Below are positions 1-64,000 of a DNA stretch of 64,000 nucleotides, in pieces. Position numbers and translations under genes: made by a program. The notes beneath the pieces are model-generated. The model was not told where the DNA came from. It made no database searches and worked only from the letters and a program-made list of their open reading frames with translations. Numbering within the stretch: the first letter of the stretch is position 1; every line of letters starts with the position of its first letter. The DNA lies in NCBI GenBank assembly GCA_950295325.1, contig OX485803.1:560001-624000 (forward strand), read 5' to 3'. This DNA comes from Polytrichum commune. Its lineage: Eukaryota > Streptophyta > Polytrichopsida > Polytrichales > Polytrichaceae.

Positions 1-1314
1 TTACGAAGTTCCCACATGCCCTACACAAGATAGTCTATATATTTTGTAGTTGCATAAATATACAAACACATGGAGTATGCTAACAACAACTAATAACCAC
101 CATAGTGACGTGCAAAACCCATAAATGCTTGTTCTAGTTACAATATCAATTGATGAAGCCATAGCCATACAAAATACGACAAGATGGATGAGAATTCAAC
201 ACAATCAACACAAGGCACCACATCAATCAAGACAAAGAGACATATGCAAAAAACATAACCTCTTGCAAACTCCAAAAACAATGAAAAAATGTCTCAACTC
301 CTATCACCTAATAAAAAAATGCCATTATGTCTACTAGTTTCCCAATTCCATAGAATTAGTACCTCAAGCCTAAAAGTCAAGAAGTAAAGAACCATCCCAA
401 CACAATTCCACCACCTACCATCAATGACCCACATGCCAAACAAAATTAACTAAACAACATTGCAAACACAACCAAGGGTGCCAAGGCCGCAACATAAAGA
501 ATAACCATTGTACAAACCTCCCAAAATTGTAAGAGAGCAATAACAAATTATGAATCTCTAACTCGGTAAAAAACCAAAAATGATTCATAAAATAATTTTC
601 AACCATCAAAATTCCATACAACTCGATTGCCTCATAAATAAATATGGAAACTTAGACAAACATCATGAGGCCATCGCAAATGTCATTCACTTCCCACAAA
701 AAGAGTCATTCATAAGATAAGCTCCCTATGTTCTAACACTTGCCGGAATGTATGTGAGTTATCCGCCTATACCCATAGCAGTCCAAAGATGGTTTCATAC
801 TAGAGAAAATAATTTCCTCCAAACTTCCTTTACTAACCACATCATTCACTACAATCATCTAAGCTACATGCCTAAACAACCTATCCAAAGGCAAATCCCC
901 CGAACTGGATGGTATCCCAAATGATGCCTAGAAGCACTACCAAATAACTTTCAAGACATGACGCACCAATTTTTCTTAATTACAATGTTATCACCAAAAA
1001 GCAAAACCCAATGAATGGAAGCATAGCAACACCATACTCCTCCATAATAAAGAACCCTACAATTATCACAAACTACAGACCCATAGCCCTCATAATCACC
1101 ATCTACAAGCTCTTTACAAGCATGCTAACATCCCTCCTCATTACATTAATTGAAAAACATAAAATCCTTTACCACAATTAGGATGGCTTTAAACCTATGA
1201 GAAATATGGCTAAACAATTCCAGGCAATCATCGCCGCTTTAGAATATGCCAAATTTACAGCGAAAGATATTTACATATACTTTCAGGACGCATATGGCCC
1301 CATAGATCACCCTC
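1..1314 (+). mobile_element. Decayed LINE (non-LTR) reverse transcriptase fragment, copy A
   Basis: Near-copy of 25306-26627. Around 1010-1170 the plus strand encodes the start of a LINE reverse transcriptase, with NYRPIAL followed by a YKLFTSMLT-like stretch, typical of RT motifs 1-2. Further on, an IIAALEYAKFTAKDIY stretch and FQDAYGPIDHPR (the region before and at catalytic motif A) can be read in other frames. Stops and frameshifts separate these pieces, so no working enzyme is encoded. Similarity to copy B ends abruptly at about 1314, inside the RT palm region. The upstream 1-1000 reads as AT-rich former coding or 5' sequence with no recognisable endonuclease. It may belong to the same segmental duplication as the RLK region, or be an independent insertion of the same family. 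Confidence 0.7.
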
Positions 1315-1719
1315 GACACTAACACTAAGAATCCATGGTTATTATATTCCACCCTATAATATATGCATTGAAGGTCTATGTTGTTGGTTAGAATATTTAT
1401 GTTTGATGGAATACAATGTGCAATTGAGAGACCTCCAACAAAATGAGATCCAATTCAAGCTTGTCCTACTTGGGTGGATGTGAACCTAAGATCAATTAGT
1501 CACATTATTTCCAAAATGTACTTCAACAAAAAAGTATAAAATTTCCATTTTCTTGAAGAGAGAGTCTTTATCAAATGGTACTTGTTCACAAATACAGATT
1601 CCGTAAATTCCTTTATACTACAAAATTAATTAATTCTCATTGAAGCCACACGAGTAGGAGAAGTGTGTGGATAGATTGATTTGAAAAGAAAAAAAAATCC
1701 TCAAGTGTAAGGTTCCACC
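1315..1719. other. Intergenic, nothing recognised
   Basis: AT-rich sequence between the LINE fragment and a G-run element. It has no counterpart in the second copy of the duplication. I see no ORF with recognisable motifs. Confidence 0.5.
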
Positions 1720-2058
1720 CTCGGGGGGGGGGGGGGGGCCAATGTGTTAAAAAGTTAAGGATATAGGTGCAAACAACCACTATTTTATAGGGGGGTATTA
1801 CTTTCAATTTTTTTATTTTTTTTTCACATGCTATCATTATGTGATTCTCTACTTTGGGTTAATAGAAAAATGGATTGCATTACTTATAATTCCAAATTAC
1901 TTATTATTTCATACCCTATAGTACTTTAATGATGCCATTTTTGATACCCTATATTACTCTTAAGTTCAGTTATAATTTTTTGCCCCCATGTTTTTAAAAT
2001 ACCCAATCATTTGTTCGCACGTACATTGCTACTCCAGCCAATGACTACCCCCCCGGAG
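1720..2058. mobile_element. G-run-terminated MITE, copy 1 (about 339 bp)
   Basis: Begins CTCGGGG with a G run of about 17 and ends CCCCGGAG, so the two ends are imperfect inverted repeats dominated by G/C homopolymers. It is flanked by an 8-bp direct repeat, GTTCCACC, at 1712-1719 and 2059-2066. The interior is AT-rich and non-coding. The same interior occurs in inverse orientation at 39516-39858, also with an 8-bp flanking duplication. Such a short element with inverted ends and an 8-bp target duplication fits a non-autonomous DNA transposon of hAT type (8-bp duplications are typical of hAT). The superfamily call is an inference, because the terminal sequence is unusual. Confidence 0.7.
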
Positions 2059-5000
2059 GTTCCACCCCATTTTAATCATTTTAAAAAACTTGTTTGAACT
2101 AAAATTAAATACATGACAACAACGACGACATTACATTGCAAGTTTGTCACATGATAACTAATCTCTTCCCATCCATAGTAAGCTCAGGTTGTTCTCATGA
2201 GTCATCAATGCATCAACATCCTCTACTAATGTAGCATGTCATTTGTCTCAACACTTTGAGTGGTGAAACTCATTCTCTGTTAGAATAAGCTTAATGCTGA
2301 CCAATGTGGATATGAGATTTGACCACACATCAAATCAAAAACCAAAATTTATTTATTTATTTTGAACCAGACATTACTCTACGATATTCTTCATTAGCAT
2401 TCATGATATGGATTCTATTGGAACTGAAGGTAGCATAGAGCACGAGAGGTACTACAGTTCAATACACAGAATATTACTCACCTGTGAGGAATGTTGCATC
2501 GTTGGTTGTAAGCCTCAGCGGACATGACAAACTTCACATCCCTGGGCCCTTGGGATCTTCCTCTTTTGTTAAACCAATGTCGACCCTTGAGCATGAGCCA
2601 TGGTAATATGTTGACATAGCTATGAAGGAAGACCACTGTGTGGATCAAAATGACATCAAGCAATCACGTATTCTTGACATCGTCCACAGAGCATAGCTTT
2701 TCGCGGGGCACAATAGAATAAATGATTTTTTTTCCGCAGGTATCTTATTTAGCCTATGCTTCAAGTGTGTACAATTTACTTGATTAAGTATGATATAATA
2801 ACCATGCATATTTACACATGGTTAAGTATGATATTGAAGGACTTGATTATGAAAAGCTTCAAGGTGTAGTTGTGGAATGCACTTAAACCACATTGCATTC
2901 CACTTCATCATGTGTGCAAATATTGGATCATCGATGGATAATGGAGAAGGCGGTGGTGGTAAGGTTGAGGTATTTATAACCAATAAAATGAAGGAGTAAT
3001 AGCGGGAAATTATTTGTCTTGCAAAGAGAAACATATTCTAGCAAAAATACATTTATTTCAATAAAATTCATGAATATGGAAATTGCTATATATTTTGAAG
3101 TGTAAATTTTAGGCTCACACATAGTTGATCTATGAGTTAACCCATAACCGCTCATCTCAATGTTACTCCTTGGCTACAACGATTATCAAAACTCTTATGA
3201 GGGGAATCAATCACAAGCCGCCCCTACGTTAACATTAATTTTGTTCACCTAAAACATATAGATCTCATCTATGTCAACATTACATGACCTTAGTGTGGAC
3301 CTTGCCTCCGCCTTTCTTGGTTTTTTCTCACATTTGCTAATGCATATTTATGATTTACACTTGCTAAATACTGCATTCAATCCACAGACATCAAGTGTCG
3401 AATGTAACAACAAACCTGCAGTTTGTACCCTCTTTACAGTGGAGTTAGTTTGGTAGCATGCATATGCATGGAAGTAGTACAAATAAGGCAGAGGGTACTA
3501 GAACCACACCCCATCCAAAACCAACACACATAAATGATTCCCAATTGCCAATACTCTAATATCTTGAACTATTTCCCATGTTGTAGGAGTCCACCGAGTC
3601 AACCAATGCCCCAGTCAATGAAAATGCTCTCTCTTACCCCTTTGAAGGAATCCTTTAAGAAAGGGTTCAACTTTGACTCCAATATGACTTCAATATTACT
3701 TCCATTTATCACTTCTTGCTTACCTCATTTGCCTTGGCCTTCGTAGGGTTCGGACCTCCGAAGGCTAGTTTCTTCATCCTCTTCTCTCTCCCAGCCTTCC
3801 TCTTGGTTCCGGTTTATTTTCACTTGAGCAAAGGTTGTTGTGATAAGTTTTAGAGCGTTGTATCATATTATTGAGTGATAAATAACTTAAAATTAGTAGG
3901 TGTGAGGCAATTGCGTAATAATTTAGTGTTATAGAAAATGAGAAATTAAGTTCTCTCCTTCAATTTTATTTTGTTTTGTTGGACTTATTCATTATTTTGA
4001 GTTTGATTGACTTGTAATCCATTTTTTTGAGTTATTAGTTGATAATTAGCTTTTAGAACACATCCGAGTATTAAGAGATCTTGAATGGGCAGAAAAATAA
4101 ATATGAATATAAAAAATCTTAGACTAGTAGTGAGTTGTTTGAAGCCCTTGGTCCGTTAGACACAGTTGACTTCAAAGACTCAGTATGGGCTCTTTGAGTG
4201 TACATTTTCTAAAATATATATATTTAGATTTAGATATTGAGCCGTATGGCTAATAAACATTTTTTTTAAATCAAGCACATAGCCATATTTATGTGCAATA
4301 GCTTAAAGTTTTGGTTTAAGCACCCTCTACCTTAATTACTTGCAAAACATGCATAACTTATTGGCATCCTAGCATGAGGAGAAAATATATTGAAGATAAC
4401 ATGTTCAATATATCTAGCTTATATATACACACACACACACATAATTGATCTAATCCTATTGTATGCACTTCCAACTCTACATACAATTTGGGCTATTTGA
4501 TTGATCGTAAATTGTCTCATCTAGTCAACTATCATGAAAGTGCATTTTCACACAAATTGTTGTTTCAAGTTTCAGGATAGGAGTTGAGGTGCATATGTAA
4601 ATAGGTCAAGTATATTTTGCTTAATACGCTCTTTTGGATTTAGTGATCACATAGGCCTTCTTAGTTGCATTGACGATAGAACCTATAGTGATTAATCAAA
4701 TTTGAGCACATACCCTATTCTCATCGGAACACATGTTGTTTGAGTGTTTGTTCTTGACTACAATCCTTGCCATATACCACTTACATGTAAATGTCTGATT
4801 AAAATATCAATTAAAAATTTACATATGGTTCATATTTGTAAGCTTATAATGGACTCTTTTCCTCAATGTGGGACCAATTTTGCAATACAAAATGGAGGGA
4901 CATGCTACAAATTCAGAAGACTTGGCCACTCTTGACATTGGTGTTTGTTTTATGGTCACTTATATTATACAAAAGTTAGAAAATATTTGCACATCATGTA

Positions 5001-5109
5001 GGTAATGCGGTGTGCCTAGTGCTTTGTGATGTCTACGTAGACCCATCCATTGTGAGCATGAAATAATGCAAAGGGATGTAAGGTGGCTTAAACCCAAGGC
5101 CTTAACCTC
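2059..5109. other. Intergenic, mostly unassigned; start of duplicated block at about 4271
   Basis: No gene is recognised. Short ORFs here show no domain motifs. A (CA)n run lies at about 4426-4441. From about 4271 the sequence matches 37951 onwards in the second copy of the large duplication. About 250 bp (roughly 4491-4735) is present here and absent there. Confidence 0.5.
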
Positions 5110-5200
5110 GATCCCATGGGAACTTCAAGGCTAAGCCGCCAAAACAAAATTGAGTTGGATGGGCGACCTTTGTAGCACTTGATTTCTGGTGCACCCTACC
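5110..5200 (+). repeat. 5S rRNA-derived sequence, copy 1
   Basis: Aligns by eye with the 3' two thirds of plant 5S rRNA. GATCCCATgggAACTtC matches the GATCCCATCAGAACTCC region, ggCTAAGCCGCc matches the box A region, GGATGGGcGACCT matches the box C region GGATGGGTGACCT, and the stretch ends with GGTGCACCCT, close to the 5S 3' end. It is too diverged and too incomplete at the 5' side to be a functional 5S gene. It could be a 5S pseudogene or the head of a 5S-derived SINE. A better-preserved copy lies at 38547-38640. Confidence 0.65.
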
Positions 5201-5279
5201 CCCTATGATCTACCCAATCATAGCACTCGGGGGTAGTTGCGTGAGCCAAATATTTTCAACCTACCATGTGGGAACCGAG

Positions 5280-5523
5280 CTCGGGGGGTTCACTTTCTCT
5301 TATATTTTGCATACACATGCGTTCAAGACCTATTTATTGGGGGGGGTATTTACCTTGCTGAAAAGATTATAAGGTGATGGTATTTTACATGTAAACATGT
5401 TTCACTATTTTAAAATCCCCTATTTTACATGTACATTTTTACAAAATGTATCTACGATGAATATATTGGACCCTATTTTTTATTGCATGTTGTTCTACGA
5501 TTTTCGCCAGTGAACCCCCCGAG
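5280..5523. mobile_element. G-run-terminated MITE, copy 3 (244 bp, different interior)
   Basis: Perfect 14-bp terminal inverted repeats, CTCGGGGGGTTCAC at 5280-5293 and GTGAACCCCCCGAG at 5510-5523. They are flanked by 8-bp direct repeats GAACCGAG (5272-5279) and GAACCAAG (5524-5531), which differ at one position. The paralogous locus near 38710-38735 lacks the element and reads through the target site, so this is a real insertion made after the duplication. The interior is AT-rich, contains a second G run at about 5340, and has no coding capacity. The outermost CTCGGGGG resembles the termini at 1720 and 39516, although the interiors differ. Confidence 0.75.
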
Positions 5524-5531
5524 GAACCAAG

Positions 5532-6904
5532 GGGTTTGTCCCAGGGGGAGCTAGGTGCCAACCAACTTGTTCGCTCCCGTTTAAGGTGTTCACCTTCCGA
5601 AGGACGCAATAATCGTTGGGGCCCTTCTAATTCTCCTAATGCCCGTGTTGAGATTACATACATATTTAACTCACCTAAAAAACAAAGCAACACCATAGTT
5701 CACACCAATGGCAACATCGGAGTTGTCTTTCTTTCCTTGCAAAGAGATATTCTATAGGCTAAATGTTTACTTTGTTAAGACAAATTCATTCTAGGGGATG
5801 GGCTTAGTATAGAGGTGGGGGCTATGATAGGACTTGGTAAGGTTTCTAGTATATATTTTAATTATTCATTTTGAGTATATTAGTTTTCTAATTCTTCAAT
5901 TATTATGCATTATGCATTATAATATAAAATATACATTATACATTATATTGTAATATTATATATACAATATATATTGTATATATTTTTTGCTAATGCTTGA
6001 TGAATTGCCTACTTCTCACTTGAAATATGTTATTATTTAACAATTCCCATTTGTTTAGGTCTGACTGACCACTTCTCTACCTATATTCAATTTGGAGAAA
6101 ATCATGGCGAACCCATGATGACAGGTGGCATAAACATTAAAGTTAATGGGCCATAAATGAGTACTTGACGCTTAATATGACCTGAATGTAGGGCGATCAT
6201 ACTCCATTCTATATATCACGCACTCACGGGTTTCACATATTGAGCCAAAGCAAAAGAGTTGTTGTAAAAGTGAAACAAATGTCACTTCGTAAATGTATGG
6301 AAGTACCTGCAAAACATATTGATCTTCAAACCTCACCAGTTCATAAATCATATGCAAAATTGTAATGAGCCAAGCCCAAGCTATTGTGACTACATGAAAC
6401 TTGAAAAGATTGAGGGACATGGGTGATGAGGTCATTGACGTTGAGCCTTTCAAAATAAGCCAACCATTAATAATGGATGAATGGTGTGAGATATTTATTC
6501 ATATGCATGGGTGTGACATATTGAGACGATGCATATTCATACTAGAATAGTGCATGAAAACAACAAGGTGGCATGCATGGAGGTTGGCTTGGACCATGAT
6601 GGGACCACATTGAAACATCATAATTTACAGGCACAAATGCATTGCAACAGGCTAGGATGACACAGGTCCAAGCTAGTATTGTACATTAGGCATTGTCTCT
6701 TGGAATGTGCTATTGTGTAAACCCGGGGTCCAAGTTACATGCACAACCTAAGTTTATGGAGTCGTTAACTTGTTTGTCCTTTAGAGATAATAAAATTACG
6801 TTTGTGATAATTGATGGCATCATTCCCAAATCAAATTTCCACATATCAAAATATTCCAACGTCTAAGTGGAATTTTCATATATTGGCATCATGAAGCCAT
6901 TGAC
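5532..6904. other. 3' flank of the RLK gene
   Basis: Duplicated at about 38700-40494. It contains an AT-rich simple-repeat stretch at about 5910-5990 made of short ATTATGCATTATA-like palindromic units. The same place in the second copy has expanded into a different TATA/ATACAG-type microsatellite (39107-39245). No gene is seen. Confidence 0.5.
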
Positions 6905-21509
<14,605 letters not shown>

Positions 21510-21578
21510 GCTTTCTTGCACCTGGAGAGAGACAGCGCGGTTTGTAAGACAAGACAGATGCAAATCCCATGCATATCA

Positions 21579-23245
21579 CTTGAGACCAGGGACCAAACAA
21601 CAACGAAGATGTAACATCCCCTTCTATGATGCAAAAGCAAAATTTAGAATTCTATCTTTAAAATTGCTTGCAAATCTTTCATTTCATAAAACTAACCTAT
21701 CCAAATTGAATGAAAGTAGACTTCAAAACTTAAATGAAAGTTTGAATCGAAATATCTTATTCAACACTTGGAAGAATCATACAAATGAAAGTAAGAACAC
21801 ATTAGGGACACATTTATCTACCACTAACATGTACATTGAGAAAAAAGAAAAACAAACAAATCATCATATGAATTGTAAAAGTACATTGGGGATGAAAAGT
21901 ATACACTCCCATGGTACCGATCCCCTAGCCTACATGAACTTTAACCCGATGAGGCTTACTAGGGGTTTGACAATGTATCCATTCGGTCAGCATTTGGCAT
22001 TTTAGTCGACGACGTAACGATGTGGTGACACTTTTGTACAAACTTTACTCACAAGTGGTGAGTGGTACGCACAGTGATCGGGGAGATTTTTGGGCATAAT
22101 CGGTTGAGATCCCGGTGTTTGCAAGTCCAACCGGTTACATGTTCACATCCTCCGGCTTTCCTTTATTAAATTGGGGTATATTCTATAAATTTCTCTGAAA
22201 TGATCGGTAATTTTCCTGCAGTCTTGACCTTCAACCGGTTATTTCTCAAGCTCAACTGGTTCATCTGTAACTAACTGCCGGTTCTCCCCTATCATTGGGT
22301 AGGCATCCCACATGATTCTAGAATTTAGAAGCACCTCAACCTCAAATGCTACCACACTCTAACCTCCCTAATATCATGGTTGTGACAACCAAAGTGCACG
22401 GGATATTAAGGAGGCATGTAGTGATAACATGGATGTGTGGTAATAGAGGACCAATGCAACGTGTGACAATATGGAATGACACAAAGTCAACATTGTGATG
22501 ATGACAATGTTGACAATGTCATCATTGAGACGTCACTTGAGACCAGGGACCAAACAACAACGAAGATGTAACATCCCCTTTTATGATGCAAAAGCAGATA
22601 GAGAACTCTTGCAAATCAATTACTTGCAAATCTTTCATTTCATAAAAAAAATCTAACCAAATTGAATGATAGTCTCCAAAATTTGCATGAAAGCTTGAAT
22701 TGAAATATCTCATTTAATACTTGGAAAAATCATACAAACGAAAGTAAGAACACATTAGGGACACATAGTTCTACCACTAATGATTTCCACACTGCATAGC
22801 TTGTACATTGAGAAAAAGGAATGAAAAAAATTCATCATAGGAATTGTAAAAGTACATTGGGGGATCAAAAGTGCGCACTCACATGGTACCGACCCCCTAC
22901 ATTGATTTTCACCCAATGAGGTTTGCTAGGGGTTTGACAATGTATCCATTTGATCATTTGGCAATTTAGTCAAGGTTGTAATGATGTGGTGACACTTTTG
23001 TAGAAACCTTACTCACAAGTGGTGAGTTGTACACATCCCACTTGATTCTAGAATCTAGAAGCACCTTGGCTTCAAATGCTACCACACTCTAACCTCCCTA
23101 ATATCATGACTGTGGCTACCAAAGTGCACGGGATATGAAGGAGGCATGTAGTGTTAACATGGATGCGTGATAATAGAGGATCATTGTAGTATGTGACAAT
23201 TAGGATTGACAGAAAGTCAACATTGTAATGATGACAATGATGATG
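21579..23245. repeat. Direct tandem duplication upstream of the RLK (offset ~958 bp)
   Basis: The stretch beginning CTTGAGACCAGGGACCAAAC near 21580 recurs near 22536, and the two copies can be followed for about 700 bp through shared landmarks (TGTAACATCCCC, GGGGTTTGACAATGTATCC, CACAAGTGGTGAG, CTACCACACTCTAACC). TGTAACATCCCC resembles a common plant LTR start. However, the duplicated unit also includes the 30 bp before it, so a simple tandem duplication is the safer description. The first copy reaches into the presumptive 5' UTR/promoter of the RLK, whose ATG is at 21509. The first copy also carries about 240 bp (22065-22305) absent from the second. Confidence 0.7.
22065..22305. promoter_or_regulatory. 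CCGGTT-rich segment upstream of the RLK start
   Basis: Present in only one of two tandem copies, about 560-800 bp upstream of the RLK ATG. It contains two AACCGGTT octamers plus related CGGTT/ACTGGTT motifs (CGGTTGAG, AACTGGTTC, GCCGGTTC). These include the MYB core CNGTTR in places. A regulatory function is an inference from clustering and position only. Confidence 0.35.
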
Positions 23246-25305
23246 CATGTGGTCGGAATTCTTTGGTGGATAATTTTAATATCAAAACATGTGATGTATG
23301 GAAGGAAAATGTGACAACAAAGAGGGACATTTCTATTGAGCATGTCCAATCCCTAGGGTTTCAAGATATGAGGGAGTGACATTATGGAGGGTGACATCAA
23401 GGAGGTTAGGATGTATACACTAAGCCGGAAAGTCTAAGCACATAAATAGTTCACCTTGTGCAACCTCATATTATACATTTCTCGTGCAAACCGTAAAATT
23501 AACTATCTATATCACATCCTTACTACTTGTCTCATATCAAAGTTGGGGTTCTTTCTATTTGACCGGATCAATCTTATGTTCATAACATCTTATGACAATC
23601 CAACAAGTTTGAAGGTTGAAGGATAGAGGATAGGTCGTGCTTACTATGTGACAACCCTTGTGGATACACGCCATAAATTAATAATAGCAGGCTTGCAATA
23701 TGAATATTACAAATGTGTTGAATAGATGTGACCTTTAAGTTATGGAAGCACACAAGAGTTGCTTTTGCAGTACAGGCAACATAGACATGGCATATATTGG
23801 CTTGCAATCTCTTGAACTTAATGACACTTCTACCCATGTCAACATTTTTAGTTATTTCTTTGTACATTGTTAATCAAAGTTAATGATAAACCAGGCCTCC
23901 TTGTTACTAGGTTTGTCAACCTCCAGAACTACTGTAAACATTGTATTTAGTGTCATATGGTATTTTATGTTTCTGTGGTAATTTTTCTAATCACACTTAT
24001 TATAAATGAGTTTACAAGTATTGTCATCTCAACTTATTTCTAGTTCATCCACTTTTTGTTTGGTATCTCTTGCATCCTTACATTTTTGTAATGAAATATT
24101 GTCATGGATGATTGAAATTTGGATGACTCAAATTTGGATGAAAATTTACATAGTAAGCAATAGTACTTGCAACATTATACATATATGATGCCCAAATTTT
24201 TTACAAGAAATGACAGTTAATGTTAGGTTTACATTTAGTGTTGGTGACACTACAAGGGTGCCATTGCCAAACCTAGATATGAGGAAGGGGACTACCACAA
24301 GGAGTCATGTTTGAGGTTTCTGACATGCACTCACAGTTCTTCTGCAACAACGATCGGGGTCAGATGGAGCGAAGATGCTATTGAAGTTCTTAAAGGCAGT
24401 GATTAGATGAGAAGGGACCTCCAAACAACCCTAATATTTCCAAATTATTTTAATCCCAAGGTCATTGTTGAATAGTTTACTTATTTTCAAGGTTCCACTT
24501 CGACAAGTGGAGTATTCTACTAGGTTCTCACTTTTCCTTTTCAAATTTGTTGTTTTTTTATCCACAATTGTTTTCAAAAATTTCTACAAATCTCCAAATA
24601 ATACAGTTATCGTTGAAACCGTCATGGTACTATTGTAATATGTGGATGTCGTTATCAAGGTCACCTTGTTGGTCAAAATGACTTTTTTAAAATGAACTAT
24701 TCTTGACATTTTGTGATTGGTCAAGAGCCTACAATGAGGTCTAGTATGATCTACTCATGGCTCGTGGACGTTACTTCCTCTTAGAATATGTATATACCTA
24801 CAATAACATTGTGTTTTTTTTTTCTGGGGGGGGAAGGGGGATTGTTACCTACTATAATGGATTATATGGCATGCAAAATTTCAAAATAATGGTAAATTGT
24901 TGTTTCTATTGGCACCCTATGGGTAATTATAAATCTTTGAATGATATAGTTAATGCTACCTTATATTGCTTTTATGTAAATAATATCCCAATTCCCAAAG
25001 TCCTTAAAGTGTATTATTGATGACAAGCCTCACAAGAAGTACATGTAGAAAACAAGGAGAACAAACATTCTCTAGAGGATCAGGGTTTATGGTTTGAAAT
25101 CATAATCATGTCTAGTACAAAAGAAGCATAGTAATATATTAACAACAACAATGAATTGCATGTTTATGTCATACAAATAATTAAAAAGACAAGAATAATT
25201 TTTTTATGTTTATTGACACAATTTAAGGGTTTTAAAATTATGGCATACTTAGAGGCCTTGATGTCATGCTTCAAGGCTATTAATATGTGTCTAAAAGTCA
25301 CAATT
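23246..25305. other. Intergenic, nothing recognised
   Basis: AT-rich. A G-rich run occurs at about 24824-24840, but I found no matching C-run end, so I do not call it an element. No ORF has recognisable motifs. Confidence 0.5.
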
Positions 25306-26903
25306 ACAAAGTTCCCACATGCCCTACACAAGATAGTCTATATATTTTGTAGCTGCATAAATATACAAACACATGGAGTATGCTAACAACAACTAATAGC
25401 CACCACAGTGACGTGCAAAGCCCATAAATGCTTGTTCCAGTTACAATATCAATTGATGAAGCCATAGCCATACAAAACACGACAAGACGGATGAGAATTC
25501 AACACAATCAACACAAGGCACCACATCAATCAAGACAAAGAGACATATGCAAAAAACGTAACCTCTCGCAAACTCCAAAAACAATGAAAAAATGTCTCAA
25601 CTCCTATCACCTAATAAAAAATGCCATTATGTCTACTAGTTTCCCAATTCCATAGAATTAGTACCTCAAGCCTAAAAGTCAAGAAGTAAAGAACCATCCC
25701 AACACAATTCCACCACCTACCATCAATGACCCACATGCCAAAAAAATTTAACTAAACAACATTGCAAACACAACCAAGGGTGCCAAGGCCGCAACATAAA
25801 GAATAACCATTGTACAAACCTCCCAAAATTGTAAGAGAGCAATAACAAATTATGAATCTCTAACTCGGTAAAAAACCAAAAATGATTCATAAAATAATTT
25901 TCAACCATCAAAAATCCATACCACTCGATTGCCTCATAAATAAATATGGAAACTTAGCCAAACATCATGAGGCCATCGCAAATGTCATTCACTTCCCACA
26001 AAAAGAGTCATTCATAAGATAAGCTCCCTATGTTCAAACACTTGCCGGAATGTATGTGAGTTATCTGCCTATACCCATAGCAGTCCAAAGATGGTTTCAT
26101 ACTGGAGAAAATAATTTCCTCCAAACTTCCTTTACTAACCACATCATTTACTACAATCATCTAAGCTACATGCCTAGACAAGACAACCTATTCAAAGGCA
26201 AACCCCTCGAACTGGATGGTATCCCATGTGATGCCTAAAAGCACTACCAAATAACTTTCAGGACATGACGTACCAATTTTTCTTACAATGTTATCACCAA
26301 AAAGCAAAACCCAATGAATGGAAGCATAGCAACACCATACTCCTCCATAATAAAGAACCCTACAATTATCACAAACTACAGACCCATAGCCCTCATATGC
26401 ACCATCTACGAGCTCTTTACAAGCATGTTAACCTCCCTCCTCATTAAATTAAGTGAAAAAACATACAATCCTTTACCACAATTAGGATGGCTTTAAACCT
26501 ATGAGAAATATGGCTAAACAAATCCATGCAATCATCGCCGCTTTAGAATACGCCAAATTTACAGCCAAAGATATTTACATTACCTACATATACTTTCAGG
26601 ACGCATATGGCCCCATAGATCACCCTCGATTATTGTCCATAATGGAAGACCTTGAAAACCACTAGACACCATCAAACTAGTCTATAATATCTATGCAAAA
26701 CCGACCACCTCATTATTGGGTGCACACTTCACAACAACAACAACCATCCAAATTAGCCAGGGCACCATCCAAGAAAGCACCTTAAGCCCATATCTATTCA
26801 TCATAATCTTAAAACCCCTGCTTACATGGCTAGAGAAAGATCAACTAGGATACCATTTTAATACCTCGCCAAATAGTATCAAAACCACACTCTATGCTTG
26901 TCG
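25306..26903 (+). mobile_element. Decayed LINE reverse transcriptase, copy B
   Basis: Longer copy of the element at 1-1314. Across shifting frames it encodes a non-LTR reverse transcriptase. The pieces in order are LELDGIP, NYRPIAL plus an ELFTSMLT stretch (25900-26450), FKPMRNMAKQIHAIIAALE, DIYITYIYFQDAYGPIDHPRLL (26500-26640), and ISQGTIQESTLSPYLFI with LLTWLEKDQLGYHF (26750-26870). It ends at TLYA, where the catalytic YADD box should follow. The foldback element at about 26900 begins there, so the catalytic box is missing. Multiple stops mean it is not functional. Confidence 0.8.
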
Positions 26904-28350
26904 CACATCTATTTATAAGGAATGCCCGCAATATCATGGGCACAAGGGGGACCCTGGCGTGACACTCGTAACTTGCGGCACTATAGGTGAGAGGGCCCAA
27001 GTGATCCTAGTGTGGATGGGGGCCCCGGGCATTGAAAAACACCTTCCACCCATGGAGACTATGACTTGCGAAGATAAGGCCATGAGCATTGAGTAGATTA
27101 TGGCGTCTATATTCTAGAATGCTTCATAACTCCCCAATCGGAGATATGAGCTAGGAGATATGGTAATTTGAGGGCGGGGGCTACATAGGGACATCGCCCA
27201 ACATTCCAAGGGACTTATGATGGGACAATAGTGACCTAGTAATGGCTTGAAAGATTGCCACGGCTAGAACATCCATAACTTCATGAATGTTTGTCCGCAT
27301 GGAGGTAGTAAGTTGATTGACATTAGTGTGAAGAATAAATGATGATGGATTGGTTGCTCAATGGAAACAGAGATCAAATGACGAAGTTATGAAGGTCTTG
27401 TTGCAATTCTTGCTAGCGCCCCTTAAGTTATTTTGACTGCTTAGTAACTCTAGCAAGTGTCATGAGCGCTAACTTGCACATCCCACACACATACATGATT
27501 AACTCCCCATACCGCGGACCTCCAAGCTTATAGCTTGCTAACCAACCCTCGTATGCATGCATTCGGGACTCTCCCCTTAGTAGATAGCTAATGGTTAAAT
27601 GTGGACTTCCATCCATAAAAATCCAAGTTTGAGTTGATCATCACGTTGCCATAGCAACATTACAACAACCTGGAGTATAGTTGCCAAATATACTTGGGGT
27701 GGGGTTGCTCAACAACACCGCCTTACCCATATAAGCCTCTAGGATTTTGGGCAGGGCCCCTACCCCATCATCAAGTAACATTTTGTCTCTGTCCTAAGGG
27801 TTGGGTCCAAGTAGATAATTTTCCCTTAGCCAGTGGGACTGGAAACCCCCAACAACTTCAAACGTTCATAACTTCGTTGTATGATCTATGATTCTATAAA
27901 GTGGCCATTCCATCGACATCTAATCTTTGCATACTAAATGCCGATAGACTCCTTATTTTTCCCATTTGGGCAAATACTATGGAAGTTATGATTGTTCCAA
28001 CCTTGGCAATCTCGGGCCCCACTCTCATGTCACTGCTATCCCACCATAATGCTGAGCATTGTCCCTAGATAGCCCCCCTTCAAATTGCCATATCTCCTGG
28101 CTCATATTTCCAATTGGGGAGTTTTTGAGCATTTTAGAATCCGGACGGTATAAGCTATTGAATGCTCATAGCATTATCCTCGTGACTCCTACTCTCCGTG
28201 GGTGGAAGGCGTTCTCAGTGCCCAAGGCACCCACCCACACTATAATCACTTGGATCCTTTCACCTATGATGCCCCAAGTCTTGTGTGTTACTTCGGGATC
28301 CCCCCTATGCCCATGGCGTTGCGGGTATTAGTCATAGAGAGGTGCATAAG
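26900..28350. mobile_element. Foldback element with ~500-bp imperfect inverted arms
   Basis: The left arm (about 26905-27420) pairs with the right arm (about 27850-28345). Matching landmarks include GCCCGCAAtatCATGGGCA near 26930 against the complement of TGCCCATGGCGTTGCGGGT near 28325, CTCCCCAATcGGAgATATGAGC near 27130 against the complement near 28110, AGATTGCCAcGGctaGAACA near 27250 against the complement near 28000, and CGAAGTTATGAA near 27380 against the complement near 27870. About 430 bp of loop has no coding capacity. Target duplications could not be defined. Long inverted arms with no ORF fit a foldback or Mutator-type non-autonomous element. Confidence 0.75.
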
Positions 28351-29640
28351 ACGAACATTTTTTACTTCCTCTTTATTATGTTCAAAATTAATTAAGTTCA
28401 AAATATTTGACTTCTTTGGTGATAATTGTTACTTTTAAGCATAATACTAACTCATAAAATGGGTCAGATGTATGGACTTCTTCTAGTGCCTCCAAGTAAT
28501 GATCTTCTAATTCCTATAATTGTTCAATTGCTTCACTTTCATATGTATGTCATAATCATATGTACGTCACATTTATTCGTACATCACCTTCATCTATATA
28601 TTTCATTCATCCCAAACTTATTATATCATCCCTTATGGAATCATTTTTCATCCAACCTAAAACATTAAGGCTTCCTCTAAAATTCATACATCACTACCGC
28701 GATGGGGGGTTTGTTAAAGATATCCAACTTGCACTAAAATTCACACTGGCCACCCTTGATTGGATTGGCCAAGTAATGAGAGGGTTGAAGGTCAAGCCAC
28801 CATCCGAAGAATAGTATTCGGATAGGTGACCGTTTGCCACCCTCCAAGCCAACACTCTAATCAAAACTAAAGCTAGAGCTTTAGCTCTAGTTTTAGTCTC
28901 TTATTTAATCTCATATTTAATATCTAACTTGATATCTAATTTTATCTTCAACTACCTATGTCTACCTCATGCCTTTAAGCCGTAATTGCCGCAAAATCAT
29001 AGAAGATTTTAAGGTTAAAAAACTAATGTGACCAAATGATTATGTAAACAAAGACTTATATAACCAACAACGATATAACCTAGAACTGCAACTAGTTGTA
29101 GCCTTCGCTTTAGTGACAACACATCCGCATGCAGTTCACTCCAACACAAATCCGTACAACAATAGCCTAACATGGTTTAGAAATTCTTTAATTCAACATT
29201 GATATGGTTTATAACCCATTTTGTTTAGCATTCATATTATTATTTTTCTAAGAATTTAACGCATCTATCTATATGGAAAGGGGGGAAAGAAAGAGTGTCC
29301 TAACCGCAAGAAAAATGAGAGTGAACCCCTGCACTAATCTTCGCAGGACTACCCCCTTCCAACCACAAAGCCTTACCATCCATAGATCTAGCCACTCCTA
29401 GATAGATAGATAGATAGAAACTCCGGCCCCTTTTAGGGGCCGGCGTGAATAGAGTGTCCGTTCATAATGCCAACAACCCGATGCCCACAGGACATGGGGA
29501 AGCTGGGACAAAACTACTCTCCTCTTTCGAGGATGGACACTATAGTAACCGAGAAACAGTAACCGAGAAACAAATAACATGGGCCGATTATGGCCCACGG
29601 AGGTGCATGCCTTTTAAGGATAATTAGTGTTTTTGTAATG
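28351..29640. other. Intergenic with small repeats
   Basis: No gene seen. It holds a near-palindromic AAGCTAGAGCTTTAGCTCTAG stretch (about 28868-28890), a (GATA)n run at 29400-29418, and a 14-bp direct duplication (GTAACCGAGAAACA twice, about 29549-29576). Confidence 0.5.
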
Positions 29641-29650
29641 AGAGTGAACG

Positions 29651-29759
29651 CCAAGTCATGATTCCTCGGTTGGTTGTGGGAGGATGTTTGAGTTAAGACG
29701 TTCCGGGTTCGATTCCAGTTGAGTCCGTATGATCGTCTAAAATGTAACACATGACTTGG
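29651..29759 (+). repeat. tRNA-like (B-box) segment within a short inverted repeat
   Basis: The 10-bp arms CCAAGTCATG (29651-29660) and CATGACTTGG (29750-29759) enclose a segment with a perfect pol III B box, GGTTCGATTCC (29706-29716). An A-box-like TCGGTTGGTTGTGG lies about 40 bp upstream. This looks like a tRNA-derived SINE head or tRNA pseudogene. I could not fold a proper cloverleaf, so it is not called a tRNA gene. Confidence 0.5.
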
Positions 29760-29862
29760 TGCGCAAGTGAATAAAAGGCAGGAAATTTGTACCAACCAAC
29801 CGGCACCTGTCCCTCATTCTGAGCTGTAAGTAGATACTAGATATTATATAAGTTTTTGGGTT

Positions 29863-32800
29863 TTATGGAGGGTCTAAGTTTTGGGGGAGCGGTTGGTGGT
29901 TTTCAAGTCTCCTCTTATGTAGGAGGATGGACATGGCATATTGTGAGCCCAAAAGGGTGCCCACATTTAGTCTTAGACCCTTGAAACGTTAGTTGATGCA
30001 CTTTGAAGTAGCATGTTACTTCACAAAAATATAAAAAGAGTGAAATGTTAGTCTTAGAAGTACCATGTTGTAAGAGGCTAGGATGTGAGTTGTTATTGTG
30101 TTTTTACCTTCGGAAGGATTTGAGTGAATGAGGATAGGTAAGGAGAACTTGGATTGAATAGTTAGTGAGTAGGCTAGTACAAATGGATGGAGACAACCAA
30201 AGTGACTCAAGAGGCAAGTGCATTCGAATTGGGATGAATGGAGGATCACATGGAGCGCACAAGTGGACCACCTCATCATGGCCACTTAATGGGGAAGGCC
30301 CAAGGAAGAATGCAAGGTGGAGGATAAGCAAATTCTCAAAGCACCAATCAAATCACGAGTTAAGCATCGTGGTTTGAATTAAGTGGTGAGCGACGATTTG
30401 GGAAAGTAAGGGGAGAAAGTTATGGCGGCGGAAAGCGAAGGAGGCTAAGTTTGGGTTGAAGCATCCCAAGTTTGGTAAAGTGTGGTAGGTAGAAAGCCAA
30501 GGCTAGTTAAATGTTCGAATTAGGATCCTTGTTGATCATTTGAGGGAGGAAGGCTTAGAAGATAGGATTGGCGCCTACTAAGTAAGAGGAAATCTCAAGG
30601 GCTTATCGTGAGCCTTGAGGGTGCTCACCCCCTCAAGCTTACTATATAATCCCTCATTCTTCCCTCACTCATCCTCTCTTTCCTTTGTGCTCCAAGGCAC
30701 CCCACGAGTTATAAGTGTGGGTGTGGGAAGCCATATTGGAGCACATGTGTGTGCTTAGTTTTTAGTTTGAGAGCCAAGGCTTGTTAGCCTTGAAGAGGGC
30801 TTGACCTCTTGGTAGAATTAGTGTTGACGTGAAGGATTTTAAAGTTAATTCATGATTCCAATTTGTGGTACTTTAAGTTCATGTTTTGAATACACGTGGT
30901 TGCAAGTTCCATGTTTAAGAGTTGAGCACTTGATGTTGTGATGAGTGCAAAAATATACTTGTGTGGATTAGTTAGTCTTAGTGAAGTTAGGAAATTCTCT
31001 CTCCCCCTCTCCTCTCTAGGATTTTAGGATTTTAGGATTAGAGAAGAATTGTGTGATTAGAAAGGGGTTGTTAGTAGAATTAGGGAAATTAGGTAGGAAG
31101 ATTAGTTAAGGGCTTGAATAATTAGTGAGGTAGTTGGGGATTACAACTACAAAGTTGTGGGTTCATGAAGGAGCTGGGTTTATGAAGGAGCTGGGTTTGT
31201 TTAGTTAGAAAGTAAAGAGCTGGGTTTATGAAGGAGCTGGGTTTATGAAGGAGCTGGGTTTGTTTAGTTAGAAGCTAAGAAGCTGGGTTTATGAAGGAGC
31301 TGGGTTTATGAAGGAGCTAGTTAAATCCAAGACCACTTGAAGGGTGAACCTTGCACTATGGACTCATCCAAGTCCAAATCCAATACCGCGGAGGAATGTG
31401 AGCCCAAACCCACTACTCGGACTACGGACGCTTAAGGGTGGGGGGTTTGGCCTCACACATATTGTATTGCAATAGTATTAATGTTTTTAAAGGTGTTTTT
31501 GATGGTAACCATGGGTATTTTGAGATTTTCTTCTAGGATTTTCATAGATGGGATATGGGCCGTAGCTCGGGCCCCAACTGTGAGGACAATAAGTGGTTCG
31601 ATTTTCCATCCTCTGGAAGCGATACTGTCAATTAGTGGTTTGTATTTGTTGTTTTTTGCTTCAATAGTTTATGGGGAAAATTTGTCGTTACAATATGTGA
31701 ATTCAATAAATTGTATGGTGAGGTTAGGGTCAACGTCGATGGGAGGGTCATTTTGATATGGTAATCCTTTGACGCATAGTATGTCAGGGCGAAACCTTGC
31801 ATTGCAATGACATCTTTGTGTGTTACATGTGCAGGGGAGTAGCCAATTGGGGACAGTATTTTCTTGGGGGTTATTATTGAAGGTACCGGCATTCATGAGA
31901 GTAAAACATCGGGATTTTTCGGACGAGATTAGAAGCTTCCTAATTTCTCCGACTGCTTTGTTATGTCTTTTAATTCGTAGTGAGTGTATATGTTGTTGGT
32001 TACATTTCAGTAGTACATGTAGCCAAGTGTCTGGATCGTTTGAATTGCATATGGGACACGTGATAGAGGGGTACCTCTGGTGACCGAAAAACATTTGTTT
32101 TCTAGCATTACCCATGTATGTTCCTGTGCGGAATTTAATAAGGCATGATTTTTGTTTGTCTGTGATTAAGGGATTTGTCCAGAATTCGTTGGACAGTTCT
32201 TTGTCAATGTCTATATTTTCTGTCCATTTACACGTGTTGGGGGTTTGTGTGGCCATGACTGCTATATTGGTTTCCATGTCATATTTTTTAATTTGTTTTT
32301 CTAAGAATCTTACTGGACCTTTGTCTGGGACTTCTTCCATTGAGGCCCAGACGTCCTCTTGATAATAGTATGGGGTGGCGTGGGCATGTTTGTATGGGTG
32401 TATGGCGATTCTGTGTTCTAATTCTAACCCGTCTTTTGCTAGTTTATCCGCTTTTTCATTACCGTCAATGTTGACGTGTGCTCTGACTTTGTATAGTGTG
32501 ATAGGTTGTGTACGGTCTTGGAGGATTTTTACCATGGAGTTGAGTGTGGTTTGGTCTGGGTGACTATTATGGAGAGTGGGGTGTTTAATTTGTGTGTTGA
32601 GTAGGTATAATACGTTTAGACTGTTTGTGAATATAAATGCGGGTTCATTAGGAAATTGTGTGTTGATGATTCTTAGTGTTTTGTGTATAGCCATCATTTC
32701 TGCACGTAGTATGTTTTGATGTCCATGAAGTCTTTTGGCGATATTTAAGCCTTTGGGGCTATAGATACCGTATCCCGTTCTTTCTCTTCTCCATACCCCA

Positions 32801-33990
32801 GGGGCAATTTCTTTGGGTTTTATAAAGGATCCGTCCGTGTAGTAGCTAAATTGGGGGTGGAATTTTAGCGGTAAGTTAGTCTGGTAGTTTGGAAGTTGTG
32901 GGATGGGGATATTATTGTGTAGGGGTGTGTTTGGGTAGTTTGATTTAGCCCATTTTTTGCTAGGGTTAACGGTGATGTTCGGAGGGGTGGGTGGTGCAAT
33001 TTGAGTGTGGCTTTGTAGTATTTGGAGGTTATTTGTTGTGTCATTTATTAACTTCATTTGTTCGTAGGTACCTATGTTATTATTTTGGTGATGGATACAG
33101 AATATTTGCATGGTAGATGGTTCTTTCCTTGTGATATTGAGCTCGGGGGGTATTGTCGGTTCTACATATGTGATTGTGTCAGCGGCGAAATGGGCAATGA
33201 CATGTGTGTCTGGGAATGGGCCTGTGTGTGGGTTCGAGTTTTGGTACCAATTAGTGTCTGGGGATATAATTATAGTGATTGTGTAAGGGTCATTTTGGGC
33301 CGCCATGCGTGCCCAGTGTATGGCTTGTTGTAGATCTGTTGAGTTGTGCGGATGTGCGTATCCGATTCCTTGCCATTTATAGTCAAACACTTTACCTATA
33401 GATCCAAATATTATGTCTCGTGAGAATGGTGAGTAGAATTGGGTGAATTGTGTAGGACATGTAACCGGGGATGAAAAATATGAGTGGTTAATATTGAATG
33501 TTGTAATTAGTAGATCCAATATTTGAGTTGGTATTGTATATTGGGCTCTTTTGAGTAGGTCATTTTTTGGGATACGGTATTTGTATCTTTGGTATAGCCA
33601 AACAATTTCAGTTTCGAATGATTGGGTAGATGGTTCTAGACCACGTGTGGTATTTTTTTGCCAATTGGTATTGTTTCCATAGCCATGTTAGTCTAGCTTT
33701 CGGGATGGTGATGAGATGCCTTCCATTGTCTTCGTATATGTGAGCGACATCGAATTGTGTTTGGATAGTATCAAAGTTTGTTTCAATGTCATTTTCTGGG
33801 TTGCATTCACTAATAGAGATATGTGCTAGCGGAATTATTGTGGTTGGTGTGACGTATCTTGTGTCTCGGTGTTGTTCTGTGGTGAAGTAGGCGTTAATGA
33901 TGTTTGAAAAATGTTTGTGTTGTCTTTTTGTGTAATATTGGATAAGCAGGTTTGTGTTGTGATTGCATATGTTGGCTTCACAATAAGGGT
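29863..33990 (-). mobile_element. LINE C-terminal ORF with RNase H, zinc motif and RLE-like nuclease; split by a solo LTR
   Basis: Reading starts upstream of 33687 (frameshift at an A7 run near 33653-33659) and continues open from about 33687 to 31669. RNase H is clear: YYTDGSF, AEMMAIH, FTNSLN and KVRAHVNIDGNEKADKLAKDG. The third acidic residue is Asn instead of Asp. Next come CPICNSNDPDTWLHVLLKC (zf-RVT type), then CTCNTQRCHC and FRPDILCVKG, then IQFIEFTY and KNNKYKPL past a TAA at 31669-31671. The RPD...E...K-KY pattern fits a C-terminal restriction-like endonuclease. The reading frame continues across the LTR insertion after removal of one 5-bp duplication and stops at 29863-29865. RNase H plus RLE in one LINE is known from Dualen/RandI-type elements. 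The RT core itself is not in this window. Confidence 0.75.
29942..31457 (+). mobile_element. Solo LTR, copy 1 (1516 bp)
   Basis: Begins TGTGAGCCC and ends GGCCTCACA (TG...CA ends with TGTGAG/CTCACA inverted tips). It is flanked by a perfect 5-bp target duplication, CATAT, at 29937-29941 and 31458-31462. No gag-pol, no second LTR and no primer-binding site adjoin it, so it is a solo LTR left by recombination. A second copy of identical length lies at 52534-54049; I count about four substitutions between the two, so both are young. It sits inside the C-terminal coding region of the LINE at 29863-33990. Near its 3' end it has internal tandem repeats of GAGCTGGGTTTATGAAG (about 31161-31320). Confidence 0.9.
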
Positions 33991-36389
33991 ATAGGTCCCT
34001 TTGGGTTTAGCCACTCCTACATCTAACAGTTAGCCTCTACGGCCGACTTCACCTAGCTATCCTTCTCTAAACTCCTAAATCCAACGGTCTACATCCGCCG
34101 CCCTTTTGATCCAACAACCTTCATTCGGCTCGACGTCATCCGCTTGACGATTTATTCCTTCGACGTTGTCCTCCGCTCATACCTTCATCCGTTTGACGCT
34201 TCATCCACTCAACGTCATCCTCCGCTTATGCCTTCGTCCGCTCAATGTTGTGCCAGTCTTCATATATTAACTAATTGTCTCAACAAATGCTAACTAACAT
34301 GTATTTGTTTAATTTCTAAGAACCAACTTCCTTTCTTACTTGATTGTGAGTTTAAATTCGAACCACGAGCGGTTTGGATGGCTTACAACTTCTTAAATAT
34401 TGTGAGATTGTTCACATCATTTTAACTTAATAACAATCAATTACATTGCAAGTAATTGAAGACATACTTATTATTGAAATGTTTTGGTTCTTAATTACAT
34501 ATCACAATATGGAATAGCTTTCTTTATGTTAAGAGACTTATGGTAATGAAAAGCAAATATGGTAAAATATGTGAGAGGGAAGCGGTAGAGTTATGATGTT
34601 TCTATGACAATTACATACTACACTCTTTCTTACTCTCTCTCATTATCTTCCTCTCTTCCTTTTAATGATTGCCTCCGTATCATTCGCACATGTGGTTTAT
34701 TAATCTTACAAGAATCTCTCAATATCAAGGTTCTCTTCCTTGCTTTAGCAATTTTATAATCAAATTTCTCACCTCATGTGCGTATCTATAATCAATCCTT
34801 ATACAATTTACTTCTCTTTCACTTATACAACTATTCTCACCTCATGTGAGTTTCTATACATAGCACGCTTCAAGTAATAAGATGTCTCTTGATCATAACT
34901 TCTGGACTCAATAGCGTTTATGCTAACAATTACTTTGCCTCTACCTTGAAAAGCTATGGAGAAAGTTTGAGCTTGAAGCTCTTTACATTCAAAATGGTAA
35001 AGGTACAAAAGCCCTGGCTTTCGTAACCTATCTCTCGTGAATAAGGTGTGCGTACTCTAATCCTAATTCTATATCTAGTGAGAGATGGCGCCTAACATGT
35101 GCCTCTCTCCTAAAATGCAATATCTTTTTTTCTTCTTGAAGAATGCCCACTAAAATCTCAATTTGGGAGTACATATCCTTCATCCTCAAAATATGGTAGA
35201 TTGTAATCTAAAACAAACCTATGCATTATGTAGATGTGTGGAGATTTATGGGAATTGCCAAGAATTAATTCCTTGGCCTTCATTTTCTTCCACTTCCCAT
35301 TACTTTTACCTAGGTGGCCTATGAATTATCTAAGTGGCCCGAGGATGATTAAAACAAACTAGAGCTTAGTAATCCAAGTGTCTTTGAAGTGGCTCACATA
35401 TCTTAATTGCTTATTAATACCGGGTGGCTCACTAATTTGAGGTGATCTTTCTAGTTTTAATTGGCTCATTAATTTTTGGGTGTAGCTCACCCACATCCAA
35501 GTCCCCCCCCCCCCCCCGCCCCTTAACTAATCCTTGTCATTAATACCCGGCCCTTAACCCCATGGTGGCTCTCTCATAAAGTCCTGGTTTTCGTACCCTC
35601 GTGACTCAATGCCCTCTCACCCTTGGCCGCCTCATGGTGTTTACTCTTTGGCGCTCTTTCTTTGTCCTCAGTCCCCGACTATGTCCTTCGGTGGTCCTTG
35701 GTTCTCCTTTTTTGTTCCAGTGTTGCCGGCTCTATCCTTGGTTATTCTTGGTGCTTCCTATCTGATTCCGTGTTGCTCCACATTATGTTGCTATTGAGTT
35801 TGTTTCTATAGCACCCTTTCTGTGCTTGAATCGCCTAACCCCTTTGATTGTTCTAATAATGATAAACATATTCTTCAACGGATATTTACATGTCAATATC
35901 TTCGTTTGCCTACCTACACACCGAAAACTAGAAAAATGCACCATTCTACACCCACTCCTATCCCAACCAAGGTGGACAATACTACCACATGTTATAATCA
36001 CAGCAAGAATACGAGGCATTATCCACACAAAAACTATTAAACACCTCCAAGACCTACATATCCCAAACTCCAAAATCCATAAACTAATGGAAACTTTTTC
36101 ACAAATTGCTATAAAGTACCTAACACATAATATTTTGAACAAAATTAAATTGGAAAAGAAACAAGCCCGGATCTCATTTGACTAAACTACCCACTAATTC
36201 TAAAACTTAAAACTAACATGAAACGCATAGATCTGACACTAACCACACGGTTCACCTATGAAATTAGGCACTAAGCCATCCCCGCTCCCATGCCCACGTA
36301 GGCATGGGAACGAGGTGGTGAATGGACATTACATGTCAGTGAAAAAACATTGACATTCATTTTTCTTTTCTTTCTTTGGTTTTTACATT
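33991..36389. other. Intergenic/TE debris, mostly unassigned
   Basis: A degenerate CG-rich tandem motif, close to CCTTCATCCGCTCGACGTC, repeats several times at about 34120-34260. A C run of about 15 lies at 35503-35517. The plus strand at 35826-36185 is open for 119 codons but shows no motif I recognise. A GC-rich stem centred at about 36298 pairs CTCCCATGCC with GGCATGGGA. No gene is assigned. Confidence 0.45.
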
Positions 36390-37660
36390 GATGAACTTGA
36401 AACATATTTGAGCAAGATCGACGGGGATTCTTTGTATTTGTTTTAACACATTGGTTGCCATTATTCCCTATGATGAGGATGTTGTTCTACTCTCAAAGAC
36501 ATTTGGACAAGTTGTATGAGTTTTGCACTTCTTCTAGCCTTTAAGTCAATTTATCAAAGACCAAAATCATGATATTTGGCCACAACAAAAAGGAAATTAA
36601 ACCAAGAGAGTTTACCTAGACAAGGACCAAATGGAGATAACCCTTGAATACAAATACCTTGGGATTGATTTTTATTCACATGGTTACTTTGAGCCATCTA
36701 GTAAAAGATGAAGAATCGTAGGTACAAAAGCCTTGATGGACATTTTAAGAAAAGAACCAATGGAAGGAGCCACATGTTGGGAACTCAAATCCCATCTATT
36801 CAAGGCTTTGGTACTTCCAACTTTCACATATGGCATTATAATTTGGGAATGCGACTTGAAAAACTCTCATTGGAAGGCTTTCGAGAAAGGCACAAAGATG
36901 CATATGATATCTCATGTCAAATTATGTTCTACGACTACCTATCATATTTTGTTGGCCAAATTTGGAAACTTCCCCATTGAATTACATGCTTTCAAGTTCA
37001 CTATAGGCTTTCAACAATGGTTGGCCCACCTATCCCCCTCTTGGTTAGTCAAGAAAGCACACTCGTTTTTTTTGACACCTAGCACCAATCACCAATCATG
37101 TGGGAGACATCATGATGTCTATCTCACTGGGACACCCATGACAACCCAACCACATAATTTTTTTTTTTTAAAAAGATATCAAAGAGGTTTTCTTGCTAAA
37201 AAATGGAACTCCTTCCATCTCTTAGGGAAGAAACTAGATTACCTCCACCTCGAGGATTTTCTCAAATATGAATGTGAATGATACTTCAAGAAACCATTGT
37301 TGCCACCAAAACGCAAGATAATTGATGCTAATTGTACCTCGAACCATAGGCTAGCCACTAAAATTAAGCAATGGACGACTATCCCATCTCTAGAGGCACC
37401 AGACTATGCCACTTTGGCTCTTGTATTGCTGTAGTAAATGAGGCACATTTTGAGTTGGAATTTTCCCTATATAAGCTCATTAGAGATAACTTTTCATCAC
37501 TATTTGAAAATGTGGTCCTAGAGAGCCTCGAGTATTTCTTCAATTGGACCACCGAGTTGACATTAGACTCTCTCTCTCACCAAGGTTGTTGCACTTTGCC
37601 GCTCTTGAGAATTAGTTGCTTAAAAACCATCTTGATATACTTTAAATCCCATTAGCCTTT
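36390..37660 (+). mobile_element. LINE remnant: RT catalytic box to C-terminus
   Basis: A YDEDVVLLS stretch near 36466 corresponds to the YADDVVLL catalytic box of LINE RTs, with an acidic substitution. It is followed by FCTSSSL-VNLSKTKIMIFG, then YKYLGIDFYSHG in the next frame (about 36640-36690). From 36733 to 37281 an uninterrupted 182-codon stretch contains LKSHLFKALVLPTFTYGIIIWE, the typical post-RT helical region. Decayed frames continue to about 37650. Frameshifts and stops separate the segments. It lies in the part of the second duplication copy that has no counterpart in the first. Confidence 0.75.
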
Positions 37661-38546
37661 CCGACTTCTTGGACTTTAAATCAATTTCATTTCAATTCCA
37701 TTCATTCTCTTTTCCAATCCTAATAGAACCTTTCCAAACACTATAGCACTATGGTTTTTGTTCAACTTTGGATCTAATACCCAACTATGTTATGTTGGTT
37801 CTAGGCAATGAAGGTGGGGGTCCTCACCATATGCAAGGTTGTCATACACGGGGCCTGGGGATTATTTTAAAGCATCTCATGGTTTTGACTTTGAATATTC
37901 ATCAAATATTTTCTTGAGGCTTTTTTTGTTCTCTATACCTATGTTGAGTATCAAGCACATAGCCATATTATGTGCAATAGCTTAAAGTTTTGGTTTAAGC
38001 ACCCTCTACCTTAAATACTCACAAAACATGCATAACTTACTGACATCCTAGCATGGGGAGAAAATATATTGAAGATAACATGTGCATTATATCTAATCTA
38101 TATCTATATACATACTTGATCTAATCCTATTGTATGCACTTCCAACTCTACATACAATTTAATAACGCAACATATTTCTTTCGAGTGTTTGTTTTTGACT
38201 ACAATCCTTGCCATATAGCACTTACATATAAATGTCCGATTTATTTTTTTAAGAAGTCACATAAGGTCCATATTCATAAGGTTATAATGGACATTTTTCC
38301 TCAATGTGGAACCAATATTGCAATACAAAATGGAGGAGCATGCTACATATTAGAAGACTTGGACCACTCTTGACATTGGTGTTTGTTTTATGGTCTCTTA
38401 TATTATACAAAAGTTAGAAAATATTTGCACATCATGTAGGTAATCGAGTGTGCCTAGTGCTTTGTGATGTCTACGTAGACCCATCCATTGCAAGCATGGA
38501 AAATGCAAAGAGGTGTTTGGTGGCTTAAACCCAAGGCCTAAATTTT

Positions 38547-38640
38547 GATCCCATGGGAACTTCAAGGCTAAGCCGCCTAAGGCCAGAACATGATTGAGTT
38601 GGATGGGCGACCTTCGTAGCACTTGATTTCTGGTGCACCC
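38547..38640 (+). repeat. 5S rRNA-derived sequence, copy 2
   Basis: Better-preserved paralogue of 5110-5200. GATCCCATGGGAACTTC, AAGGCTAAGCCGCCTAAGGCC, AGAACATGATTGAG, GGATGGGCGACCTT and GGTGCACCC follow the order of the plant 5S rRNA 3' half, including GGCCAGAACA and the box C GATGGGNGACC. No functional 5S gene is claimed. Confidence 0.7.
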
Positions 38641-39515
38641 TACCACCTATGATCTACCCGATCATAGCACTCAGGGGTAGTTGCGTGAACCAAATATTTT
38701 CAACCAACCGAGGGAAACCGAGGGGTTTGTCTCTGGGGGAGCTAGGTGCCAACTAGCTTGTCCGCTCCCGTTTAAGGTGTTCACCTTCCGAAGGACGCAA
38801 TAATCGGTGGGGCCCTTCTTATTCTTCTAATGCCCGTTTTGAGATTACATATCGATTTAACTCACCTAAAAAATGAAGCAACACCATAATTCACACCAAT
38901 GGCAACATCGGAGTTGTCTTTCTTTCCTTGCGAAGAGATATTCTATAGGCTAAATGTTTCTTTGTTAAGACAAATTCATTCTAGGGAATGGGCTCCATAT
39001 AGAGGTGGGGTCTATGATAGGAGTTGGTCAGGTTTCTAATATATATTTTAATTGTTCATTTTGAGTATATGAATTTTCTAATTCTTCAATAATTATGTAT
39101 TATGCATTATGCTATAAAAGATTATATAGTATAAAATATAGTATATAGTATATAGTATAAAATACAACAGAATACAGCAGAATACAGTAGAAATACATAA
39201 TACATACATACATATATATAATTTTTTACATATATATAATTTTTTTGTATATATTTTTTGCTAATGCTTGATGAATTGCCTACTTCTCACCTGAAATATG
39301 TTATTAATCAAATATTCTCATTTGTTTAGGTCCGATTTACCACTTCTCTACCTATATTCAATTTGGAGAAAATATTGGCGGACCCATGATGACACGTGGC
39401 ATAAATATTAAGGTTAATGGGCCATAAATGACTACTTGACGCTTAATATGACTTGAATGTAGGGTGATCGTACTCCATTCTATGAATTATGGACTTATAG
39501 GTTTCACATATTGAG

Positions 39516-39858
39516 CTCGGGGGGGGGGGGTAGTCATTTGTTGGAGTAGCAATATACGTGCGAACAAATGATAGGGTATTTTAAAAACATGGGGGCAAAA
39601 AATTATAAATGGACTTAAGAGGAATATAGGGTATCAAAAATGGCACTGGACATCTTTAAAGTACTATAGGGTATGGAAGAATAGGTAATTTAGAATTATA
39701 AGTAATGCAAGACATTTTTCTATTAACCCAAAGTAGAAAATTACATAATGATAGCATGTGAAAAAAAGAAGAGAATTGAAAGTAATACCCCCCTATAAAA
39801 TAGTGGTTGTTCGCACCTATATCCTTAACTTTTTAACACACTGCCCCCCCCCCCTGAG
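39516..39858. mobile_element. G-run-terminated MITE, copy 2 (343 bp, inverse orientation)
   Basis: Starts CTCGGGGGG and ends CCCCTGAG, flanked by an exact 8-bp duplication ATATTGAG at 39508-39515 and 39859-39866. Its interior is the reverse complement of the element at 1720-2058. The orthologous position in the other duplication copy (about 6228-6245) is an uninterrupted empty site, so insertion post-dates the duplication. Confidence 0.85.
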
Positions 39859-42800
39859 ATATTGAGCCAAAGCAAAAGAGTTGTTGTAAAAGTGAAACAA
39901 ATATCACTTCATAAATGTATGGAAATACCTACAAAACATATTGATCTTCAAACCTCGCTGGTTCATCAATCATATGCAAAATCGTAATGAGCCAAGCCCA
40001 AGCTATTGTGACTACATGAAACTTGAAAAGATTGAGGGGCATGGGTGATGAGGCCATCGACGTTGAGCCTTTCAAATCAAGCCAACCATTAACAATGGAT
40101 GAATGGTGTGAGACATTTATTCATATGCATGGATGTAACATATTGGGACGATGCATCTTCATACTAGAATAGTGGATGGAAACAGCAAGGTGGCATCCAT
40201 GAGGGTTGGCTTGGACCATGATAGGACCACATTAAAACATCATAATTTATATGCACAAATGCACTACAACAGGCTAGGATGATACGGGTTCAAGCTAGTA
40301 TTGTACATTAGACATTGTCTCTTGGAATGCCCAAACCCTAAACCTCGAGTCCAAGTTACATGCACAACCTAAGTTTATGGAGTCGTTGAGTTATTTTTCC
40401 TAAACCCTAAACCGAATGACGCAAATTTCCACACATCAAAAAATTTTAACGTCCAGGTGGAATTTCTATACATTGGCGTCATGAAGCCATTGACCTATGT
40501 TGAGACAAAGCTCAAAGGTACAAGTTCCAAGTCTTCCTCATCTATCAACGTGAGTGAGGTTGACAACATACTGGGATCTAATGGAGATCCTGTATATTCA
40601 TTTATATCAGTGTACCTCTTTGATGCAATGTCTATATGCATGTTGCCTATCATCATACTTACGACCTCCGACATTGTAGGACGGTTCGATGCCTTGTAAT
40701 GCATGCACAAGAGCCCGAGATCAATCATCCGCATGATGTTGTCTTTTGATGTTTCATCATGTTTCAAATTTTCGTCAACCATATTCCAAACATGATGGAT
40801 ATCCTTTAGTTTCCAAGCCTGCATTGAAACAAATGGATTTCATATTAAAACCAAGAAGACTCTTGACATTCAATAGATTATACCAAAGACATTGTTCTCA
40901 TCACAAATATTAAGTCACGTAACTACAAAATTGTTTTATCATTAGCGATGGAAGAAAATGCATGAAAGACTCGAAGGACAGACTTTATGATTCTTAAACA
41001 CTCTAGTAATTGACACAATGCAAATAAATGTATAAAACCTAAACAAATTGCTTAAAACTAAGAATTAAAGACATAACTTTTGCATGATTCTTGGACCAAG
41101 AAATATATTTTGAAGGTCGTATTATGGTGCATAGTTTGGAGCTTTGGAAGTACTCTTAGAAATAATGAACTGATTGATTTATGTTGGGCAAATGCTTCTT
41201 ATTTTTTTTAGATCAAAATAGAAATGTGAGAATTGGTCCCTATGCAGGAGACCATTATGAAATCAAGAACCAAGTTCATACGACTTCTTGTTTTCAATAG
41301 GTAAATGAATGAATTCTAGGTTGCTTATTGTTTCAAATCAAAACATAAATTGCTAAAATGAGTACAAGCATATTCTTCAAAGTTTTGTTTCTAGTGGAGA
41401 TTGAATGTAATCAAATGGATCTATAATAAGTTTTATTTCTAGCACATGGATGTGGCTTTAAAGCCATGTTTCACACTTTTGTTTGGTATGTCAATGCTTC
41501 CACATCATGTTTGGGAGAGGATTTCATTTGAAGCAAATTCTTACTGAGTGTTCTAATAAAAACTTAATAAACAAAAGAGGAAACATTGTGAACACTGGAG
41601 CCTCACATTACCACAACAATGCTTTCACCATATGACAAATTATGAATGTTATTACTTTTTTACATATGATGAATCTATTCATTAGTGAGTGAGAGAAATA
41701 ACTTTCTCAACAAAAATATATCTATTTAACGTAAGAAATTATTGCGCAGGTGGAATAATAAAATAAATTTAAGTATCATATGAACAATTCCATTAAAAGT
41801 CCATTTACAAAATTGTTACAAACAAAAAATGTCATCATATATGCATTATGTCACACCACCCTCTACCTGCATTCAAACTAACAAAGAATGATTATATTGG
41901 AAAATTGTGACATGTATAATTGTTCAAAACTTCCATTTTGCACACATGCTAAAGCATTGTGTCATGAAGTGTACTTGCATGTTAGATGGTTGGATGAATG
42001 CATTACCTTGATGATGGACTAATTGGAGGTTGATAAATTTGAGTCACGATCTTATTGTTAAAACCATCATACTATCATTGCTTATTAATTATATTTCTCA
42101 CAAACAATACATCATTCAAGGCTTTGATAACATGTATAATGCATACCCATTCTGATAATATTTGTTCATCCGGTGGTTTGCTCCAATCAATACACCTCCT
42201 TCCACTTATAACTTCAAGGACAAGCACACCAAAACTGTAAACATCGAGTTTTGTTGAGACGTGACCAAAACTCCCATATTCTGGAGACAAATACCCTCTG
42301 CATAAAAGAGAAAAACAATATTTATCTTGTTAGAGCACATTATTGTGGGATGCTTTGTTATTTAGCATTTTCAAAATGCATAATTTGGATGCAAGTAAAT
42401 TAAAGGATATTGATGTTATGCAATGGTTGTCTGTAGCAATCAACATCAAATTCAAGGTGCATACAATGTATCTCATTAAAGTATATGATAAATCCAAAGA
42501 TTTTTTTTCCCCAAGTATTCAATTTTGCTTTTGAATCACACAAAGTATTTGCTTAGTAATAACCTTTGCAATGCTTATATGCTTCTAATTTTGATTTTCA
42601 TGAATAATTTATTCTAAAATTTGAGATCTTGTTGTTTAATTTTTGTATATATGATGTAAGATTTATATAATATTTCTCAAATCCATGTAGAGTATTCATA
42701 GGTATTTGGCACAACATATTTTTCTACTTCACATTCATTCTTGAATCATCTTATGAATACAAGAATCATTTCATCATAAAACATACATCATTATATATCA

Positions 42801-42903
42801 TGATTGGTTGCTAAGATGAACTAATTTTGGAATAGGTGCAAAGTTGGCCCACATCCCCTTCCAAGTGTTTGCAACAGAAAATTCCATTCATAACATAAAT
42901 TTA

Positions 42904-43167
<264 letters not shown>

Positions 43168-46100
43168 TCAATGCACATGTAACATTGATGAGAAACGTAT
43201 ATGAGACATGAATACATCCATTGACTTAAAGAATCTAGAATATTAGGTCTCATGTATCATCCTTAGTGGTTTGCATACAATTGCAAAACTCATTGAACAA
43301 TCATGTAGGTTGTTATCAATAGCCATTTGTATTAATATAATAATATTATATAATTTTTGAGTTTCATTAAATTGATATCCTCCTCAAACTATCGTATTTG
43401 GACTACAACAAACAATATAATTTGTATTAATGTAATGTGTTTATTTTGATAATGATATTGAACTTTTTTACATATCAATTCAAATACTATTCATTGAGTT
43501 CATAATCAATGAGGGCAACCCAAAACATTAATTGATATTTATTATCTTGTGTTCATTAACCTATGTTACAATGTTCATTTCATGGGCAAACCAGTGCCTC
43601 ATATTGATAAATTTGGACATGTACATACACCCCCAATACAAGTAGTGTCTATATTATAGTCCAACACCAAAGATACTATATAAGCAAAAGATCTTATTGT
43701 TTCATATTGATTGTGTTTGGTTTAACGAGTTCATATTAAGGGGCACATCCATAATATTAAAAATGAAGGGCTTGCTAGTGTGGCACCGTTCTTATAGAAT
43801 TATTTATCTTCACTCAAGAAAAGACACATCCTACTTTGAAAATCAAAACTTCAAATTGGAGATCGACCTGAAGTTTTGAACTAACTTTGCCATTGACGAG
43901 TGTTTTTGAACGCAAGTTTTTTGACCACGACCCAAAGCACTATTGAAGCTTCTTGTGTGTGGATCTCTCTCTCTCCCTCTCATCAGTGTTTCAAACCCAT
44001 TGGATAGTGCTCCCGATCACCAAAGGGCTTTCTAGTTTTACCTTAAACACTGCTTATGACAAACTAAACAACAAGCAAACAACAAGTTTCATCCTTAACG
44101 TTATTAATCCAATCAAAGGTAAATCATACCCCATAACGCCTCCGCAAGATTTTTGTTCTCCACATATTCGTATACCAAGATTCTTTGATCCCCGGACAAA
44201 CAACAACCTTTCAATTTCACCAAATTTCGATGTCACACGTTTGAAATGACCACTATCTCGTTCAAAAACTCACTCAACATTTGTTTTGATGGAATTAATC
44301 GCTTGACTGCCACCACTGTGCCATCTGAGAAGGTCCCCTACAAATGATCAAATCAAAAATTTCATCAAAACCAGGGATTATAATAACAAGAAACAAATTT
44401 TCTTGGTTTTGTAATTTTGTGCACACATTCTTTTTGTTTGGCTGCTTTGGAACTAAGGGATTTCATTAACAATCTACATAGAAATGATGTGAGAGGAAGG
44501 TAGGTGGAATATATTTGGGTGCAAGCATGGTTAAGTGGACCCAAACAATGCTGCATTATACTAAACCCATATGTTTTTGGTCAAAGGCCTAAAAGTAGTA
44601 GCAAAGTGTTATTTAAATTGGATTATTTTTCATGATGACCTCTATTGTTGTGTTAGATACTCAAATGTAGAATATCAAGTTGAGATGTCTAGAACTTATC
44701 ATGAAAAGTGATGCTCAGAAGCACATGGTTGAATTTGATTTTGAACATAAATTTCATGACCTTAAATATTTTGAAGTTGGATTTTTTTTCATATTTCTTG
44801 AATTCATTATATACTTGAGGTCACCATCATCAAACTTTGTAGAAAACCATCGATTTAAGGTAATTTTATCATATTCTAAACAAACTTTAGACAATTACTT
44901 GTTTAATGTCACCAACATGAACACCACTTGCATTAATATGTAGACTTTTCTTGGAATTGTTTTCATCATCATAAAATTGCTTGGCTTTGTAGATCAATAT
45001 GGTTTTTGGATGTCCATGACATTTTTTTTCCTAAAATCCAAAGTTAGTGTATAGTATTGAAACACTTTCACTTGAACCTAGGCAGGGATCAAGAATTGTC
45101 CACTTTACCCGTGCTTGCACGCATTCACAAGACATATACATTTATATTTTGTTGATCTACAAGAAGTTTTATTGATTCTTACCATAAGTAATTACATATA
45201 ACATATGGTACTACAAAATGTGCTTAATTATGTCTATTTTGTTATGTAAAATAGCCTAGCAAAAATTGGAATGAATAATTTTTTTGGAGAATGAGTACAT
45301 CTAGAGGGTGAGTTAAGTCATGTTAAATAGATAGCAAGGATTCGTTGGAAACATGAATGGAATTTCAATCACCGTGGATGAGATTTGGTTCATTACGTAT
45401 GAAATCTTGTCCAATGTTGAAGAAGTTTGGTTCATTGTGGTTGGAACAAGAAAAAATAATGGGGTTTTAAGGGCTAGAAGCATATTGAGCTAGTTTTCTC
45501 TTTACATTATCATTTTGCACAACTTCCTCAATCACGTAAACACGCCATCTTCATATTGTTCATATGTTTTGTCATTTTTCTTTGTTTCCTACTTGACATA
45601 CAAAGAAGGAACTCCACTCCAATACCACGAGGGAAAATTTGAATTTCTACTTCATGTAAAGAAAATGGGGTAAAGTTCATTGCACAAATTTGGAATCTAT
45701 GATAACCTATAGGGTGGAGGACAATGGTGATAAGTAGGATGTTTCATAATTATAGGGTGGGAAAAGAAATTCAAGGACTAAGATAAATAACCTCTATGCA
45801 AATACTTGGTTCTTACACATGTATACCAATATTCTTTAGAGGTGCCTTCCCCAGGCTTCGGAAAAGTTTTCTACATTTTGATAAAGAAAATGTGTGAGCA
45901 TGACAAAAGTGGTTGGAAGATAAAATATAAAGAAATATAGCTAAAAAGTACCTATTACTTCTAAAATGAACTAATCCTTAAATGCATTTGTTGAATCAGA
46001 TATGAATGACTTCCTTGCACAAAAACAAAGAATATCTCATAGAAATCAATAGGAATACGCACCTTGTACACAACCCCAAATCCACCTTGTCCCAACTTGT

Positions 46101-46697
46101 TTGAAGGATTGAAATCGTCCGTGGCAACTCTTAACTCTGCATACGAATAAAGATTGGGCTTCACATCTTTCTTTGACAACTCTGACATCACCATGTGGAA
46201 TGGACCATGAAAACATGCTTATAGCCTCAATCATTTGAATGTTTTCAAAATGATGGTACAACGATTCACTTTTTCAATAGAGAATGAGTTTCTTTGGGAT
46301 GGTAGAAGATCTTGTACCTTCTTGAATGTGACGCAAGATTTTCACCTCTTTACAAAGTCGATTTATTACGACCATACTTATAATGGAAACCAAAAGAATG
46401 ATGCTTGATGCAGTGGAAGTGATGATAATAATCAACTTTCGTTTTGAATCTCTTTGTACAACTGATTTCCAAGGCAAACCAATGTCAAAAACTTATAATC
46501 ATAAATATTATGGGTATTCTAGGCAACTGAATATTGTATTAACTTTGTCATAATGTGAAATGTCCATCAACATACATGTGCATAGTTCTTTATACCCCAT
46601 AAAATAATCATAAATCTTAGTATCATTCCAATATAGTTGTACACATTCTCTAGCTTGAACATCAAGAATTTTGTTATACAATGTGTAAAATTGGAAG

Positions 46698-48657
46698 GAC
46701 CAAATATCACCAAAAAGCCTCCACCCTTCAATTTCGTCCTAGCCCGAATGGAGAAGTTTATAATGACATGTAGAGATTTCTCTCTTTGTAACACAATGTA
46801 TGATTCCAATCTATCGTTGGAATATACACAACTTAGCCAAGTCTATACTATGTCTTTTACACTCCTTAATTTCGGGTAATGTCACATCCTTGTACTTCTC
46901 TAAAGTCCACCCTTCCGCTTTGGCCACGCATGCCTTCAAAGATATCCCTCTTGTGAATCGAGTCCTTGCCGTCGACTCCACACTACTACATGAGTTCTCG
47001 CTTATTGATTCCATGAATTACACAAGTTTAAGTATTGATAAATACTTGTCACTTATTCTAGTTTTCTCCTCACGCTTCAACCACTATATTGGTTTAATGA
47101 ACTAATGGTTATCCCTAATGGAACCAAACAAACTTCTCATCTACTCGGAATGACTTGAAATTTGTACCACAACTAGGAGACATAAGAACAACGCATCCCT
47201 CAAAATTTCATGCATTTTCAAGCCTCTGTCCAGGAGTTATTCCCATTTCAGCTCGAAAATGTAGGCGAAGTTCAGAATGTCATAACTTCCTCTCACAGGC
47301 TCCAAAGACCTTCAAATTTTGGGAGCAATCACAAAAACTAGTTGTTTATGACCCCCTGAAATTTCAAACTATTTTCATTGTCGGCCAAAACGTTATGGCC
47401 TTTTTAGTCTGCAACTCTTGAAAATACTTCAGAATGATATATCTCCTTTTCATCTATTCGGAATGACTTGAAATTTGTACCACAACTAGGAAACTTAAGA
47501 CCAAAGCATCCTTCTAAATTTCATGCGTTTCCAAGCCTCTGTCTAGGAGTTATGCCCATTTCAGCTAAAAAATGTAGGCAAATTTCAGAATGTCATAACT
47601 TCCTCTCACAGGCTCCGAAGAATTTCAAATTTTGGGAGAAATAAAAAAAACTAATTGTTTATGACCCCCTGGAATTTCAAATTATTTTCATTTTTTGCCA
47701 AAACGTTATGACCTTTTTAGTCTGCAACTCTTAAAAACACTTCAGAATGATATATCTCCTTCTCATCTACTCGGAATGACTTCAAAATTTGTACCACAGC
47801 TAGGAAACCTAAGAACAAAGTATCCCTCAAAATTTCATGCGTTTCCAAGCCTCTGTCCAGAAGTTATGCCCATTTCAGCTCGAAAACGTAGGCGGAGTTC
47901 AGAATGTCATAACTGCTGCTCCAGTACTCCAAACATCCTCAGATGTTGACCATGTTCATATAAACAAGTTGTTTACTAACCCTCTAAATTTTAATGAAGT
48001 ATCTTTTTCTGCTCGGAAGTTATGCCCCTTCCAACCTAGACTACTCAAGAAATACCCAAGAAATATGAACTCAAGTACTACAACTTGAAGCCATAAAATA
48101 TCTTAAAATTATTTACACCAAAACTAATTCTAACAAAAGTTTAAGCCCTCTTCAAGGCCAATTAGCCTTGGCTCTCCAACTAAAAACTAATCACACACAT
48201 GTGCTCCAATCTTGCTTCCAACACACCCACACTTATAACACGTGGGGTGCCTTGGAGCACGAAGGGAAGAAAGAATGAGTGAGGGAAGAATGGGGGATTC
48301 TATAGTGAGTTTGAGGGGGTGAGCACCCTCAAGGCTCACGATAAGCCTTCGAGATCTCCTCCTACTTTGTAGGTTCTAATCCTATCTCCTAAGCCTTCCT
48401 CCCTCAAATGATCAACAAGGATCCTAATTCAAACATTTAACTAACCTTGGCTTTTTACCTACCACACTTTACCAATGTTTGTCCTTCTCCTACTTAAATC
48501 CACTCCACAAAAGCCTAATGCTTCAAACTAAGCTTTCTTCAAGCTTCACTCTTTTTATATTTTTGTGAATAATCATAAATCACCAAAACACCACTTGTAA
48601 TGTTTTACAAGTGTTAACAACCAATGTGGGCATCAATTTGGGCTCACACCAATACAT
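46698..48657 (-). mobile_element. LTR-related insertion with 316-bp tandem repeats, inside the RLK pseudogene
   Basis: Boundaries come from comparison with the uninterrupted exon at 13151-13299. On the minus strand it starts TGTGAGCCCAAATTGATGCCCACATT, split here only as an indication of similarity to the solo LTR start TGTGAGCCCAAA. The next several hundred bp also resemble the solo LTRs (AGCCAAGGCTAATTGGCC, GGTGAGCACCC and similar landmarks). The other end does not match the solo LTR 3' end. Flanks show CCAAT/CCAAA, a possible 5-bp duplication with one change. The middle holds three head-to-tail repeats of about 316 bp (starting near 47140, 47456 and 47772). No gag or pol is recognised. Confidence 0.7.
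47140..48060. repeat. Three tandem ~316-bp repeats
   Basis: Each unit starts near CTACTCGGAATGACTT and contains CAAGCCTCTGTCCAG, GTTATGCCCATTTCAGCTCG and CAGAATGTCATAACT. The third unit is truncated and diverged. They lie inside the LTR-related insertion. Confidence 0.8.
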
Positions 48658-50753
48658 GCAGAACGTGAAGTAGCAATATTCAAACCTGGTTGTTGTTGAG
48701 GAGAAGTCGAGTTGAAGCAACATATCCTTGACATGACATCATTTTTGATGTCATTGCACACTGGATTTCCTCCAAGGCTGAAGAACATTCACAAGAGTCT
48801 CTTGTTTAATATGATTAGATTTTAAAGGAAATGTTAGCACACTTGTCAAGGCTGTTTAATTTGAATGTGAGTGTACACATGAGAATGATGTTCCTTAAAA
48901 GGTTTTTCGCCTATTTTGTAGTTTTGAGTATTTGCATAAAATGTTTCTACACAAGTTTAGACGAGGTAAAGCAATTATAGATTTCAGCTTGAAAATCTTA
49001 TGACTAATGAGCATACCCCAATAAGGAAATATATTGAAACTTTGTATTATTCTATGTTATAAATAATCATTTGTGATAAGTTTTTAACTTTCAACACAAT
49101 TATTACATGCATATGGAGGAATAGTGTGATACTTACAATAAGATATCTGAAAATTCAAGGTGGAAAGAAGACAACGGTGACTCTGGAGTTCGTGGTGGAA
49201 ATGCAATGTCAAGATGTGGTTTTTCACCAAAGAGATAGTGCTCAAGGATCCATTATTTTGAAGCAATGGAAGCTCCGAGTTTCTATCGAATTGATTGCCA
49301 TCAGCATATCTGTGAAACCACTTTGTGTTAGCCTATAAATTGTAGATGTGTTTATAGAACATGCTCTTGATTGTTGTTGAGATTCGTGAAGCAACTGGGG
49401 GCATTCATGGTCGGGGTACTACTTTTGAGTGTCTAATGGTTAAAGGACTAAGTTGGATAACTTTACATAATTGGTGTGCTTAGATTTATATTGTGGAGCA
49501 TATTTTGGATCATACCTACATTTGATATTCCATATTGAGTACATCGACAAAGTTAATTTACAAGGAATGGGGTTATCTAAGATATCATTTTGATTCCTTA
49601 ACGGACATCCATGGGTGTTGTCAAAATTGATGACCTTAAGATCAAGGAATGAAAATGACAACAAAAATTAATTGAAATGATCCCGATTTTTTTCCTCACA
49701 ATTATCGTTCAATTGTGTACCAATAGAACTAAAAATGTATTGCATATCAATTGTATAGCTTTACATATGACACTAAACATGGCCAACATTACACACCAAC
49801 ATGGCTACATGAAAAAGAAACGTTTAGTATTAGAATTGGACATTAAAAAAATCTATATATGGACACATAACATTTACACCAAGGTACTAGGATGGAAAAC
49901 ATGGAATAATTCACCTTTGATGTACGCTTCAATAATGAAATTATTATTGATGTGGACCAAACAAGTCATATGACCTCTTTATAAGTCCTATGGCCTATCT
50001 ACTCATTTCATAGAGACTTTATTTCTTATTGGTCATTATTTAATATTAAATCATACCTTTCTTGATAAGTCTTATGACCTATGTACTTATCTATTCAAAA
50101 TTTATTGTTCAAATAATAATGAATCTTAATAAACGCCAAGATTCAGTGCGATATAGTCCTTAATTCCTTTGTCCCAAAAGTAGTACCCAAATCGTGAGTG
50201 GCCCCAACTATAAGATTTTTGGAGGGTGCCCATATGGAGCCTTAAGAATCTCTTATTATCACACATAATCAAACACATGAGAAAGCACTAGGAGAAAACT
50301 TGTCCATTACAACCATCCTTTGTGGCTTGTCCATTGCAGCTCATGGCAAGAAAGTGCAAATGTAAATCATTTCCATTGTCGTTTGTTCAAAAGTTGCAAT
50401 CAAAAACCTTTGGTTGACAACCACAATGACATATTTAGGAAATATCGTCATCAATTAATGGACAAGCCACTAATAATGATTGAAATGGCCAAGCTTGCTT
50501 CTAGCAATCACTAATGTTTTTGTAACTCATTACATTCTAGTATCCTTCACTTCAAGTTTTTGATGTAAAGAAGTCCCAAACATGAAGGCCAACAAACCCA
50601 CAATTAATTTCATTGGGTTTAAGAAGTCCATCATAATATTCATTCAAAGGACATCAGAATGGCCTTACAAATATGTTTTTGAAGATATTTTGAAATTTTA
50701 TATCCATGTACTTTGGCCCTCTCTATACATCAAGGAATAACCTTAGCTTAACA

Positions 50754-51288
50754 AGTAACACTATATTCGTTAAATTGAGACTTTCTCTAGTCTCAAATTA
50801 ATATATGGATCAAAGAACTTGAAGAGGCCCGAAACTATATTGTCAACAATCTCAATTATATTATATGTTCTAATATCCCAAATCTATGATGTGCGGACAT
50901 AAGCACATATGGTAGAGCACTCGACACCAACTTCATCAACAAAAACACATTGGGTAGAGCACTTCAAACAAGTTTCACCCAAAAATATATATAAAATGAT
51001 TTCTATTATTAGCATGTTCAATAGAATATAGACATTGCAACATACAAAGTGCATGTAATAAATGCATGTTTCTTCATTCGAGAATATAGTCCCAAGCATA
51101 ATAATAAGATGAACTTCAATTGCAGCTTGAAATATAGTAAATGGATATTCATCCAACTCCAAACAATATAGTATTCGTAAGTTCTACCCAAACTCTGCCC
51201 CAATTTTGAAGAGCACACATATGTGTAATTTATATTGCTATAATTACGTATTAAACTATAATCATGCTAACACAATCCTACCAACTTC
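50754..51288. other. Intergenic
   Basis: Between the end of the duplication and the 3' end of the DUF7869-type gene. Nothing is recognised. Confidence 0.5.
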
Positions 51289-54200
51289 TCATTCAACGTG
51301 GGTTGCTTCTTCTGCAATCCGAGCAAGGTTGTCTTTTGCAAAAGTTATGTACTTTTGAGGGATGGACACTGATCCACTATGGTGTTTCCGTGGTTTCCAT
51401 GCTATGAATATGGAATCTGTATCTACCCAAGATGGACCGTGCTCAGAATCCACCTTCCACCGAAAGTTAGGGTTTGTATCCCAGCCTGTATAATGCCGAA
51501 TCACATCTTCATTCCTTGCTGTCGGTCGATAGTACTCCACTTGTATTTGTCGAAAATGAGGGCTGGAAGTTACAAAATTGGGATTGGACAAAGCTCTTGC
51601 CACCCACACTGGCTTCGCATATGTCTCGTCTCCAGGACGCAAAATGAGCATATAACCTTCATGACAATCCACTGCAATGCGGAAAGATGGTGGGGGACGA
51701 CTACTAGCAGGCCCCACGTAATGGTCGTCCACATCAAACTCCTCTCGAACCTCTCCATTTCCCAAAAGACTAGGCTCTGAAGCTTGTACATCGACTCGTG
51801 TTTGTGGCCAAAATCCATGCCTCAAAGTATGAGGGCTATCTTGGTGGAGGTCTGCCAAGGCGGCACGAACACGTGTCCAATAATGTATCCAACTCCCATA
51901 ACGATGCCAACATGATCCGCCAACATCCGCTATTTTCAAACTCTCCCAATATTGTATGAAGCCTGATATACCTTTCAAAATATCCTCCAAATTCTTCATG
52001 GCTATTGGCTTACAAGGCCTAGGCTCCCCATCCGGTAACATGGTCTTTCCATCCGCATCCACGCGCCACACAAGAAGACCCTCCGGCGGGCTCCAGTCTT
52101 GTGACGTGCACAACAACTTGTATTGCATGGCCGGGACACCATCGTCACGCATATAGAAGCGGAATTGTTGTGCCTTCGTATGCCCGATCAATCGGTGAGC
52201 TCCACTTCGAATATAAGGTTCTATAAATGCCTTGAAGTCTGGCACCTCCTCAATCATATGGGGGATGACGGGAACGTTCTCCAAATCCATATACGACTTC
52301 ATCAATAATGGAATTGTAGGAAAATCCTCCTCCCGCAACTTCATGCTCCACCGCCCAAAAGATGCATCAATATCATCGTGCGTGTGGCCTACCAATAGGA
52401 AGGACACAAAAACCTCCTTGAAAATGCCTTTCGCAACCAACAACGACCAATATGCAAATACATATCTGCTTTTATTGTCCTTGGCACAATTGTCCAATTG
52501 GACACGCAAAGTTGGAGGCAACTTCTTGGCAATTGTGAGCCCAAAAGGGTGCCCACATTTAGTCTTAGACCCTTGAAACGTTAGTTGATGCACTTTGAAG
52601 TAGCATGTTACTTCACAAAAATATAAAAAGAGTGAAATGTTAGTCTTAGAAGTACCATGTTGTAAGAGGCTAGGATGTGAGTTGTTATTGTGTTTTTACC
52701 TTCGGAAGGATTTGAGTGAATGAGGATAGGTAAGGAGAACTTGGATTGAGTAGTTAGTGAGTAGGCTAGTACAAATGGATGGAGACAACCAAAGTGACTC
52801 AAGAGGCAAGTGCATTCGAATTGGGATGAATGGAGGATCACATGGAGCGCACAAGTGGACCACCTCATCATGGCCACTTAATGGGGAAGGCCCAAGGAAG
52901 AATGCAAGGTGGAGGATAAGCAAATTCTCAAAGCACCAATCAAATCACGAGTTAAGCATCGTGGTTTGAATTAAGTGGTGAGCGACGATTTGGGAAAGTA
53001 AGGGGAGAAAGTTATGGCGGCGGAAAGCGAAGGAGGCTAAGTTTGGGTTGAAGCATCCCAAGTTTGGTAAAGTGTGGTAGGTAGAAAGCCAAGGCTAGTT
53101 AAATGTTCGAATTAGGATCCTTGTTGATCATTTGAGGGAGGAAGGCTTAGAAGATAGGATTGGCGCCTACTAAGTAGGAGGAAATCTCAAGGGCTTATCG
53201 TGAGCCTTGAGGGTGCTCACCCCCTCAAGCTTACTATATAATCCCTCATTCTTCCCTCACTCATCCTCTCTTTCCTTTGTGCTCCAAGGCACCCCACGAG
53301 TTATAAGTGTGGGTGTGGGAAGCCATATTGGAGCACATGTGTGTGCTTAGTTTTTAGTTTGAGAGCCAAGGCTTGTTAGCCTTGAAGAGGGCTTGACCTC
53401 TTGGTAGAATTAGTGTTGACGTGAAGGATTTTAAAGTTAATTCATGATTCCAATTTGTGGTACTTTAAGTTCATGTTTTGAATACACGTGGTTGCAAGTT
53501 CCATGTTTAAGAGTTGAGCACTTGATGTTGTGATGAGTGCAAAAATATACTTGTGTGGATTAGTTAGTCTTAGTGAAGTTAGGAAATTCTCTCTTCCCCT
53601 CTCCTCTCTAGGATTTTAGGATTTTAGGATTAGAGAAGAATTGTGTGATTAGAAAGGGGTTGTTAGTAGAATTAGGGAAATTAGGTAGGAAGATTAGTTA
53701 AGGGCTTGAATAATTAGTGAGGTAGTTGGGGATTACAACTACAAAGTTGTGGGTTCATGAAGGAGCTGGGTTTATGAAGGAGTTGGGTTTGTTTAGTTAG
53801 AAAGTAAAGAGCTGGGTTTATGAAGGAGCTGGGTTTATGAAGGAGCTGGGTTTGTTTAGTTAGAAGCTAAGAAGCTGGGTTTATGAAGGAGCTGGGTTTA
53901 TGAAGGAGCTAGTTAAATCCAAGACCACTTGAAGGGTGAACCTTGCACTATGGACTCATCCAAGTCCAAATCCAATACCGCGGAGGAATGTGAGCCCAAA
54001 CCCACTACTCGGACTACGGACGCTTAAGGGTGGGGGGTTTGGCCTCACAGCAATCACGGGTTCATTGGGTGGCTCGGGCAACGAATGCAAGCATACATCT
54101 TTTCCATCCAACACCGCTTCATATAAAGGTGTTGAACCCGTGTTCTCAAATAACAATCCTGAAGAATAGGCTGGTGGTTTCTCTAAATCACGTAAAAACC

Positions 54201-55874
54201 TTGCAAATGATCCTATCGTGTGGTTTGAATCCGCTGGATACAAATCAAGAGCATAATGAGCAAATTTGACATCACCGTGTCTATGTGCAATTATTCCTGC
54301 AATGCCAACCCAACGTGATTAGCATCTATGTATGAATAAACCATTATGAAGGAATCCATGTTCTCCAGTACATCACGGAATAAAATACAACAACATTTAG
54401 GGTATGTCATGACATTGTTTCGAAGTTCACCTGTAACCGATACAGGCAACTTGAAAAACCCATCCGTGGCCTTGATTCGATTTGTAAAACATGGGGAGGC
54501 TGTTTTGGCATGGTCCATTTTGTCATGGATGACCGTAAGAACCTCCAAGGGCCTGGAGATGGATAAAGCTCTATTTGTGTAGTAATCATTACGGTGTGCC
54601 TCTTGCATGTTTACGTGCTTGAAATAGTTCAATTGATGCGCTGCATATGACTCGGTGCCCATCGTGTGTGCATCCCGGAGGCGCTTCAACTTCTCGCAAT
54701 TAGAGCACCTGGCAAATTTGTCCCCTCGTCTTTTTGTAATGTATTCGCTAAAGTTTTGTTTCTTGATTGCACTCAATTTTGACAATGAAATTGGCTCCAA
54801 CCCAATCTTCTCGCCAACTGCATTAACGTCCAACAATATGTCTTTCCATTTTGTGCCTGTGGGAAGAACTTTCTCCACAACCTTTTCACCGGTTGTGAGT
54901 GTGCGTGTTTTGTGCGGCATTGCATCGGCAAGAGGGACAATGATGGTTGCTAGAGTGGCCGTTGCTTGCCTTGTTGCTTCCCTAGGCTTCTTTAAACCCA
55001 CGTTACCATTGTGACGGGACCGGCGGCCTTCCTTGGCATAAGCAGCTTGTCTATAAAAGTCCGATTTCGACACACCGTGAATGGTGTACCATGCCTTACA
55101 ACACACGTCTATGCTTTTAATGGTGATGACCTTGCGACCCGTCCCATTCACATGTATCGCCCTATGGACATCAAGTTTTCTTGTGGATCTTAGACGGAAA
55201 TCTCCAAGCCACATTTCTTCGCGGATGACCTTCAATTTATCCCTTGGAAACAATTGGCAACAACGATGCACACAACAATCCTTTGTGGCAACTTCTCTAA
55301 TGGACTCCTCCCCGAGCAACCTTTGACGTTTACAATCAGTTGCAGACGGAGCAGGACGTGCCAATGTATCGTACTTTCTTTGACCCTTGCGCGGCCGCAT
55401 GTTTGATTGCACCTCCTTTTCGATTTGCATGTGTCGTTGCTCATGTTCACGCAAGCTAACTCCATCAATTGTGACATTCCTCAATGGCCACCTGCGGAGG
55501 GAGAACCTATGAGTGGGATCCACCTCGGAATGAACGACCGACTCCAATATGACAACCCCAACGTCCTCAGTGCCAAGCGGGTTTTCATCAATGCAATCTT
55601 GCGGATGGGTGTTACGGCAAATCCCCTCCGCCACAACAACTCCACTATCGTTAAGAAGTATCACCTCCAAATTCACCCACGAAGCCCTTGAAAGTCCCGT
55701 ACATTCAACAATGGGACACTGCGGTACGGAAGACGAAGGTAAATCCAAATGATCTTCATCCGCACTGTCAGCCATAGTAGCCTCCCCGACAATGTCTAGG
55801 TCATCATCAGATGCAGATGGCCAAGTGGCCATGTCATCAGATGACCAATCCCCTATTTCACTAAACCCATCCAT
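51289..55874 (-). pseudogene. DUF7869-type (RNase H-like, transposase-like) gene split by a solo LTR
   Basis: The likely start is the ATG at 55874 (MDGFSEIG), just after an acceptor-like GTAGGCAG. The first part (55874-54291) holds an acidic N-terminus, a Cys cluster (CCVHRCCQLF), a second one (RCSNCEKLKR) and DKMDHAKT. An apparent 5-bp insertion near 54296-54303 shifts the frame at DANHVG; the next segment continues to 54050 (YPADSNHTIGSFARFLRDL). After the LTR the frame resumes at 52533 with KKLPPTLRVQLDNCAKDNK, then FLLVGHTHDDIDASFGRWS, a hallmark of DUF7869 proteins in plants and animals. It stops at 51289. I infer an RNase H-like nuclease fold of transposon origin, but the biochemical role of the family is not known to me. 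The LTR lies exactly between the DANHVG and LDNCAKDN blocks. Confidence 0.8.
52534..54049 (+). mobile_element. Solo LTR, copy 2 (1516 bp)
   Basis: Same termini and length as 29942-31457, with TGTGAG...CTCACA ends. It is flanked by a perfect 5-bp duplication GCAAT at 52529-52533 and 54050-54054. Removing the LTR and one duplication rejoins the DUF7869 reading frame exactly in phase, so this is a recent insertion into an otherwise largely open gene. The tandem GAGCTGGGTTTATGAAG block is at about 53752-53912. Confidence 0.92.
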
Positions 55875-56086
55875 TCTGCCTACACACATGAACATTGAAC
55901 ATTGTCTTAAAATCACAAAAATTGTAGGTTCAAATCGAAGAACAAAAAAACCATCATATATAAACAAAATTGCAAATACTCAGTGCTCATACAAGTTCAT
56001 ATGACTGCTATGCCATTGGGCTTGTAAAGGTTTCGGAAGGCCAGTGGCCACACCGGCACCCAGATCCCAACCACACTTAGAGGCTG

Positions 56087-57358
56087 GGTTTGGGTCGAGC
56101 GACCCAAACCTTTTGGGAGGATGGGTTCAGGCTCAATACAGAGAGCACCCACACTTAGGCGCTGGATTTGGGTCGAGCGACCCAAACCTTCTGGCAGGAT
56201 GGGTTTAGGCTCACTACAGACAGCATCCACACTTAGGGGCTGGGTTTGGGTCGAGCGACCCAAACCTTTTGGCAGAATGGGTTTTGGGTCACGACAGGGA
56301 GCACCCACATTTAGAGGGCTGGGTTTGGGTCGAGCGACCCAAACCTTTTTGCAGGATGGGTTCAGGCTCACAACAGTGAGCACCCACAGTGTAGGGCTAG
56401 GTTTGGGTCGATCGACCCAAACCATGAGGCAGGATGGGTTCAGGCTCACAACAGTGAGCACCCACAGTGTAGGGCTGGGTTTGGGTCGATCGACCCAAAC
56501 CATGAGGCAGGATGGGTTCAGGCTCACAACAGTGAGCACCCACAGTGTAGGGCTGGGTTTGGGTCGATCGACCCAAACCATGAGGCAGGATGGGTTCAGG
56601 CTCACAACAGAGAGCACCCACACTGTAAGGCTGGGTTTGGGTCGACCGACCCAAACCATGAGGCAGGATGGGTTCAAGTTCAGAACAGTGAGCACCCACA
56701 CTGTAGGGCTGGGTTTGGGTCGATCGACCCAAACCATGAGGCAGGATGGGTTCAGGCTCACAACAGAGAGCACCCACACTGTAGGGCTGGGTTTGGGTCG
56801 ATCGACCCAAACCATGAGGCAGGATGGGTTCAGGCTCACAACAGAGAGCACCCACACTGTAGGGCTGGGTTTGGGTCGATCGACCCAAACCATGAGGCAG
56901 GATGGGTTCAGGCTCACAACAGAGAGCACCCACACTGTAGGGCTGGGTTTGGGTCGATCGACCCAAACCATGAGGCAGGATGGGTTCAGGCTCACAACAG
57001 AGAGCACCCACACTGTAGGGCTGGGTTTGGGTCGATCGACCCAAACCATGAGGCAGGATGGGTTCAGGCTCACAACAGAGAGCACCCACACTGTAAGGCT
57101 GGGTTTGGGTCGACCGACCCAAACCATGAGGCAGGATGGGTTCAGGCTCACAACAGTGAGCACCCACACTGTAGGGCTGGGTTTGGGTCGATCGACCCAA
57201 ACCATGAGGCAGGATGGGTTCAGGCTCACAACAGTGAGCACCCACACTGTAGGGCTGGGTTTGGGTCGATCGACCCAAACCTTGAGGCAGGATGGGTTCT
57301 GGCTCAATACAGAGAGCACCCACACTGTAAGGCTGGGTTTGGGTCGACCGACCCAAAC
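56087..57358. repeat. 17-copy tandem array, 78-bp unit centred on a palindrome
   Basis: Each unit contains inverted arms GTTTGGGTCG and CGACCCAAAC around a 2-bp core (centres from 56098 to 57347). Spacing is 78 bp throughout except one 79-bp step between units 3 and 4. The core is AG in units 1-4, then AT, with AC in units 8, 14 and 17. The rest of the unit (GATGGGTTCAGGCTCA, GAGCACCCACACTGTA) is nearly invariant from unit 5 onward, while units 1-4 are more diverged, as at an older array edge. Because 78 is divisible by 3 and the unit lacks stops in several frames, ORFs of over 300 codons open on both strands; I regard these as artefacts. The array lies upstream of the DUF7869 gene and 4 kb before the ParB-like gene. 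Confidence 0.92.
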
Positions 57359-57980
57359 AATTCCGCAAAATCCGCCTATTTATTCGGGTGATGCTCTATT
57401 AATCTATTTATAACCTATTTGGGACAACTGAACTCATAGATGCTTGTTGTAATTAGCTGCTCATGAATGGAAGCGTATACAAACCGTGTATTACAGCTCC
57501 AACTTAGAGAGCTTGCAGCAATCTCAGGATTGGGACATGAAAGAAAGAACCAGCATTTGGGGGGGTTGGGCTCTTTATACTACCCGCCTCCGCTTTGGGC
57601 ATCCTCTTTGGATGCCTTTCCCACCTGGTCTCCTTTGGATGTTAATTCAAACCTTCTGACTCAATTTCCCGCTTCTTGTCAATAATAGAGAATGTATATT
57701 TAGCTTGGCTCTTCGTTGCCCCAACCACCAAATGAATAATTCAACATATATTTAAAGTTGTTACCACCCTAACTTGGTCAACACTATTCTTCAACTCTTT
57801 CATAATTAGTTTTATACATGAATACACCACCACCTTCCCTATTGCCATCTCCTTTCTCCTTTTATCATTGTTGTATATTTTTCTCACATCCTTACTAATA
57901 CTAAATCCCTATATGTAACTTCCATATATCACCATAGTGGATATTTAGTGTTTGAGTTTACATTTAATGTTACTTACTCT
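57359..57980. other. Intergenic
   Basis: The short plus-strand ORF at 57467-57685 has no recognised motif. No other feature is seen. Confidence 0.5.
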
Positions 57981-58114
57981 CATAGGGTTAGTAATGGGAA
58001 GTGTATGCGTTCGTTTTAAGTGTATCAAACACTAACTATCATATAACTAAAAAGGATATAAAGGTTTTGATACACTACATATGAACGCATACACTGAATA
58101 CCAATAACCCTATG
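57981..58114. repeat. 134-bp hairpin with ~52-bp imperfect arms
   Basis: CATAGGGTTA (57981-57990) pairs with TAACCCTATG (58105-58114), and the arms continue through GTGTATGCGTTC against GAACGCATACAC and GTGTATCAAA against TTTGATACAC, leaving about 30 nt of loop. This could be a small MITE or a structured transcript precursor. I could not identify a target duplication. Confidence 0.7.
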
Positions 58115-58927
58115 ACAATATGTAAGATTATATCTATTAAGGGGTTTTACTCTACTTGTAGTCAAACATTATGGTATATTTCAAACAATATATTGACAAA
58201 AGATGTGCATGTATTATAAAACTTCATATACTAAAAGTCACTAAATATAATAGTTAATGCTATTATTTAGACTCTCACATGAGGACTTATATTTTGAAAA
58301 CAAATAATTAATGCCATGACAAACTTGAATAATTTGGCCAACTTTCAATTTCTGCTAATTAAAAGAACATATGTTGTGTTGTAATGTGTGCACCCAATAT
58401 TGCTTCATCCTCAAGACTCCAAGTGTGACAATAACCTAGTACCTATGTGGAAGTCATTAATGGAACCCTAAACCACAAATGACATTTGGCACGTTCAATC
58501 TTCCAAGGATGTTTGAACCTATCGTGAAGTCCCTTGAACTCTACCAATGTGTGTGAGCAAAACATGCAAAGTTCAAAAGGTATGTCCTCATATCATTCAC
58601 AACATGAAATCTACTTTAAATTAATATATTATATTTCACTATTCCAAATAACATGTTAACATGAACAACATCCTATCCATTATAATCTAGTTCTTATGCT
58701 TTTCTTACCAGGTGACAAGGTTATAGGTTAATATTGTATCACCTACTTGTGAGCACAATATCGTTTATTTCCTTTAGTGCGTTCATTCGTGAAAAACCAC
58801 ACATCCATCTTTCACGTTTGTGAATTAGGATGTTGTGATGACAATATACATTTGTATTGGAAACTACAAGCACCAAGGCCCATGTCATTTGACCTATGTG
58901 CCATCCAGTTATGGTTTGTGTTGTTTA
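58115..58927. other. Intergenic
   Basis: AT-rich; nothing recognised. Confidence 0.5.
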
Positions 58928-58960
58928 AGGTTTAGGGTTTAGGGTTTAGGGTTTAGGGTT
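58928..58960 (+). repeat. Interstitial telomeric repeat (TTTAGGG)~4
   Basis: Four consecutive plant-type TTTAGGG units with imperfect flanking units (GTTTAAG, GTTCAGG). This is an interstitial telomeric sequence, as left by break repair or found as telo-boxes near promoters. It supports plant origin. Confidence 0.9.
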
Positions 58961-59480
58961 CAGGCATCATCAAACATCAAACTGAATGTTTAAATGACTT
59001 CATATGATATGTGAACTCCATGGGGTTGCAGTAGATACATTTGTAATCATTTGTTTCTCCCATGTACTTCAAATGTGAACTTCTAAGTACATATATTAAT
59101 GTTCACTCTAATGCTACTTGTTAGGGTATCCATTATAGACTAGAGCATTGTCCTCTACCAACAACCATCATATAAATTACAATACATAATCCTAAACTGT
59201 TAACCATGTGAATGGTTACCATATTTATATTATTGCACCGTGTAATTGCCTTTGTGGATTGCAATATAATTATGACTTACTCCTCTTAGACTTTGTAACA
59301 CTCTCATATGATTCCATAAATTACATTATTCATACACCAAAACGATAATGGCTACATTCAACGATGTTATCAATTCCAACGGGTGATCATTCAATTGAAC
59401 ACCATTAAAATATGAGTTGGTGATGGTGTTAATTTTGTGGAATACCTTAGTCCACGTAGGTTTTTGACTGGTATTGAATT
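58961..59480. other. Intergenic
   Basis: AT-rich with no feature. Base composition rises sharply in GC just after this stretch. Confidence 0.5.
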
Positions 59481-59720
59481 GCCGCTAATGAATAGCGGGT
59501 TAGAAGGCCGGGGCCGGGCGGCCAAGAGAGGCGCCGGCCCTCCTATGTCCCGCACCTAGGGGCAAGGACAACCAGGAAGGCAATCTCCCTAGGGTGGCAG
59601 GTGTCAACACCACAAGCCTCGCGGGCAACCACCTAAACCAAGGAGGTGTCGACACCTGGCAAGGTGTTGGCCCGCGAGGCTTCTGAGCCGTTGATGGGCC
59701 CGGCGCAATCTAATGGCCCG
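59481..59720. promoter_or_regulatory. GC-rich segment with inverted repeats before the ParB-like gene
   Basis: A sudden GC-rich stretch (GGCCGGGGCCGGGCGGCC, GGCGCCGGCC). It contains an AAGCCTCGCGGGC / GCCCGCGAGGCTT inverted pair (about 59614-59626 and 59670-59683) enclosing a 12-bp palindrome, GGTGTCGACACC. It directly precedes the polypyrimidine-rich presumed transcription start region. It may be promoter-proximal or mark the boundary of an inserted GC-rich segment. Confidence 0.5.
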
Positions 59721-60342
59721 GATTCGAGGGTTTAGGGTGACCCCTTCCGCTCTCTCCTTCTCTCCCCTCCTCTTTTTTCTTTCTCTCTTTTTCTTCCTCT
59801 CTTCCTCCGCGCCAAGCGCCGCTCTTGGAAACGCCGCCGCCGCTTTCCATAGCGCCGCGCCAAGCGCTTCCTCTCGCACCTTTTGCTTTTGTCTTGGTCG
59901 CGCCGCTTCCCTTCATTCTTCTTTCTCCTTCATTCCTCTCCTCCTCTCTGATGCTTCTCCTCCTCTTCTCTCATTCTATTCCTCTTGTTATTGTCTTCCT
60001 CTTCTTATTCTCTCTTCTTGGTCCAGAGTGTTAGCTTTGAGTGAGTTCGGAGCGGTTTATTGTGTTGAACTCCTTACTTGTTTTGTAAAATTCATGCATG
60101 GAGTGATTTTAGGTTGAGTAGAAGTGAGCACGGTCGAGTGTGATAGAAAGGTAGAGGTCTTTCAAATTAGGCCTGAGTTTGCAAGAATCAGGGGGTTTGT
60201 GAGAAAGTTTTAGGGTGCTTGAGAGATTCATTGTGTTTCTGAGATCTTTGTGAGAGTTGTTCTTTAGTGCCACAACAGAGTTTCTGAGTCTGGTTGTAAG
60301 AAGCAGATTGTGAGAGCAGCTTTCAAGAGTTTGAAAGACAAG
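59700..60342 (+). other. Presumed 5' UTR exon of the ParB-like gene
   Basis: A strongly pyrimidine-rich stretch at about 59740-60010 followed by ordinary sequence ends in a strong donor, GACAAG|GTAAGC (60342/60343). The matching acceptor TTGGATTGCAG lies directly before the ATG at 61464, so the first intron (60343-61463) would lie wholly in the 5' UTR. The exact transcription start is not determinable. Small ATG-led frames in this exon look incidental. Confidence 0.55.
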
Positions 60343-61463
60343 GTAAGCAATTTGCATCAGTGCACACAATTTGCATCATTCCCTTTAGGTTCCTGTTACA
60401 TATACAATGCATAAGCATTGTATATGTTGCCCAAGCATTAAACATGCATCTGGAAACACAGTAGTTTGGGGAGACGACCCAAACTCATATTAAAATATAA
60501 TAAATATTTGAATTGCAGCCTAAAATGAACTAAATGTTTGGGTCGTTCGACCCAAACATTGCAGCCTCTTGTTTGGGTCGAGCGACCCAAACATTGGAGC
60601 CTCTTGTTTGGGTCGAGCGACCCAAACATTGGAGCCTCATTATGTTTGGGTCGCTCGACCCAAACAGTACAGGGAGAAGAACTAAACCACATTGTAAAAT
60701 ATAAAAGAACTTTAAAAATTAAGTAAATGTTTGGGTCGTTCGACCCAAACATTGCAGACTGAAATGACTGGGTTGAGGTACCTAAATTTGCAGCCTAACA
60801 TGTTTGGGTCGCTCGACCCAAACATTACAGGGAGAAGAACTAAACCACATTGTAAAATATAAAAGAACTTTGAAAATTAAGTGAATGTTTGGGTCGTTCG
60901 ACCCAAACATTGCAGTCTGAAATGATTGGGTTGAGCTACCTAAATTTGCAACCTAACATGTTTCGGTCGGTCGACCCAAACATTACAGGGAGAAGAACTA
61001 AAGCACATTGTAAAATAAAAAAGAAATTTGAAAATTAAGTAATTGTTTGGGTCGTTCGACCCAAACATTGCAGTCTGAAATGAATGGGTTGAGCTACCTA
61101 AATTTGCAGCCTAACATATTTGGGTCGCTCGACCCAAACATTACAGGGAGAAGAACTAAACCACATTGTAAAATATAAAAGAACTTCGAAAATTAAGTAA
61201 TTGTTTGGGTCGTTCGACCCAAACATTGCAGTCTGAAATGAATGTGTTGAGATACCTAAATTTGCAGCCTCATCATGTTTGGGTCGCTCGACCCAAACAT
61301 TACAGGGTGACCACCTAAACCACACTTTAAAATCTAAAAGATCTTTTAAAACGACTTTGAAAATTAAGTAAATGTTTGGGTCAATCCTCCAAATGTTAAA
61401 TGCACATTGCAATACTTTGGGTCGATCGACCGAAACTCACAGTTTCGATTTCTTGGATTGCAG
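60343..61463 (+). repeat. Intron 1 of the ParB-like gene, packed with palindromes
   Basis: The palindrome of the 78-bp array recurs at about 60536, 60571, 60606, 60644, 60729, 60802, 60887, 60960, 61045, 61119, 61203, 61277 and 61413, with a weaker variant at about 60464. The first ones lie in short units of about 36 bp. From 60729 there are four repeats of about 158 bp, each with one TT-core palindrome and one CT-core palindrome about 73 bp apart. Sequence between palindromes is AT-rich and unlike that of the 78-bp array. Confidence 0.85.
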
Positions 61464-64000
61464 ATGGCCCCTAAAAGGAGACCAGGTGAAAGGTGGTTCA
61501 TGCTCGCGCCAGACCACCTTTGGCAGGAGTATGAAACTCCACAGGACGATTCTTACGTCCCAAAAGATGGCGTCGTTTTGGCATGGTCCGTTCAGGTGGT
61601 GAAGGCATCCATGTTCAAGCTGCTATTCGTGGTGAAGGTGGGGACCCACGAGCAGCACACCTGGGCAACGCTGACGGGATGGGAGGTTGCGTCCGTCCAG
61701 TCTCTCGGGGACTACGTAGACGTCATACTGGAGAACTCCGCCGTGCAGAACGTCCACATGTTCATGCACCAGTTCTCCGAGCCCTTCGACCCCCTGTACG
61801 CCAAGGAGACTTGCGTCGACCCTGAAACCATAAAACCGGAGGCCATATTCATAGATGGTAGTGTAACGAACACGAAGGTTGCGAGCAGGTTCACGAAGTT
61901 AAAACAGGCTATCACGGTTCTCAACAAGGCGCTGCAAAGCAAACCCAAGACGCAGCAGCCTGTGAGGCGGAAGGCAACGACGGAAGAAGGCGCAGGGTCC
62001 TCAAGACCACAAACTGTGAGGAAACCGCGGGCGGTCCCTGCAGACTCGAGACGGACGAGCACTACAACAACGCCGGCTGACAGCGAGACGCCAACGCCAT
62101 CAGGAAGCCGTCAGACGATCCCTTCCAAGAGGGGAAGAGAGTCATCGGGGATGACTGACGAGCCTGTTTCCCCGGAGCTCCGGATGCCGAAGCCTGGCCA
62201 AGAGGTGGATGCAGGCGAAATACAAAAAATAAACAACAACTTCGAGACAAAATGCCTGCACTGCTTCTTCATGGGCAGGGACTTCAAATTCGAGGTCAAC
62301 ATTGCGCAGTGCCACCTTGCGCCACCAGAGAAGTGCGTCCGAGCCAAGGAGGACGCCTACGTCGACTGGATGGTCGCTCAAATCTTGGGCGGGCAGTTCA
62401 AGGACGACAGGCAGACAATTGTTGTCATGCCACAAGGGCTGAAAAGAATGCCGACGCCTGAGATGTGGCCGGCAATCTCTAAAGGAGACTTCTGGCTGAT
62501 TGACGGGCAGCACAGTGTGGAGGCCTCGAAAAAAATCCAGCTGATGACCGAGTGGGACGACCCGAACAACCAGAAGGAGAAGCTAAAAGTTTGGAAGGCT
62601 TTGGTGGTTTGGTCGGACAACGAGACGGTCCTCAGCGACATCTCCAGGTTCTTCAACATGGGGAACAAAAAGAGGGCCTATCAGGCATCGTGGATCAGAA
62701 ACATCATGGCCTCGAGGGAGGTGTGGGAGTTTTATGGAAGGCCTCCCAAGGAAAGGGAGAATGCTAAAGACAAGAACCCCAAATGGGAGGTGAGTATGTT
62801 TGGGTCGATCGACCCAAACTCCTACATTGTTTTGTTGTCATCGCCAGGTTGATAGTTTGGGTCGGTCGACCCAAACTCTGAAATTATTTTGATATTGTCC
62901 CCAGGTTCATAGTTTGGGTCGGTCGACCCAAACTCTGAAATTGTTAAGATGTTTTCGCCAGGTTCATAGTTTGGGTCGTTCGACCCAAACTGCTGTTGCA
63001 TTTGTTTTTCCATTATGTGTTGCCTAACATGTGCTAATGTCTTCCTGTGCAGGACTTCAAATATCAAATGATCAATAAATTCTCCTCGATCGACAATGCT
63101 AGCCACAAGCAGAAAAAATATAACGAGCTGAGAGGAGAAATCTATTTGATCACAGCGTCCGATTCCGTATGGGCAAGATGGAAGAGTGTTTTTGAAAAAC
63201 ACGAGACGGGTGACCTCATGGACCCCGACACCGGCATGCTCTTCAACCAGACTGGGCGTTTCAAGCAAATGAAGCCTCTGGTGAGGGAGTTCTTCAGAGC
63301 GCTTCAAGGTCTCTCCGAGACAGAGATGGGAAAAGCGGCGTCCCACATCCTACACGTGGAGACGACGGCGAAGAGATGCTGGGTCCACCCTAAGATCGTC
63401 TTCACCAAACCCAAGATCTTCGTCCCTTCATGCTACACAATGAAGGAATGGACGGAGAACAGGAAGAAGAAGACGACCATCGTCCAGGAGCTGCACAAGC
63501 TTGTGCCAGAGAAGAAGCTCATCGTGGACGGAGAGGTCGACGAGGCGCACTGGAGGGCCTTCAAAGCCGAATATAAGTTTACCAGTGCGTCCATGGCGGC
63601 ACTCATGAGGGAGGCGGGAGACGACTTCCTCAGATCCAAGCTCGTGAAGGGGGGGAGGAACCGGGCGCTTCCCGAACACTCAGTGCGGGCCTTCTCCAAC
63701 TTCATAAAGGAGAAGAAGATCGTCAGTTTCGAAGGCGATGCGCAATTCAACATGGTCACTGTCGAACCTCTCAGGATCCAGGGTTGGCCGGGTTCTGAGT
63801 CAAGGAAGGCGATCAGGACTAGAGCCGGGGACCGCTTCCCCTTCGGAATGATAGACTTCAGGAACATCCCTGGAGCCTCATTCGAGGGGACTATGAGCAC
63901 CCCTTTTTACGATCCTTTCTTGTCGAAGTTCGTGGACTACGCCAGCCCCAAATTCAGGGAGGTCGACGTCTGGCTCTGGATTGTCGAGGACAGAAGGGCA
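61464..64000 (+). CDS. ParB/DGQHR-domain protein, intron-containing, partial at right edge
   Basis: The first coding exon is 61464-62789 (442 codons), with ATG immediately after a CAG acceptor. Its donor is GAG|GTGAGT. The second exon runs from 63053 in phase 0 for 316 open codons to the window end. Residues 1-160 are an unrecognised domain. Residues 160-250 are low-complexity Thr/Ser/Pro/Arg. Residues about 295-420 look like a ParB/Srx-fold domain: DWMVAQILGGQFKDDRQTIVVM, FWLIDGQHSVEASKKI (347-362), then SRFFNMGNKKRA. The DGQH motif recalls DGQHR/DndB-type proteins, but the usual Arg after DGQH is Ser. The coding region is GC-rich, especially at third positions, unlike the AT-rich RLK, which suggests transfer or an element-borne gene. 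Nuclear function is unknown; DNA binding is an inference. Confidence 0.75.
62790..63052 (+). repeat. Intron 2 of the ParB-like gene with four palindromes
   Basis: This GT-AG intron (GTGAGT ... TTCCTGTGCAG) carries palindromes at 62798, 62855, 62912 and 62969, spaced exactly 57 bp, with cores AT, GT, GT and TT. The repeat context (CGCCAGGTTCATA before, CTCTGAAATT after) differs from both the 78-bp and 158-bp units. Confidence 0.88.

Follow-up and report, generated by a model that had tools for sequence, protein, structure and literature searches.

The right-hand part of the window, the whole 64-kb stretch of DNA analysed here, is occupied by a DNA transposon of approximately 18.1 kb (family 1), delimited by self-alignment and by comparison with a complete relative, K2. 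The element extends from 50757 to the window edge at 64000 and on to window-equivalent position 68840 (L001:8840). Its left 28-bp terminal inverted repeat lies at 50757-50784 on the plus strand and the right copy at window-equivalent 68813-68840, and the same 28 bp are found at both ends of K2. A 4-bp target-site duplication, AAGT, is present at 50753-50756 with an empty site at 15284-15310; the target-site duplication of K2 is ATAA. Self-alignment also reveals the host of the insertion, an older repeat in which 41406-50756 and 68841-70000 copy 7857-16454. A separate insertion at 46700-48647 also interrupts this older repeat copy.

The minus strand of the element carries a gene in two parts. 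The 3' part (51289-52533) encodes a DUF7869 domain (Pfam PF25273, E 7e-38, over the cut-off), and we infer that this gene is the transposase; a literature search for DUF7869 returned no paper. The 5' part (54050-55874, minus strand) is an open frame with its ATG at about 55874 and has no Pfam match of its own; the protein of its K2 counterpart is 81% identical. On the opposite strand lies an accessory gene, modelled with splice sites placed by consensus only. Its predicted coding exon 1 (61464-62789, plus strand) contains a DGQH motif, has no Pfam match and gives 95 scored matches in the genome, 32 of them at 99-100% identity with the window copy included. Predicted exon 2 begins at 63053, on the plus strand, and continues beyond the window edge at 64000, past which lie intron 2, exon 3, intron 3 and a NIF/FCP1-like phosphatase region (Pfam NIF, E 4.5e-15).

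The non-coding parts of this element contain the repeated palindrome that the first-pass annotation had reported in about 35 copies of 22 bp at 56087-62990. At up to three mismatches, 34 copies were counted in the 64-kb window, all at 56088-62990; 30 are exact, three have one mismatch and one has two, and 100 dinucleotide shuffles of the window yielded 0 matches. Other details of that description were likewise borne out: the first 56 kb contain no palindrome at this threshold, every one of the cores AG, AT, AC, TT, CT and GT is present among the window copies, and the 78-bp, ~36-bp, ~158-bp (with two palindromes) and 57-bp units are all as claimed. More specifically, 17 sites form a 78-bp array at 56071-57358, upstream of the minus-strand gene and possibly within a 5' intron of it. 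Thirteen palindromes at 60536-61436, spaced by 35-38 bp at 60536-60665 and followed by a 158-bp unit with two palindromes that reaches 61351, lie in the predicted 5'-UTR intron (60342-61463) of the plus-strand gene, and four more at 62798-62990, in 57-bp units that occupy 62798-62991, lie in its predicted intron 1 (62790-63052). Six further copies are found directly past the window edge, and one transposon thus holds 40 in total. The "four unrelated repeat contexts" of the earlier description are all parts of one element of about 18 kb. Predicted introns hold 21 of the 40 sites (13 in the 5' intron, four in intron 1, three in intron 2 and one in intron 3), the 1.5 kb upstream of the minus-strand gene holds 17 and exon 3 holds two, with none in exons 1 and 2.

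Genome-wide, the palindrome occurs in 9,231 exact copies in 408 Mb and in 11,977 copies at up to one mismatch; a reversed-pattern control gave 0 matches in both searches. A TTTAGGG-type repeat and seven large contigs of 42-78 Mb are in keeping with a land-plant genome. A literature search for GTTTGGGTCG returned, among the matches listed, titles that concern other subjects. Two repeat families account for all 19 palindrome clusters checked, a set made up of seven and nine clusters from direct checks and three placed by coordinates; among the matches listed, the seven come from the opening 2.2 Mb of C1, and the nine draw on eight loci that were chosen by a rare core and so do not form a random sample. 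None of the 19 contains a free-standing palindrome copy. The two families bear the same palindrome at different spacings; in the clusters checked it belongs to two element families rather than to the single satellite family that would have refuted the first-pass annotation.

Family 2 encodes a DGNHR-motif protein together with an N6/N4-methyltransferase-like region. The G-N-H-R of the motif is invariant in 12 sequences, and neither the DGNHR nor the DGQH exons match a Pfam family. A methyltransferase-like match lies 3.2-7.6 kb downstream of a family-2-type exon, on the same strand, in 28 of 80 cases (most of them fall below the curated cut-off, and the other 52 have no listed exon nearby), with 0 upstream; 500 random shifts gave a mean of 0.2 and a maximum of 2 such downstream placements. 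This comparison used 242 exon positions, taken from lists of 154 and 150 matches minus low-scoring fragments and repeats. The last exon of K4 matches the PHROG DNA methyltransferases at 4.9e-5 and the K4 exons match an N6_N4_Mtase protein. The methyltransferase-like part of K4 seems to be without the catalytic motif. The proteins on the opposite strand of the two families give no tblastn match to each other, as against 81-93% identity for the K2 control. A MULE label for family 2, prompted by a SWIM-like CTCPDF motif, was rejected, as those family-2 opposite-strand frames that were compared gave no Pfam match; the K4 and K5 loci are likewise absent from the matches to PF10551 (MULE transposase) among the 150 scored of 271 candidates.

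The divergence of homologous sites is revealing of where constraint lies. At four such sites, detected at up to five mismatches so that lost sites would escape, arm divergence is 0, 0.014, 0 and 0.020 and flank divergence 0.134, 0.176, 0.183 and 0.254, with 13-32% divergence in the core. One is the first site of the 57-bp array in intron 1, compared in 15 copies; three sites are single-copy and two sit in predicted exon 3. The three later comparisons omit L039, and the last one omits L038, L043 and L046 as well. Across 16 units of the 78-bp array the arms diverge by 0.6%, the core by 28% and the flank by 14%. In the comparison that the earlier note had asked for, arms and flanks thus diverge very unequally (arms 0-2%, flanks 13-25%), which supports its view that conservation acts on the palindrome and not on a larger satellite. 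The core varies within a strict rule: the centre is purine-pyrimidine in 5,475 of the 9,231 exact copies and pyrimidine-purine in 38, all CA/TG, with TA and CG at 0.

Relatives of the family-2 protein bear other palindromes, one class per clade, including GGTTTCGG, GTGTCTCGG, TGTGCG and GGGTGCCG; a GCCTCGG class and GTGTCTCGG overlap when two mismatches are allowed. Of 26 loci, 22 have a class, and in these the palindrome agrees with the protein tree; the classes were named once the loci had been seen. Only six class changes are required on the tree, several nodes of which are weakly supported (0.08-0.74); this is the minimum for seven classes, and 2000 shuffles gave a mean of 12.1 and a minimum of 9. 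The remaining four loci showed no repeated palindrome in the approximately 3 kb read upstream, and two of them, L029 and L030, keep an unbroken frame. Because the palindromes and the protein genes travel in one element, the agreement of class and tree is partly simple linkage.

Taken together, the palindrome is probably a dimeric binding site of an accessory protein encoded by the element itself, serving self-recognition or anti-silencing; binding, choice of binder and anti-silencing effect are all inferred. Such a protein would bind as a dimer that contacts the two 10-bp arms directly and reads the central base step through DNA shape only. The likeliest binder would be the accessory protein, whose gene and that of the transposase lie on opposite strands: the candidate of family 2 is the DGNHR-motif protein followed by the N6/N4-methyltransferase-like region, and that of family 1 the DGQH-motif protein followed by the phosphatase-like region. 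By way of the arrays in introns and upstream regions, such a protein may identify the element that encodes it and maintain its activity or shield it from silencing. Since the proteins of the two families are without significant similarity, an element-encoded binder leaves their common site unexplained. A broader, tentative possibility is an address system, in which each accessory-protein clade has its own palindrome in introns and promoters and one address was adopted by a dissimilar family, either by hitching on the other's protein or by convergence.

A common site in two dissimilar families would be accounted for by a host transcription or chromatin factor, with the palindrome used by both as an enhancer or insulator. 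This is unlikely, however, given that 19 of 19 clusters checked lie in the two families and that related elements bear quite different palindromes, as expected of element-encoded binders. The location of the palindromes inside transposons, in many copies per element, also recalls CACTA elements, in which TnpA binds subterminal repeats. Binding by the transposases in the service of transposition is nevertheless quite unlikely here, as the site is common to families without a tblastn match between their opposite-strand proteins, and all sites are internal, the outermost lying about 5.3 kb inside the left end and about 2.7 kb inside the right end; those of K2 occupy the corresponding gene positions and not its ends.

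With 21 of the 40 sites in predicted introns and arms able to pair, the palindrome could alternatively act as an RNA hairpin in splicing or small-RNA production. The arms are too invariant for a compensatory-change test of pairing, and the strict rule for the central step would be more like a rule of DNA shape than an obvious one of a loop; this reading is likewise unlikely. A functionless ordinary satellite or self-propagating micro-element is barely credible. Tandem arrays do exist and differ in copy number, but a satellite should evolve equally over its whole unit, which the arm and flank divergences contradict, also at the three single-copy sites and in the 78-bp array; a self-propagating palindrome is at odds with the same inequality and with the confinement of all clusters checked to two families. 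The first-pass annotation had offered selection as a site or self-propagation of a tiny element: the former is supported, the constrained arms behaving like a binding site, and the latter is not.

In bacterial ParB/parS, a protein with a DGxHR-like motif acts with a palindromic site, and the family-2 DGNHR protein may be called ParB-like by its motif only. Homology of the DGNHR/DGQH proteins to ParB found no support in sequence, as Pfam, NCBIfam, PHROGs, PDB and hhalign comparisons all lacked a significant match; neither the profile alignment with three ParB-type proteins of bacteria nor that between family-1 and family-2 proteins was significant. The four genome matches to Pfam ParB_N (PF02195) fall on the small contigs C10, C12 and C23, with 0 on C1-C7. 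Alignment-free structure predictions for the window protein were of low confidence (pLDDT 33.7 and 32.7), no relative was confirmed in viral contigs, and a literature search on ParB together with palindromes, DNA methyltransferases and eukaryotic transposons returned prokaryotic subjects by title. The palindromic site and the DGxHR-like motif thus recall ParB/parS, but the many-site arrays, the eukaryotic transposons and the lack of detectable sequence homology set the present case apart.

To our knowledge, protection of transposons from silencing is best understood for VANC in Arabidopsis, and the palindrome may well be another case that arose independently, its site being sharply defined, present thousands of times and common to two dissimilar element families. 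Because several classes of site correspond to clades of the protein, one could test directly how a selfish protein and its DNA address co-evolve. In the VANDAL study (PMC5735166), the motif of VANC21 is YAGTATTAY, 9 bp long and directional, and VANDAL motifs are repeated in non-coding parts, among them introns and sequence upstream of the transposase gene; their arrays change by tandem duplication, and related elements have different motifs that evolve together with VANC. The likeness extends to the concentration of palindromes in non-coding parts (38 of 40 sites, with gene models by consensus) and to a palindrome class that changes along with the protein from one related element to another, to which linkage contributes. 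Unlike the VANC21 motif, the site here is a 22-bp palindrome and one motif is common to two dissimilar families. A second parallel is Sola1 of Ectocarpus (PMC12477816), where ParB-like and DNA methyltransferase proteins are accessory proteins of algal transposons that the authors of the study suggest may bind and modify their own element; the stem "palindrom" is absent from that paper. Both are large DNA transposons with an accessory gene opposite the transposase strand and a methyltransferase-like region (in family 2 here, with none established in family 1), but the transposase families differ and the ParB relation here is one of motif only. The algal ParB-methyltransferase accessory proteins would thereby gain a candidate kind of target.

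The palindrome GTTTGGGTCG-NN-CGACCCAAAC occurs at 34 sites in the window, all within positions 56088-62990, and a scan of the whole window at three or fewer mismatches revealed no match outside that interval. The first-pass annotation had reported about 35 copies and none in the first 56 kb, and both this and its description of the repeat units agree with what was found. Shuffled window sequence (n=100) gave no matches. The genome-wide count with mismatches that it proposed yielded 9,231 exact copies in 408 Mb, or 11,977 when one mismatch is allowed; the reversed pattern, used as a control, had no matches.

The four repeat contexts described as unrelated do exist; however, all four are places within one DNA transposon. 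Self-comparison of the window and its neighbouring stretch (coordinates above 64000 are window-equivalent) revealed an older repeat, at 41406-50756 and 68841-70000, that is split by an insert of ~18.1 kb. Another copy of this repeat, at 7857-16454, is unbroken at the insertion point and supplies the corresponding empty site (15284-15310). An identical 28-bp inverted repeat marks both ends of the insert, and AAGT lies just outside each end. In K2 (C1:2112001-2130000), a relative, both ends likewise carry these 28 bp, and the 4-bp duplication is ATAA. Thus, the terminal repeats, flanking AAGT, empty site and K2 place all four contexts in a single element, the first member of what is here called family 1. 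Judged by exon sequence, the window transposon is young, since 32 of 95 scored genome matches to one of its exons, the window copy included, are 99-100% identical.

A 1.5-kb nested insertion at 52534-54049 is missing from K2. It is a mobile element lying in the DUF7869 gene, with ends TGTGAG/CTCACA, an apparent 5-bp duplication (GCAAT), and other copies at 29934-31457 and in L006, a family-2 locus, where it interrupts a palindrome and has ACGAC on each side. Elsewhere in the window, a 313-bp tandem repeat (2.5 copies, 47133-47914) falls within 46700-48647, a stretch between two parts of the older repeat, and a minus-strand 672-aa open frame (31669-33687) with an RNase H-like stretch seen by eye is perhaps a non-LTR retrotransposon.

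The minus strand of the window element encodes a DUF7869 protein (E 7e-38), by inference a putative transposase. The plus-strand accessory gene, predicted from consensus splice sites only, has exons at 61464-62789, 63053-64384 and 64597 onward, and runs on into a NIF/FCP1-like phosphatase region (E 4.5e-15). The element's 40 palindromes are distributed among the predicted 5' intron (13), introns 1, 2 and 3 (4, 3 and 1), the 1.5 kb upstream of the minus-strand gene (17) and exon 3 (2), the reading frame of which is uncertain between two overlapping frames. Predicted exons 1 and 2 (2.66 kb) contain none.

The first seven palindrome clusters listed genome-wide comprise three of family 1 and four (L006-L009) of a second family. 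Searched by tblastn against eight family-2 loci, neither the opposite-strand nor the accessory protein of family 1 found a match; the K2 control gave 81-93% identity. The opposite-strand gene of family 2 is not recognised by any Pfam model, and family-2 loci are absent among the PF10551 matches listed; its plus-strand gene carries a DGNHR motif, and the palindrome is spaced 31-34 bp in the introns of both genes (introns placed by eye). After masking of the palindromes, nine more loci, eight of them picked for a rare core (the central NN), all match family 1, with 1,022-2,575 of 3,500 bases covered by the best reference. Three further clusters coincide in position with known family members. All 19 clusters checked therefore fall in family 1 or 2.

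The palindrome is a genuine transposon DNA site under strong constraint. The proposed comparison of arm and flank substitution, made at four homologous family-1 sites (14, 14, 11 and 15 copies; the first two within predicted exon 3), gave divergences of 0, 1.4, 0 and 2.0% for the arms against 13, 18, 18 and 25% for the 20-bp flanks and 24, 13, 33 and 32% for the core. The 78-bp array behaves similarly (arms 0.6%, flanks 14%, core 28%). Among sites with up to four mismatches in the fetched loci, 296 of 366 are exact in family 1 versus 36 of 68 in family 2; thus, family 2 keeps the site less strictly. Core composition is also restricted: 5,475 of the 9,231 exact copies have purine-pyrimidine cores and only 38 pyrimidine-purine cores, every one CA or TG and none TA or CG, although the copies are related and these counts are not independent events. 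In the nine masked loci the rare cores are surrounded by common-type ones, the pattern expected of single non-spreading changes. We read this rule as possible DNA-shape recognition at the centre of a putative dimer site, as occurs with phage repressors. The rule is particular to GTTTGGGTCG-NN-CGACCCAAAC, as TG, CA or TA centres do occur in other palindrome classes.

Such classes came from 26 loci with relatives of the family-2 protein (identity down to ~41%), of which 22 have a repeated palindrome and four have none: GTTTGGGTCG in five loci (four also with TGTGCGTTAACGCACA), TGTGCGTTAACGCACA alone in two, GGTTTCGG in two, GCCTCGG in one, GTGTCTCGG in nine, GGGTGCCG in one and ATGCCG in two. 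On the protein tree these seven classes, defined after inspection of the loci, require six changes, the minimum possible; 2000 shuffles averaged 12.1, the lowest being 9. Plain linkage within one element must account for part of this agreement; more weight belongs to two facts, that within an element unrelated arrays share the same palindrome and that one palindrome is common to two dissimilar families. TGTGCGTTAACGCACA is a second palindrome upstream of the family-2 accessory exon (L007 ~4722-6378, L013, L015, L032-L034), present without GTTTGGGTCG in L013 and L015. Locus L026 (250-2745) holds 12 copies of a 32-bp palindrome, AAATGTGTGTCTCGG-CA-CCGAGACACACATTT, at ~224-bp spacing.

The DGNHR motif, in which G-N-H-R is invariant across a 12-sequence alignment, resembles ParB. 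Profile comparisons set the family-2 DGNHR protein against that of family 1 and against three ParB-type proteins from bacteria, with no significant result, and ParB_N matches in the genome are confined to three small contigs (C10, C12, C23) that look like bacterial contamination. One frame on C10 (L057, 96-2261) is a bacterial-type ParB-methyltransferase with an intein apparent by eye. On the seven large contigs (C1-C7), 28 of 80 N6_N4_Mtase matches, the majority of them weak, sit 3.2-7.6 kb downstream of a family-2-type exon on the same strand and none upstream (mean of 500 random shifts, 0.2). The last exon of K4, a family-2 locus, matches PHROG DNA methyltransferases (4.9e-5), and a 577-aa frame (L059) matched by K4 exons scores as N6_N4_Mtase (1.1e-7). 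Because QFPDG stands in K4 in place of DIPYG in L059, the K4 region may be catalytically dead. No methyltransferase-like match was found in family 1.

Among the literature matches listed for such accessory proteins, no link to palindromic sites was found. The nearest comparison is with Arabidopsis, where the introns and upstream regions of VANDAL elements carry repeats of short motifs to which VANC proteins bind, and motif and protein evolve jointly (PMC5735166). The candidate binder of the palindrome is most likely an element-encoded accessory protein, which would act in a VANC-like manner, both binder and outcome being what we infer.
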